The notes beneath the pieces were generated by a model. That model searched no databases. It worked only from the letters and a program-made list of their open reading frames with translations, and had not been told where the DNA came from. Position numbers and translations under genes: made by a program. 51,365 bases of DNA, from NCBI GenBank assembly GCA_947628155.1, contig CANQYQ010000002.1:1-51365 (forward strand), read 5' to 3'. How positions within the stretch are numbered: position 1 is the first letter of the stretch; each line of letters opens with the position of its first letter. Positions 1 through 51,365 of the stretch are shown piece after piece. The DNA is from an uncultured Clostridia bacterium (GTDB lineage Bacteria > Bacillota > Clostridia > UBA1381).

Positions 1-197
1 AGCGCGGGTATATACTCGACGCGCAGGAAGATAGCGGCGACAGCGATACGGAGCAGTCGGATATCGCGGACGATACGGCGGACATTGACGATGCCGCAGC
101 CACAGACGGCGGCGAAGCCGTCGGGGGATCCGACGAGGCGGCGCAGCCGGATGACACGGCCGACACGGATACCGCCGGCGCGGAATCGGCGGAATAA
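1..197 (+). CDS. C-terminal tail of a truncated gene, acidic low-complexity
   Basis: The frame with codons starting at position 3 is open from the window edge to a TAA at 195-197. It reads RGYILDAQEDSGDSD and then a tail made almost only of Asp, Glu, Ala, Thr and Gly. Such acidic Ala/Asp tails are common on intracellular and surface proteins and do not identify a family. The gene begins outside the window, so no function can be given. The reading frame is supported by the strong codon bias and the stop directly before a repeat region. Confidence 0.6.
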   Translation, partial: RGYILDAQEDSGDSDTEQSDIADDTADIDDAAATDGGEAVGGSDEAAQPDDTADTDTAGAESAE

Positions 198-209
198 TCC
201 CCCGCCGCT

Positions 210-420
210 TGTACCGTATAAGATTTCGCTTACGGGAATGCTCTGCTAAGGCCCCTTTGTCAAAGGGGGCTGTCAGCGAAGCTGACTGGGGGATTCCGTA
301 ATTACAATAAATCGCTCAAATATGCGATTTCCTGTACCATTGAATCCCTCCACCATGCTGCGCATGGTCCCCCTCCCTTTAACAAGGGAGGCTAACGCGC
401 TCCGTATACGATTTCGCGAC
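210..420. repeat. Dispersed repeat, copy 1 (MITE-like)
   Basis: This stretch holds the self-complementary block GCCCCTTTGTCAAAGGGGGC, a GGGATTC...AATAAATCG core, CCACCATGCTGCGCATGG (itself an inverted repeat) and CCCTCCCTTTAACAAGGGAGG. The same core recurs at 24950-25058. A diverged form of the 66-bp unit found at 25059-25256 can be seen at about 210-268. The many short palindromes suggest a non-coding dispersed element that folds as RNA or single-stranded DNA. No protein is encoded. Confidence 0.75.
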
Positions 421-434
421 ACTGTTAACAGATT

Positions 435-458
435 GCCGAAAAACCATAGTTTTTCGGC
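435..458 (+). terminator. Hairpin upstream of the small secreted protein
   Basis: GCCGAAAAAC and GTTTTTCGGC form a 10-bp stem with a CATA loop. No run of T follows on the plus strand, so it may be part of the repeat element or a weak terminator for the upstream gene. Confidence 0.35.
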
Positions 459-505
459 GGAGGGGCGTTAGCCCCGATAAAAAGAAAGGATAAAAGGTGA
501 ACATT

Positions 506-748
506 ATGAAAAAAATAATCACAGCCGCAATTGCGGCACTAATTTGCGCGTCCAATTTCACGGCATACGCCGCCGCGGACGCGGTCACATCGGGCACGGG
601 CAGAGACGATGTACGCATCGCCTTGGGCAGTCCGTCGGAGCGATCGGCGAACGGCACTAAGGAGGTATTCACGCTCTCCGACGGCTCGGACGCGATAATC
701 ATCTACAACGAGTGGGGTTACGTCGCCCACGGCTACATAGTACGGTAA
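506..748 (+). CDS. Small secreted protein, BamE/SmpA-like fold suspected
   Basis: The gene encodes 80 residues with a clear signal peptide (MKKIITAAIAALICAS followed by an AYA-type cleavage region near residue 24). The mature part reads GTGRDDVRIALGSPSER followed by short beta-strand-like segments. This resembles the SmpA/BamE-like or lipoprotein 'small outer membrane protein A' fold often seen in secreted Firmicutes proteins; that is a weak resemblance. The ATG at 506 is preferred over the upstream GTG at 497 because AAAGGTGA lies at the right distance before it. It ends 13 bases before the SLH protein gene, so the two are probably co-transcribed and both exported. Confidence 0.7.
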   Translation: MKKIITAAIAALICASNFTAYAAADAVTSGTGRDDVRIALGSPSERSANGTKEVFTLSDGSDAIIIYNEWGYVAHGYIVR

Positions 749-761
749 GGAGGCGGACACG

Positions 762-3554
762 ATGAAAAGAATGAAAAAAATAATCTCGGCCGCATTGGCT
801 GCGTCAATGCTTATCTCCTCCGTAACGGCGTTCGCAAAGCCGCTCGTTCACGTATCGCCATGGGCGTACAACGACGTAAGCGTATTCGAGCAGGAGAATT
901 TGGCCACACCGGCGTTCGATGACATATCCGACTACCGCGTGAACATCACGCGCGGTCAATTCGCGGAGCTTGTCGCAAACGTGCTTGACAAAACCGATTC
1001 ATTGCATTTTTACGGCACGACCAGCAAAATCTTTGACGCGTATGACGATATAGGCGATAACACCTATTACAAAACGCTTATCATATTCGACATCATGACG
1101 GGCGAAATTGAAAAAACGGAAACCGCCGTTTCGGAATACGACCCGAACGTCACATACGAAAAAACCGTTCTGGCGCATTTTTACCCCGACAGGGAGCTTA
1201 CGCGCCAGGAGGCGGCGGCAATCGTGTCCCGCGCGCTGTCGGACACGGCGATACGCAATATCCCGAACAGCAGCGGCAAGGAATTAACGTATGCCGATAC
1301 AGCGCAGATTGCCGACTGGGCATTGGACAGAGTTGCAACGCTTACCACGATGGGACTTATGCGGGGCGTTGACGGAAATCGCTTCGATCCGACCGGCAGC
1401 ATCACAATTGAGCAGGCAATGACCATGCTCTACCGCATGTTCCGTATGATCCCGACCGTGCCAAAGCCGGACGGCGACGGCGTGGACGCGAAAACGGAAA
1501 CGACGATACAGGAATACGATAACGGCTACGTCGAGACAAAGCTTGACAACAAGCTCTATGTAAAGAAGGGCGGCTTGTCAATACCGTTTGACACCGACAT
1601 TTATTCAAATATTTTCTGTGTCACCGCGTCCGACGGCAAAAACTACTGCGTCGCGAAAACGTTTGACAACTCCACGGATCTGTTCAGCGCGGACACCGGC
1701 GAATACATGAAATCCATGCGCGTCATAATGCAGAGCGCGGACAGTGATTATATAATCACGCGCTCGACGAAAAAGGGTCAGTGCGCGTTCGGTCTTTACG
1801 ACTACGCCGGAAACGAGGTCCTGCCGGCGAAATACTCGCTCGCGGAGCTTGATGAGTACCGCGAAACGGGCGGGTTCCCCGACGACAGCTACCAAGCGCC
1901 CGACGGCTGGGTCTACTACGCCGACTGGGAGGACGGCGGTCATATGTACAAGGTCGATTCCAACGGCGAGAACAAGCAGAAGATCTCCGACGAAGACTGC
2001 TACAACATCAGCTATTACGACGGCTGGCTCTACTACCACATTCGCGGCGAGTATGAGGACGACTTATTCTGCATGAAAACCGACGGCACCGACGTTACGA
2101 AGCTGTCCGAGGGCTACTGCGACCGCATCGAAACAGACCTTCTCTACTATGCCGACGGCACCCGCGTAAGCGCGGACGATGAGCAGAACCACCCGTATAT
2201 CCTCTATATCGACGACAGCAACTGCGATACGCTGAAGGATTACTCCGATACGGAGCGTGTGCCCGAGCGCGTGCTCTACCGTCTCACGCACGAGAACGGC
2301 GGCACACAGAAGGAGAAGGTAACGGACATAAGCGTGACCCACCTGACGTTCCTGCCCGCCGAAAAGGGCGGTAAAACCTGGGCGTACTTCCTTGACGCAA
2401 AGCGCTGCTGGAGCGCGGGCGGTCATAAGGAGAACGACTGGGGCTCCTCCCCGCTCTACCGCACCGACGGCGAGGTCGTGGAATGTGTGAACGAGGACGT
2501 GCTTATGGAGGATTTTGGCTTCGTGCTTACTCCCGAGGGCGAAACTCTTATCAATGTCAGAAATGGTCACGAATATGTGTATAACGAACACGGAGGCATG
2601 GAGCGAATAAACTACCGCGAGCATTACATCGCTGACCTGAACCTCAATAAAATTGAGGACTACGACGAGGACAAGTCGATATATCTCAACGACTACCTGA
2701 ACGATAATATTATAAGCTCCGAGATAAGCGCCAATAACAAAACGCTTGAAAACGTCGAAAAGATCCCGAAATTGAGCGACGATAAATACACCGTTTACGA
2801 ACACTCCAAGAGTGTATTGAACAATAGCGAATACGGATACTACACGAGCACCGAGCTTGAGTATTATTATACCGACGCGGCGGGCGAAAAGCACAATTTG
2901 CCCGATATACAGCAAACGTACAACGCTTGCCGGTACGGCGATACGATATACTATTTCCGTAATTCCACGCTGTGCTCATTCGATATGAATACCGGAGAGG
3001 ATACCGTTATCGCGGGAGAGCTGGCCGAACGGAACACTTTGGTTTATGACTACAACCACTCCGGGGTTTACGTATATGATTATTGCAATTTCCCGCTGTC
3101 GAGCAATTCTCCGTCGTCGTGCGGAACCTTCTGCGACAGAGACGGCAACGTCTGGAAATGCGATTTCACCAACGGCGGCGCGATTTCCGAGATCTACCCC
3201 AACGGCAGCACCTCGCGCTACGGCAAGCCTATGTATCTTATAGATGATACCGATGGCAAAACGCTTATAAAAATCGACGCTGACGGCAATTACTCGACCA
3301 TATTGACAGATGTTCACGTAAAATACGCGATATACGTTCCCAACGGCGATAATGATTGCCGGTACGGCTACCTCCGCCAGTATGAGCTTGTCGGCGTCAA
3401 TTATGAGCTTGTCCCGTACGAGTACGACTACGATACATACATGCCGTATTACTACATATATGATCTCCACGGCACATATAAGCCCGAGGTTTACGATAAA
3501 ACAGATGAGTTCTATGACATGGAGGCTAAGCTCAACGATGAGGAAAATCAATAA
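762..3554 (+). CDS. SLH-domain surface protein with Tyr-rich beta-propeller-like repeats
   Basis: This 930-residue protein starts with a signal peptide (MKRMKKIISAALAASMLISS). Three SLH-like helices follow within residues 50-235, marked by NITRGQFAELVANVLD, LTRQEAAAIVSRAL and ITIEQAMTMLYRMF; such domains bind pyruvylated secondary cell wall polymer. Residues from about 380 onward contain DGWVYYADW, DGWLYYHI and repeated Y/W-D-G patterns like the DUF5050 family, which probably folds as a beta-propeller. A perfect TAAGGAGG precedes the ATG by eight bases. It is most likely a wall-anchored sensor or binding protein. Its ligand is unknown, and no catalytic motif was recognised. Confidence 0.85.
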   Translation: MKRMKKIISAALAASMLISSVTAFAKPLVHVSPWAYNDVSVFEQENLATPAFDDISDYRVNITRGQFAELVANVLDKTDSLHFYGTTSKIFDAYDDIGDNTYYKTLIIFDIMTGEIEKTETAVSEYDPNVTYEKTVLAHFYPDRELTRQEAAAIVSRALSDTAIRNIPNSSGKELTYADTAQIADWALDRVATLTTMGLMRGVDGNRFDPTGSITIEQAMTMLYRMFRMIPTVPKPDGDGVDAKTETTIQEYDNGYVETKLDNKLYVKKGGLSIPFDTDIYSNIFCVTASDGKNYCVAKTFDNSTDLFSADTGEYMKSMRVIMQSADSDYIITRSTKKGQCAFGLYDYAGNEVLPAKYSLAELDEYRETGGFPDDSYQAPDGWVYYADWEDGGHMYKVDSNGENKQKISDEDCYNISYYDGWLYYHIRGEYEDDLFCMKTDGTDVTKLSEGYCDRIETDLLYYADGTRVSADDEQNHPYILYIDDSNCDTLKDYSDTERVPERVLYRLTHENGGTQKEKVTDISVTHLTFLPAEKGGKTWAYFLDAKRCWSAGGHKENDWGSSPLYRTDGEVVECVNEDVLMEDFGFVLTPEGETLINVRNGHEYVYNEHGGMERINYREHYIADLNLNKIEDYDEDKSIYLNDYLNDNIISSEISANNKTLENVEKIPKLSDDKYTVYEHSKSVLNNSEYGYYTSTELEYYYTDAAGEKHNLPDIQQTYNACRYGDTIYYFRNSTLCSFDMNTGEDTVIAGELAERNTLVYDYNHSGVYVYDYCNFPLSSNSPSSCGTFCDRDGNVWKCDFTNGGAISEIYPNGSTSRYGKPMYLIDDTDGKTLIKIDADGNYSTILTDVHVKYAIYVPNGDNDCRYGYLRQYELVGVNYELVPYEYDYDTYMPYYYIYDLHGTYKPEVYDKTDEFYDMEAKLNDEENQ

Positions 3555-3654
3555 TGTTCACACCCGCGCGTACCGCCCGATTTACGGCGGCAGCTTCTAC
3601 CGCGCGGCTATGGATATAAACCATTGAAAATATGGCAAAAGGAGATGATGGGAT

Positions 3655-3774
3655 AAAAGGCTAAGGTATAGGTAAAAGGCACGGCCGGTAAAAGGATAAA
3701 AGGGATAAAAGGATTAGGATAAAGGGTTTAGGATAAAGGGTTTAGGATAAAAGGAAACGTATAGGTAAAAGGCG
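3655..3774 (+). repeat. Degenerate short tandem repeats (GGATAAAAGG type)
   Basis: The block repeats short units such as GGATAAAAGG, GGTAAAAGGC and GGATAAAGGGTTTA without forming a reading frame. It lies between the stop of the SLH gene and a strong terminator, and is probably untranslated 3' sequence that expanded by slippage. Confidence 0.6.
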
Positions 3775-3806
3775 AAAAAATCCGCGGCGCAAGCCGCGGA
3801 TTTTTT
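3775..3806 (+). terminator. Intrinsic terminator, bidirectional
   Basis: A14-bp perfect stem formed by AAAAAATCCGCGGC and GCCGCGGATTTTTT encloses a GCAA tetraloop. The flanking A and T runs make it a terminator on both strands. It closes the SLH transcription unit. Confidence 0.85.
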
Positions 3807-3807
3807 A

Positions 3808-3836
3808 TTGACAATAATCAAAAAACGTGCTATAAT
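3808..3836 (+). promoter_or_regulatory. Sigma-A promoter of the left antitoxin-like RNA
   Basis: TTGACA (3808-3813) and TATAAT (3831-3836) are separated by exactly 17 bases. Both hexamers are perfect. There is no downstream reading frame with a ribosome binding site, so it probably makes a small RNA. Confidence 0.8.
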
Positions 3837-3842
3837 ATATTT

Positions 3843-3936
3843 ACATAAAAGGGAAAGACGAGCTGTAAAAACGGTTTGCCGCACTCCGTGATTGTTTATA
3901 AACAACCGTCGAGCTGGTTACTACGGGCGGTTGTTT
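3843..3936 (+). ncRNA. Antitoxin-like small RNA, left (orphan) copy
   Basis: The predicted RNA starts about seven bases after a perfect promoter with GGGAAAGACGAGCTG and a following TAAAAACGG block. It ends in the hairpin AACAACCG...CGGTTGTT followed by TTT. The same 5' block occurs in inverse orientation at about 4368-4402, in the RNA opposite the intact toxin gene. On the minus strand beneath its 3' end lies the C-terminal remnant of a toxin gene. The copy therefore looks like an antitoxin that has lost its target. Confidence 0.65.
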
Positions 3937-3968
3937 TACTGTACATTAGGTGCTAATGCAGCCAATAT
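3936..3968 (-). pseudogene. C-terminal remnant of a type I toxin-like gene
   Basis: Read on the minus strand, this segment gives ILAALAPNVQ and then TAA. The intact small peptide at 4227-4310 ends in ILVALAPNVQ and TAA. Codons further upstream diverge and run into the terminator at 3984-4013, and no start codon with a ribosome binding site is visible. Only the 3' end of the gene survives. Confidence 0.65.
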
Positions 3969-3983
3969 ATAATAAAGACACAG

Positions 3984-4013
3984 AAAATCCGCGGCATAGG
4001 CCACGGATTTTTT
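3984..4013 (+). terminator. Intrinsic terminator
   Basis: AAAATCCGCGGC pairs with GCCACGGATTTT with one mismatch around a loop of four bases, and a T-rich run follows. Its stem resembles the terminator at 3775-3806. Confidence 0.6.
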
Positions 4014-4042
4014 GCTTTTTAATTACATTCCCTTTACATACG

Positions 4043-4071
4043 TTGAATTTTGTCAAAACGCATGTTAGAAT
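4043..4071 (+). promoter_or_regulatory. Putative promoter of the toxin mRNA
   Basis: TTGAAT (4043-4048) and TAGAAT (4066-4071) are 17 bases apart. Transcription would start near 4078, giving the small peptide gene a leader of about 150 bases. Confidence 0.5.
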
Positions 4072-4148
4072 ATCATCAGCGGATTTACAATCCGTCAGGG
4101 AATATCCCGGGAAAAGACGAGAATAAAAACGTAAGGACGGTTACGCCG

Positions 4149-4220
4149 CTCCTCCTGCGCCGGATAAAAGGCTTTCTTGTTCCAAGCATTACTAATGTTT
4201 GAGACTCGAAAAAGGAGGAG
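4149..4220 (+). promoter_or_regulatory. Anti-Shine-Dalgarno and Shine-Dalgarno pair in the toxin leader
   Basis: CTCCTCCT at 4149-4156 is perfectly complementary to AGGAGGAG at 4213-4220, which contains the ribosome binding site of the peptide gene. If they pair, the site is hidden in the full-length mRNA. Sequestration of this kind is typical of type I toxin messages. Confidence 0.6.
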
Positions 4221-4226
4221 ATGCCA

Positions 4227-4310
4227 ATGAATAATTGGTACATCAGGGCAATGTTCGCATTGCTCATGGTAATTTGCATATTGGTCGCTCTCGCGCCCAA
4301 TGTGCAATAA
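4227..4310 (+). CDS. Small hydrophobic peptide, putative type I toxin
   Basis: The gene encodes 27 residues beginning MNNWYIRAMFALL and ending ILVALAPNVQ. Residues 8-23 form one uninterrupted hydrophobic helix, long enough to enter or cross a membrane. GGAGG at 4214-4218 lies eight bases before this ATG; the in-frame ATG at 4221 is too close to it. A convergent small RNA with a perfect promoter overlaps the 3' end. The gene layout (short membrane peptide, long structured leader, antisense RNA sharing the terminator) is that of type I toxin-antitoxin loci. I do not recognise it as a named family such as Fst, TxpA or BsrG. Toxicity is inferred. Confidence 0.7.
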   Translation: MNNWYIRAMFALLMVICILVALAPNVQ

Positions 4311-4311
4311 A

Positions 4312-4405
4312 AAACTAACCGCCCAAAGCCGGTAACTTGGGGCGGTTATAAAACATAAACCCAAGGAGCGGCGAACCGTTTTTACAGCTCGTCTTTTCCT
4401 TTCCT
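4312..4405 (-). ncRNA. Putative antitoxin RNA, antisense to the toxin 3' end
   Basis: On the minus strand a perfect promoter (TTGACA at 4435-4440, TATAAT at 4412-4417) would start an RNA near 4405. It runs through GACGAGCTGTAAAAACGG and stops at the shared hairpin 4317-4347, or just after it inside the toxin stop codon region. The RNA would be about 90-95 bases and complementary to the toxin message from the terminator backward. Its 5' block also resembles the toxin's own leader near 4113-4152. Confidence 0.65.
4317..4347. terminator. Shared bidirectional terminator of toxin and antitoxin RNAs
   Basis: AACCGCCC and GGGCGGTT form the stem, extended by AA/TT pairs. The plus-strand side follows the toxin stop by six bases, and the minus-strand side is followed by a T-rich run. 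Confidence 0.7.
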
Positions 4406-4411
4406 GCAGTT

Positions 4412-4440
4412 ATTATAACACATCTCCCTCTCCCTGTCAA
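4412..4440 (-). promoter_or_regulatory. Sigma-A promoter of the antitoxin RNA
   Basis: Minus-strand TTGACA (4435-4440) and TATAAT (4412-4417) are separated by 17 bases. Both hexamers match the consensus fully, so the antisense RNA should be made more strongly than the toxin message. Confidence 0.8.
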
Positions 4441-4512
4441 GAAAAATCCGCTTTATATCCAAAGCTTTTCCATTGCGCGGCGCGGGCAAAGCTCATGAAT
4501 TACATCCGAACA

Positions 4513-4584
4513 AAATACCGCCGTTAAATTTTCGGCAAATACCGCCGTTAAATTTTCGGCAAATACCGCCGTTAAATTTTCGGC
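4513..4584 (+). repeat. Three perfect 24-bp tandem repeats
   Basis: The unit AAATACCGCCGTTAAATTTT followed by CGGC occurs three times without a mismatch at 4513-4536, 4537-4560 and 4561-4584. The block ends seven bases before the -35 box of the riboflavin promoter. Confidence 0.9.
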
Positions 4585-4590
4585 AGTGTA

Positions 4591-4619
4591 TTGACAAATA
4601 TCCTGTTCGGGTGTAATAT
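4591..4619 (+). promoter_or_regulatory. Promoter of the riboflavin operon
   Basis: TTGACA at 4591-4596 and TAATAT at 4614-4619 are 17 bases apart. The start point would fall just before the FMN riboswitch. Confidence 0.7.
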
Positions 4620-4626
4620 ATAATAT

Positions 4627-4755
4627 ATCTTCGGGGTAATGTGAAATTCATAACCGGCGGTAAACGGCGTAAATGCCGTAAGTCCGCGAGCCTCCCTCGG
4701 GAGGTTGACCCGGTGTAAATCCGGGACCGACGGTAAAGTCCGGACGGAAGAAGAT
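4627..4755 (+). promoter_or_regulatory. FMN riboswitch (RFN element)
   Basis: The conserved RFN parts are present in order: ATCTTCGGGG at the 5' end, a GTGAAATTC segment, a variable stem with CCTCCC...GGGAGG, GACCCGGTGTAAATCCGGGA, then CCGACGGTAAAGTCCGGA and the closing GAAGAAGAT. The outer strands ATCTTC and GAAGAT pair. The element binds flavin mononucleotide and turns the operon off when FMN is plentiful. It lies directly before ribD, which agrees with its known role. Confidence 0.95.
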
Positions 4756-4779
4756 GGCGTTTGTTTTACGCGAATATAT

Positions 4780-4811
4780 CCGCCCCGAAGCAAAACAGGA
4801 GGCGGTTTTTT
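4780..4811 (+). terminator. Riboswitch expression platform overlapping the ribD ribosome binding site
   Basis: CCGCC at 4780-4784 pairs with GGCGG at 4801-4805 and is followed by six T. The 3' arm overlaps AGGAGG (4797-4802), which is the ribosome binding site of ribD ten bases before its ATG. Folding could therefore both end transcription and hide the binding site. Confidence 0.65.
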
Positions 4812-4812
4812 A

Positions 4813-5910
4813 ATGGAAAAATATATGCGCCGCGCGATAGAGCTCGCGAATGGCGGCATAGGATTCGTGAACCCCAATCCGCTCGTCGGCGCGGTGATAG
4901 TGAAAAACGGCAAAATCATCGGCGAGGGATATCATGAGCGCTACGGCTCCTTGCACGCGGAGAGGAACGCGATAAAAAACGCGTCGGAGGACGTTACCGG
5001 CGCGGATATGTTCGTCACGCTCGAACCGTGCTGCCATTACGGCAAAAATCCGCCGTGTACCGACGCGATTATCGAACACGGCATAAAACGCGTTTTTGTC
5101 GGCTCGTCCGACCCGAATCCGCTTGTCGCGGGCAAGGGCGTTGAAATTCTCCGTTCCCACGGGATCGAGGTTATCGAAAACCTCCTGCGCGGCGAATGCG
5201 ATAAATTAAACGACATATTTTTTCACTACATCACGACCCGAACTCCGTATGTGATGCTGAAATCGGCGATCACCGCCGACGGAAAAATCGCCGCGCATAC
5301 GGGCGATTCAAAGTGGGTGACAAACGAAAAATCACGCGGGCACGGGCATTTGCTCAGAAAAAGAGCGGCGGCGATCATGGTCGGTATCAACACCGTCACA
5401 GCCGACGACCCCATGCTTGACTGCCGCGCGGAAAACCCGTCGGATCCGACGCGGATAATATGCGACAGCAAGCTGAAAATCCCGCTTGATTCAAAAATAA
5501 TCAAGACCGCGCGCGAGATCCCGACGTACATCGCATGCGCGGTGGATGATCCCGAAAGGGAGTCGGCGATAATTTCCGCCGGAGCGAAAATAATAAAAGC
5601 GCCGGGAGACGACGGGCGCGTGGATCTAAAGCGGCTCATGCGGATACTTGGCGAAATGAAGATCGACAGCGTCCTCGTCGAAGGCGGCGGCCGGATCCAT
5701 GCGTCGCTCTTAAAATCCGGGTTGGCGAACAAGCTGTATCTTTACATCGCGCCCAAAATCATCGGCGCGGACGGCAAGCCGTCCGTCGCGGAAATGGGAA
5801 TTAAAAAAATGTCGGACGCGGTTATACTGCGAAATCCGCGTATAAGCCGATTTGACGACGATATACTGATCGAATACGACATAGGAGGCGCGGAATGTTC
5901 ACGGGAATAA
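4813..5910 (+). CDS. ribD: Riboflavin biosynthesis deaminase/reductase RibD
   Basis: The 365-residue cytosolic enzyme carries out two steps of riboflavin synthesis: deamination of the pyrimidine from GTP, then NADPH-dependent reduction of its ribose chain. The N-terminal deaminase domain shows HAE at residues 48-50 and EPCCHYGKNPPC at 71-82, the zinc and catalytic site. The C-terminal reductase domain begins near residue 145 (PYVMLKSAITADGKIA) and includes VEGGGRIHASLL. The ATG at 4813 was chosen because it follows AGGAGG and begins the conserved sequence; a longer frame would run into the riboswitch. It overlaps ribE by 16 bases. Confidence 0.97.
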   Translation: MEKYMRRAIELANGGIGFVNPNPLVGAVIVKNGKIIGEGYHERYGSLHAERNAIKNASEDVTGADMFVTLEPCCHYGKNPPCTDAIIEHGIKRVFVGSSDPNPLVAGKGVEILRSHGIEVIENLLRGECDKLNDIFFHYITTRTPYVMLKSAITADGKIAAHTGDSKWVTNEKSRGHGHLLRKRAAAIMVGINTVTADDPMLDCRAENPSDPTRIICDSKLKIPLDSKIIKTAREIPTYIACAVDDPERESAIISAGAKIIKAPGDDGRVDLKRLMRILGEMKIDSVLVEGGGRIHASLLKSGLANKLYLYIAPKIIGADGKPSVAEMGIKKMSDAVILRNPRISRFDDDILIEYDIGGAECSRE

Positions 5911-6524
5911 TTGAGGAAACGGGCGAAATAGTGTCGATCGAGGCGGGCGCAAAATCGTTTAAGCTCACGATACGCGCCGACGTGATTTTCGGCGATTTAA
6001 AAACGGGCGACAGCGTCGCTGTAAACGGCGTATGCCTTACGGCCGCGCAAATAAACGGCAATACGTTCACCGCAGACGTTATGCCGCAGACGGTGCGAAA
6101 CAGCAGCCTCGGCGCGCTGTCGCGCGGCGGCCGCGTGAATCTCGAGCGCGCGATGCTTCTTAACGGACGGTTCGGCGGACATATCGTGCTCGGGCATATC
6201 GACGGCACGGGGAAGATACTGCGCACGCGCCGCGAGGACAACGCGGTTTGGGTAACGATAGCCGCGCCGGAAAATATCACGAAATATATCGCCGACAAAG
6301 GCTCGATAGCCGTGGACGGCATAAGCCTTACGGCGGCGGAGGTGTTCGACGGCGGCTTTTCCGTTTCGATTATCCCGCACACCGGCTCTGAAACGACGCT
6401 TTTGGATAAACGAGCAGGCGATATTGTAAATCTCGAATGCGATATAATCGGGAAATATATTGAAAAGCTGACAAACAATTCCGCCGGAATAACGGAGGAA
6501 TTTCTGCGGAAATATGATTTTTAG
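5895..6524 (+). CDS. ribE: Riboflavin synthase alpha chain
   Basis: This 209-residue protein dismutates two molecules of 6,7-dimethyl-8-ribityllumazine into riboflavin and the pyrimidine precursor. It starts with the hallmark MFTGIIEETGEI and has two lumazine-binding half domains, recognisable by GDSVAVNGVCLTA near residue 37 and the matching GSIAVDGISLTA near residue 136. The length is normal for the family. Its start lies inside the end of ribD, so the two genes are translationally coupled. B. subtilis calls the same gene ribE. Confidence 0.96.
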   Translation: MFTGIIEETGEIVSIEAGAKSFKLTIRADVIFGDLKTGDSVAVNGVCLTAAQINGNTFTADVMPQTVRNSSLGALSRGGRVNLERAMLLNGRFGGHIVLGHIDGTGKILRTRREDNAVWVTIAAPENITKYIADKGSIAVDGISLTAAEVFDGGFSVSIIPHTGSETTLLDKRAGDIVNLECDIIGKYIEKLTNNSAGITEEFLRKYDF

Positions 6525-6537
6525 GAAGTGACGAAAA

Positions 6538-7731
6538 ATGTTTGACACGATAGAACAGGCGATTGAGGACTTAAAGGCGGGGAAAATCATCCTCGTCACC
6601 GACGACGACGACCGCGAAAACGAGGGCGACCTAATATGCGCCGCCAAATACGCGACGACGGAAAACGTAAATTTTATGGCGACATACGCCAAAGGACTTA
6701 TCTGCATGCCGATGAGTTCGGAATACGTAACGCGGCTCGGTCTTCATCAGATGGTCGCGAACAACACCGACAACCACTGTACCGCGTTCACCGAATCGAT
6801 CGACTACTACACCACAACGACCGGCATTTCCGCCGAGGAGCGCGGTATCACGGCGCGCATGTGCGCGGAGAGCGGCGCGAAGCCGGGCGATTTCAGGCGG
6901 CCGGGACACATGTTCCCGCTTGAGGCAAAGCCGGGCGGCGTGCTGGAGCGCAACGGACATACCGAAGCGACGGTGGATCTATTAAAGCTTGCCGGACTTC
7001 CGGCCGTAGGCTTATGCTGTGAGATAATGCGCGCTGACGGCACGATGATGCGGCAGCCGGAAATTACCGAATTTGCGAAGGAGCACAAATTGACGCTCGT
7101 CACGATCCGCGATTTGCAGCATTACCGCCGCCGCACGGACAAATTCATGCAGCGTGTATCAAAGGCGGAGCTGCCGACAAAATACGGCAAATTCGACATC
7201 TACGGATACCGCAACACCATCACCGGCAACCACCATGTCGCGCTCGTCATGGGCGACGTCGCGGACGGCGAAAGCGTGCTGTGCCGCGTCCATTCGGAAT
7301 GTCTCACCGGCGACGTTTTCGGCTCGCTTCGGTGCGACTGCGGCGAACAGCTCGCGAAGGCCATGGAAAACATAGCCAAGGAGGGGCGCGGTATACTTCT
7401 CTACCTCAGGCAGGAGGGACGCGGAATAGGTCTGCTTAATAAAATCAAGGCGTACGATTTGCAGGAGAAAGGCTACGACACCCTGGAAGCAAACGTAAAA
7501 TTAGGCTTTAAACCCGATTTGCGCGATTACAGCGAGGGCGCGCAGATTTTAAAGGATCTGGGCGCGTCGAGGCTTAGGATCATGACGAACAATCCCGAAA
7601 AGATCTCGGACTTGTCCGAATACGGGATCGAGATAGTCGAGCGCGTGCCGATCCAAATCGCGCCGAAAAAGGAAAACATATTTTATCTGAAAACGAAGCA
7701 AACCCGCATGGGACATTTGCTGGATTATTAA
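6538..7731 (+). CDS. ribBA: Bifunctional DHBP synthase / GTP cyclohydrolase II RibBA
   Basis: The 397-residue enzyme supplies both precursors of riboflavin. The N-terminal domain (about residues 1-200) makes 3,4-dihydroxy-2-butanone 4-phosphate from ribulose 5-phosphate; [11 protein letters not shown] is its metal and substrate motif. The C-terminal domain is GTP cyclohydrolase II, with the zinc cysteines in [18 protein letters not shown] and the [10 protein letters not shown] motif. Both halves are complete. It starts 13 bases after ribE behind AGGAAGTGA, and is followed by ribH. Confidence 0.97.
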
Positions 7732-7748
7732 AAAGGAGGACATAAAAA

Positions 7749-8210
7749 ATGAATGTATTGGAAGGCGTATACGGCGGCGAAGGAATAAAAATCGGCATTG
7801 CCGCGTCGAGGTTCAACGAATTTATAACAAACAAGCTTGTTACAGGGGCGCAGGATTCCCTGACGCGCCACGGCGTGGCCGAGGACGACATTACCCTCGC
7901 TTGGGTCCCGGGCGCGTTTGAGCTTCCGATAATCGCGAAGCAAATGGCGAAAAGCGGCAAATATGACGCTGTTATATGCGTCGGCGCCGTTATTCGCGGC
8001 GCGACAAGCCATTACGACTACGTATGTGCGGAGGTATCGAAGGGCATAGCGGCAGTGGCGCTTGAAACGGGCGTTCCGGTACTGTTCGGCGTGCTCACCA
8101 CGGACACGATAGAGCAGGCGATAGAGCGCGCGGGCACAAAGGCCGGAAACAAGGGCGCGGACTGCGCGATGTCGGCGCTTGAAATGGTGAATCTTATTAA
8201 GCGGTTATGA
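7749..8210 (+). CDS. ribH: 6,7-dimethyl-8-ribityllumazine synthase
   Basis: The 153-residue protein condenses the ribityl-amino-pyrimidine with the four-carbon phosphate to give lumazine, and normally forms a 60-subunit capsid. Family marks are [10 protein letters not shown] near residue 18, VPGAFELP near residue 55, [14 protein letters not shown] near residue 80 and a late conserved NKGADCA. AAAGGAGG precedes the start. The stop overlaps the start of the following phosphatase gene (ATGA at 8207-8210). Confidence 0.96.
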
Positions 8211-8992
8211 TAGTATTTTTCGATATCGACGGTACGATCATATCCGATGACGGCAAAAATATGATCCCCGAAAGCGCGGTGCGCGCTATCCGCGCCGCGC
8301 GCGGAAACGGGCACTTGATGTACATAAACACAGGCCGAACATATATGAACGTCGAACCGCCGATTCGCAAAATCGGCTTCGACGGCTATATCTGCGGCTG
8401 CGGCACGTATATACAATGCGGCGATGACGTGATTTTAAACCGCACCGTGCCGCGCGGTATATGCGAAAAAATCACACGCCTTGTCCGTGAATGCGATATG
8501 ACGCCCGTTTATGAGCGCTTTGACGCGCTGTTCACGGACAAAACCGCGCGTATACTCGACGGATTGAAAGACTTGCTCGAAACATTCAAATCGCAGGGTA
8601 AGGATTTGTCACGCGACGCGTCCGACGCCGATTTCGGGTTTGACAAATTTGTCGTCTGGTACGATGAAAAAAGCGATCTTGATAAATTTAAACGCGGCAT
8701 TGCGGAAAATTTCGATTTTATCGACCGCGGCTGGGGATTTTGCGAGCTTGCCCCAAAGGGCTTTTCAAAGGGCGCGGGAATTAAAATCGTATGTGAGCAT
8801 CTTGGGGTATCCGAAAACGATACAATTGCGATAGGCGACAGCTTAAACGACACGCCTATGCTTGACGCGGCAAAAATAAGCGTCGCTATGGGGAACAGCG
8901 TCAAGGAACTTCTCGATACGGCGGATTTTGTCACGCGCGATTTATATGACGGCGGAATTGAATACGCGCTGCGCCGATTCGGATTGATATGA
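8207..8992 (+). CDS. HAD Cof-type phosphatase, candidate ARPP phosphatase of the riboflavin pathway
   Basis: This 261-residue HAD-superfamily hydrolase opens with the nucleophile motif FFDIDGTI and has a Cof-type C2 cap. The late motif [10 protein letters not shown] carries the metal-binding aspartates. The start codon overlaps the ribH stop, so it is translated with the riboflavin operon. The pathway needs a phosphatase for 5-amino-6-(5-phosphoribitylamino)uracil. In B. subtilis, HAD proteins of this same Cof type (YcsE, YwtE, YitU) fill that role, but their genes lie elsewhere. The position suggests that this gene fills the step here. The substrate is inferred only. Confidence 0.8.
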
Positions 8993-9159
8993 TATCACAG
9001 CCTCGGTACCGCGCGGTCCGCATGATCCGTCATTTACCGTGCGGCGGAAATTCCCGCCGTACAGTGTATTGTATTGTCAAAAAATGAATTATGCGTCAAA
9101 CGCCGGAAGGGTAAACACGCGGCAAATGTCCGCGCGGTAAGCACCGCCGGCGGACAATC

Positions 9160-9316
9160 AGAGCGTGTTCACATGAAATAGATTTGCGGATTTTTAAAAT
9201 TCAGCTCAACAAGGCAAAAATCCGCTGACTTACTGACGTAAGTCAAGGAGCTTTAACGAAGTATGAGCTGAATTTTCCCGGAAAGACGTGATTTTAGCTT
9301 TATGCGGACACGCTCT
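9160..9316. mobile_element. MITE-like element with terminal inverted repeats
   Basis: The ends AGAGCGTGTTC and GGACACGCTCT are imperfect inverted repeats. Inside, AAAATTCAGCTCA and TGAGCTGAATTTT form a second inverted pair, and a third hairpin lies at TTACTGACGTAAGTCA. There is no reading frame. The right terminal part (AGACGTGATTTT, GCTTTATG, then CACGCTCTAA) recurs at 27727-27760. The right end covers the stop codon of the prophage repressor gene. The preceding 8993-9159 contains only short GC-rich hairpins and no gene. Confidence 0.65.
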
Positions 9317-9944
9317 AAAATTTACGTTTTACCTCCTTTACCACTCCGAACACACGTATGCGCAGCACATCCTCGTTTTCGAAACGGCGGGGCGGATACA
9401 TCGGATTCACCGACTGCAGTTCAATGAAATCATGTCCGTACACGACACGTTTGATCACTCCATCCTCGTTATCTACCGTCACGACCGCGTATGTGCCGGA
9501 ATCAACACTCTCCTGAACCTGAACAAGAACAAGATCCCCTTCCATAAAGACCGGGTACATACTGTCGCCGACAACACGCAAAAACGCGTATTTCTCGGCG
9601 CGTGACACGGAGTTGGCAAGCACAGGCTCATACTCCAAAATATTATTTTCGGCAAGGCAGCTTAATCCCGCCGCGACGCGGCCGATAATCGGTATCTGTA
9701 CAAGAGCCGCGTCTTCGGGCACAGGTATCGCATTTTTCGGCATATCGTCCCAGCCGAGCAAGTATTCCGGCGTGGTATCAAGTATCTCCGCAAGCAAAAT
9801 GAGCGAGTCGCGTTTAATATTTTTTACCGTTCCCTTCTCGTATTTCTGCACCGCGGCGCGCTGTACGCCAAGCTTTTCTCCAAGCTCCTCCTGCGTCATG
9901 TGATGCTCCTTACGGAGTTTTTTTATTCTCTCTCCCGTAGTCAT
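9315..9944 (-). CDS. Prophage repressor, XRE helix-turn-helix plus S24 peptidase
   Basis: The 209-residue protein has an N-terminal XRE DNA-binding domain (residues 6-61, MTQEELGEKLGVQRAAVQKY) and a C-terminal LexA/CI-type S24 peptidase domain. The catalytic serine is in GDSMYPVF (Ser128) and the lysine in GVIKRVVYG (Lys165). An Ala-Gly pair at residues 92-93 fits the usual self-cleavage site. It should keep the prophage silent and be cut after DNA damage through RecA. It is divergent from all other prophage genes. Its last codons and stop overlap the end of a MITE-like repeat. Confidence 0.9.
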   Translation of the reverse strand: MTTGERIKKLRKEHHMTQEELGEKLGVQRAAVQKYEKGTVKNIKRDSLILLAEILDTTPEYLLGWDDMPKNAIPVPEDAALVQIPIIGRVAAGLSCLAENNILEYEPVLANSVSRAEKYAFLRVVGDSMYPVFMEGDLVLVQVQESVDSGTYAVVTVDNEDGVIKRVVYGHDFIELQSVNPMYPPRRFENEDVLRIRVFGVVKEVKRKF

Positions 9945-9975
9945 GAGTTTTTCCTCCTGAATTTTATTTGTTTAT

Positions 9976-10005
9976 ATAGTATCATATATGGATACATTTT
10001 GTCAA
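9976..10005 (-). promoter_or_regulatory. Promoter of the repressor gene with embedded operator
   Basis: Minus-strand TTGACA (10000-10005) and TACTAT (9976-9981) are 18 bases apart. The palindrome GTATC-N7-GATAC at 9979-9995 lies between and over these boxes, so the repressor probably controls its own gene. Confidence 0.6.
9979..9995. promoter_or_regulatory. Repressor operator O1
   Basis: GTATC and GATAC are separated by seven bases. The same palindrome is found at 10206-10222 and, with one mismatch, at 10125-10141. Confidence 0.65.
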
Positions 10006-10053
10006 GTATTTTGTGTAAAATAAATAAAATTACCTTTTTAAGATACAAATATA

Positions 10054-10082
10054 TTGACAAATAAGAGCTTTTATGTTATAAT
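10054..10082 (+). promoter_or_regulatory. Main rightward promoter of the prophage
   Basis: TTGACA (10054-10059) and TATAAT (10077-10082) are separated by 17 bases. It is the only strong promoter seen before the whole block of head, tail and lysis genes. A degenerate operator half (AGATACA at 10041-10047) lies just upstream, and two further operators lie downstream in the leader. Confidence 0.8.
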
Positions 10083-10124
10083 GTTCCCGGAAATTGCAAA
10101 GAGGAATATTTTTTTAAAGTATCG

Positions 10125-10141
10125 GTATCTTAAAAAGATAT
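10125..10141. promoter_or_regulatory. Repressor operator O2
   Basis: GTATC-N7-GATAT differs by one base from the palindrome at the other sites. The core TATCTTAAAAAGATA is itself a perfect inverted repeat. Confidence 0.55.
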
Positions 10142-10154
10142 AGATTGCAATGCC

Positions 10155-10196
10155 GCGTCGGTAAAGAGCACTGCTTAGGCCGACGCAAAAATTTTT
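10155..10196 (+). terminator. Attenuator-like hairpin in the prophage leader
   Basis: GCGTCGG (10155-10161) pairs with CCGACGC (10180-10186), followed by AAAAATTTTT. It sits between the main promoter and the first gene, so it could stop leaky transcription. Confidence 0.45.
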
Positions 10197-10205
10197 AAAT
10201 TCTGT

Positions 10206-10222
10206 GTATCTTTCATAGATAC
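10206..10222. promoter_or_regulatory. Repressor operator O3
   Basis: TGTATCT and AGATACA form a perfect palindrome around five bases. The site ends directly before the ribosome binding site of the first rightward gene. Confidence 0.6.
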
Positions 10223-10236
10223 AGAAGGAGGTGCTT

Positions 10237-10443
10237 ATGTTATATCACAACGAAAGCCGCAACGCCTGTTCGGCGATGGAATATGCAAGAACGGGAGGTT
10301 ACGGCGATTATTATTACGGCAAAAAGGCATTTGAGTGTCCATGCTGCGGCGCGGCCGACCCGGACGCATTCTTCATTGATGAAAACGATGAGTGCGTCGG
10401 CTGCTGCGAATGCGTATACGCGTCTCAAACCCCGTGGGGATAA
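10237..10443 (+). CDS. Small zinc-finger-like prophage protein
   Basis: The first rightward prophage gene encodes 68 residues. It contains FECPCCGAADPDAFF and then CVGCCECVY, that is two CxxC-type knuckles likely to bind one zinc ion. AAGGAGGT precedes the ATG at 10237. No DNA-binding helix is evident, and the function is unknown. Similar small Cys-rich proteins occur near the start of many Firmicutes prophage operons. Its place under the repressor operator suggests early or regulatory use, which is inference. Confidence 0.65.
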   Translation: MLYHNESRNACSAMEYARTGGYGDYYYGKKAFECPCCGAADPDAFFIDENDECVGCCECVYASQTPWG

Positions 10444-10565
10444 GGCGGCGGCTTTAACGCATGTGCGCGGCTCGGACTCCGTAAAGATAATAATGATTTT
10501 GCGGCGCGGCCGCCGGGATCGCTCCCGGTCGTCAAGCCGGAACTTCAGTGAAAGGAGGTGAGAGG

Positions 10566-11858
10566 ATGATTATTGACAAGGAAGCGTTTACGGAAGGCAT
10601 TACGGCCAATACCGCGGCAAAGCTGATCGAGCGGCACACAGCGGAAACAGCGCGGTTTAAGCGGCTTTCGGACTATTATCTCGGGCACCACGCGGTGGAG
10701 TACCGCAGCAGGACAAGCGACACCGTGCCGAACAACAAGCTCGTGTGCAATCACGCCAAATACATAGTCGATATCTCAAAAAGCTATTTGCTCGGCAATC
10801 CGGTCACGTATGCCGTTTCCTCGGGGTACAATATCGACACGATAAAAAATTCGTATCTTACACAGGATATAGCAACGGTGGACGGCGCTCTCGAAAAGCA
10901 GATGAGCATTTACGGCAAGAGCTATGAGCTTATATATACCGATGAAAATTCGGAGCTCAAAAGCGTTTGCCTGAGTCCGGCAAATACATTTATGGTGTAT
11001 GATTCCACGGTTGACAAGCGCGCGATCTACGGAGTGCATTATTTCAAGAAATACGACATAGAAGGCCGTGTTTCCGGCACGGAATGCATGGTATGCGATA
11101 AGGACGCCGTTTATACGTTCGCAAGCGGCAGCGACAGCTTCGCCAATATGGAGCTTAAGGACATTACCCACCATTATCTCGGTGATATTCCGATGATAGA
11201 GTATCGCAACAACGAGGAGGAGCAGGGCGATTTTGAACAGCTTATATCTCTTATTGACGCGTACAATGTGCTTATGTCCGACCGTGTTAATGACAAGGAG
11301 CAGTTCGTGGAGTCGTTTTTATTCCTGAAAAATATCGAGATCGACAGCAAGCAGGCGAAAAAACTCCGCGAAGAGCGTGTCCTGATGGGCTACGACGGGA
11401 ACTCATCGGCGCAGTATCTGTCGAAGGTTATGTCGGAGGCGGATATAAAGGTGCTCGCGGACGATTTGAAGCAGGATATTCACCGGTTCGCGATGGTTCC
11501 GGATCTGTCGGATCAGCAGTTCGGTACGAACCTGTCGGGCGTGGCGATAAAGTACAAGCTTATGTGCTTTGAGCAGCAGATAAGGAACAAGGAGCGGTAT
11601 TTTGCCAAGGCGCTGAAAAAGCGGTTTGAGCTGTATGTGAATTATTATTCGCTTAAGGGCAGCATGCAGTATGTGCCGGTGCACTGCATCGACGTGGTAT
11701 TCACGAGAAATATGCCCGTAAACGAACTGGAGGTTTCGCAAATGATACAGAATCTTTCGGGTATCGCGACCTCCGAAACACTGCTGTCGCAGCTGTCGTT
11801 CGTCAGCGACCCCGAAGAGGAAGCGGCGCTGGCGAAAAAGGAGCGCGCGGAGGGATAA
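10566..11858 (+). CDS. Phage portal protein, SPP1 gp6 type
   Basis: The 430-residue protein matches the SPP1-type portal family in length and in its N-terminal half, for example KRLSDYYLGHHAV, NNKLVCNHAKYIVD and ISKSYLLGNPVTY. Portals form the dodecameric ring through which DNA enters and leaves the head, and dock the terminase and connectors. The ATG at 10566 is preferred to the GTG at 10548 because AAAGGAGGTGAG lies between them. A scaffold and a major capsid gene follow, as expected. Unusually, the terminase genes are not upstream but more than 3 kb downstream. Confidence 0.88.
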   Translation: MIIDKEAFTEGITANTAAKLIERHTAETARFKRLSDYYLGHHAVEYRSRTSDTVPNNKLVCNHAKYIVDISKSYLLGNPVTYAVSSGYNIDTIKNSYLTQDIATVDGALEKQMSIYGKSYELIYTDENSELKSVCLSPANTFMVYDSTVDKRAIYGVHYFKKYDIEGRVSGTECMVCDKDAVYTFASGSDSFANMELKDITHHYLGDIPMIEYRNNEEEQGDFEQLISLIDAYNVLMSDRVNDKEQFVESFLFLKNIEIDSKQAKKLREERVLMGYDGNSSAQYLSKVMSEADIKVLADDLKQDIHRFAMVPDLSDQQFGTNLSGVAIKYKLMCFEQQIRNKERYFAKALKKRFELYVNYYSLKGSMQYVPVHCIDVVFTRNMPVNELEVSQMIQNLSGIATSETLLSQLSFVSDPEEEAALAKKERAEG

Positions 11859-11904
11859 AAGACAGAAATCGGCATTGAAACGAAAAAATTTTCAAGGAGG
11901 AAGT

Positions 11905-12459
11905 ATGATGTACAATTACAAAAATCTAAATTATGGTATGCCCGGCCGCAATAAGCAGGACGGCGAAGGGAAGTCGTTTTTCAGGAAAGGAAAAGACGGC
12001 GAGGTTTATTCGGCGCAGGAGATGGAAAAGCTTATCGCCGAAAATGTGGAGGAGGCGTTAAAGAACGCCAGGACCGCGTGGGACAAGGAAAACGAGTCGA
12101 AAATCGCGGCCGAGCGCGATGACGCGGCGAGACTTGCGTCAATGAGCGCGGAGGAGCGCGCGAAGGCCGAGCTCGATAAGAGAGAGTCGGCGTTTGCGCA
12201 GGAAAAACAGAGATACATGAGTGAAAGAATGGAGTTTGAAGCGACAAAGGCTCTTGCTGACGAGCAGCTTCCGGTAAGCTTCGCGAAAATCCTCGCCGGC
12301 GCGGACGAGAGTGAGACTAAGGCGAACATAGAAATGTTCAGAGACGAGTTTTACAAGGCGCTTGAACAGGCGTTAAACGACAGGCTCAAGGGCAGAACGC
12401 CTAAAACGAGCTCGGTCGTGGAAAGCTCGGATCCGTTCCTCGCGGGATTCGGAATGTAA
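11905..12459 (+). CDS. Capsid scaffolding protein (DUF4355/GP20-like)
   Basis: The 184-residue protein is highly charged. It has a long central helix rich in Ala, Glu and Lys (EEALKNARTAWDKENESKIA and onward), and ends in a short hydrophobic segment, DPFLAGFGM. This composition and its place directly before the major capsid gene fit phage scaffolding proteins of the DUF4355 type, which guide head assembly and are then removed. AAGGAGG precedes the tandem ATG codons at 11905 and 11908. The upstream TTG at 11875 is not needed. Confidence 0.8.
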   Translation: MMYNYKNLNYGMPGRNKQDGEGKSFFRKGKDGEVYSAQEMEKLIAENVEEALKNARTAWDKENESKIAAERDDAARLASMSAEERAKAELDKRESAFAQEKQRYMSERMEFEATKALADEQLPVSFAKILAGADESETKANIEMFRDEFYKALEQALNDRLKGRTPKTSSVVESSDPFLAGFGM

Positions 12460-12489
12460 TATGTCAGGGTATGAAAGGAGAAATGAATT

Positions 12490-13314
12490 ATGGCTATTAA
12501 TTACGCAAGCAAGTATTCACAAAAAATCGACGAGCGTTTCGCGCGCGAGGCGCTTTCCGGCGCGGCGGTAAACAACGACTACGACTTTGAAGGCGCGCAG
12601 TCTATCAACGTATATTCCGTTCCGACGGCGGAAATGAACGATTATTCGCGAACGGGCGCAAACCGTTACGGCGCGCCGGCGGAAATCGAAAATGAGGTCC
12701 AGACGCTTAAAATGACGAAGGACCGCTCGTTCACCTTTACAATCGACAGAGGAAATTTCAACGATACGCAGATGGCAAACGCCGCGGGCGCGGCGCTGCA
12801 GCGTCAGATCCGCGAGGTCGTCGTACCGGAGATCGATACGTACCGTTTCAAGGTGATATGCGACAACGCCGGTACGACAAAAACCGAGACGGTTACAAAG
12901 GAAACGGCGTATGACGCGTTCTTGACAGGCGCGGCGGCGCTTATCGACGCAAGCGTGCCGATCACGGAGTGCGCGGCGTTCGTATCAAGCAGCTTTTACA
13001 AGCTTATTAAAGAGGATTCGAGCTTTATTAAAAGCGGAGATATGGCGCAGCAGATGCTCGTTAAGGGTCAGGTCGGCATGATCGACGGTATCGCGGTTAT
13101 AGTCGTACCGTCGTCATACCTGCCCGAAAACGTGAATTTCATTATTACACACAAGGCCGCGACTACCGCGCCCGTTAAGCTTTCCGAATATAAAATCCAC
13201 GATAATCCGCCCGGCATAAACGGCTGGCTCGTGGAAGGACGCGTATATTATGACGCGTTTGTGCTCGGCGAGAAGGCGGACGCGATATACGTTCACAAGA
13301 ACGCCGCTGTCTGA
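12490..13314 (+). CDS. Major capsid protein
   Basis: The 274-residue protein is encoded directly after the scaffold gene. It contains a typical capsid-like core: KMTKDRSFTFTIDRGN, then a helix and the REVVVPEIDTYRF spine segment. It lacks the long N-terminal prohead region of HK97-type proteins, which agrees with the separate scaffold gene. It is probably an HK97-fold shell protein; the fold is inferred from gene order and segment pattern. Confidence 0.82.
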   Translation: MAINYASKYSQKIDERFAREALSGAAVNNDYDFEGAQSINVYSVPTAEMNDYSRTGANRYGAPAEIENEVQTLKMTKDRSFTFTIDRGNFNDTQMANAAGAALQRQIREVVVPEIDTYRFKVICDNAGTTKTETVTKETAYDAFLTGAAALIDASVPITECAAFVSSSFYKLIKEDSSFIKSGDMAQQMLVKGQVGMIDGIAVIVVPSSYLPENVNFIITHKAATTAPVKLSEYKIHDNPPGINGWLVEGRVYYDAFVLGEKADAIYVHKNAAV

Positions 13315-13339
13315 AGGCCGGAAGGAAGGGCGAAAAGCT

Positions 13340-13675
13340 ATGACGGAAATTCTTGATAACGCAAAAATGCTGCTGGGGATAACGGACGAATCGGCGGATG
13401 AATGTCTTTCATTTTACATAAACGATATTACCGAGGCAATCAAGGCGCGCTGCCGTATTGAGTTTTTGCCGATACAGCTATACGGACTTACGGCGCAAAT
13501 GGCGGCAAAGCTGTACAAAAGCGGCGTATCGAATGTGAAATCCCTTTCGGAGGGCGAACGGCGTGTAGAATTTGAGCTTAGCGCGCCGTCAATGATCGAG
13601 GATCACGCCGACAGGCTTAAGCCGTTTATAAACCGCGCCGGATATGTACCGTCGGAGGTGGTCAGAGATGATTGA
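13340..13675 (+). CDS. Head-tail connector protein (gp6/YqbG-like)
   Basis: The 111-residue protein reads ILDNAKMLLGITDESADECL, the usual beginning of the helical connector proteins of the HK97 gp6 or phiSPP1 gp15 kind. These bind under the portal ring. The ATG at 13340 was chosen over an upstream frame extension that would run into the capsid gene. It ends in ATGATTGA, overlapping the next gene's start by eight bases. Confidence 0.75.
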   Translation: MTEILDNAKMLLGITDESADECLSFYINDITEAIKARCRIEFLPIQLYGLTAQMAAKLYKSGVSNVKSLSEGERRVEFELSAPSMIEDHADRLKPFINRAGYVPSEVVRDD

Positions 13676-13985
13676 CCCGATGGAATATTTCCGCCGCGAC
13701 AGCGCGGATATTTATGAAACCGCGTCCGCCGGCGGATATGACGGGGCGGAGACGGAGACGTTTATAAAAACGATAAAATGCGATGTTCAGCCGTACGGCG
13801 GAGATATGGCGGCGCGCGAACGGGGATACGCGCAAACGGAAACTATCAAGCTGTTCTGCGCGGCGGACGATGAAATAAAACGCGGACGCTTCGTTAAAAC
13901 GGGCGGCAAGCGGTATATTGTAACCGACGTCCGCAAATGGCGCATGGGCTATGAGGCTATCGCCGAACGGAGGGATGTACAATGA
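13668..13985 (+). CDS. Head-tail adaptor / head closure protein
   Basis: This 105-residue protein has the beta-rich pattern of head-closure proteins: IKCDVQPYGGDMAARERGY, KLFCAADDEIKRGRF and KRYIVTDVRKWRMGYEA. The family closes the portal channel after packaging. The start at 13668 lies within the end of the preceding connector gene, and the stop overlaps the next start by four bases (13982), so translation is coupled throughout. Confidence 0.75.
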   Translation: MIDPMEYFRRDSADIYETASAGGYDGAETETFIKTIKCDVQPYGGDMAARERGYAQTETIKLFCAADDEIKRGRFVKTGGKRYIVTDVRKWRMGYEAIAERRDVQ

Positions 13986-14299
13986 AAATAAGCGCAAGCG
14001 TTTCCGGCAGCGGCATCAACCTGAACATAGACATGGCGGCGATAATGGCGGCGGCCGGTGAAGCGGTCGCGGGAGACGCGCGTTCGCTTTGTCCGGTGGA
14101 TACGGGGCGGCTGCGCGGCTCCATCAGCGTCAGCGCCGGCTCAAACAGCGCGGTGGTATCGGCGAACACCGATTACGCCGCGTATGTTGAGTTCGGTACA
14201 TCAAAAATGGCGGCGCAGCCGTTTATGGTTCCCGCGGCTTTGAACGCTTCCGGGAAAATTGCCGCGGCGGCCGCCGCGGCACTGCATTTGGGAGGATGA
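13982..14299 (+). CDS. HK97 gp10-like tail completion protein
   Basis: The 105-residue protein contains LCPVDTGRLRGSISV and YAAYVEFGTSKMAAQPFM, the two best conserved segments of the HK97 gp10 family. Such proteins sit between head and tail in siphoviruses. The assignment is firm from these motifs and from gene order. Confidence 0.88.
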   Translation: MKISASVSGSGINLNIDMAAIMAAAGEAVAGDARSLCPVDTGRLRGSISVSAGSNSAVVSANTDYAAYVEFGTSKMAAQPFMVPAALNASGKIAAAAAAALHLGG

Positions 14300-14303
14300 G
14301 AAT

Positions 14304-14645
14304 ATGGTTGATTTTAACTCAGAGGCGGAAAAAATTTTATCGGAGCTTGACTGCGAGGTCGTGTTTCGGCACCCGAAACGATTTTCACGGCTGCCTGCGG
14401 TAAGCTTTTACACGCTGACGGAAAAGCCGGCGATGAGAGCGGATAATCGGGAGCTTATTCAGGAGGGGTATCTTCAAATCGACATATGGGCCGACAAACC
14501 CAAAACGGCCGGGGATACCGCGCTGACGGTAAATGAGCTGATGGAAAACGCTGGCTGGCTGCGGCAGTTTTCGGCGGACGTAAAACCCGAGGATGATATG
14601 GTGTACCACAGGAGCATGAGGTTCGCGAAATCAGCGTCAATTTAA
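14304..14645 (+). CDS. Minor tail / tail terminator-like protein
   Basis: The 113-residue protein follows the gp10-like gene by four bases behind GGGAGGATGAG. It reads LPAVSFYTLTEKPAM, LIQEGYLQIDIWA and then a helix (TALTVNELMENAGW). This beta-alpha-beta pattern resembles tail terminator or neck proteins encoded at this place in other siphoviruses. The start at 14304 is preferred to the earlier in-frame codon because of the ribosome binding site. Confidence 0.7.
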   Translation: MVDFNSEAEKILSELDCEVVFRHPKRFSRLPAVSFYTLTEKPAMRADNRELIQEGYLQIDIWADKPKTAGDTALTVNELMENAGWLRQFSADVKPEDDMVYHRSMRFAKSASI

Positions 14646-14726
14646 CGGTGAACGACACAGACGCGGGAGGCATGGACGCTGTTTGCGAATCGACCGATCA
14701 AATTTATATCGGAAGGAGGTGAGAGC

Positions 14727-14945
14727 GTGGCAAGGAAAAAGTCAATCGCGGACAAGGGCGAAGCCTTGAAGGAATTTACGGCAATTCTCAGAGATGAGGA
14801 AAGCAAGACTACAGATAAAATGAGAGCCGCGGAGCATATCGTAAAATACGCGGAGGATGAGGCAAATTCATCCTCGGACGCGGTCACGACCCCATCGGGA
14901 GTGATGATAGTGGACGATATTCCGCACGGCGCGGACGGCGGCTGA
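14727..14945 (+). CDS. Candidate terminase small subunit (short)
   Basis: The 72-residue protein starts with GTG behind AAGGAGGT. It is mostly helical (KGEALKEFTAILRDEESKTT, MRAAEHIVKYAEDEA) and directly precedes the large terminase gene. By position it could be a minimal terminase small subunit. It is shorter than usual and lacks an evident helix-turn-helix. Its TGA stop at 14943-14945 is in the same frame as the terminase that follows. Confidence 0.5.
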   Translation: MARKKSIADKGEALKEFTAILRDEESKTTDKMRAAEHIVKYAEDEANSSSDAVTTPSGVMIVDDIPHGADGG

Positions 14946-14990
14946 AAGCAAGTCAGGCTGACGAATTTAATTGCCCCTTCGTTCTACTCA

Positions 14991-16202
14991 GTGCATACCG
15001 ATATAAAATCAGGCGCGCACACTCATTATCGCCTTGGCGGCGGACGCGGAAGCACAAAATCAAGCTTTGTGAGCTTGGAAATAATCCTCGGTATTATGAG
15101 CGATAAAAACGCGAACGCGGTCGCGCTGAGAAAGGTCGGCAAATACCTAAAGGACAGCGTATTCAGTCAGCTCAAATGGGCAATCGATATACTGGGCGTG
15201 TCGGATCACTGGCGCATAAAGCAGAGCCCATTGGAGCTTATATATGAAAAAACCGGGCAAAAGATCCTCTTCCGGGGTGCGGATAATCCGAAAAAAATCA
15301 AATCCACAAAGGCGGAACGCGGATATATAAAATATATCTGGTTTGAGGAGCTGGATCAGTTTGCCGATTCCGAAGAGATACGTTCGATCAATCAATCGCT
15401 TATGCGCGGCGGAGAAGATTTTAAGGTGTTTTACTCATATAATCCGCCCAAAAGCCGCCGTTCATGGGTGAACCGCGAGGCGCAGTGGGAGTCGGAGGAT
15501 ACGTATAATCACAAAAGCACGTATCTTGATGTGCCGGCGGAATGGATCGGGTCGCGGTTCATTTTGGAGGCGGAGCAGGTCAAGTACGCACACCCCGACG
15601 CGTATAAAAATGAATATCTTGGCGAGGTCACGGGGACGGGCGGAGAGGTATTTTCAAACATCACCGTCAGGGAGATCACGGACGAGGAAATCGAGGGATT
15701 TGACAAAATATACTGCGGTGTGGATTTCGGATACGCTTCAGATCCGTTTGTGTTTTTGCAGTGCGCGTACAACAAAAACAGACTATGGATCTTTGACGAG
15801 ATATACAAGACCGGGATGTCAAACTCTCAGGCGGCGCGGGAAATAAACGGCAGAATGATATCGAACGCGTTTATAATTTGCGACAGCGCCGAACCGAAAA
15901 GCATACGTGATCTGCGCGAATACGGCCTGCGCGTCAGGGGCGCGAAAAAAGGCCCGGATTCGATTGAATACGGGATCAAATTTTTGCAGAGCCTGGACGA
16001 AATTGTAATTGACAAGGCGCGGTGTCCAAACGCGGAGCGGGAATTTATGGGATATGAGCTTGAACGCGATCTCTCGGGTGAGTTTAAGGCGGAATATCCG
16101 GACAGGAATAATCATACCATCGACGCGGCGCGGTACGCGATGGAGAGCGAAACAAATTCGCGCCGCGCGCGCGTCGTGTGCCGTAAGGAGCTGGGGCTTT
16201 GA
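14991..16202 (+). CDS. Phage terminase large subunit
   Basis: The protein packages phage DNA: an ATPase domain drives DNA into the portal and a nuclease domain cuts it. The Walker A motif GGGRGSTKSS lies at residues 16-25 from the GTG at 14991, the Walker B-like YIWFEELDQF near 115-124, and the RNase H-type nuclease begins at VDFGYASDPF. The conserved N-terminal LTNLIAPSFYSVHTDIK starts upstream of this GTG, in the same open frame that begins directly after the TGA at 14943. The true start may be CTG 14958, or arise by read-through. The coordinates given are the longest with a common start codon. Confidence 0.9.
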   Translation: MHTDIKSGAHTHYRLGGGRGSTKSSFVSLEIILGIMSDKNANAVALRKVGKYLKDSVFSQLKWAIDILGVSDHWRIKQSPLELIYEKTGQKILFRGADNPKKIKSTKAERGYIKYIWFEELDQFADSEEIRSINQSLMRGGEDFKVFYSYNPPKSRRSWVNREAQWESEDTYNHKSTYLDVPAEWIGSRFILEAEQVKYAHPDAYKNEYLGEVTGTGGEVFSNITVREITDEEIEGFDKIYCGVDFGYASDPFVFLQCAYNKNRLWIFDEIYKTGMSNSQAAREINGRMISNAFIICDSAEPKSIRDLREYGLRVRGAKKGPDSIEYGIKFLQSLDEIVIDKARCPNAEREFMGYELERDLSGEFKAEYPDRNNHTIDAARYAMESETNSRRARVVCRKELGL

Positions 16203-16274
16203 CGGAAAATAAAAACACGGATTACGGCCGGCTTTGCCGTATACAACATAATGAAAATTAAGGAGGAATTTAAA

Positions 16275-16871
16275 ATGAAAAAACCATTACCTACGATAGG
16301 CGTTGACAAGTACACATTTTTTAAGGTCACGTCCGATACAGAGGAAGGAACGGAATACGACAGCGCGGTATCGCTGCCCGGCACGGTGGAAATATCACCG
16401 ACCGACGCGGGCGGTACGGACGTATTCGACGCGGACAACGGCGCGTATGAGACGACAAGCTATATTGAAAGTATCGGTCATGAGATTACAAACGCCGATA
16501 TCCCGCCGGAGGTGGACGCGGCATGGCGGGGTCTGACAATGAAAAACGGAGTCGTTGAGGTCGGAGATTCGGTCAGCACGGTGTATTTCGGCGTGGCGTG
16601 GAGGATATTGAAATCCGACGGCACGTACAGATATGTCAGATATTACAAGGGCTCGTATTCGTTCGCGTCGAACACGGGCGGCAAGACGCGTCCGTCATCG
16701 GGCAGCATCGAGCGTCAGACAGCTACCGCGACATATACCGCGGTCAAGCGGTCATTTGACGACAATTACTACGCGTACATAGATGAAACAGATTTGCCGA
16801 AGAGCATACAAAGAGACACGTTCGAAACGGAATGGTTCTCGGATATGAATTACTATCCCGAAGGAGAGTGA
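16275..16871 (+). CDS. Phage major tail protein
   Basis: The 198-residue protein begins MKKPLPTIGVDKYTFFKV and has several beta-rich segments with a GTVEISPTDAGGTDVFDADN loop. Tail tube proteins of the phi13/TP901 type have this length and position. It precedes the tail chaperone and tape measure genes, which settles the role. TAAGGAGG precedes the ATG at 16275; the ATG at 16251 lies before that site and is not used. Confidence 0.82.
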   Translation: MKKPLPTIGVDKYTFFKVTSDTEEGTEYDSAVSLPGTVEISPTDAGGTDVFDADNGAYETTSYIESIGHEITNADIPPEVDAAWRGLTMKNGVVEVGDSVSTVYFGVAWRILKSDGTYRYVRYYKGSYSFASNTGGKTRPSSGSIERQTATATYTAVKRSFDDNYYAYIDETDLPKSIQRDTFETEWFSDMNYYPEGE

Positions 16872-16877
16872 TGTAAG

Positions 16878-17147
16878 ATGCAGCATACGCTTACTTTTAA
16901 AAACGGGGACAGGAAATACGTATCGAAGCCGTTTGATTTTGAGACGATGTGCATCGTTAACGACGCGCATAATGATGATAATAAGCGCGGTCCGCTCAAT
17001 ATCTGCCGCGGCGCGCTCGATTACATGTTCGAGGGCACGGAGGCGACACAGGATATTATAGACGCGCTCGACCCTAAAACACGCGCGGGGTTATGTCTTA
17101 AAATCTGGGGTTTCTACGTGGACGCGCTGTCGTCAAAAAACGAGTAA
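16878..17147 (+). CDS. Tail assembly chaperone, short form (gpG-like)
   Basis: The 89-residue protein lies between the major tail gene and the tape measure gene. It ends in the sequence TCA AAA AAC GAG TAA. It resembles short tail chaperones of other siphoviruses in size, in its FDFETMCIVNDAHND start and in its helical make-up. Chaperones of this kind coat the tape measure protein during tail assembly. A longer version made by frameshifting is likely; see the entry at 17141. Confidence 0.7.
   Translation: MQHTLTFKNGDRKYVSKPFDFETMCIVNDAHNDDNKRGPLNICRGALDYMFEGTEATQDIIDALDPKTRAGLCLKIWGFYVDALSSKNE
17135..17141 (+). other. Slippery heptamer A AAA AAC for -1 frameshifting
   Basis: The heptamer is in the correct frame at the end of the gpG-like gene, three codons from its stop. 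A AAA AAC is among the most efficient -1 slip sites known. The -1 frame is then open to 17329. Confidence 0.75.
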
Positions 17148-17329
17148 GGTCGGGAGGAAGCAAGAGCTTGCGTGATATGTACGCGTCGATGTTTACATAT
17201 CACGCGCTTCTTCCCGACGCCGTGGGACGGCAGAATCCATGGGCGCTGTTTAAGATGCTCGATTCTCTTGACGGCGCGCAGACGGACATTGACGGAGATG
17301 AATATCTGGAAATGTTTTATGGAAAATAG
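17141..17329 (+). CDS. Frameshift extension of the tail chaperone (gpGT-like)
   Basis: After a -1 slip at 17135-17141 the ribosome would read from CGA at 17141 to TAG at 17327-17329 without a stop. The frame reads RVRSGGSKSLRDMYASM and onward to LEMFYGK. It has no good start of its own, but codon use is as in its neighbours. An acidic, helical T-domain of this kind recruits the tail tube protein in lambda. The fusion product would be about 150 residues. The next gene starts 12 bases after the stop, behind AGGAGGTG. Confidence 0.72.
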   Translation, partial: RVRSGGSKSLRDMYASMFTYHALLPDAVGRQNPWALFKMLDSLDGAQTDIDGDEYLEMFYGK

Positions 17330-17340
17330 GAGGTGAAAAA

Positions 17341-19227
17341 ATGGAGGCTGCTAATTTAAGCGTTTCAATAACAGGAAACGCGTCAGGACTGCTCGCGGCG
17401 GTCAGTACGGCAAACGCCGCCCTCGCCGGACTCGCGGGTACGGCAAACGCCGCGCTCGCGGGTATTCAGGACAAAACCGTTAAGGTGACGGCGATCGATA
17501 ATACAGCCGCCGGCGTAGCCTCGGCGAGAGCGGCTATCAATTCGCTCTCGGATAAAACCGTTACGGTAACGGTTCAATATCAAACCGTCGGGAGTCCGCC
17601 AAAAACCTTCGCGCAAGGTACGGCGTCAGCTCCCGGGGGTTTGGCGCTCGTTAACGACGAGCGCGGCATACGCGACCCGAGGGAGCTGATTTATCACGAC
17701 GGGCAGTACATGATGTACCAAGGGCGCGACGTGATCGTCCCGCTCGCGAAGGGCGACCGCGTATACACAGCCGCGCAGACAAAGGCGATCATGGAGGCGC
17801 TCGGGATACCCAGCTACGCGCGCGGACTTAAAAATGAACGCTTCCAAATGGAGCGCGATAATTTTAAAAGCCTGACAAAAAGCTCGAATGTGCCGATAGA
17901 TGAGCAGATCGCGTGGTGGCAGGACGCGGTCGAGAGGTTCTCGTACGATTATGAGGTCGTCAAGGAATGCAACGAGGAGATCTTCTCGCTCACGCGCAAG
18001 CTGGCCGATAATATAAACGATCTATCGGGCGTGTACATAGAGGAGCGCACGCATTTTAACGATTGGGAAACGTACGGCGATAATGCCCTCGCGGCGTTTG
18101 AGCGGGTAAAGGAGAACAACCGTAAATTTCTTGACGATGGGTTTATAACCTACAGCGAATACGTGGAAAACGTTAAAAAGGCCGGCGAGGATCTGTACGA
18201 GGGCAGAATCGAGCAGTCGGAGGACTGGCTTGAGCAGCAGCGCAAGTACAACGGCATGAGCACGGAAGAGTACATAGCCGGGCTTGAACGTATGGCGGAT
18301 TACACAAAGGAGTATTTCGCGAACGGCATTATCGATTACCGGGAATATGCCGAGGGTCTGCAGGAAATCAACAACGATATTTTTAAGGCGCGCGGCGAAC
18401 AGGCAAAGGAGCTGCAAAAGCAGAACGCGGCGGATTACAAGCATTGGGAATCGGACGCGGCGAACTGGAAAAAAATGCGCGACACATACGGCGACTGGGA
18501 CGATTACGGTGATTCGCATATACAGTTCTACGAGCGGTGCATAGAGCGTGTAAAGGAGTTTTATGAGGCCGGCAAAATCGACTGGCAGCAATATATGGAC
18601 GACACGTTCGATTATCAGCTTAAGCTTTACAAGGCTCAGGAGGGCGCTCTCGACGAAGCGATGGAAAACGCGTTAAAGGATAAACGCGATTATATAGCGG
18701 ATCTGAAGGATAGGTTCAGGACTCAGGAGGATGCTCTTAAAAGATCGTGGGACGAGGATGACCGCAGCGCGGATATGGCGGATATACGAAAGCAAATCGG
18801 AATTTACAGTCATGCCGTGACGAACAAGGGCCGCGAGAAATATGAGGAATTACAGGCGCGGCTTAAGCAGCTGCAGCGCGAGGAGGAAATCGCGGAGCTT
18901 GAGGCGGAGCACAACAGGATAATAGAAAGGCTTGAAAAGGAGCTCGCGGCTGCCGAGACAAATAAACGCGGGCTGCTTACGTCACTCAATTCATACGGCA
19001 TGAGCACAAATCAGCTCGTCGGAGGCATAGTCGCGGATGTACAGAACATGAGAGGCTTTTTATCGGATATGTTCGCAAAGCTTATAAACGCGGTCGAATC
19101 GTCGGCAAGAGCCAATTCGTACACGGATAACAGCTCGAAAACATATTATAATGTCGGCAGCGGCGCAAAAGCCGCCTTGGACGCGCTTGCCGCGTCTATA
19201 GGGCGAAGCTTTATTTACAAATATTAA
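17341..19227 (+). CDS. Short tape measure-like tail protein
   Basis: The 628-residue protein follows the chaperone genes, where the tape measure is always found. Its N-terminus has Ala-rich helices and two related segments (IQDKTVKVTAIDNTAAGV and SLSDKTVTVTVQYQTVG). Residues about 160-500 hold several related helical modules with DWETYGD, DWDDYGD and W-x-x-Y patterns. A coiled coil (EELQARLKQLQREEEIAELE) follows. No hydrophobic transmembrane stretch is seen, and the long tape domain of larger phages is missing. By the usual rule of about 0.15 nm per residue the tail would be about 90 nm long. Confidence 0.72.
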   Translation: MEAANLSVSITGNASGLLAAVSTANAALAGLAGTANAALAGIQDKTVKVTAIDNTAAGVASARAAINSLSDKTVTVTVQYQTVGSPPKTFAQGTASAPGGLALVNDERGIRDPRELIYHDGQYMMYQGRDVIVPLAKGDRVYTAAQTKAIMEALGIPSYARGLKNERFQMERDNFKSLTKSSNVPIDEQIAWWQDAVERFSYDYEVVKECNEEIFSLTRKLADNINDLSGVYIEERTHFNDWETYGDNALAAFERVKENNRKFLDDGFITYSEYVENVKKAGEDLYEGRIEQSEDWLEQQRKYNGMSTEEYIAGLERMADYTKEYFANGIIDYREYAEGLQEINNDIFKARGEQAKELQKQNAADYKHWESDAANWKKMRDTYGDWDDYGDSHIQFYERCIERVKEFYEAGKIDWQQYMDDTFDYQLKLYKAQEGALDEAMENALKDKRDYIADLKDRFRTQEDALKRSWDEDDRSADMADIRKQIGIYSHAVTNKGREKYEELQARLKQLQREEEIAELEAEHNRIIERLEKELAAAETNKRGLLTSLNSYGMSTNQLVGGIVADVQNMRGFLSDMFAKLINAVESSARANSYTDNSSKTYYNVGSGAKAALDALAASIGRSFIYKY

Positions 19228-19242
19228 CGGAGGTAAGACGGA

Positions 19243-20166
19243 ATGAAATACGGATTTTCCTTTAAAGGAACACATACAGGATCAATTCCCGGTCTTACGG
19301 TAAGGACGGCGTCGCGGCCAATCAAGCCGGAAACAAGGGATACGAAGTTTATCGTACCGTTTGCCGACGGCGCGATAAGCACAGCCGCAGACAATCCTTA
19401 CAGACGAGAGTTTTACGAGCCGAGAATTTTTACAATGACTATGATGCTTACGGCCGGGAATATGATGATCCTTAACAAGCGGCTGGAGAAGGTAAGCTCA
19501 TGGCTTACGGGTACGGGCAAGCTGATTTTTGACGATACACCGTTAATAGAATGGGACGCGGCGGCGTACGGGTCGGTGGATTACGCGCCGGAGCGTTCAG
19601 GGACAAAGGCGGTGATATCGGTATCGTTTGAGACGGCGCCGTTCGGGCGGCTGGCGTGGAACGTACTCGACGGGCCGAAAATAGGTCAAAGAGGAATTTA
19701 TCTGCGCGACGAGCTGCCGCTGGGCCCGGGAAAATATGTTATCACGATGAGAGAGGATGAAACGGACAGCGTACTGTTTCCCATAAACAACTGCGGCGAC
19801 CGCCATATAAGGCCAATCATCAGAATGAGAGCGACGGGAACTGACTCCTCGGCTCGGACAGGGATCGTGAAAATAGACGTGGACAGTTCGGAAATGGTCG
19901 TCTCGGGAGGCGAGATAGTCAAAACCGCCATTGTGGACTGCGACAAGCATACCGTAACAGACGCGCATGGGAGCAATATACTCGGGCGTTTATATACCGA
20001 CCAAGTATGGATAACCGGTGAGTTTACAGAGCTTCAACCCGGGAGAAACAGTCTTTCGGTAAAACGCATAGTGCACGAGGGCGACGGCGGAATAGAGATC
20101 GAGTTCGACTTTGTACCCGAGTTCATTTGGGACGCGGACATCGAAAGAATAGGCCGGAGGTGGTAG
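19243..20166 (+). CDS. Distal tail protein (Dit-like)
   Basis: The 307-residue protein begins MKYGFSFKGTHTGSIPGLTV and has the beta-rich pattern of Dit proteins. These form the hexameric hub at the tail tip. It lies between the tape measure and a tail hub/endopeptidase gene, as in SPP1 and TP901-1 relatives. The fold class is inferred from gene order and segment similarity. Confidence 0.8.
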   Translation: MKYGFSFKGTHTGSIPGLTVRTASRPIKPETRDTKFIVPFADGAISTAADNPYRREFYEPRIFTMTMMLTAGNMMILNKRLEKVSSWLTGTGKLIFDDTPLIEWDAAAYGSVDYAPERSGTKAVISVSFETAPFGRLAWNVLDGPKIGQRGIYLRDELPLGPGKYVITMREDETDSVLFPINNCGDRHIRPIIRMRATGTDSSARTGIVKIDVDSSEMVVSGGEIVKTAIVDCDKHTVTDAHGSNILGRLYTDQVWITGEFTELQPGRNSLSVKRIVHEGDGGIEIEFDFVPEFIWDADIERIGRRW

Positions 20167-20167
20167 T

Positions 20168-21388
20168 ATGCTGCTGCTTTGCGGATATGACATTATAGAA
20201 AATCCCCTTGCTCCCGAGGACGTCACGGCATTTTTGAATGAGGCGGTAAACGTAAGGGTCACAAAAGAGCTTAATGTGTCGGACGAACTCACGTTTGATT
20301 ATCCCGCGGTCTCGGAAAAGGCCGGAATGATACAGGTAAACAGGATGGTGTTATGCGAAGATCAGTATTATCGGATCGTGCGCGTGAGCCGCGGCAATGA
20401 CATTGTTTCGGCGGAATGTATACACGTATTCTTTATGGATGCGGCCGCTGTTCATTTGCCCTCCGTCGCGGACAGCATAGGCGTTACACCGCACAGTCTT
20501 GTAGACTCCGTCGCCGATTCTATACCGAATTTTACGGCGCTTTCGTCATCGACATTGAAACTTTACAAGCTGAAGTGGATAGGTGAGGGCGATTTTATGC
20601 GCGGTCCGACCGACAGCGGAGAGTTTAAGATCGATTTTTTCGGCGTGGATAAAACGAATTTGCTTGATTTCCTTAAAACGGTCATAAAGAACGCGGGGGT
20701 CGGCGAGCTGTTTTATAACAACCGCGCGTTCGCGATCGTGGAGCGCACGGGGCATGATACAGGCATACGGCTGGAGCTTTCGTCAAACATGGAGGATATA
20801 AAAGTGGAAACGGATATTTCGACCATGATCACACGGCTCTATCCGTACGGCTGCGACGATATGACGATAGGCAGTGTTTACGGGCAGAATTATATTGACA
20901 GCCCAAATATATCACTGTACGGAGTCAAGGCCGGGTACAAGGATTACAGTGATTACACGGACGTGTACAATTTGTATTACAATGCGCAATGGGAGTTTGA
21001 CGCGCAGAATCCCGACAGAATAGACGTGCCGTCGATATCAATAAGCGGCAGTGCGGTAGATCTGTCAAAATACGCGTCCGGCGGAAGGGTGTCCACGCTT
21101 TCGCCCGGCGACAGGGTGACGGTGGTAGACGGTCACGGAACGCAGATTTATGAAAGGGTAATATCTTTAAGCTATTATCCGTACGAACACCGCCCCGCTG
21201 AAATTACGATAGGGCGTGTGAAGCGGGATCTATATTTCTATATATCGCAGATCTCCGAGCTGGCAAGCCGATACGCCAAGTGCTCGACAACCTCCGGGAA
21301 AATTTCCCAAAGGGCAATCTCGTCAGGGGCGTCCGCTTACGCGGCGCGTGCGAATGAAGCAAAGAAGGCTGAGGAAGGAGAAGGCTGA
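20168..21388 (+). CDS. Tail hub / tail-associated endopeptidase-like protein (Tal)
   Basis: The 406-residue protein starts two bases after Dit and has the gp27-like hub pattern of the prophage tail endopeptidase family: VNVRVTKELNVSDELTFDYP, YRIVRVSRGNDIVSAECIHV and a later GDRVTVVDGHGTQIYERV. It is at the short end for the family and has no recognisable C-terminal lysin domain. It probably forms the tail tip plug. No receptor-binding or fibre gene follows. Confidence 0.75.
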   Translation: MLLLCGYDIIENPLAPEDVTAFLNEAVNVRVTKELNVSDELTFDYPAVSEKAGMIQVNRMVLCEDQYYRIVRVSRGNDIVSAECIHVFFMDAAAVHLPSVADSIGVTPHSLVDSVADSIPNFTALSSSTLKLYKLKWIGEGDFMRGPTDSGEFKIDFFGVDKTNLLDFLKTVIKNAGVGELFYNNRAFAIVERTGHDTGIRLELSSNMEDIKVETDISTMITRLYPYGCDDMTIGSVYGQNYIDSPNISLYGVKAGYKDYSDYTDVYNLYYNAQWEFDAQNPDRIDVPSISISGSAVDLSKYASGGRVSTLSPGDRVTVVDGHGTQIYERVISLSYYPYEHRPAEITIGRVKRDLYFYISQISELASRYAKCSTTSGKISQRAISSGASAYAARANEAKKAEEGEG

Positions 21389-21390
21389 AA

Positions 21391-21627
21391 ATGGCATATT
21401 TGACAGATATAATCATAGCTGTTATCGCCTTCGCGGGTACGCTTATAGGTTCGATAGCAGCGAGCAGCAAGGCGCAGGCGATAATGGAGGAACAGCTGAG
21501 AAACGTGCGGGAGGACATAAATGTCCTCTCCGCGCGCGTTGATAAGCACAACAGCCTTATGGAGCGCATGGCTGTTGCGGAAAGTAAAATTGAAGCGCTC
21601 GAAAGGAACGAAGGAGGTAAAAAATGA
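21391..21627 (+). CDS. XhlA-like membrane protein of the lysis module
   Basis: The 78-residue protein has one N-terminal transmembrane helix (IIIAVIAFAGTLIGSIAA) followed by a coiled coil (LRNVREDINVLSARVDKHN). This layout, with a lysin gene directly behind and overlapping it, matches XhlA of PBSX, which works together with a holin. The family assignment is by architecture. The stop overlaps the start of the amidase gene by four bases. Confidence 0.65.
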   Translation: MAYLTDIIIAVIAFAGTLIGSIAASSKAQAIMEEQLRNVREDINVLSARVDKHNSLMERMAVAESKIEALERNEGGKK

Positions 21628-22481
21628 GGATAGGTATTAACTGCGGCCATACCGTGAGCGGTCAGCCTGGCTGCGGCGCGGTGGGTCGCATTGACGAAAG
21701 CGTTGAAACGCGCAGCGTCGGCAAGGAGCTTATAAAAATATTTGAAGCGAAGGGGCACGCGGTATACGACTGCACAAACGATTACGCTTCATCGACAAGC
21801 GAGAATCTCGCGACGATCGTGGCAATGGCGGAAAGGCAGCCGCTGGATTTGTTCGTATCCATTCATTTTAACGCCGGCGGCGGAAAGGGTACGGAGGTAT
21901 ATACCTACGGCGGCAAGGCCTTTGACGAAGCGGTCAACGTATGCAAGGGCCTTGCGGCGCTCGGATTCAGGAACCGCGGCGTCAAGGACGGAAGCTCGCT
22001 GTACGTTGTCCGCCGCACAAGCGCGAGAGCGATGCTTATAGAGGTCTGCTTCGTCGATACGGACGACGCGGAAAAATACAGGAGCATAGGATACAGAAGG
22101 GTCGCGGAGGCAATTTACGCGGCCATCACCAATGACACGGCGGCAATTCCCGCGTCCGCCTCCGGGAACTCGGCGGATACAGCTGTGATCGTGAATGAGC
22201 TCAAGTCGCTCGGGATTTTATCCAATACCGATTTATGGATACGGTACTGCGGGAAGGATTCAAACATCTATTGGTTTTGCCGCAAGCTGCGCGATTACGC
22301 GTACGCGAAGGAAAAGGGTGAAACGGCCGAAAGCGAGTACGGGGAAATTAACGATATCGCGTGGGATCTAAATTACCGGGGCGTTATAAGCGATATGATG
22401 CTCTGGGAGAAATATATGCGAAATGACACGAATGTGTACTGGCTTTTAAGAAAAGGATTGCATTGGTGCAGGACGCATTAA
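21624..22481 (+). CDS. Endolysin, N-acetylmuramoyl-L-alanine amidase (Amidase_3)
   Basis: The 285-residue enzyme cleaves the bond between muramic acid and the peptide stem. Residues 1-175 form an Amidase_3 domain with INCGHTVSGQPG (first zinc histidine, His9), VSIHFNAGGGKGTEVY and LIEVCFVDTDDAE. The remaining 100 residues carry two similar helical segments (NTDLWIRYCGKDSNIYWFCR and MMLWEKYMRNDTNVYWLLRK), most likely a duplicated cell-wall binding module. The duplication is visible directly in the W-x-(R/K)Y...YW pattern. Confidence 0.9.
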   Translation: MRIGINCGHTVSGQPGCGAVGRIDESVETRSVGKELIKIFEAKGHAVYDCTNDYASSTSENLATIVAMAERQPLDLFVSIHFNAGGGKGTEVYTYGGKAFDEAVNVCKGLAALGFRNRGVKDGSSLYVVRRTSARAMLIEVCFVDTDDAEKYRSIGYRRVAEAIYAAITNDTAAIPASASGNSADTAVIVNELKSLGILSNTDLWIRYCGKDSNIYWFCRKLRDYAYAKEKGETAESEYGEINDIAWDLNYRGVISDMMLWEKYMRNDTNVYWLLRKGLHWCRTH

Positions 22482-22531
22482 AAAACTACGGTTTTTTGGC
22501 AATCCGCTGATACGGAAAAGGAGAATGTAAT

Positions 22532-22855
22532 ATGAATATTGACATTACGGAGATCGTAACCGCGGTTATCGGGTTAATGAGCGCGATCATTACGTCGGTG
22601 ATCGTGCCGATGATAAAGGCAAAGACGACGGCGAATCAGCAAGCGGTATTATCCGCGCTCGCGCGAACCGCCGTGCTGTCGGCGCAGCAGCTTTACAGCG
22701 CGGCGGACAATCAGGGGAAGAAGGAATATGCGGCAAATTATGTTGAGAAGCTTATGAAACGGTATTCTCTGGCGTTTGACGCAAGCGAAATAAGCGCCGC
22801 GATCGAAGCGGCGCTAAAGGAAATCAAAACAACGGCGCCGGGAGAGGCTTGGTAG
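22532..22855 (+). CDS. Holin, LLH type
   Basis: The 107-residue protein has one N-terminal membrane helix (IVTAVIGLMSAIITSVIVP) and then an amphipathic helical part with QQLYSAADNQGKKEYAANYV, which is the signature region of the phage LLH holin family. Holins open the membrane for the endolysin. It is the last prophage gene and ends one base before the stop codon of the convergent histidine kinase gene. Confidence 0.82.
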   Translation: MNIDITEIVTAVIGLMSAIITSVIVPMIKAKTTANQQAVLSALARTAVLSAQQLYSAADNQGKKEYAANYVEKLMKRYSLAFDASEISAAIEAALKEIKTTAPGEAW

Positions 22856-22856
22856 A

Positions 22857-24185
22857 TCAACGGAAGGTTACGGTGAAGGCCGTACCCTCGCCTATCTTGC
22901 TCTCGACAGATATTTCGGCATTGGATATGATGGCGATATGCTTGACAATGGAAAGGCCCAAGCCTGTGCCGTTAATGCGCTTTGAACGGCTTTTATCAAC
23001 GCGGAAGAAGCGTTCAAAAATACGGTCGAGGTATTTTTCCGGGATGCCGATACCGGTATCGGCGACGGTTATAAAGCTCGCGCCGTCACTGTCTGTTCCG
23101 ACGGTGACGGTGACCGAGCCGCCGTCACGGTTATATTTGACGGCGTTATCTATCAGGTTATATATGAGCTCGTCAATACGATGCTCGTTTGAATATACGA
23201 CCGCGCCCGAACCTCCGACCGTTATTGTTATGCCGCGTTCGGCGGCCAAACCGCCGAGACGGTCGGCGCAGTCACGGGCCATATCCTTAAGGTTTATATT
23301 TGTCTTTTCAAGAACGGTATCGCTCTCATCAAGGTCGGACAGCTTTATTATATCGTCAATCAATATGATAAGCCGTCCGGCCTCCTTTTCGATTTTATGG
23401 GCAAATTCGGGTATGTCGTCCGGCTTCGCGAGCCCGCTGGTGATGAGCTGCGAATAGCCCTTGATTGACGTGAGAGGCGTCTTTAGCTCATGAGATACAT
23501 TGGCGGAAAATTCGCGGCGGATCTTTTCCGCGCGTTTTAATTCCGCGATATTACTGCGGATTTCCTTGTTCTGCTGCGCGATGCGCTTCAAAAACGGCTG
23601 TATTTCCGCGTATACGTCATCGTAATTTTCACGGCTGAACGAATATGATTTTTCAATAGGGTGAATTATGTTTTCGGTTATCCGCGCGGAGATTGAGAGC
23701 GAAAGCAAATAAATCAGAACCGCCAGCAATCCGACCGGTACGCCTATTGTGAAAAACAGCAGCCACAGGCTGTTTGTTACGGCCGCGACAAGCAGCACCG
23801 AGCCATCGTCGAGGCGTACGGCGCACGAATACACCGATTCACCGCGCGGCGGCAAAAAACGCGGCTTATCGCCAAATCCCGTTTCCCGCGCTTCCTTTAC
23901 CTCGGGCGAGCCATCGACGCCGGGCAGGTTTGCCTCGCCGCTGTCAAAAATAACGTTGCCGTCCCGTGAGATAAGCACGGCTCTTTTATCGGGCAGGGAA
24001 TCGCTTAAATCATCCAAGGACGCGCCCGAGTTTAAAACGTCCGCCAAAAGCAGCGCCGAGCTTTTTATCTCGTCACGCAGACGTGTGTTAAAGATGGTAT
24101 AACAGGTGACGAAAACAAACGCCGTTGTTATAATAAGTGTGAATATCGCGATAAACCGCAGGTTGCGGTTAATTTTTTTATACAT
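22857..24185 (-). CDS. Sensor histidine kinase, PhoR-like
   Basis: The 442-residue membrane kinase has an N-terminal transmembrane helix (about residues 10-31), an extracellular sensor of about 105 residues, a second helix (about 138-163) and then a cytoplasmic kinase core. The phosphorylated histidine lies in FSANVSHELKTPLTSIKGY. The ATP-binding part shows NLIDNAVKYN (N box), DTGIGIP (G1) and GTGLGLSIVKH (G2). The gene starts two bases after the response regulator stop. Its sequence fits the PhoR/WalK class, and the nearby Na/phosphate transporter supports a phosphate role. Confidence 0.92.
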   Translation of the reverse strand: MYKKINRNLRFIAIFTLIITTAFVFVTCYTIFNTRLRDEIKSSALLLADVLNSGASLDDLSDSLPDKRAVLISRDGNVIFDSGEANLPGVDGSPEVKEARETGFGDKPRFLPPRGESVYSCAVRLDDGSVLLVAAVTNSLWLLFFTIGVPVGLLAVLIYLLSLSISARITENIIHPIEKSYSFSRENYDDVYAEIQPFLKRIAQQNKEIRSNIAELKRAEKIRREFSANVSHELKTPLTSIKGYSQLITSGLAKPDDIPEFAHKIEKEAGRLIILIDDIIKLSDLDESDTVLEKTNINLKDMARDCADRLGGLAAERGITITVGGSGAVVYSNEHRIDELIYNLIDNAVKYNRDGGSVTVTVGTDSDGASFITVADTGIGIPEKYLDRIFERFFRVDKSRSKRINGTGLGLSIVKHIAIISNAEISVESKIGEGTAFTVTFR

Positions 24186-24187
24186 TT

Positions 24188-24856
24188 TTACACCGCCTTG
24201 TATCCGACACCGCGCACTGTTTCAATGTATTTGCCGTGTTCGCCGAGCTTTTGGCGCAGCGTCCTGATATGCACGTCAAGCGTACGTGACTCACCCTCGA
24301 AGCCTATGCCCCATACATGGTCCATCAGCGAAGCGCGCGTTACGGCGCGGCCGCTGTTTTGTACGAGTATGTAAAGCAGTTCAAATTCCTTGTATGTCAG
24401 CGGTATCGTATCGTTTCCCAGGCTTACCTCCCGGCTTTCGGGATCGACGGTTAGTCCGTGAAATTCCATCGTCTCGCCCGACTGCGGCGCGGCGCGGCGC
24501 AGCAGCGCCTTGACGCGGGAAATAAGCTCCATAATGTCAAACGGCTTTGTTATGTAATCATCCGCGCCGCCGTCAAGACCGCGTATTTTATCCACCTGCG
24601 AGGTCTTTGCCGTGAGAAGTATCACGGGTACGCGCTTTAAGCGCGCGTCGGAGCGGATGCCGCGAAGGATCGTCATTCCGTCCGTGTCGGGCAGCATTAT
24701 GTCAAGCAATATAAGGTCGGGAACAGACGCGCTCGACGCCTTATAAAACTCCGACGCGCTTTCACAGCCGGTTACGGCAAAGCCGTAATTGGATAATGTG
24801 TACGCGATAAGCTCGCGGATGTCGGCGTCATCCTCGACACAGATGAGTTGTTTCAT
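24188..24856 (-). CDS. OmpR/PhoB-family response regulator
   Basis: The 222-residue regulator has a receiver domain with the phosphorylated aspartate in LILLDIMLPDTDG (Asp52) and the conserved lysine in LLTAK. A winged-helix DNA-binding domain follows (LTYKEFELLYILVQN and VWGIGFEGESRTLDVHIRTL). The ATG at 24856 was chosen because GAGGTGA precedes it and conserved sequence begins there; a longer frame extends into repeat DNA. It heads a two-gene operon with the kinase. The substrate genes are likely phosphate genes by analogy to PhoP/PhoB. Confidence 0.93.
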   Translation of the reverse strand: MKQLICVEDDADIRELIAYTLSNYGFAVTGCESASEFYKASSASVPDLILLDIMLPDTDGMTILRGIRSDARLKRVPVILLTAKTSQVDKIRGLDGGADDYITKPFDIMELISRVKALLRRAAPQSGETMEFHGLTVDPESREVSLGNDTIPLTYKEFELLYILVQNSGRAVTRASLMDHVWGIGFEGESRTLDVHIRTLRQKLGEHGKYIETVRGVGYKAV

Positions 24857-24874
24857 GTCTTTCACCTCATTGAT

Positions 24875-24903
24875 ATTGTAGCATAGTTTTATGTCATGCG
24901 CAA
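24875..24903 (-). promoter_or_regulatory. Promoter of the two-component operon
   Basis: Minus-strand TTGCGC (24898-24903) and TACAAT (24875-24880) are 17 bases apart, with the ribosome binding site and start of the regulator gene just downstream. Confidence 0.55.
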
Positions 24904-24949
24904 GGAGAATTTTAGTTTGACGCGCTAATGTAAATGGCGGGTGTTGGCG

Positions 24950-25270
24950 AAGGGATTCTGTAATTATGATAAATCGTTCAAATATACGATATTCTGTAAA
25001 AATGAATCCCTCCACCATGCTGCGCATGGTCCCCCTCCCTTTGACAAGGGAGGCTAACGCACGCCATATGCGATTTTCGCTAACTGGAACGCTCCGCTTG
25101 TGCCTTTTGGTAAGGGAGGCTAACGCACGCCATATGCGATTTTCGCTAACGGGAACGCTCCGCTTGCGCCTTTTGGTAAGGGAGGCTAGCGCACGCCGTA
25201 TGCGATTTTCGCTAACGGGAACGCCCCGCTTGCGCCCTTTGGCAAGGGAGGCTAACGCTCGCCGTATACC
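24950..25270. repeat. Dispersed repeat copy 2 with three 66-bp tandem units
   Basis: 24950-25058 matches the core of the repeat at 210-420 (GGGATTCTGTAATTATGATA, then CCACCATGCTGCGCATGG and CCCTCCCTTTGACAAGGGAGG). From 25059 a 66-bp unit follows three times (25059-25124, 25125-25190, 25191-25256), each with a TATGCGATTTTCGCTAAC core and ending in AAGGGAGGCTA(A/G)C. A fourth, partial unit follows. The units differ by only a few bases. No gene with a start signal is present. Confidence 0.85.
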
Positions 25271-25330
25271 ATATTGGTTTAAGGCGGCGCGATGCGGGCA
25301 AAAGTGAGATAAACATAAATTTGAAGAAGA

Positions 25331-25355
25331 AAACGGAACCGCTCGGGTTCCGTTT
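25331..25355. terminator. Hairpin terminator between repeat DNA and the transporter gene
   Basis: AAACGGAACC and GGTTCCGTTT form a 10-bp stem with a five-base loop. The minus-strand side is followed by a T-rich run, so it may end the transcript of the phosphate transporter. Confidence 0.5.
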
Positions 25356-25400
25356 GTATATTTTCATATCTTTATATCTTCGTATCTTCGTATTTTCACA

Positions 25401-25459
25401 TTCTCGTCGTCTCGTCGTCTCGTCTTCTCGTCTTCTCGTCTTCTCGTCTTCTCGCCTTC
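25401..25459. repeat. Simple 8-bp tandem repeat (CTCGTCTT)
   Basis: CTCGTCTT and its variant CTCGTCGT repeat about seven times. The neighbouring 25360-25400 and 25460-25520 are AT-rich with TATTTTCATAT-like words. No gene is seen between 25271 and 25527. Confidence 0.75.
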
Positions 25460-25527
25460 TCATATATGCGTATTCCCGCATTTTCATATTTTGATATTTT
25501 AATATTTCGGTATTCGCGCATACTTAT

Positions 25528-27276
25528 CTATATGCTGTATTTTGCCTTATATGCGTCGTATTTACGGTTAAAGTCGTTTTCGCCCTCGTACTTGACGGAG
25601 TTCAGATACTCATGAGTATCGAAGGAATCGTCGCTGACCTGTATTATACAGACGGCAACGTTCGAGCAATGGTCGGCTATTCTTTCACAGCTTGTTAAAA
25701 TATCCGCGAAGGAGAAGCCGGTCTCGATACTGCATTCGCCGGATTTAAGGCGCTTTATATGATGGCGTTTCATCTTGCGTGTCAGCTTATCGATAAGCTG
25801 TTCGAGCGGCTCTACGTCTTTAGCCGTCTCAATATCATTATTTACAAACGCGTTTACCGAGAGTCCGATAATTTCCGAAATCGCGTCGGCCATTACGCGT
25901 GATTCCCGCATCGCGGCGGGGCTGAAGCTCAGATTTTTATCATGTATTTCCTTTATCGCGTTGGCAATATTAAGCTCGTGGTCGGATATGCGTTCAAAGT
26001 CGCCTATCGCGTGGAGTATATTGGAAATCATATGGCTGTCGCCGGACGTGAGGTTCTGGCGGCTCAGCTTTACAAGGTATGTGCCGAGCTTGTCCTCATA
26101 GCGGTCAACCTCCGCCTCATTCTCCGTGACGATATTATACGACTTTTCGGTGAAGCCGTCGTCAAACATCGACATTACAACGTCGAGGCTGTCGACACAG
26201 TACATCGCCATATTATCGGTTATGCTCTTTGCCTGATGCGCCGCTACGGCAGGCGTGGCAAGAAAGCGCTCGTCGAGAAGCTTATAGCGTTTTTCCTCCT
26301 CGCCGTCGCGGATAATGAACCGCGAAAGCTGTTCGAGCTGCTTTGCAAACGGAAGCATAATTGCCGTCGTTCCGAGCTTAAAGCTGGTGTGGACTATAGC
26401 TATTCCGAGCGCGTTTATGGATTGATTTACAAATGTAAAGCCTATCATCGCGTCCAGCGCGTAATACAAAATCAAGAACACAAACGTTCCGATAAGGTTG
26501 AAGGAAAGGTGTATGACGGCCGCGCGCTGTGCGTCCTTATTCGCGCCTATTGACGCTAAAAGCGCGGTTATACACGTTCCGATATTCTGACCCATGATTA
26601 TGGGGATAGCGTTGGAATATGTTATTCCGCCGGTGACTGACAAGGCCTGCAGTATGCCGACCGATGCCGACGAGCTCTGTATCACCGCCGTTACAAGCGC
26701 GCCGGTCAAAACGCCGAGTATCGGATTCGAGAACAGTACAAGGAAGCTCCTGAATCTGTCGTTTGTTGTGAGCGGCGCGACCGCGGACGACATTAACTCC
26801 ATGCCCATCATCAATACTCCGAAGCCGATAAAAATCGTGCCTATGTAATTGGTGCGCTCCTTTTTCATGAACATCGTCATTACTATGCCGATACACGCGA
26901 AAATCGGCGCGAAGGACGACGGCTTTAAAAGCTGTATGAAAAAGTTTGTGCTTTCGATGCCCGTCGAGCTTAAAAGCCATGATGTGGCGGCAGTTCCGAT
27001 ATTTGCGCCCATGATCACCCCGACCGCCTGCGACAGCCGCATTATGCCGGAATTTACGAAACCCACTACCATGACCGTCGTCGCGGAAGAGCTCTGTATT
27101 ACCGCCGTTACGGCCGCGCCCAAAAGCACGCCCTTTATCGGACTTGACGTGAGGTTTTCAAGTATTGATTTAAGCCGTCCGCCGGCGCATTTCTCCAGTC
27201 CGTCCTCCATGACGTTCATGCCGAACAGGAATATCGCCAAACCGCCGAACAGCGTAAGTATCGAGAAAAAATCCAT
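25528..27276 (-). CDS. Na+/phosphate cotransporter with PhoU domain (NptA/PNaS family)
   Basis: The 582-residue membrane protein has two Na/Pi cotransporter repeats with the family's QSSSATT motif (AAVTAVIQSSSATTVMVVGF) and its second copy (ALVTAVIQSSSASVGIL). Residues from about 350 form a PhoU-like helical domain (ISNILHAIGDFERISDHELNIANAI; CERIADHCSNVAVCI). It takes up inorganic phosphate with sodium and may sense phosphate through PhoU. The ATG at 27276 is preceded by GAAAGGA; 13 further upstream codons are open but lack a site. The neighbouring two-component system may control it. Confidence 0.93.
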   Translation of the reverse strand: MDFFSILTLFGGLAIFLFGMNVMEDGLEKCAGGRLKSILENLTSSPIKGVLLGAAVTAVIQSSSATTVMVVGFVNSGIMRLSQAVGVIMGANIGTAATSWLLSSTGIESTNFFIQLLKPSSFAPIFACIGIVMTMFMKKERTNYIGTIFIGFGVLMMGMELMSSAVAPLTTNDRFRSFLVLFSNPILGVLTGALVTAVIQSSSASVGILQALSVTGGITYSNAIPIIMGQNIGTCITALLASIGANKDAQRAAVIHLSFNLIGTFVFLILYYALDAMIGFTFVNQSINALGIAIVHTSFKLGTTAIMLPFAKQLEQLSRFIIRDGEEEKRYKLLDERFLATPAVAAHQAKSITDNMAMYCVDSLDVVMSMFDDGFTEKSYNIVTENEAEVDRYEDKLGTYLVKLSRQNLTSGDSHMISNILHAIGDFERISDHELNIANAIKEIHDKNLSFSPAAMRESRVMADAISEIIGLSVNAFVNNDIETAKDVEPLEQLIDKLTRKMKRHHIKRLKSGECSIETGFSFADILTSCERIADHCSNVAVCIIQVSDDSFDTHEYLNSVKYEGENDFNRKYDAYKAKYSI

Positions 27277-27443
27277 CTTATTCAGTCCTTTCTCCTGACG
27301 CGGGAAAAATATCATTGTCCTTACTTCTCAGCTCCCACGCTTATATAATAACATATAAATGTTAAATTTGAAAGACTAAATTTCAATTTTATGTAAAATC
27401 TATGTAAAATTTTTACGGGATTTTTTCGTAATCGCTACAAAAA

Positions 27444-27479
27444 ATTTACATAAAATCCCCTTCGGGATTTTATGTAAAT
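27444..27479 (-). terminator. Strong terminator behind the FTR-like gene
   Basis: A 16-bp perfect stem (ATTTACATAAAATCCC and its complement) encloses four bases. On the minus strand it is followed by six T, so it ends the transcript of the gene at 27502-27699. Confidence 0.8.
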
Positions 27480-27501
27480 TGAGGCCGTTTTTCCATTGTA
27501 A

Positions 27502-27699
27502 CTATTTTTCCTTGTAATAGAGCAGGCAATGGCAATAACCCTCGAAATCGGGATCGGCTATCTGCTCGCGAAATTCGCGGCACATGCATTTGGTGTCCTC
27601 GCTTTTCTCTATAACGCATGGGCAGTAACCGCCGCGCTCCGCAAGTCCGGCCTTGACCGTGCGGACGATTTCCTCATTTTCATTAAGACGTATTCTCAT
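27502..27699 (-). CDS. Mini ferredoxin:thioredoxin reductase catalytic-like protein
   Basis: The 65-residue protein has the Cys pattern of the catalytic beta chain of ferredoxin:thioredoxin reductase: CPC at residues 26-28, CMC at 38-40 and CHC at 56-58. The usual chain is about 110 residues, so this is a reduced form seen in anaerobes. The family uses a 4Fe-4S cluster and a nearby disulfide to pass electrons to thioredoxin. AAGGAGG lies before the ATG. No thioredoxin or ferredoxin gene is adjacent. Confidence 0.85.
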   Translation of the reverse strand: MRIRLNENEEIVRTVKAGLAERGGYCPCVIEKSEDTKCMCREFREQIADPDFEGYCHCLLYYKEK

Positions 27700-27726
27700 A
27701 TTATATCCTCCTTGATTTTGTCAAAA

Positions 27727-27760
27727 AGACGTGATTTTGGCTTTATGAGGGCACTCTCTA
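27727..27760 (+). repeat. Partial copy of the MITE-like element's right end
   Basis: AGACGTGATTTTGGCTTTAT followed by GAGGGCACTCTCTAA matches the right end of the element at 9160-9316 with a few changes. The left terminus is missing. Confidence 0.55.
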
Positions 27761-28741
27761 ATAGTGAATTGCGCTCCCGCCTATAAATTCACGCGCGAGC
27801 GAGGTTTCGGGAACGGCCGCCTCATCGAGCGGCGTGAGAGAAAGCGCGAGATCCTTCAGATACCGCGCTTCGCCGGCAAATTCATAATCATCGGGCACAT
27901 CGGAGAGCACCTTCAAAATATGCGGACGGTAGACATTAAGCTCGTATATAAGCGAGGAGTTGAAAATAACGTCGGCTGTTTCCGAATACGGATATATATT
28001 GCGTACGGCGGAAATTTCCTGATTCGCCCACAGGTCAAAGGTAACGCGGTAATCGGAGCTGCGGAAGTAATAATCCCTGACGAGGCGGCGCGCCATACGC
28101 AGCTTCTCGGACGGGATCTTTACGCCGTCCGCGCCGTCGAGTCCGCAAAGCGCGGTACAGTAAAGGCGGAATTTAACGCTTTCTCCGATGTTGTCCGCAA
28201 GCTTTGGGTTAAGGCCGTGTATGCCCTCCACGATCACAAGCTCGTTATCGCGCAGCCGCAGTCTTCGCGCGTCGGGAACAATAACGCGGCGCTTGAAGTC
28301 AAAATGCGGCATCACGGCTTCGCGGCCCCGGACGAGCTCGGCGAGATGTTCGTTGAAAAGACGGTAGTCAATAGATCCCAGCGCTTCATAATCCGGCTCG
28401 CCCTCGGAATTTAACGGCATATCCTTGATCTCTCTGTAGTAATCATCGAGAGATACGGATACGGAGCTTATGCCGAGCGCGCTGAGCTCGGCTGTGAGCC
28501 GATGCGCGGCCGTCGTCTTGCCCGACGCGGACGGTCCGGCGATAAATACCGCACGGCTGCCCTTATCGCGGATTTGAGCCGCGATCCTTTGAAAACCGCG
28601 TTCATGGCGTCTTTCGCAAATGTCAATAAGGCGGTCTATTCCGCCGTCGGATATTATCCCGTTCACGTCGCTTACGGAATCGACGCCCAGCTCCACGCAC
28701 AACGCGCGGTGCTTCGCTTTCGCTTCTTCTACCTTGCCCAT
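27758..28741 (-). CDS. Uridine kinase / phosphoribulokinase-family kinase
   Basis: The 327-residue P-loop kinase has Walker A in GPSASGKTTAAH, the substrate segment SVSLDDYYRE and a base-binding segment (VIVEGIHGLNPKLAD). It belongs to the uridine kinase-like group in Firmicutes, which adds a domain of about 50 residues before the P-loop. The preceding 60 residues here are helical, not a TGS domain. The substrate could be uridine or another nucleoside. It lies divergent to a purine nucleoside phosphorylase gene, which fits nucleoside salvage. Confidence 0.85.
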   Translation of the reverse strand: MGKVEEAKAKHRALCVELGVDSVSDVNGIISDGGIDRLIDICERRHERGFQRIAAQIRDKGSRAVFIAGPSASGKTTAAHRLTAELSALGISSVSVSLDDYYREIKDMPLNSEGEPDYEALGSIDYRLFNEHLAELVRGREAVMPHFDFKRRVIVPDARRLRLRDNELVIVEGIHGLNPKLADNIGESVKFRLYCTALCGLDGADGVKIPSEKLRMARRLVRDYYFRSSDYRVTFDLWANQEISAVRNIYPYSETADVIFNSSLIYELNVYRPHILKVLSDVPDDYEFAGEARYLKDLALSLTPLDEAAVPETSLAREFIGGSAIHY

Positions 28742-28807
28742 ATAATCACCTCAAATGTTATTATGTAACATTATTATATCATGTATTTTAAAAATATTCA
28801 ACCGATA

Positions 28808-28836
28808 TTGATTATAACGAAAATTCGGTGTACAAT
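28808..28836 (+). promoter_or_regulatory. Promoter of the purine nucleoside phosphorylase gene
   Basis: TTGATT (28808-28813) and TACAAT (28831-28836) are 17 bases apart. The start would be about 15 bases upstream of the GGAGGTGA site. Confidence 0.6.
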
Positions 28837-28857
28837 ATCATTACGGAGGTGAGTAAA

Positions 28858-29565
28858 ATGGCGACACCGCATATTAACGCGAACCCGGGAGATTTCGCGA
28901 AAACCGTGCTTATGCCCGGCGACCCGTTACGGGCGAAATTTACGGCGGAGAATTTTCTCTCGGGCGCGGAGCAGGTGAATAATGTAAGAGGAGTCCTCGG
29001 ATATACGGGGATATATAAGGGCAAGCGCGTATCGGTTATGGCAAGCGGCATGGGCATGCCGTCTATGGGGATCTATTCGTATGAGCTGTTTAATTTTTTC
29101 GGAGTGGAGAATATTATACGTATCGGCTCGGCGGGCGCTGTAGCGCCGGAGCTGGATCTATACGATATTGTCGCCGGGATGGGCGCGTGCACAAATTCCG
29201 CATACGCAAGGCAATACGGACTGCCGGGCGCGTTCGCGCCGATCGCGGATTTCGGGCTTCTGACAAAATGCGTTGACGAGGGGAAAAAGCTCGGCGTTGA
29301 CATTAAGGTCGGGAATCTCATATCGTCCGATACGTTTTACAGCGATGACTCGGATGCGTTTGGTAACTGGAAAAAGATGGGCGTATTGGCGATAGAGATG
29401 GAGGCGGCGGCGCTGTATATGAACGCGGCACGCGCCGGGAAGAGGGCCTTGGCAATCTGCACTATCTCCGACTGCCCGGAAAAGGGTACGGAAACGACGG
29501 CGCGGGAACGGGAAAAATCGTTTACGCAAATGATCGAAATCGCGCTTAACACGGCAATTCGATAA
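28858..29565 (+). CDS. deoD: Purine nucleoside phosphorylase DeoD
   Basis: The 235-residue enzyme splits purine ribo- and deoxyribonucleosides with phosphate to give the base and the sugar 1-phosphate. Family signatures are [41 protein letters not shown] (phosphate and sugar site) and [13 protein letters not shown] with SDCPEK near the C-terminus. The ATG at 28858 follows GGAGGTGA; the frame upstream is not needed. The length is normal for the hexameric form. A terminator follows within a few bases. Confidence 0.95.
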
Positions 29566-29567
29566 TA

Positions 29568-29609
29568 AAAAGAGCCTCAAGGAAAATGCGGTCTCCTATG
29601 AGGCTCTTT
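29568..29609 (+). terminator. Intrinsic terminator behind deoD
   Basis: AAAGAGCCTCA and TGAGGCTCTTT form an 11-bp perfect stem with a loop of about 20 bases, and T-rich sequence follows. It can also serve the convergent gene at 29673. Confidence 0.8.
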
Positions 29610-29672
29610 CTTTATAGGGTGGTTAATCCATTGGCTGTATTACATGGTTAGAATCGATTTATATGCCGGGAA

Positions 29673-30833
29673 TTACAGCTTTTTAAAAACGAGGTTATCT
29701 ACTACCGTATCTGCACCCTCGATGATCGTGAGCGAAAAGCTGTCCGCGTCCAGCGGGGTCAGAACGTATTTTCTGTTCTCGCCCGCCGCAACGTATACTC
29801 CGTTGTCGAGCACCGCCGTGGCGTTGCCGATGTTATAATCCTTCCATCCGCGATAATCATATGTAATCATAATTCTGTCCGCGCCGGTGGATGTGACATC
29901 CAGATTGGCGATTCCCTCGCCCGCGGAATCATACGCGCGGTAATTCCCGGCGCTAATCGCGGCGTCAGACGTACCCGACGCACCCGACGCGCCCGACGCG
30001 CCCTCAACCGACGACGACGTTTTTATAAAATCCCAAGCGATATCGTGCGCTTCGCCTGTATCTTTATCATATATCTCAAAGCGAATATGGCCGTTTGCCT
30101 TAGGGAATAAGACATATGTTACCGGTGAGCTTTCGTATTCACCCGTGTCCCTGCGGGTACCGCTGTACTCTCCGTCGGCGACATAAGCGCCGTCAGGCTG
30201 GAAATACGCGGGGTTCGCGCTGTATCCGAATCCGCCGGTGTGTCTTCTGCTGTATGCGAAGGTCAAAGAACCGTCCCCGGCTTTGGTTATTTCCAATCCC
30301 GCCATCGGCTCATCGTTTGCAGAAGCGGTATATGTGCCGATGAGAGAGTCCGCGTCTACAATATAAACGGATCTTGTATCTTCGTCCCACGCGATATCCA
30401 CGCCCGCTATTTCACAAAACGCTCTTACGGGTACATAGAACACGTCGTAATACTGCAGGGTCGCGGGCACGTCGAAATAACTATTCCGGCTTGTATCACG
30501 GCCGCTCATGACCTCTTCCTCGTCATATCCCGTTCCTACAACAGCGTAATTTTGTTCGGCGATAAATCTGTATACGGTATTTGTACCCTTCTTTGTAAAG
30601 GATACGGAATTATACTTATCCAAATCGCCATAAGTATATCCGAGCGCCTCAAAAATCGGTACGAGCCTTACCATGGTTCGGTCGTTTACGATAAGAGGCT
30701 TATACTGTCCGCTGTCAACCATTTCGCCGTTGACGTAAACCGTTACGTCCTCGGAGTATGACGCACACGCGCACGGCACCGCCGCCGCCATCATCGAAGC
30801 GGCCGCCAGAGCCGCAATTAATCTTTTTTTCAT
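29673..30833 (-). CDS. Secreted copper-amine-oxidase-N (stalk) domain protein
   Basis: The 386-residue protein has a signal peptide (MKKRLIAALAAASMMAAAVP). A copper amine oxidase N-terminal-like domain follows (residues about 30-155; PLIVNDRTMVRLVPIFEALG, YYDVFYVPVRAFCEIAGVDI). This domain is a common surface stalk in Clostridia and needs no copper. The rest holds beta-rich segments, a Gly/Ala/Ser linker near residue 280 and two related segments. It lies 34 bases behind the PP2C phosphatase gene, so it may be the last gene of the peptide operon. Confidence 0.8.
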   Translation of the reverse strand: MKKRLIAALAAASMMAAAVPCACASYSEDVTVYVNGEMVDSGQYKPLIVNDRTMVRLVPIFEALGYTYGDLDKYNSVSFTKKGTNTVYRFIAEQNYAVVGTGYDEEEVMSGRDTSRNSYFDVPATLQYYDVFYVPVRAFCEIAGVDIAWDEDTRSVYIVDADSLIGTYTASANDEPMAGLEITKAGDGSLTFAYSRRHTGGFGYSANPAYFQPDGAYVADGEYSGTRRDTGEYESSPVTYVLFPKANGHIRFEIYDKDTGEAHDIAWDFIKTSSSVEGASGASGASGTSDAAISAGNYRAYDSAGEGIANLDVTSTGADRIMITYDYRGWKDYNIGNATAVLDNGVYVAAGENRKYVLTPLDADSFSLTIIEGADTVVDNLVFKKL

Positions 30834-30867
30834 TGTTCTTTCCTCCTAAAATGTGTTTTAATTGAAT

Positions 30868-31737
30868 TTATAATGAATACCTCACCGCAAGCAGTGTGAT
30901 ATCATCATCCTGTCCGGCGTGATCCATAAACGCTATAACGCGTCTGCGAATATACGCGGTAAGCTCACGCATACTGTGCTTATCCGCCATATACGTTTGA
31001 ACCGCGGCGGTAAGCCGAGCGTCCCCAAAGCTTTCGTCGGCGCTGTTATGCGCCTCCGTTACACCGTCGGTATATAAAATTAATATATCCCCGTCGTTTA
31101 GCTTATAGTCAAAGCTTGTATATGTTATTCGTCTTTTTTCGGAAAAGTATGACGCGAGCGGCAAGCCCGAACGCTGCTTTATAAGCTCCGTACCTCCGTC
31201 GCTTCTCAGTACAACGGGGTAATTATGTCCCGCGTTAACGCAGCGCATAGAGCCGGTTTCGACGTCGAGAACGGCGCTCCATGACGTTACAAACCGCTTT
31301 TGCATCGATGACGCGCACAGCTGCTTATTTACCTCGTTATATACGCTTTCTATATCCTCGCCCGACTGCAGGCGTAGCTTGATCATGGATTTTGTTACAG
31401 CCATGTACATGGCCGCGGGTATGCCCTTCCCTTCTATATCCGATACTCCAAAATATATATGCGAGCCGTCTATAGGAAAAAAATCATAAAAGTCGCCGCC
31501 TGTCTCGTTCGCCGCGTCCATGTCGGCATACAGGTCTATCCCCGGATGCTCCGGGAATGCCGGGTATGCCGAGGGGAGCATGCTCCGCTGAATTTGCTCA
31601 GCCACGATCTGCTCCGACCGCATGGCCCTGTTCTCCGCTATATATTGCTCATATGATTCAAGCCGCCGTTTAAGCGATCGTATTTCCCTGTCCTTCTCGG
31701 CAATGATTTTTTCATAATTCTCGTTATTTCTTTTCAT
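30868..31737 (-). CDS. RsbU/SpoIIE-type PP2C serine phosphatase
   Basis: The 289-residue cytoplasmic protein starts with a coiled coil (residues 1-45). The PP2C-like phosphatase of the RsbU kind then has ADMDAANETGGDFYDFF, FGVSDIEGKGIPAAM, VNAGHNYPVVLR, LILYTDGVTEAH and QDDDITLLAVR; the aspartates of these motifs bind manganese. Such enzymes remove phosphate from STAS-domain anti-sigma antagonists. The matching STAS protein and kinase are encoded at 46361-47132. It follows the Nif11-type peptide gene by 50 bases in the same direction. It has no membrane or GAF sensor domain, so its input is unknown. Confidence 0.9.
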   Translation of the reverse strand: MKRNNENYEKIIAEKDREIRSLKRRLESYEQYIAENRAMRSEQIVAEQIQRSMLPSAYPAFPEHPGIDLYADMDAANETGGDFYDFFPIDGSHIYFGVSDIEGKGIPAAMYMAVTKSMIKLRLQSGEDIESVYNEVNKQLCASSMQKRFVTSWSAVLDVETGSMRCVNAGHNYPVVLRSDGGTELIKQRSGLPLASYFSEKRRITYTSFDYKLNDGDILILYTDGVTEAHNSADESFGDARLTAAVQTYMADKHSMRELTAYIRRRVIAFMDHAGQDDDITLLAVRYSL

Positions 31738-31787
31738 ATTATGTACCTTGCGATTTCATCCGAACGAGCGGATATCCATGTATGATT

Positions 31788-32093
31788 TTAAATCTGACGG
31801 CAGCCGTCATCGCAGATCCGCGCCTCGTGTAAAACCGTTCCGTACACGCGCGCCGATATTCGCGGAGCGTAAAGGCCCGGATGTCCGCCGGAGATATCTT
31901 TTAAATCGTCCTCGTCTATTTCTCCTTCGTTTAACGCCGCGTACATATACATGTCCAATTCATCCCTATTCAGGTTTACGCCAAAATCCTTAAAAACCGC
32001 GATAATATCGTCCCGGCTCCGAGCCTTTTCAAGCTGTGATAAAAATTCCTCGTCGTTATCCAGCTCCGTTAACCTTTTTTTCTTATCGTCCAT
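31788..32093 (-). CDS. Nif11-type RiPP precursor peptide
   Basis: The 101-residue peptide has a Nif11-like leader with EEFLSQLEKARSRDDIIAVF, a GVNLNRDELDMYMY segment and the end EIDEDDLKDISGG. The double glycine at residues 69-70 is the usual cut site for C39 peptidase transporters. The core would be 31 residues, beginning HPGLYAPRISARVYG and containing one CDDGC motif (Cys94, Cys98). It lies near two NHLM-type ABC exporters. No modifying enzyme is encoded in the window. An ECF-type promoter directly precedes it. The ATG at 32093 is chosen over a TTG at 32108 because GAGGGA lies between. Confidence 0.85.
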   Translation of the reverse strand: MDDKKKRLTELDNDEEFLSQLEKARSRDDIIAVFKDFGVNLNRDELDMYMYAALNEGEIDEDDLKDISGGHPGLYAPRISARVYGTVLHEARICDDGCRQI

Positions 32094-32111
32094 ATCCGTT
32101 TCCCTCAATCA

Positions 32112-32139
32112 TATACACCGTTATGTGACAAATGTTACA
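32112..32139 (-). promoter_or_regulatory. ECF-type promoter of the precursor peptide gene
   Basis: On the minus strand TGTAACA (32133-32139), 15 bases, and TGTATA (32112-32117). The -35 element overlaps the stop codon of the preceding small gene. Confidence 0.75.
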
Positions 32140-32359
32140 TAATCCGATCGTCTTTTTTTAAATACTCCGGCAAATCGATCTCCTTGACCGCCGCCGACGC
32201 GAGCTCGAGTTCCTCCTCCGTAAGCTCACGGCTGAGCGGGCAGCACGCCTCAATCACATCGTCGAGCGCGTCTGAGCCGCCTTTTGCGCTCAGTTCCTGC
32301 ATCTGCGCTATACGTCTTAGCGCCGAAGCAATGTTTGGATAGTCGTTTATATTGATCAT
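32135..32359 (-). CDS. Small protein of the peptide operon, unknown
   Basis: The 74-residue product starts MININDYPNIASALRRIAQ and contains SRELTEEELELASAA, which resembles the end of Nif11/NHLP leaders but without a double glycine. A GGAG site precedes the ATG at 32359; the earlier ATG at 32374 has none. It has its own ECF-type promoter and lies directly upstream of the Nif11 precursor. It could be a second peptide, an immunity factor or a regulator. Nothing else is recognised in it. Confidence 0.6.
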   Translation of the reverse strand: MININDYPNIASALRRIAQMQELSAKGGSDALDDVIEACCPLSRELTEEELELASAAVKEIDLPEYLKKDDRIM

Positions 32360-32392
32360 ATTAATTATCTCCATATTGTATTTTCATTGATT

Positions 32393-32420
32393 TATACACA
32401 CATCCGACCAAAGTGTTACA
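32393..32420 (-). promoter_or_regulatory. ECF-type promoter of the small gene and peptide operon
   Basis: On the minus strand TGTAACA (32414-32420), 15 bases, and TGTATA (32393-32398), followed by AATC. It lies in the 78-bp gap behind the ABC transporter gene. Confidence 0.75.
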
Positions 32421-32437
32421 AAAAAATTCTGTTTATT

Positions 32438-34972
32438 TTACGCGAGCTGTCTGACCGCGAGTTCATAAAACAATCCGCGCCGCTCCATCAGCTCGTCATA
32501 GCTGCCCTCCTCCATGATCGCTCCTTTATCAAGAACTATCACGCGGTCGCAGTTTATGACGGCGCTTAACCGATGCGCCATAACGACCCTCGTGGCTTTA
32601 AGCTTATCAAGGCTTTCGCGAACCGTCGCCTGCGCCGCGTTATCCAACGAGCTTGTCGCCTCGTCGAAAAATAATATTCCCGGCTTCCCGGCAATGGCTC
32701 GTGCAATCAGGATTCGCTGCCGCTGTCCGCCGGATATTGCCGAGCCTGATTCGCTGACAACGGTGTGCAGTCCCATGGGCATCATGGCGATATCGTCACC
32801 GAGCCCCGCGGCGGACACCGCCGCCTTTACATGCTCCATATCCGGCGCCGCTACGGCGATGTTGTCATATATACTGCCCGATATAAGGCGGCCGTCCTGC
32901 AAAACCACGCCTATTCTTTTTCGCAGCTCACATTTATCAAGCCGTTCTATATCCTTGCGGTCGTAATATATTTTACCCTTCCACGGCGTCTCGAAGCCCA
33001 GAAGGAGCTTTAAAAGCGTCGATTTCCCGCACCCCGACGGGCCGACGATCCCCACGTATTCGCCTTCCTTTATATGTAAGGACAGATTATTCACAACGGG
33101 GCTGCCCTCGTCATAACCGAAGGTTACATTGCTCACTTCAATATCACCGCTCAAATCCCCCGGCGGCTCCGAGGTACCGTCCCGCTCCGGAACATTCTCG
33201 AATATGGGTTTGATTCTATCGTAAATCGGCTTTTGCCGGCATATTCCCGGCACGATACCGATAATCTGCCGAACCGAGCCGAAAAACGCGCCGAAGGCCG
33301 ATAAAAACGCGATAAATGAACCCATGGAAATGCTTGACCCGTTATGAACAGCACAATAATACAGCGTCAGCAAAATCAGTCCGGCCGCAGCGTCCGATAC
33401 GGTTTTTGCCAGTATGCTTATTTTCCCGCTCCGCATATTAAGCCCGCATTCACGCGTGTATGATTTAAGATATTCATACAGCGTTCTGTCCTCGATACCC
33501 GCGGCGCGTATTTTTGATATGCCGTTTATAAATTGGTACACTGTCGATTGGGTTTTTGCATTCAGCTCCATGCTCTCCTTTGAATATTTTATAACACGCA
33601 GAGACAATGATATAAATATAACGGCATATATCGCCGTCATTATAACCGCGGCCGCCGTCAGCTCAGCCGAATACCAAAGCATCGCGGACAGATACACTGC
33701 CGATAATATCCCCGACATCACGGCTGTGAAGAGAGCGCTTAACGCGCTGTTCATAAATCCGCTTACTCCCATTACGCGCCGCGCGATGTCCGCGCTGTCA
33801 TATTTCCCGAAAAAGCTGTCCGGCAAATTGAATAGCCGGCTGTACGCGGCGCTTTGCGCGTCATATTGTATATGACCGCGCATTCTAAATTCCGACAGGC
33901 TTTTGACTATCAAAAACGCGGCGTTCCCTATCAGACATGCCGATACCGCGCAGCATGCGCCAATCAGCGGGACTGACGTTCCCAGCGGTATATAAACGTC
34001 GTACAGTCTTTGATTAAGTATGGGTATCAGCAGCCCGATAACAGAGCAGACAAGCGTCAGTATGATCATCCGGAAAAAGTCCCGCGCGCGTATACCGCGC
34101 GCCGCGAATGCCGCGATGTCCTTTAGACCCATCCTTTTTTCGGCAAACGGGCGGTATATCATATATGCCTCGGACGATATTTTCATCGCCCTTTCCCTTG
34201 TCAGCACCGTCCTTTTGCCCGTAACGGGATCGTAAATATAATACCGCGACGCGTTTCTCGGCACACAGGAATACGGCTCTCCGGTTTTTTCGTCAAATAC
34301 GATAAGCGGTCCGGAATCCGTTTTGTACCAATCCTTTTGCAGCGTGACCCTTCTGCACGCGAAACGCGATAATCCCGCGATATCCGCAACCGTGGGCTTT
34401 TTCCCGCAGCACGCGGTTACCTTCTCAATCGGGGCAATACGTATATGTGCTTTTTCGCACGCATATTCCACCGCGCCGTACAACGGATCGCTCCCGGAGC
34501 GCGCCTCGCTCCGGCGTTTATTGAACAAATTATAAATTATATTCAGGCTGTCTTCATACGCCTGCTTCCGTTCGCGGCTTGTTTTATGTATAAAGCCGTC
34601 CTCTGTGACAATGTTTAATTTATAGTATTCCGCAAGACCATCCTCATAGCCTTCGTTTTCATAGCCGCGCAGATTAACCCGAGCGGCAAATTCGTCCTTT
34701 AACCCGTCCGATGCACTGTTCGGGTTTATCCGAATAACCGCCGTATCCAAGGCGGCAAGCCCGAATGCCCACTGTTGTCCGTCATAATCGGTATATTTAA
34801 AGGACGGCAGCGTTTCACCCCGCGCCGCTTCGTACAGAAACACCCTTCTCCCGTTCCCGCCGTCGGTAACCGGCACGATATAAACAAGGACCGCTCCGTC
34901 CTCGACCGTATATGTGTCCGAGGGATTTTCGCTTATATACATCGTTCCGCCGTGCAAATATTTTCTGTCCAT
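32438..34972 (-). CDS. NHLM-type ABC exporter, second subunit (no peptidase)
   Basis: This 844-residue protein has an N-terminal domain of about 300 residues without C39 peptidase motifs, then six membrane helices and an ATPase domain. The ATPase has GPSGCGKSTLLKL (Walker A), SGGQRQRILIARAI (signature) and GILFFDEATSSLD (Walker B). The long N-terminal part is typical of the NHLM bacteriocin system ATP-binding protein (TIGR03797 type). It should form a heterodimer or work with the C39-containing exporter encoded upstream. The start at 34972 is preceded by AGGAG at seven bases. It is the last gene of the sigma operon. Confidence 0.88.
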   Translation of the reverse strand: MDRKYLHGGTMYISENPSDTYTVEDGAVLVYIVPVTDGGNGRRVFLYEAARGETLPSFKYTDYDGQQWAFGLAALDTAVIRINPNSASDGLKDEFAARVNLRGYENEGYEDGLAEYYKLNIVTEDGFIHKTSRERKQAYEDSLNIIYNLFNKRRSEARSGSDPLYGAVEYACEKAHIRIAPIEKVTACCGKKPTVADIAGLSRFACRRVTLQKDWYKTDSGPLIVFDEKTGEPYSCVPRNASRYYIYDPVTGKRTVLTRERAMKISSEAYMIYRPFAEKRMGLKDIAAFAARGIRARDFFRMIILTLVCSVIGLLIPILNQRLYDVYIPLGTSVPLIGACCAVSACLIGNAAFLIVKSLSEFRMRGHIQYDAQSAAYSRLFNLPDSFFGKYDSADIARRVMGVSGFMNSALSALFTAVMSGILSAVYLSAMLWYSAELTAAAVIMTAIYAVIFISLSLRVIKYSKESMELNAKTQSTVYQFINGISKIRAAGIEDRTLYEYLKSYTRECGLNMRSGKISILAKTVSDAAAGLILLTLYYCAVHNGSSISMGSFIAFLSAFGAFFGSVRQIIGIVPGICRQKPIYDRIKPIFENVPERDGTSEPPGDLSGDIEVSNVTFGYDEGSPVVNNLSLHIKEGEYVGIVGPSGCGKSTLLKLLLGFETPWKGKIYYDRKDIERLDKCELRKRIGVVLQDGRLISGSIYDNIAVAAPDMEHVKAAVSAAGLGDDIAMMPMGLHTVVSESGSAISGGQRQRILIARAIAGKPGILFFDEATSSLDNAAQATVRESLDKLKATRVVMAHRLSAVINCDRVIVLDKGAIMEEGSYDELMERRGLFYELAVRQLA

Positions 34973-34982
34973 ATACTGTCTC

Positions 34983-37127
34983 CTATATATTTTTTATCAG
35001 CGCCCTATACTCGCCCTCGCTCCCGGCCAGCTCATCATGCGTACCGCGCTGTACTATTTTACCGTGACGCATAACAATTATCCTGTCGCAGCCGCGTATC
35101 GCGCTCAATCTGTGCGCAATGACAACGCATGTACAGCCGCGCCGCTTTATATTATCGAGGATCTTCTTCTCGACTATCGGATCGAGCGCGCTCGTGGCTT
35201 CATCCATAATCAATATCGACGGATTTGTCGTCAGTGCACGCGCGATCTCAAGGCGCTGCCTTTGTCCGCTCGAAAAATTTGACGCGCCCTCGGCGAGAAC
35301 GGAATCGTACGCTCCCGGCCGCGCGGTGATTATATCGTGGATACAAGCGTCCTTGGCGGCGCGAATCATGTCGGCTTCGAGTATGCCGGTGTTCCACATC
35401 GTAAGATTATCCCGGATCGTGCCCGAAAACAAAGTGATATCCTGACTTACCGTGGAAACGCTCGCGCAGATCACACTTTTTGGCAGCTTATTTAACGGAA
35501 CTCCGTCCATAAGTATTTCCCCATCCCATGGCTGATACAGGCCGCCGATAAGCTTCGCGACCGTGGATTTGCCGCATCCTGACGCTCCGACAATGGCTAT
35601 TGAGCCGCCGCTGTTCACTTTAAAGCTGAAATCGTCTATCAGCGGTGCGGCAAGGCCGCTGTAGCCGAACGATACGTCTCGCAGCTCCACATCACCGGAC
35701 AGCTTCGTTTGCATGGGGATTTTTCCGCTGTCGTCAAACTTTTTATCCGTAGGATAATTCATTATGTCCTCGGCTCTGCTCATGTCGGCTTTTAGCATCT
35801 GGATTTTATTAACAAATCCTACCATGGAATTTATCGGCCCCACAAATGAAACGAATAATAAGCCGAACGCGGCAAGCATGCCCGCCGTCATATCTCCGCG
35901 CATTACAAACAATCCGCCCGCCATGAGCACAAGAACGGCGGATACGGATTCGGTTACCGCCGGAATTATATTCATAAGAACCTGCAGACGATTTAATTTC
36001 TGCTCGATCGCTATATTTTCGGCATAGCTTCCGAGAATGCGGCCGGCATATTCATTTTCAAACCCCGACGCCTTCAGCGTGTCGATAATATTAATTCCCG
36101 CGTAAACAACGCCCGCCGTTTTGCCGCGGTCCTGCTGTAATTTTATGGTGATATCCGAGATCGCCCCGGTGCCGATACGGACGGCCACTGCACCGACCGC
36201 CGCGTTTATAACGCATATCGCGGCCAGCGCCGGATTATACGCCGTCATTAGAATAAGATAAAATACGGCCGTTATAATGCCGAGCGCGCCCGATGCGAGC
36301 TCGCCCGCGAGAAAATCGCCTATATTGTTATTGCCGTCAACCCTATTCGAAAGATCACCCGCATATCTTTGGTCGAAAAACTCGATGGGAAGCCGAAATA
36401 AATGGAATAAAAATTTATGCGCCGAGACAAGGATCATCTTATTCCGCAGCCGCTGCAAAATGACGTTTCCGTAAAACGCGAGTACGCCGTTTAAAATAAT
36501 GACCGACAGCATAACCACGGCGAAGCACGGAAACCATCCGATATTCGCGCCCGCAAATATATCGTCTAAGAAAATCCGCAGCAGAATCGGTATCATTATT
36601 CCCGGTATGACAAGCAAAAGCCCAAAGCATATAAGCTTTGAAACCGTGGGAAATTGCCCGCTCAATCTGCCGCGTATTTGGCGGTAAAATGAATTTTCCG
36701 TTTTTTCCTTTATAAATTTGTCCGTAGGCGCAAATGTCAGCACAACGCCGGTAAAGCCTTTGTCCAATTCCTCGATCGTAATCCTCCGCCGTCCCACGGC
36801 GGGATCGTTTAAATATACATACCCGCGCTTTATGCCCTCATAAACCACAAAATGATTGAAATTCCAATGTATGATACACGGCGGCTTAAGCTCAAGCAAT
36901 CCCTTTAATTCCTTTCGGTAGCCGTGGCATTCGAGTCCGTGTTTCTTGGCCGCGCGCATGATATTACCGGCGCTGCACCCGTCTCTTGATACTCCGGTCT
37001 CCACCCTCATCCGCTCTAACGCCATGCTTTTTCCGTAATACGAAAATATAATCGCCAGAGACGCCGCGCCGCATTCCGCCGCCTCCATCTGATATACCGC
37101 GGGCGTTTTAACAAAATTACTTTTCAT
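34983..37127 (-). CDS. NHLM-type peptidase-containing ABC exporter
   Basis: The 714-residue membrane protein has an N-terminal C39 peptidase with the catalytic Cys19 (QMEAAECGAAS), His92 (NFNHFVVYEG) and Asp108 (YLNDP). Six membrane helices follow, then an ATPase domain with GASGCGKSTVAKL (Walker A), NFSSGQRQRLEIARAL (signature) and ILIMDEATSALD. It cuts double-glycine leaders and exports the core, matching the GG-ending Nif11 leader nearby (TIGR03796 type). The catalytic residues are all intact. It starts right at the HlyD-like gene's stop. Confidence 0.93.
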   Translation of the reverse strand: MKSNFVKTPAVYQMEAAECGAASLAIIFSYYGKSMALERMRVETGVSRDGCSAGNIMRAAKKHGLECHGYRKELKGLLELKPPCIIHWNFNHFVVYEGIKRGYVYLNDPAVGRRRITIEELDKGFTGVVLTFAPTDKFIKEKTENSFYRQIRGRLSGQFPTVSKLICFGLLLVIPGIMIPILLRIFLDDIFAGANIGWFPCFAVVMLSVIILNGVLAFYGNVILQRLRNKMILVSAHKFLFHLFRLPIEFFDQRYAGDLSNRVDGNNNIGDFLAGELASGALGIITAVFYLILMTAYNPALAAICVINAAVGAVAVRIGTGAISDITIKLQQDRGKTAGVVYAGINIIDTLKASGFENEYAGRILGSYAENIAIEQKLNRLQVLMNIIPAVTESVSAVLVLMAGGLFVMRGDMTAGMLAAFGLLFVSFVGPINSMVGFVNKIQMLKADMSRAEDIMNYPTDKKFDDSGKIPMQTKLSGDVELRDVSFGYSGLAAPLIDDFSFKVNSGGSIAIVGASGCGKSTVAKLIGGLYQPWDGEILMDGVPLNKLPKSVICASVSTVSQDITLFSGTIRDNLTMWNTGILEADMIRAAKDACIHDIITARPGAYDSVLAEGASNFSSGQRQRLEIARALTTNPSILIMDEATSALDPIVEKKILDNIKRRGCTCVVIAHRLSAIRGCDRIIVMRHGKIVQRGTHDELAGSEGEYRALIKNI

Positions 37128-37901
37128 CTACTCCGCCTCCGTATCAAAAACAGGCAATAATTTGGATATCGGCGCGGATTCGCCCGTTATCACTCTTACG
37201 TCCGTTAATGTTCCGTCGCTCATATCCGCGTCTAAAGCAAGTACGACAGACACAGCCGGGACTGGAATATACCCTGCCAAACCGCTGTTATCCCCGATAA
37301 GCGCCTCGATGTCGGCCTGTGACGTTACATAATCGTCTACCCCGACAACCTCCGCCTCTATGCGTCCGTATTTTTTCGCGTCAGGCAAAACAGGCGTGAC
37401 TGCCGCGCGCATTCCGGTCTGTATTTTTTTCCCGGATCCAATAGGCAAAAAGGCTATTATAACCTTTCCGTCTTCCGTATCGGGAGAAAGCTTCGCAACC
37501 GCGTCATATTTGTCGACAGCGTCTCCGGGCGCGGCGCATACTGTCGTTACCGCACCGCTTTGCGAAGAGTAAATCCTCTCCTCTTCCCCGCCCCGCGTTC
37601 TTATCACTCCTATAACGCCGCCGCTTTCTACCGTTTCACCGACGGTTACGCCGCACTCCGCTAACACCCCGGCAATCGGAGAACGCGCGGTTAAAGAATC
37701 ATGTCCGTTTACAATAATTCCTTTGAACTCGACAGTCTCAATAAGACTACCGGTAAACGACCATATTATAAAGGCGGCAATTATAATTGCCGCGCCGATT
37801 ATGATCAGCCATGACGCGGGCGGCGTTACGGCGATCGTCCTATCCAGCTGCTCCGGCGACGATAGCTTCTCCAGAGCTGATTTCCTGAAAATACTGCTCA
37901 T
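37128..37901 (-). CDS. HlyD-like membrane fusion protein of the NHLM exporter
   Basis: The 257-residue protein has one membrane helix near residues 33-50 (WLIIIGAAIIIAAFIIWSFT) and then biotinyl-lipoyl-like beta segments (SPIAGVLAECGVTVGETVES). It is the periplasmic-adaptor equivalent (NHLM secretion protein, TIGR03794 type) that works with the two ABC exporters in Gram-positive bacteria. Its start overlaps the sigma gene's stop by one base (TAATG), and its stop abuts the C39 exporter gene, so the four genes form one operon. Confidence 0.85.
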   Translation of the reverse strand: MSSIFRKSALEKLSSPEQLDRTIAVTPPASWLIIIGAAIIIAAFIIWSFTGSLIETVEFKGIIVNGHDSLTARSPIAGVLAECGVTVGETVESGGVIGVIRTRGGEEERIYSSQSGAVTTVCAAPGDAVDKYDAVAKLSPDTEDGKVIIAFLPIGSGKKIQTGMRAAVTPVLPDAKKYGRIEAEVVGVDDYVTSQADIEALIGDNSGLAGYIPVPAVSVVLALDADMSDGTLTDVRVITGESAPISKLLPVFDTEAE

Positions 37902-38431
37902 TATATATAATCCTCCGGTTTAAATCCCCTATCGGCAAAATATTCGGACAGCTTTTGCAGCGCCCTCATAGAAATAACGCGGACGTTGCCCGCCGTAGTG
38001 TTCAGCTCGGACGCTATTTCGCTCGTTGACATATTATAAAAAAACTTCAAAACGATCGCTCTTCTGTATCTCTCGGATAACGTGTTAAGAGCGTCGGCGA
38101 TAGTATTTCGGCATTCCTGCAGAGACGCCGCGTCAAGCATTATGGAGTCCGCAGAGTCCGACGCAAGCTCCTCATTGTCTATATCGACCGTTACCTTCCT
38201 GTCTCTGTAATAATTCTTGAGCCTGTTCTCGGTTATCTTAAACAGCCACGTCTTTACCGAGGCCTTGCTGCTGTCGTAAGAAGAATAGCATTTGAACGCT
38301 TTGAAAAATATATCGCTTGTTATATCCTCCGCGGTACTGCTGTTATTAATTTTTTTGAATACATATCTGTAAACCGGGGTATAGTAATCTCTATACACCT
38401 GTTCAAAATCTGATTTTTCCGCTGATACCAT
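37901..38431 (-). CDS. ECF-family RNA polymerase sigma factor
   Basis: The 176-residue protein has region 2 (FEQVYRDYYTPVYRYVFKKI; AEDITSDIFFKAF; TWLFKITENRLKNYYR) and region 4 (LSERYRRAIVLKFFYNMSTS; EIASELNTTAGNVRVISMRA). It lacks region 1, as ECF factors do. It directly precedes the exporter genes. No anti-sigma factor with a membrane domain is adjacent. The ATG at 38431 is chosen because conserved sequence begins there; the spacing to GGGAGAGG is long, so the start is less certain. It is the likely reader of the TGTAACA-N15-TGTAT promoters. Confidence 0.9.
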   Translation of the reverse strand: MVSAEKSDFEQVYRDYYTPVYRYVFKKINNSSTAEDITSDIFFKAFKCYSSYDSSKASVKTWLFKITENRLKNYYRDRKVTVDIDNEELASDSADSIMLDAASLQECRNTIADALNTLSERYRRAIVLKFFYNMSTSEIASELNTTAGNVRVISMRALQKLSEYFADRGFKPEDYI

Positions 38432-38537
38432 AGAAATTATTATTCCTCTCCCTGTACATATCCGTCTTAAAACGCGGCGCGAAAGCATATGAATACGTGT
38501 AAAGTAATTTCGCGGCGCGTAACAGATACAATTATAT

Positions 38538-38575
38538 CATATTTTACCATATTTCTACAAAAAATACAATGTTAC
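38538..38575 (-). promoter_or_regulatory. Possible sigma-A promoter of the sigma/exporter operon
   Basis: On the minus strand TTGTAT and TAAAAT are separated by 17 bases, with an alternative TATAAT box just behind. The ECF-type motif was not found here. The rest of 38432-38709 is AT-rich and shows no gene. Confidence 0.4.
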
Positions 38576-38709
38576 GCCGTCTGTTTTAATTGTTGAGAAT
38601 GTAGAAATTTTGAACGGTAATTTGGGCATTTTGCGTAAAACACATGTATCGCCGGTATAATCTTATATCCCGGACAAATAATCCGGCCCGCCGGATCTAT
38701 CGCGCGGTA

Positions 38710-38741
38710 CAGAAAAAGTCCGCGTATAAAAGCGGACTTTT
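38710..38741 (-). terminator. Terminator behind the macrodomain gene
   Basis: GAAAAAGTCCGC pairs perfectly with GCGGACTTTTTC around eight bases, beginning two bases after the stop of the macrodomain gene. T-rich ends on both sides make it usable in both directions. Confidence 0.8.
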
Positions 38742-38742
38742 T

Positions 38743-39795
38743 CTATACTCCGATCAACGGCTGGTCGAATTGGAACAGAACCTCGTTTATCTCAAAAATA
38801 TTATAGTTTTTCCTTTCGATAAAATATTCTATGATTATATCAAATTTATTGCTGTGCGTGAGCGAGTACCCGGCGCGGCCGACTAAATCACGCGCGCCGT
38901 CCCAGTCAAGCTTAAGCGCGACCGCGAACGCCACCGCGGTCACCTTGCTCGGCTTATATTCGCGGTTATTACGGATCTTTGAAAACAGCTTCCTATCGAT
39001 ATTCGCCCGTTTGTACACCTGCGCGTCGGTCATACCGCTTTCGTCTATCAATTTTAATAACCGTTCCGAAAACGACGCGTCCATTTCCTTTATCAGGTCG
39101 TCGATATTCCTCGCGCTTTGAAGTGTTCCCGCGCGTCTGAACACGCCCGGCTTTTTAGGCTGAGCAAGCTTCGGCGCGGCAAGCTTTGGCGGCTCGGCAT
39201 AATACGCCGGCGGCGGCGAAAATGTAGTATCAACGGCCGAATCCAAGCAGGCGCGGCGGGAATGATCCGCGAGCCTTTTATCTATAAACTCCGCAACGTC
39301 AGAGAAAAGCCCGCCGCCTCCGCCAAATCCACTCTTATCGTAGATTACAAGATATACGTCCATATCGTTGTTTTCGAGGAAATCGGAAACGGCTCTTACC
39401 GCGATATGGAGCGCTTCCATTTTCGGATAGCCGAAGACGCCCGAGGATATAAGCGGGAACGCGATCGATCTTACGCGCTTGAGCTTAGCCAGGTTCAAGC
39501 TTGATCGATAGCATGAATAAAGCAGCTCCGCCTCGTTATTGCGCCCATCGGTATAAACCGGGCCGGGGGTGTGGATTATATATTTAGCTTTTAAATTATA
39601 TCCCTTTGTTATAACGGCTCTTCCCGTATCGCAGTGTCCTATCCTCCGGCACGCGGCTCCAAGCTTATCATATCCCGCCGCCGCGAATATAGCTCCGCAT
39701 ACTCCGCCGCCCGGCGCTAAGGATGTATTGGCGGCGTTGACAACAGCGTCGGTCTCGGTTTTTGTTATATCGCCGCATATTATTTTAAAAGGCAT
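38743..39795 (-). CDS. Macrodomain protein with C-terminal helical DNA-binding-like domain
   Basis: The 350-residue protein starts with an Appr-1''-p/O-acetyl-ADP-ribose macrodomain (MPFKIICGDITKTETDAVVN, NTSLAPGGGVCGAIFAAAG, SIAFPLISSGVFGYPKMEAL), which binds ADP-ribose or related nucleotides. A proline-rich linker follows. Residues about 240-350 form a helical domain (DAQVYKRANIDRKLFSKIRN) like the XRE-type domain seen in many Clostridia macro proteins. It lies alone between the sigma operon and the TIR operon. Since TIR enzymes make ADP-ribose products, a reader or eraser role is possible, but this is inference. Confidence 0.85.
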   Translation of the reverse strand: MPFKIICGDITKTETDAVVNAANTSLAPGGGVCGAIFAAAGYDKLGAACRRIGHCDTGRAVITKGYNLKAKYIIHTPGPVYTDGRNNEAELLYSCYRSSLNLAKLKRVRSIAFPLISSGVFGYPKMEALHIAVRAVSDFLENNDMDVYLVIYDKSGFGGGGGLFSDVAEFIDKRLADHSRRACLDSAVDTTFSPPPAYYAEPPKLAAPKLAQPKKPGVFRRAGTLQSARNIDDLIKEMDASFSERLLKLIDESGMTDAQVYKRANIDRKLFSKIRNNREYKPSKVTAVAFAVALKLDWDGARDLVGRAGYSLTHSNKFDIIIEYFIERKNYNIFEINEVLFQFDQPLIGV

Positions 39796-39875
39796 CGTTC
39801 TGCCCTCCCATAATGAATCTATATAGATTATATCATAACCGCGCCGCTTATATCAAGCCGCAAAGGAGGCGCGGG

Positions 39876-42674
39876 TCATCTTTCCTTATACCGATACACG
39901 GTACGTTCCCGGACTTCAAGATCGCTTCCCGACGGATACGTATCGCTGTACGCGCTCCATGATCCGTATGAGCGGTATATGTACTTTGTTTTCACGGGGC
40001 GCGAACGGTACTGGAACAGCACTCCGCCGCTCGTCTCCACCTCGTACCAGCGATAGCACGTATTGGAGCAGCGGTATTTTTGGCCGTTTACGTAATACGC
40101 GTAATCCGCCGTGGTGTCCTCCGAATACGGCAGCGGACTGTCAAACCAGCCCAAATCATGATATACGGCCTCATCGCAGAATTTATAGTTTCCCGTCCTG
40201 TATTTTGTCGCGTCGTTACCGGTATTGCCGGTGCAATAATGAGCGTAATGATATCGCTTCGGCGTCGAGGTTATCCTCGACTCTACCTCGCGCGTGCTCG
40301 ATTCTTTTATCGGCTCATCCTGCCATTGACTCCACGAACCGGTGGTAGTTATTTCGTCTATAAGCTCTAAGGAGCTGTTTCTTGTCTCGCTCTCTATTTC
40401 CCGCCAACTTCGGCTGCTGTACTGAGTTTTTGACTCGATGATATAATCGTTGTCGTTTACGTATGACGGCAGTGATTGCGTCCACTCCGACCAGCTCGCC
40501 GGTTTCTGCGCGGGTCTTTGCGTAGGTTTCTGCGCGGGTCTTTGCGTGGGCGAGTTATTGCCGGGGCGTACCGCGTCTGTTTTGGCATTATATATCATCA
40601 TGGCCGAGTCTATGCGCTTTAACGATACGCCGATCGATGAATTTGTGACATCGTCAAGGACCCCGTTCTCCTCGGCTATCGCCATATATCCGTACGGGTA
40701 TTGCTCATCGCCCGACGCTAATCCCGCGACGACGGTCAGAATTTTGGCCGCCTGCTCCGTAGTTATATTTCCGTCGGGATCAAATTTATTGCCGCCTATG
40801 CCGTTAATCGCTCCCGCCTTTACGCACGCGTTTATATATTCGCTCGCCCAATGACTCTTCGCGTCGTCAAACGTGCATTTCTGCGTTGTGTCATAGCCTT
40901 GCATACGGCACATCATCGCGGCAAATTCCGCGCGCGTTATCGTTCTGTCCGGACCGAGCGTGGAATCGCCGTAGCCGGTCATTATCTTCTCCTTCACAAC
41001 GTAATTGACCGCGGCCTTCTGCACTGAGCTGAGTCCCGACGTATCCGAAAAATCATCGGCCTTCTCGGGCGGAGCGTTGCCGGTGATCGTATATTCACGG
41101 CTCATTTGCGCGCCGTTATTGCCCTTGGCGACGACCTTGAGATCATGCGTTCCGCGTATGCCGCTTAAATCGGCCTTATACGGCACCTCCGACGCTGTCA
41201 CTGTAAGCGCGCCGTCGATATAATATTCCACGGTTATGCTGTCCGAGCCGTACAGATGCGGATATGTATAAAGCTGCGCGCTTCCTTCGGTAGATATGGC
41301 GCCGTCGGCCTTTTTGAAAAACTGCTCCGCGCTCGCGTCCCAGTCACCATGTATGAACCACGGCGCTTTTACCGCCTCGTTATACGCGGACTGCAGGGCG
41401 CTTGAGCCGTCAAGCGCGTATTTGTTTACCTCGTTTGACATGGATTGGTTAAAATAGGCCATCAGCTTCACCTGCGGATATACCATCGGGATAAACGCGA
41501 ACATCCTGCGGAGCTGCTGTGCCGCCCATTCGTCATGGTTTTGGTTAATGCTTCCGGTAGTTCTGTACGCGCTTCCGCATTCGGAAATCATTATCGGCTT
41601 CCTGTCACCATAGGTATCGACGATCTCCTTTATCATTAGCACGGGGTCGGAGTTATAACCCGATTTAAAGCATACCTCATTGAACTTTTCGGCGTCGCTC
41701 CACGTTTTGCCCTCAAAATATTTGTTTGCATAGCAATTTACGCCGACCCAATCGACATATTCGTCGCCGGGATAAAAGTCGTGCGCGCTGTACGGCCATG
41801 ACGCGCTTTTCCATTTCGAGGTGTGCGCCACGCTCCATACTATGGATATGTTTGACAAGCCGCGCATCTTATCGGCAACGGTTCGGAACACCGATTTAAA
41901 CTCGGACGGCGAGCATGTATTTACCCATATGTTGACCTCCGCGCCTATGCGCAGATATATCGGCACGCCGCTATAGCCTTTAAGAAGCGAGTACAGGCTT
42001 GAAAGATACGAATCCGAGGATTTGACGCTCCTGACCGTTGACGCTTCGTCTGTAAAATTCAGCGCCAGCTCCACGGCCTTATTCTGACTCTTAGCCTTAT
42101 TTAATACGACCCGCGCCCAGTCAAATTCACCCGTGTTTCCGTAGCTTAGGTAAAGCAGCACCATTGATTCGTCAGATCCCGAATGCTCGCTTACCTGTCC
42201 GTAAAGAACGCCGCGCGGTTCGTTTTTCTCGCCGTATGACTTCTGTACGGCGGTCGTGCTTTGGTAAACATCGAGAGACGGCGTTAGCTGCTTTACATAA
42301 TTCTCGGCTATGATGACTCCGTCATCCCAGCCGAGCTGTCTTCCGTACGGGATATACATATTAAAATATTTTACGGCGTTTTCGTAATCTCCCGTGAACG
42401 CGTACGCGAACGCCACGTCATAGGCACGTGAGCCGATAATGTTACGAGTCTGCTCGTTATCCGGTTCGCCGGACACAAGGTCGATTATCTGCACTCCGTA
42501 TTTTATCGTTCCCGCGTAATCGCCGCCCGCGACCGCGGCGTCATAGTTATTGTTAATGCTCCAGTATGAGTGGGGCAGCTCGTACGCGGCCGCGCACGGA
42601 ACAAGCGATACGGCGAAAACCGCCGCGCATATTATAGATAATATTTTTTTCATATGGATCCTTTTGTTTGTCAT
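39876..42674 (-). CDS. GH26-like glycoside hydrolase with SLH domains
   Basis: The 932-residue protein starts with a signal peptide (residues about 8-30) and TPR-like helices, then a GH26-type barrel. The likely acid/base Glu246 lies in LRIGAEVNIW and the nucleophile Glu365 in IMISECGSAY; both are intact. GH26 enzymes cut beta-mannans or related glucans. Three SLH segments follow near residues 560-700 (ITRAEFAAMMCRM, ITTEQAAKILTVV), then a Pro/Gln linker and a Cys/Tyr-rich tail. It abuts the TIR gene (TAAATG) and is part of that operon, which is unusual for a surface enzyme. Confidence 0.82.
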   Translation of the reverse strand: MTNKRIHMKKILSIICAAVFAVSLVPCAAAYELPHSYWSINNNYDAAVAGGDYAGTIKYGVQIIDLVSGEPDNEQTRNIIGSRAYDVAFAYAFTGDYENAVKYFNMYIPYGRQLGWDDGVIIAENYVKQLTPSLDVYQSTTAVQKSYGEKNEPRGVLYGQVSEHSGSDESMVLLYLSYGNTGEFDWARVVLNKAKSQNKAVELALNFTDEASTVRSVKSSDSYLSSLYSLLKGYSGVPIYLRIGAEVNIWVNTCSPSEFKSVFRTVADKMRGLSNISIVWSVAHTSKWKSASWPYSAHDFYPGDEYVDWVGVNCYANKYFEGKTWSDAEKFNEVCFKSGYNSDPVLMIKEIVDTYGDRKPIMISECGSAYRTTGSINQNHDEWAAQQLRRMFAFIPMVYPQVKLMAYFNQSMSNEVNKYALDGSSALQSAYNEAVKAPWFIHGDWDASAEQFFKKADGAISTEGSAQLYTYPHLYGSDSITVEYYIDGALTVTASEVPYKADLSGIRGTHDLKVVAKGNNGAQMSREYTITGNAPPEKADDFSDTSGLSSVQKAAVNYVVKEKIMTGYGDSTLGPDRTITRAEFAAMMCRMQGYDTTQKCTFDDAKSHWASEYINACVKAGAINGIGGNKFDPDGNITTEQAAKILTVVAGLASGDEQYPYGYMAIAEENGVLDDVTNSSIGVSLKRIDSAMMIYNAKTDAVRPGNNSPTQRPAQKPTQRPAQKPASWSEWTQSLPSYVNDNDYIIESKTQYSSRSWREIESETRNSSLELIDEITTTGSWSQWQDEPIKESSTREVESRITSTPKRYHYAHYCTGNTGNDATKYRTGNYKFCDEAVYHDLGWFDSPLPYSEDTTADYAYYVNGQKYRCSNTCYRWYEVETSGGVLFQYRSRPVKTKYIYRSYGSWSAYSDTYPSGSDLEVRERTVYRYKER

Positions 42675-45600
42675 TTATCTCCCTCCTTTGACTGCCGCTT
42701 CGGCTCTCTCTATCAGCTGTTCGGATGTGTAGTACGGATAAATCAGGCAGTCGGGCGCGTATATCGGCGAAAACGCCAATTCCTGACGCTGCTCGTTAAA
42801 CGCTTCATACCCGTATCCGAACCGATAAATAATATCCAGCGTATCCACATCGATAAACCATGTGTAAGCGCCGCGCGTTATTATGATATCGTTTTCCTTT
42901 ATATTAAAATCAAGTGTCACGTCCGTTGTTATGTCGTTCGCTTCGTCTCTTTCAAGACGCGTACTGTTTAACAGACTTCCGTCCGCGGCGTCATACCGAT
43001 AAATGGTATTGTTTGCCGAATACAATATTACGCTGTTATCGGGCGCGAACCGTATTTGTTTAACGGCGGCGGCGCCGGGCGCCGAAAAGCTGTTTATAAG
43101 CGTTCCGTCCGCCGTATTGAAGCAGTGCACCGCGCCGTCGCGGACTACGGCAAGCATGGACGAATCAAACGATATATCCATATTCTCCGCGCGATCCACA
43201 TATCCCGTCACGCTCTCATTTGATTGATACACATTTGTAATTTTCCCCGATACCGTATTAACTATGGCGGCGTTATACCGGTCTTCGGAATAATCAGCGC
43301 TTTCAAACGCGATATAAAGTCCGTTCGGGCTGACGCGGCAGCTTTCGGACAACGGATTTATGTCTCCGCCCAAATCTATTTCCCTGAGCGTATCGGTAAT
43401 CACCGCAAAGCCATGATTTATGGTGAAAACCATAGTCCCCTCATTCCGCGTTTCCTTAACGTTTGGGCGGAAAAATGACCCGTATCCGCTTAAATCATAC
43501 GTTTTCCCCATCTCGCCGGTTTGTGTGTCATACAGCGTGACGCTGTCATTGCCTATCGCGGCAATATTATCCCGGAAAAACCGATATTCCCCGTCGTCTT
43601 GCCGCGGCAGCTCATACATTACGCTGTCCGCCGCCAAATCGTAAACCAACGTACCGCCGCTATCGGTAAGCAGCGCATAGCGCCCGTCACGGCTGAATTT
43701 CATATCGCGTATCCATCTGTTGTCACCCGCTTCAATTACGCGGTAATTTGAGTCATATATTCTGTTATACAGATACAGACAGCTTTTATTTGTTCCGATA
43801 ACGGCATAGCAGTCGTCATTTCCCGACAGGAAGGAATATGACGCGTCAATATTTAATTGACAGCTTATCCATATATCGTCGGCCGGACTGCCCGAATATA
43901 CGCTCCCGTCCTCGCAAAGGATCTCCACCGTACGCGTTTGCTCCGCGAAATACACATTTTTAATGATCGAACCCGTCACGGTGTTTTCGCAGGACACGGA
44001 ACCGTCGTCATAGTTTAAATACACCATTTGACGCGAATCCTTAGCGGCAATAACGTTATAAATTTCGTCACCCTTTTTCATGCTCATCAACGTTATACCG
44101 CCCTCCCACGGGGAATAATCCTCAAGCTTGACGCTATACGCCGCAGTTCCGTCGCCGGCCGTCCTTGTAACATAATATGAAACGCCGTTATCATAATTGT
44201 ACTCGAGCAGTACAAAGCTCCCGTCCTCGGCGTATACGACGTCCTGCACATAATTTCCCGTGGAATAGAGCGCGGCAGACTCCCGCGTTTTTGAGTCTAT
44301 TGTGAATATCCTCCGTTCATAAGAATCATCCGCCGGATCCAATCTGCTTATGACCGCGCACAGCCTTCCGCCGTTTGTCAGCTTCGGCGGCGACCATATC
44401 GTTTCAATATAGTAATTTTCCGGCAGCGCATGGTCGGTCAAATACATATGCCCGCCCGTTCGGCAGTCTATGAAATCGAATGCCCCCTCGTAGCTGCGGT
44501 GCGCGCACATAATCGAGCCGTCCGGCGAAAATACCGCGAATGCCGCGACGGAGTCCGAATCAAAATACCCGCGCTCCCATATCACGTCTCCCGTATCAAT
44601 ATCTATGCCGCGGCATGAATAATACAGCGCGGCGGTTATACGTCCGTTATCGGTAAACGCGGCGTTTAATATACCCGGCAGATTCTCCTCATACAGCACG
44701 CCGCCCGAATCAACGTCCCACACGTACAATGTATCGGTATCGTCCCATGCGAGAATACGTGTCCCGTCGGGACTGTACATACATTTCTTTATTTCACCCG
44801 CCGCCTCAAGCCTCCGGTCAAGTCTTGTCAGACCGCGGTCCTCATACGCGTATGTCGCGTCCGCAAGGACCTTCATTGACGACGGGAGCAGCCGCTCGGG
44901 TTCCTCCTCATACGGGCGCACGGACAGCGCGGTCTCTATCGCGCCGATCCTGTCGTTATCGGCGAGCAGCGTTTCGGCGTTCCGCGCCGCCATATCCGCG
45001 CCCGCGATACTCAGCTCGCGGTTCTTCTCGCTTACCATAGCGAGATTGTCCTCCGCCGCGCGGCGCTGTTCCTCGGCATAGATTGAATTTTGCTCGGCTA
45101 TTTCCCGCTGCTCCTCCGCATATTCCAAATTCTGCTCCGCAATCGCCTTTTGACGGGTCGCCTCATAAAGGTTACTCTCCGCCGCCGCCCTTTGGATATC
45201 CGCTTCGGCAAGGTTATCGTTGGCCTCCTTTGTCTTTTCGGCTAAGTCGGCGTTGCTTTTCGTTAAAGATGTATTGGCGTCGTCTAATTCGCTGTTCGCT
45301 TCCTGCAGCTCTTCGTTGCTTTTATCAAGACGCGTATTTGTTTCCCGAAGCTTATCATTTGTTTGCTTCAGAGTGCTGTTTGCGTCGTCGAGATCCTTAT
45401 TGCTTTTCGACAGCGCGGCATTCGCGTTATCAAGCTTATTATTTGTTTCCGTTAGTGTTGAATTGGCGCTGTCGAGCTTGCCGTTCGTCTCCGTCAAGGC
45501 GGAATTGGTATTGTCCAATTCGGTATTCGCGGCGTCAAGCTCCGAATTTGCGTCTTCAAGCTTGGTGTTTGCCTCGTTAAGCTCGTCGTTTGTCGATTCC

Positions 45601-46340
45601 AAATTCCCGTTGCTTATATCAAGCTCCTTTGTCCTGAGCTCCAGCTCCTCATTCTTTGCCTGGAGCTGATTCCTCTGGTCGCTTATTTTCATAAGCATGA
45701 CGCTGCTGTAAACCCCGAAAAGCGTAACTCCTATGAAGGCGGCCGCCGCTCCGGCCGCAAGCCTTTGCGTCCTGCGGCGGCGGTTACGGTTGTATAGATC
45801 ATCATAGCCGCAGCCGAGAAGCGGCGCGGCGATCCGCAAAAACTCAATGTTCAGCTTTTTGAGCATACCGCTTTGGGTTTTGGATATGATATTCGCCGCC
45901 ATCGGCTCTACGGCAGTTTCGCGCGTAACAGCCGTGCCGTCGGGCAGCTTTAGCGTTTCTATATTCGTGCGCAGCTCACTCGGGAGTACCTCGCCCGGTT
46001 CGCCGCTTATTATAAGCGTTATTATATTGTCGTTTGTACCGCTGTGCAGCTCCTTGAACCGCGCGATCTCCTCTCTGCACCACCGCGATTTGACCGTCTC
46101 ACCGGAGCATATGACTATCAAATATTCCGAATTTTCCAGCGCGGCTCTTATCTCGGCGCTTAAATCACCGCTTGCCTGCAGCTCCGTTTCATCGCGGAAA
46201 ATGCGCCAGTGCTCCTTCGCGCGGCACATCTCCCTCGGCGGCTTATAGCCCTCAAGCATTTTCTGTAATTTCTCCGCGATTTTTTTGTCCGGATTTACGT
46301 GACGATAGCTTATAAACGCTTTATACGCGTATTCCTTCAT
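42675..46340 (-). CDS. TIR - transmembrane - Asn-heptad coiled coil - WD40 protein
   Basis: The 1221-residue protein has four parts. Residues 1-150 form a TIR domain (AFISYRHVN, WRIFRDETEL, LIVICSGETV, SRWCREEIARF); Glu91 sits at the place of the NADase glutamate (W-x-x-x-E). Residues about 193-217 form one membrane helix. Residues 244-369 are 18 consecutive heptads N-x-x-L-x-x-(A/S/T/K), followed by a second coiled-coil repeat with EAxxQRxxAE. Residues about 500-1221 are a beta-propeller with WD40-like repeats (CMYSPDGTRILAWDDTDTLY). The topology would put TIR and propeller on opposite sides of the membrane, or both inside if the helix does not span. It is third in an operon with RsbW- and RsbV-like genes. 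Confidence 0.85.
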   Translation of the reverse strand: MKEYAYKAFISYRHVNPDKKIAEKLQKMLEGYKPPREMCRAKEHWRIFRDETELQASGDLSAEIRAALENSEYLIVICSGETVKSRWCREEIARFKELHSGTNDNIITLIISGEPGEVLPSELRTNIETLKLPDGTAVTRETAVEPMAANIISKTQSGMLKKLNIEFLRIAAPLLGCGYDDLYNRNRRRRTQRLAAGAAAAFIGVTLFGVYSSVMLMKISDQRNQLQAKNEELELRTKELDISNGNLESTNDELNEANTKLEDANSELDAANTELDNTNSALTETNGKLDSANSTLTETNNKLDNANAALSKSNKDLDDANSTLKQTNDKLRETNTRLDKSNEELQEANSELDDANTSLTKSNADLAEKTKEANDNLAEADIQRAAAESNLYEATRQKAIAEQNLEYAEEQREIAEQNSIYAEEQRRAAEDNLAMVSEKNRELSIAGADMAARNAETLLADNDRIGAIETALSVRPYEEEPERLLPSSMKVLADATYAYEDRGLTRLDRRLEAAGEIKKCMYSPDGTRILAWDDTDTLYVWDVDSGGVLYEENLPGILNAAFTDNGRITAALYYSCRGIDIDTGDVIWERGYFDSDSVAAFAVFSPDGSIMCAHRSYEGAFDFIDCRTGGHMYLTDHALPENYYIETIWSPPKLTNGGRLCAVISRLDPADDSYERRIFTIDSKTRESAALYSTGNYVQDVVYAEDGSFVLLEYNYDNGVSYYVTRTAGDGTAAYSVKLEDYSPWEGGITLMSMKKGDEIYNVIAAKDSRQMVYLNYDDGSVSCENTVTGSIIKNVYFAEQTRTVEILCEDGSVYSGSPADDIWISCQLNIDASYSFLSGNDDCYAVIGTNKSCLYLYNRIYDSNYRVIEAGDNRWIRDMKFSRDGRYALLTDSGGTLVYDLAADSVMYELPRQDDGEYRFFRDNIAAIGNDSVTLYDTQTGEMGKTYDLSGYGSFFRPNVKETRNEGTMVFTINHGFAVITDTLREIDLGGDINPLSESCRVSPNGLYIAFESADYSEDRYNAAIVNTVSGKITNVYQSNESVTGYVDRAENMDISFDSSMLAVVRDGAVHCFNTADGTLINSFSAPGAAAVKQIRFAPDNSVILYSANNTIYRYDAADGSLLNSTRLERDEANDITTDVTLDFNIKENDIIITRGAYTWFIDVDTLDIIYRFGYGYEAFNEQRQELAFSPIYAPDCLIYPYYTSEQLIERAEAAVKGGR
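45234..45611 (-). repeat. 18 coding heptad repeats (21-bp period) in the TIR gene
   Basis: Each 21-bp unit encodes Asn-x-x-Leu-x-x-(Ala/Ser/Thr/Lys). The amino acids are conserved much better than the bases, so the pattern is under protein-level selection and is not a fresh DNA expansion. Confidence 0.9.
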
Positions 46341-46360
46341 GGAAACTCACCTGCCTCCGA

Positions 46361-46717
46361 TCATTCTTTAACATTCAAAATATTGATAAATCCCGTGCTT
46401 TCAAAAACGCCGCGAACCTCATCGTTTATATTTACGATGATCATATCCGTTCCGTCTTCGGCGTCGTCTACATATTGCTGCGCCGTAAGCAATACCCTGA
46501 GTCCCGCGCTGGCAATATACGCCACATCCTTAAAATCCAATACCAGCACAGACGCTTCCTTTAAATGCCTCATTATTATATCCGACAGCGCGGCGGACGT
46601 CCGAGTCTTTATCGAACCGGCTATGACGATCCTTGTCTGTGGATCGTCCTTTATAATTTTCGCCGAAAGCAGCGTTGTGTTATTATCGGGATCGGTCACC
46701 TTTATTATGTTTTCCAT
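46361..46717 (-). CDS. STAS-domain anti-sigma factor antagonist (RsbV-like)
   Basis: The 118-residue protein has a STAS fold (RIVIAGSIKTRTSAALSDII, VLVLDFKDVAYIASAGLRVL). The phosphorylation serine is Ser at IASAGLR, the site at which an RsbW-like kinase acts and an RsbU-like phosphatase reverses. Unphosphorylated antagonists bind the kinase and free its client. It lies between the kinase gene (four bases upstream) and the TIR gene (20 bases downstream). Confidence 0.9.
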   Translation of the reverse strand: MENIIKVTDPDNNTTLLSAKIIKDDPQTRIVIAGSIKTRTSAALSDIIMRHLKEASVLVLDFKDVAYIASAGLRVLLTAQQYVDDAEDGTDMIIVNINDEVRGVFESTGFINILNVKE

Positions 46718-46721
46718 CGCA

Positions 46722-47132
46722 CTAATCTCCTTTGTTAAATATTTTTATCAGCGTCAGTCTGTTTTCGCCTCCGGTATATTCATACGTCATATCGTCCGTT
46801 TTCAAACGCGCTATGAAAATTCCGAGTCCGCCCGACGTTCGTTCGCGTCCCGTTCCGGACATATCCGGAACGGCCGCTTTAAGAGGATCAAACGGTTTTC
46901 CGCTGTCGCAAAACGTTACCGAAACGGTATTGCCATAAATATCGAGCCGCGTACGTACAACCCCTTTTTTCGGGGCGTAGGCGTAGCTTGATATATTAAC
47001 GTATATTTCCTCTAACGCGACGATAAATGAAATTATTTCCTTTTCGTTAAATCCGCGGCCGCGAAGAATAATTATGATTTGCTCCGACAGCCTGTCCCAT
47101 TCGCTCAGCGACGCAAGTCCTATCCATTCCAC
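46722..47132 (-). CDS. Anti-sigma factor kinase-like protein (RsbW/SpoIIAB type)
   Basis: The 136-residue protein is a HATPase_c_2 kinase-like domain with FIVALEEIYVNISSYAYAP (N box), VTFCDSGKPFDP (G1) and SGGLGIFIARL (G2). Such proteins phosphorylate a STAS partner and hold a sigma factor or other client. The GTG at 47132 follows GGGGAG by eight bases; an overlapping ATG is out of frame and meets a stop. It is the first gene of the operon and has an ECF-type promoter. Confidence 0.9.
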   Translation of the reverse strand: MEWIGLASLSEWDRLSEQIIIILRGRGFNEKEIISFIVALEEIYVNISSYAYAPKKGVVRTRLDIYGNTVSVTFCDSGKPFDPLKAAVPDMSGTGRERTSGGLGIFIARLKTDDMTYEYTGGENRLTLIKIFNKGD

Positions 47133-47171
47133 ATTCCGTTCTCCCCATCAATATAATTATCTCCAAATACT

Positions 47172-47199
47172 GATACACACGACTTCACGTTTTGTTACA
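47172..47199 (-). promoter_or_regulatory. ECF-type promoter of the RsbW/TIR operon
   Basis: On the minus strand TGTAACA (47193-47199), 15 bases, and TGTATC (47172-47177). The -35 heptamer lies in TTTTGTTACAAAA, itself a near-perfect palindrome. Confidence 0.75.
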
Positions 47200-47222
47200 A
47201 AAGATATGTTTTAAAAAAAATT

Positions 47223-47250
47223 TGTAACAAAAATTATTTTAAGGTGTATG
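47223..47250 (+). promoter_or_regulatory. ECF-type promoter of the Rossmann-RyR gene
   Basis: TGTAACA (47223-47229), 15 bases, and TGTATG (47245-47250). The start would fall near 47257, just before the AGGAGG site. It is divergent to the promoter at 47172-47199, with the two -35 elements facing each other. Confidence 0.75.
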
Positions 47251-47276
47251 TATTATCGGGAACAGGAGGTATGTTA

Positions 47277-48671
47277 ATGCTGCCGTTATTTTATAAAAAC
47301 AGGAATATTTTTATTTTTTCGAATCCGGACAGCCGCTCGCTCATACTGGCGCGGAGCATACGTGAGACGGACAAATCGGCCGCTGTTATTTTCGCGGGAG
47401 GTTCAAACGCGGATAAGGAATCAATCGCCGCCGTGAAGCGCGCGGGCTGCCGAATATACAGGCGTTCGATCGAATCGGTCGGATTTAAAGGGTATGCTCC
47501 GAACAGCACAATTCGCGTGATTCTTACAAGCGCCGATGAGGACGCCAATCTCAAATCGGCGTTAAGGCTGACAAAACGGCTGCGCGGCAAGGTAAATGCC
47601 GAAATTTATACCTTTAACACATCAAAAGCATCGGAATGCTTATTGGACAGCGTAGATAAGGGCGGCGGGAATAATTTGACCGCGCCCGTTAAAATACGCA
47701 GGGTAAACGCGGTGCGCAATCAGATATATCTTGACCTCCTGAACAATTCGCTGTTTGAGGAGGCGGTAGAGGAATACGATGAAAAAGTAATATCCGTCCT
47801 TATCGTCGGATTCGGTCAATACGGAACGGAAATGCTCAAGGCCGTGCTTTGGTGCGGTCAAATGGATGGTTATACGCTGCGTGCGCACGTTATTGATAAA
47901 AATCCGGATATTGAGTCGATTTTTTACCGGCAGTGCCCTGGCATACTGCAGCGGGGTTCTCAACCCAGAAGCGGCGAGGATTACTATGAGCTCAATTTTT
48001 ACGGCGGCATTGACGTTAACACGCACGCATTTAACGAATGTATTGAAAATATCGGGTCCGTTTCGCTTGCGCTTGTTTCGTTGGGGGATGAAAATCTGAA
48101 CATCGCCTCCGCAATGACGCTGCGTTCCGTTTTTTCCGGGATCAAAATCGACGGCGGCGGCGTTCCGGAGCATTCAAGGGCGGCGCGGCAAAAGCCGAGG
48201 ATCATCGCGGTCACGCACAACCCGGAAAAGGCGGCGCTGCTTAAAGAAAACCGCCTTTCGAATTATAACCGTCAGTATTATCAGATCGACTGCATGGGAG
48301 CGGATACCGATTTGTACTCTTACGATAATATTTTTATTCCGCAGCTGGAGGCCATGGCGCTGCAAACACATCTGCAGTGGGGCACGGCGGATGATTTTGA
48401 TAATTACGAATACAACAGGCGCTCATCCATGACAAGCGCCATTCACAAAAAATACAGGGATATGCTTATGCCCGATGATGAAACGAAAGATATTCTTGAG
48501 CACAAGCGCTGGAACGCATATATGCGCGGCACGGAGGGATACTCCTTCGGATATATAAGAGACGATCTCGCGCTGCGGCACCCGCTGCTTACGAAATATG
48601 ATAATCTGAGCCGCGCGGAAAAGGATAAGGACGCGAAAATGAACAGCGTCGGCACGCCTCCCGTGTTTTAG
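47277..48671 (+). CDS. TrkA-N/RCK-like Rossmann protein with C-terminal RyR domain
   Basis: The 464-residue protein has an N-terminal Rossmann-like part and a second nucleotide-binding domain with VLIVGFGQYGTE (GxGxxG at residues 178-183), as in TrkA-N/RCK domains that bind NAD(H). The last 80 residues read WNAYMRGTEGYSFGYIRDDL and HPLLTKYDNLSRAEKDKD, which match the RyR domain of ryanodine receptors and of some bacterial proteins. No membrane helix is seen. The ATG at 47277 is chosen since AGGAGG lies seven bases before it and the promoter lies just upstream; an in-frame GTG at 47244 is inside the promoter. It may sense a nucleotide made or used by the TIR protein; that is inference. Confidence 0.82.
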   Translation: MLPLFYKNRNIFIFSNPDSRSLILARSIRETDKSAAVIFAGGSNADKESIAAVKRAGCRIYRRSIESVGFKGYAPNSTIRVILTSADEDANLKSALRLTKRLRGKVNAEIYTFNTSKASECLLDSVDKGGGNNLTAPVKIRRVNAVRNQIYLDLLNNSLFEEAVEEYDEKVISVLIVGFGQYGTEMLKAVLWCGQMDGYTLRAHVIDKNPDIESIFYRQCPGILQRGSQPRSGEDYYELNFYGGIDVNTHAFNECIENIGSVSLALVSLGDENLNIASAMTLRSVFSGIKIDGGGVPEHSRAARQKPRIIAVTHNPEKAALLKENRLSNYNRQYYQIDCMGADTDLYSYDNIFIPQLEAMALQTHLQWGTADDFDNYEYNRRSSMTSAIHKKYRDMLMPDDETKDILEHKRWNAYMRGTEGYSFGYIRDDLALRHPLLTKYDNLSRAEKDKDAKMNSVGTPPVF

Positions 48672-49495
48672 GCCGCACCGTCAGCCGCGGCTTCTATTTC
48701 ACCGATTATCCACGCTATCGCGTCGTCATCGCAGTGCGGCGCGGTAAAATCCGCCGCCTCCTTAATTTCATCACGCGCGTTTTCCACGGCATAGCTTATT
48801 CCGGCGGCGGTCATCAGATCGACGTCATTATAGTTATCACCGGCGGCAATTACGCGGCTTTTATCGAGTCCGAGCCGCCCGGCGAGCAGAGTCAAAGCCT
48901 TACCCTTCGACGCTTCGTCAGACACGATATCAAAAAACTCATCGCCGCTTCTTACGGCATAACCCGGGTCCAAGCTCCGGTACACCGGTATGTATTTGTC
49001 CAAAATATCCTTGGGCGCTATCATCAGCAGCTTCGTCCACGGCATCGTCCAAACCTCGTCCGTCATTTCACGTATTATCGTGCCGCTGCGCTTTTTTAGC
49101 CTATTTGTAAGATGGCACGGCGAATACACATATACCTCATCGCCCGTAGTATATATCTCAAATCCCAAAAACGGATATCTCTCGTGCATTATACGCGCCG
49201 CGCCCTTCCGTTCGTCGGCAATATGGCGTTCATAAAACGCGGAATTTTTTTGAAAATCATACAGTACCGCTCCGTTCTGCAAAATCGCGGGCGCGTTAAT
49301 AGCAAGCGGCAGCGCGCCGGCCTCGGTAATCCTGTCGCGCGCGGCGGATGCTGTGCGTCCCGTCGCGACGGTGAACAGGCCGCCGTTATCGGTAAAATAT
49401 TTTACCGCTCGGCGGTTTTTCTCGGATACCCTATGCTCACTGTTTAAAAGCGTGTTATCCATATCTGTCACGAGTAAATATCCGTCAAAGTTCAT
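48668..49495 (-). CDS. HAD Cof-type phosphatase
   Basis: The 275-residue enzyme has LLVTDMDNTLLNSEH (nucleophile motif), FTVATGRT, and AAGDNYNDVDLMTAAG (metal motif), with a C2 cap between. The family dephosphorylates sugar phosphates, nucleotides or coenzymes; the substrate here is unknown. The ATG at 49495 follows AGGAG by nine bases. Its stop overlaps the convergent Rossmann-RyR gene's stop by four bases. Confidence 0.9.
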   Translation of the reverse strand: MNFDGYLLVTDMDNTLLNSEHRVSEKNRRAVKYFTDNGGLFTVATGRTASAARDRITEAGALPLAINAPAILQNGAVLYDFQKNSAFYERHIADERKGAARIMHERYPFLGFEIYTTGDEVYVYSPCHLTNRLKKRSGTIIREMTDEVWTMPWTKLLMIAPKDILDKYIPVYRSLDPGYAVRSGDEFFDIVSDEASKGKALTLLAGRLGLDKSRVIAAGDNYNDVDLMTAAGISYAVENARDEIKEAADFTAPHCDDDAIAWIIGEIEAAADGAA

Positions 49496-49544
49496 TTTCG
49501 GTCTCCTGTGTATTTTCACATTGACCCTCCACGAAGGGCGGCTG

Positions 49545-51149
49545 TTATTTCGCTAAGGTATCGGCCTTTTTTACGACCACGGCATGACTCAGGTTATCAA
49601 GCCACGTCGTGCCGTTGGCGCGAAGGGTGGAAAGATCGTTCACCACAACCCCGCGCGGCCTTATTATCTCGCCTGGTTTATCGGGAGACACAAGCGAGCT
49701 TACATCACTGATTACGTAATACAGTCCGTTATCCTCCCCGAGATACATCATCTCATGTCCGGGGAATATTAATATCGCGCCCGCGGGAAGCGTGTCAAGC
49801 ACGGCCTTTTTCTCCTCCGCCGTCATATCCGACATAAGTGTAACATCGGCCGGCATCGCCGACTGCCATGTGGTATTTCGCGGCAACTCGAAGCCGAAGC
49901 AACGGTATATCTCGCGCGCGTATGATGAACAATCCTGGGCGTTCATCATACCGCCCCAGCCGTAGCGGTCGCCGAGCGACTTAAACGCCTGCGATACAAC
50001 GTTTGCCGTTGTATACGGCAGGTATCCGACATTCACATCACGATTCGCGGGAATAAGCGCGTTTTTTTGGTAAAAGCTCCCGTCGTCATTTCTCGCCGGC
50101 ATTTTAACAACATAATTGTTCCACGGCAGTCTGTATGAAACCTTATCGGTATATTTCGTATCGAGCGGCAAAACCGTGCCCATGGTAAGCATCTTCTCAT
50201 CCAAATCCTTATCCGCGCTCGGTTCAAGGTAGACCTTTTCGCCCGTCACCACAAGACATTCCTCGGGATCTCTCTGCTCTTCCCATTCCTTCTTGCTCTT
50301 GCATACCGCTATATCCTCCGTCGGCGTCCAGCCGGAGCAGCATTGACTTTTTACCAATGTAAATTTTCCGTCGGCAGTCGTAAACATAACCACAAGCGGC
50401 TCGTTTACGGCTATAGCGCTCGATACAAGATTATCCCATTCCGGATCCGCCGGGTCGTCCGAGAGATAATCCTCATACGGATACGCCTTCATAACCGTCC
50501 TGTTTACCGCGAATCCGAATCGATACGGCATTTCTGACTTTACCGGCGCGTTTTTGATATTCTCACGTATCGCCTCGTAATAGCTTTCCGGGACAGGCTC
50601 TCCGTTTAAATACAGTCCCGACGGCGACTCAAAATCCGCGTTAAGCGCCGCGAGCGTCACGCCGTCATACGTTTCCGTTTCCGGGACCGCCGCCAAATCA
50701 TTTGTGTTCGTTTCCGCCGTATCAAGCACCGCGCGGTTGAACGCATCGATTTCTTCGGCGGTCATGATTATTTCGTCGGCGCCGTTTTCCTTCGCCTGCC
50801 AAAACGACGCGGTACACATATCCGACGTTACATTAGGCGCTTTAACGGTGCTATCCATGTTTTTAATTATATCAGCGCTGTGCGAGCGTGTGTAATCGGA
50901 TACGATCACCTCGCCGACCGGCTGCAGATTATCATTCCAGCGAAACAGCTTCGCCCTCGCCGCGTTATCAGGCGCAAATGAATCCAATACTCTGCTGAAT
51001 TGATCCTCGTTAAACGCTTTGGCGTCTATAAGCACGCCATCGTCACTGTAATACGCGCATATGTAACGCGTTCCTTCCTCAGCACATACGGCCGTCGGTA
51101 CAATCATCACCGCCGCCGCTAACGCAGCAATTAAATTCTTTAATTTCAT
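49545..51149 (-). CDS. Secreted NlpC/P60 cell-wall hydrolase
   Basis: The 534-residue protein has a signal peptide (MKLKNLIAALAAAVMIVPTA). A long N-terminal region of unknown fold, an SH3-like segment near residues 235-290 (VSSAIAVNEPLVVMFTTADG, WTPTEDIAVCKS) and a C-terminal NlpC/P60 peptidase follow. The catalytic Cys is in NAQDCSSYAREIYRCFG and the His in IFPGHEMMYLGED. Such enzymes cut peptidoglycan stem peptides. The ATG at 51149 is eight bases behind GGAGG. A strong sigma-A promoter lies upstream. Confidence 0.88.
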   Translation of the reverse strand: MKLKNLIAALAAAVMIVPTAVCAEEGTRYICAYYSDDGVLIDAKAFNEDQFSRVLDSFAPDNAARAKLFRWNDNLQPVGEVIVSDYTRSHSADIIKNMDSTVKAPNVTSDMCTASFWQAKENGADEIIMTAEEIDAFNRAVLDTAETNTNDLAAVPETETYDGVTLAALNADFESPSGLYLNGEPVPESYYEAIRENIKNAPVKSEMPYRFGFAVNRTVMKAYPYEDYLSDDPADPEWDNLVSSAIAVNEPLVVMFTTADGKFTLVKSQCCSGWTPTEDIAVCKSKKEWEEQRDPEECLVVTGEKVYLEPSADKDLDEKMLTMGTVLPLDTKYTDKVSYRLPWNNYVVKMPARNDDGSFYQKNALIPANRDVNVGYLPYTTANVVSQAFKSLGDRYGWGGMMNAQDCSSYAREIYRCFGFELPRNTTWQSAMPADVTLMSDMTAEEKKAVLDTLPAGAILIFPGHEMMYLGEDNGLYYVISDVSSLVSPDKPGEIIRPRGVVVNDLSTLRANGTTWLDNLSHAVVVKKADTLAK

Positions 51150-51231
51150 CTCATTGTCCTCCATCCGTAAAATATGGTCCGCGGAAATTTACCAGAATTA
51201 ATTACGGGAAAAATATCCGCATACCTATGTA

Positions 51232-51260
51232 ATTTTACCATTTTAATTCCTCTGTGTCAA
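51232..51260 (-). promoter_or_regulatory. Sigma-A promoter of the NlpC/P60 gene
   Basis: On the minus strand TTGACA (51255-51260) and TAAAAT (51232-51237) are 17 bases apart. Nothing further is recognised between 51261 and the window end. Confidence 0.75.
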
Positions 51261-51365
51261 GAAAATTCCGAAAAAGGCCACGGAAATCATGTATAGAAAT
51301 CAATGATGTGAAACACTTTTCTTAAAAAATAAGATTATGTTCCCTTGTCAAGGTGGAGCGGTGGG

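Follow-up and report, generated by a model that had tools for sequence, protein, structure and literature searches.

The export locus and its neighboring genes

The window analyzed here (51,365 nucleotides; contig CANQYQ010000002.1) derives from an uncultured gut-type Clostridia bacterium and carries a Nif11/NHLP peptide export (NHLM) locus (Table 1). Both ABC subunits of the exporter exceed the NCBIfam cutoffs for TIGR03796 and TIGR03797. The HlyD-like adaptor is shorter and a clear homolog, yet it scores below the curated TIGR03794 level. The gene for an extracytoplasmic function (ECF) sigma factor directly precedes hlyD, with a one-base overlap, and is the only ECF sigma gene found in the window, as an earlier note on this DNA had claimed. 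Group 3 sigma factors are encoded elsewhere in the genome, with none in the locus. A search of the cluster proteins returned no match to an anti-sigma family. Searches of viral contigs gave nothing beyond a weak sigma fragment, and plasmid records contained no close exporter.

TABLE 1 Genes and candidate promoters in the window
Feature	Position	Strand	Context or evidence
SpoIIE-type PP2C phosphatase	30868..31737	-	PF07228; 74% identity to G095; alignment
Nif11-type precursor, ISGG processing site	31788..32093	-	TIGR03798, 24.6 bits (under cutoff of 32.3)
P2 candidate promoter	32113..32139	-	Before Nif11-type precursor gene (ATG 32093); orthologous G095 site L045:7566
Leader-like small protein, 74 aa	32135..32359	-	ELTEEELELASAA where Nif11 leaders carry ..SGG
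P1 candidate promoter	32394..32420	-	Before leader-like small protein gene (ATG 32359); orthologous G095 site L045:7285
Permease/ATPase, NHLM exporter subunit 2	32438..34972	-	TIGR03797, 763 bits (cutoff 709); 67% identity to G095
C39 peptidase/permease/ATPase, NHLM exporter subunit 1	34983..37127	-	TIGR03796, 955 bits (cutoff 853); 74% identity to G095
HlyD-like adaptor, NHLM export	37128..37901	-	TIGR03794, 113 bits (under cutoff of 156); 55% identity to G095
ECF sigma factor, 176 aa from start conserved in G095	37901..38431	-	Pfam sigma70_r2/r4, TIGR02937, alignment, tree
Macro-domain protein	38743..39795	-	Possibly last gene of TIR operon
Secreted GH26-SLH protein	39876..42674	-	Downstream in TIR operon
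TIR-transmembrane-coiled coil-beta-propeller protein, receptor-like	42675..46340	-	PF13676, PF13360; 43% identity to G095
RsbV-like STAS protein	46361..46717	-	PF01740; 59% identity to G095
RsbW-like HATPase, putative anti-sigma kinase	46722..47132	-	PF13581; 65% identity to G095
P3 candidate promoter	47173..47199	-	Before RsbW-RsbV-TIR operon (RsbW GTG 47132); orthologous site G095:C35:14873
P4 candidate promoter	47223..47249	+	Before Rossmann/RyR gene (ATG 47277); orthologous site G095:C35:14924
Rossmann-like protein, weak C-terminal RyR match	47277..48671	+	PF02026, 21 bits (under cutoff); 69% identity to G095

The Nif11-type precursor shares an operon with the PP2C phosphatase, which retains its metal-binding Asp residues. 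A paralog of this precursor in a related genome (G095, described below) scores 35.2 bits against TIGR03798, over the cutoff of 32.3. With the RsbW-like kinase and the RsbV-like STAS antagonist, which keeps the phosphoacceptor Ser position (ASAGL), the window has all three components of a SigB-type partner switch. The TIR protein has a hydrophobic segment at about residues 200 to 219. In G095, a subtilase occupies the slot of the GH26-SLH protein, and the macro-domain protein is not conserved at the locus. A structure prediction for the RyR protein (pLDDT 35) was too weak for use.

Four copies of a rare promoter-like motif

The earlier note had reported a TGTAACA-N15-TGTAT dyad at four sites, each directly before a gene. 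All four were recovered, with coordinates differing by at most 1 base, and every one precedes a gene. Because one further base is common to the four sites, we write the motif as TGTAACA-N14-GTGTAT. At all four, two boxes with rigid N16 spacing stand close upstream of the gene start, and the spacers and flanks are unrelated to one another. P3 and P4 are divergent, and the -35 box of P2 overlaps the stop codon of the leader-like small protein gene, which lies upstream. P1 may also serve the peptide operon by presumed read-through. Rfam gave no match in the region.

The likeness to ECF promoters that the note had drawn is also borne out, since TGTAAC-N16-TGTA is compatible with that layout. Bacillus promoters of the SigW/SigM/SigX type (TGAAAC-N16-CGTA) share the AAC in the -35 box, the N16 spacing, and a YGTA-type -10 box, whereas here the boxes read TGTAACA and GTGTAT. 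The sigma-exporter operon has no copy of the motif before it in either the window or G095; therefore, autoregulation is probably not general. Scanning for sigma-70 promoters on the minus strand before this operon found none; a TATAAT at positions 38531 to 38536 was seen by eye only.

Shuffled versions of the window contained no match, versus four in the real sequence. Nor is the motif common genome-wide, a possibility the note had raised as a check: the whole 2.46-Mb assembly (86% complete) has exactly these four copies, all in the window. Allowing one mismatch added two sites, compared with three for a reversed control motif. The expected number of exact copies per genome is ~0.07 from composition and ~0.05 from a scan of 391 Clostridia genomes, and the probability of four or more is ~1e-6 or less. 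More than one match was found in that scan only in G000. An exact match in G003 lies inside an open reading frame with no sigma match nearby and was set aside as background. The arrangement of the motif is real and not a product of chance.

Conservation with the sigma factor

G095 is a rabbit-gut Clostridia MAG whose sigma factor is 73% identical to that of the window. It has exactly four exact motif sites, at the starts of the same four orthologous genes. Between the two genomes, the boxes are identical at 52/52 positions, compared with 32/56 for the spacers (Fisher P = 7e-9). In the more distant G031 and G439 (sigma identity of 40 to 43%), the motif adjoins the sigma gene. G031 has one copy, exact, beside it; G439 has one exact site ~215 bp upstream (its single match in the 391-genome scan) and an additional site with one mismatch before a precursor-STAS-TIR operon. 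The motif is thus present in all three relatives with at least 40% sigma identity, another point on which the note had asked for a comparison, and the motif-bearing sigma factors of all four genomes group in the tree as a single clade (96/95 support). Only in the two closest genomes was the motif found together with RsbW, RyR, and the propeller-type TIR protein. In both G095 and G031, integrase or transposase genes lie beside the locus.

Other Clostridia also have NHLM peptide-export loci with their own ECF sigma factor, and in two such lineages private repeated dyads stand at cluster genes or double-glycine precursors. TGTAATA-N15-CGTAYT occurs at three sites each in G306, G408, and G425 and was absent from two congeners in which no exporter was found. 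TGAGC-N17-CGTATAT occurs at seven sites in G267, some of them before other genes, one a deaminase. The box sequences vary by lineage, and the spacing TGxxxx-N16-YGTA fits all of them. De novo dyad searches at other NHLM loci returned nothing for L080, L122, L127, and L128 and an AT-rich match only for L131.

A leader-like small protein accompanies NHLM-linked sigma factors

The small protein downstream of P1 belongs to a previously undescribed family found here, for which Pfam and NCBIfam have no entry. With a leave-one-out profile, it was detected in 12/12 NHLM-linked sigma loci examined, and a profile search of 12 NHLM loci lacking a sigma gene did not detect it. The gene adjoins, overlaps, or sits in the regulon of each NHLM-linked sigma gene tested; in G306 and G408, the overlap is with the 3' end of the sigma gene. 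The C terminus resembles a peptide-export leader in which the cleavage Gly-Gly has become Ala-Ala. The similarity to leaders is weak (HMM E values of 1e-5 to 0.02), and the 74-aa protein itself has no TIGR03798 match at an E value of <1. Leader homology was not significant by hhalign (3.5%), and the predicted structure, which is helical, was too weak for use (pLDDT 57).

Discussion

We conclude from the sequence comparisons that the four dyads are very probably ECF-type promoters read by the sigma factor encoded at 37901 to 38431, which would be dedicated to the NHLM export locus and its regulon. Binding of this sigma factor to P1 to P4 is inferred from the co-occurrence of the motif with the sigma clade. 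Most likely, genes for peptide export, signaling, and a receptor would be switched together through the adjacently encoded sigma factor. The sigma factor would recognize the -35 TGTAACA and -10 GTGTAT boxes and drive three arms: the leader-like small protein, Nif11-type precursor, and PP2C phosphatase; the RsbW-RsbV-TIR receptor-secreted enzyme operon; and the Rossmann/RyR protein. We hypothesize that the sigma factor may be kept inactive either by the RsbW/RsbV/PP2C switch, which would belong to the regulon, or by the leader-like protein. Its release, by an outside signal via the TIR-propeller protein or by exporter activity, would produce a feed-forward burst of peptide export.

Partner switching of the SigB/SigF kind resembles the window in having kinase, antagonist, and PP2C phosphatase with key residues, but it targets a group 3 sigma factor, whereas the linked sigma factor here is of the ECF type and a putative target. 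The regulon could be real without the RsbW-RsbV-PP2C set controlling the ECF sigma factor: the set could be an output, or its target could be a different sigma factor or a protein like the TIR protein; we give this reading a little under even chances. The switch genes lie downstream of candidate sigma promoters, PP2C-HATPase-STAS modules occur away from NHLM loci in other genomes, group 3 sigma factors are also present in the genome, and the STAS protein of G439 lacks the phosphoacceptor Ser. SigB-type operons, however, also lie within their own regulon, which counts against it, as do the placement of PP2C in the peptide operon with RsbW/RsbV in the other arm, the single RsbW-like match per genome searched, and the group 3 sigma factors of G095, which are of sporulation type only, alongside sigA and a sigE/K-type factor.

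It is also conceivable, if rather doubtful, that the leader-like protein instead of RsbW is the anti-sigma factor or an exporter-coupled checkpoint that docks like a leader and whose Ala-Ala resists cleavage. The presence of the family at all 12 sigma loci examined, its nondetection at 12 NHLM loci lacking a sigma gene, and its overlap with the sigma gene in G306 and G408 speak for such a role. The protein has no known anti-sigma fold, however, its similarity to leaders is weak, and it could itself be a signal that is exported after processing at a variant site. In a broader version, which we consider unlikely, this new leader-mimic family would couple a dedicated ECF sigma factor to the state of the NHLM exporter. 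An uncleavable leader-like tail would bind the sigma factor or the C39 peptidase, and peptide export itself, joined in the window lineage by the TIR receptor and partner-switch input, would time transcription of peptide and receptor genes.

We find it hard to credit that the motif is the site of another regulator, for instance one recognizing TGTAACA half-sites, with the linked sigma factor incidental. TGTAACA does look like half of a palindrome, and no copy of the motif precedes the sigma operon. Against this stand the two rigidly spaced boxes at -35/-10 distance before gene starts in the N16 ECF layout. Moreover, the boxes differ in other lineages, yet the spacing and the linkage to an NHLM sigma factor persist, and the conserved cluster proteins include no recognized DNA-binding regulator besides the sigma factor. 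A chance match or a spread repeat element, suggested by the shortness of the motif and the integrase or transposase genes beside two loci, is rejected given ~0.07 copies expected per genome versus four in each of two genomes, the 391-genome scan, the unrelated spacers and flanks, and the conserved orthologous positions.

Likewise in line with the earlier note, no described system with this set of genes was found in the open-access literature searched. ECF-controlled peptide clusters are already known; the proposed export-coupled control step is possibly new. MibX/MibW (microbisporicin) and the planosporicin pair are ECF sigma systems for ribosomal peptide clusters, with feed-forward control proposed (PMC4973701). 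There, a membrane anti-sigma gene adjoins the sigma gene, whereas none is recognized in the window cluster, which instead has the small leader-like protein and the RsbW/RsbV/PP2C set. Bordetella BtrS/BtrA, a secretion-system ECF sigma factor whose anti-sigma factor is itself secreted (PMC10732220), is only an analogy for export-coupled control, being from type III secretion and involving proteins unrelated to those of the window. The window shares both exporter subunits and a putative leader with a GG site with the NHLM/NHLP system and its Nif11-type precursors (Haft 2010, PMC2887384), a paper in which the words sigma and STAS do not appear; a dedicated sigma factor with private promoters would be an addition to that system. 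The Bacillus SigW/SigM/SigX factors serve an envelope-stress regulon, whereas the candidate regulon here is that of one peptide-export locus.

Gut Clostridia commonly encode NHLM exporters and Nif11-type peptides, but the literature searched has little on how these are controlled. In the proposed regulon, the receptor-like TIR protein would be coregulated with a partner switch and an RyR protein, and the leader-like small protein offers a concrete candidate for the gating of peptide export. A readable private promoter could also reveal the gene membership of each system and its unlinked precursor genes, as in G267, where two of the seven dyad sites precede double-glycine precursors far from the exporter.

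Putative promoter sites and the genes behind them

The earlier note had reported four copies of TGTAACA-N15-TGTAT directly before genes and a single ECF sigma gene (37901-38431, minus strand) in the window, and both observations held. Exactly four copies were found, with none in 100 shuffles; a gene start lies downstream of 4/4, and no other sigma was found in the window. One further base is common to all four sites, giving TGTAACA-N14-GTGTAT. Across the entire assembly (2.46 Mb in 238 contigs; completeness, 86%), the exact motif occurs only at these sites, compared with ~0.07 per genome expected from composition (P for four, <1e-6). Allowing one mismatch added two sites versus three for the reversed control.

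Putative promoter sites in the window
Site	Coordinates	Strand	Downstream gene	Start codon
P1	32394-32420	-	74-aa protein	ATG 32359
P2	32113-32139	-	Precursor	ATG 32093
P3	47173-47199	-	RsbW	GTG 47132
P4	47223-47249	+	Rossmann/RyR	ATG 47277

The sigma product (176 aa, counted from the start conserved in the relative G095) is encoded by a gene that overlaps hlyD by one base. Next come a C39 peptidase/ABC subunit and a second ABC subunit, both exceeding the NCBIfam cut-offs for the Nif11/NHLP peptide export system (NHLM); HlyD scores below its own. P1 and P2 precede genes for the 74-aa protein, a precursor whose Nif11-like leader terminates in ISGG, and a SpoIIE-type PP2C phosphatase. Downstream of P3 are RsbW, RsbV, a TIR-transmembrane-propeller protein, and a GH26-SLH protein; downstream of P4 is a Rossmann-like/RyR protein, its RyR match below the cut-off. 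The TIR-transmembrane-propeller gene (42675-46340; L062:10397-14038 in G095) lies directly 3' of the STAS gene, and the protein has a receptor-like layout, with the TIR domain cytosolic and the beta-propeller likely outside.

By eye, we noted a stem-loop with a U-run at 38710-38742 (AAAAAGTCCGC..GCGGACTTTTT), between a macro-domain gene and the sigma gene. It is absent from the terminator scan results; as a terminator, it would split the macro-domain operon from the sigma operon.

Conservation with the sigma gene

A genome-collection search yielded G095, a rabbit-gut Clostridia MAG (record CANRPW01). Its proteins share 73% (sigma), 55% (HlyD), 74 and 67% (ABC subunits), 61% (74-aa protein), 74% (PP2C), 65% (RsbW), 59% (RsbV), 43% (TIR), and 69% (RyR) identity with those of the window; a subtilase occupies the GH26-SLH slot. 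G095 has exactly four exact sites genome-wide, arranged as in the window: two lie within the peptide operon, and the other two diverge between RsbW and RyR. Between orthologous sites, the boxes are identical at 52/52 positions and the spacers at 32/56 (Fisher P=7e-9), a footprint of selection on the boxes. A phage-type integrase (L045:1-798) and a Mutator transposase (L062:16466-16996) flank the G095 loci, hinting at cluster mobility.

The proposed association of motif and sigma extended to more distant relatives. Across the 70 family genomes, the next best sigma (40%) is that of G031, where an exact site follows the sigma gene and immediately precedes the gene for a 74-aa protein homologue. 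G439, with the best further sigma among 391 genomes of the class (43%, tblastn), has an exact site 5' of the sigma gene, a two-mismatch site before hlyD, and a one-mismatch site behind the exporter. The last precedes genes for a double-glycine precursor, a 74-aa protein homologue, a STAS protein, and a TIR-TM-PASTA-lectin protein, so the combination of sigma, exporter, STAS protein, and TIR receptor recurs in another family. The STAS-TIR order of the window is found again there, with PASTA-lectin as the outside part.

The class scan found the motif in 20/391 genomes, with more than one copy only in the window's own; because the reversed control matched ~19 genomes, isolated single matches elsewhere are background. 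In a tree, the four motif-bearing sigmas form one clade (support, 96/95). Judged from sequence, the dyads are private, conserved, and sigma-linked, and we infer that the product of 37901-38431 reads them.

Other exporter-linked sigmas

NHLM exporters are present in 32/391 Clostridia genomes, and eight other loci among those examined have an ECF sigma within ~10 kb. Two lineages have their own repeated dyad with the N16 layout of the window. In genus g112, TGTAATA-N15-CGTAYT occurs at three sites each in G306, G408, and G425, at one in G325, and at none in two congeners. These sites precede Nif11 precursors, and a divergent pair precedes radical-SAM/SPASM enzyme and periplasmic-binding protein genes. 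Divergent TGTAAT-N16-CGTA pairs lie at L114:16330/16395 (between the latter two genes) and L082:12210/12288; the divergent-promoter layout thus recurs with different genes.

The G267 dyad, TGAGC-N17-CGTATAT, has seven sites and no control matches. Four cluster around the exporter and its sigma. The three copies far from the exporter (L194, L196, and L197, at G267:C1:1108454, 3960307, and 5069265) suggest an unlinked peptide regulon: two stand before double-glycine precursors, one of them 17 kb off and one in a distant part of the chromosome, and the third before a deaminase-like gene. The g112 and G267 dyads lend independent support to the reading of such dyads as putative promoters of exporter-linked sigmas.

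A leader-like small protein family

The first gene after P1 does not encode a precursor. Every NHLM-linked sigma examined has a member of its family (~58-126 aa) alongside it, overlapping it, or in its regulon. When profiles from eleven members were searched for the twelfth (3287 ORFs in all), it was the best ORF of its locus every time (E 1e-4 to 2e-11); candidates were first chosen by eye near sigma, a bias that leaving one out limits and does not remove. No ORF scored better than E=0.005 at any of 12 NHLM loci lacking a sigma close by; exporter contigs L113 and L115, short pieces with sigma or dyad on another contig, were left out.

The family C terminus, L-[STD]-[DE]-x-[DE]-L-x-x-x-AA, has AA where Nif11 leaders (L-x-x-[VI]-[SA]-G-G) have GG. 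Profile similarity to those leaders is weak (E 1e-5 to 0.02), and hhalign of the first four proteins gave no significant match. The proteins match no Pfam or NCBIfam family, except that the G306 member has a zinc-ribbon tail recognized by zinc-ribbon models.

Partner switching is a known system. NHLM exporters have been described (PMC2887384), as has a ribosomal peptide cluster under ECF sigma control (MibX/MibW; PMC4973701). In the open-access literature searched, we found no NHLM-dedicated sigma with private promoters, no link between such a sigma and a partner switch, a TIR receptor, and a RyR protein, and no account of the leader-like small protein family.

Candidate restraints on the sigma

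One candidate restraint is the leader-like protein, which is compatible with all sigma loci and has a precedent in BtrA/BtrS, where a secretion system and an anti-sigma are coupled (PMC10732220). The other candidate is RsbW, which would hold the sigma until RsbV, dephosphorylated by the PP2C that the peptide operon encodes, frees it, on the model of the SigB-type RsbW/RsbV/phosphatase switch (PMC7522486). In favor of RsbW, the catalytic positions of RsbW and PP2C and the RsbV Ser are conserved, there is one such RsbW-like match per genome searched, and the group-3 sigmas of G095 are of the sporulation type. Against RsbW, none was found in the stretches examined of the G439 cluster or the other NHLM-sigma loci, and the phospho-acceptor Ser is missing from the G439 STAS protein (L079:16298-16681; IAGMGL), which may therefore work as a constitutive or non-switching antagonist. 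RsbW and the leader-like protein could both act in the window.

Neighboring genes in the distant relatives

The G031 locus (L039:5440-5658 and upstream) looks degraded: after sigma, only the first 73 HlyD residues align, and transposase-like sequence lies upstream. PnuC-type NMN transporter and NadR-like genes (L079:7496-9194) lie just 5' of the G439 sigma, near a TIR protein, possibly reflecting a link to NAD or a coincidence.
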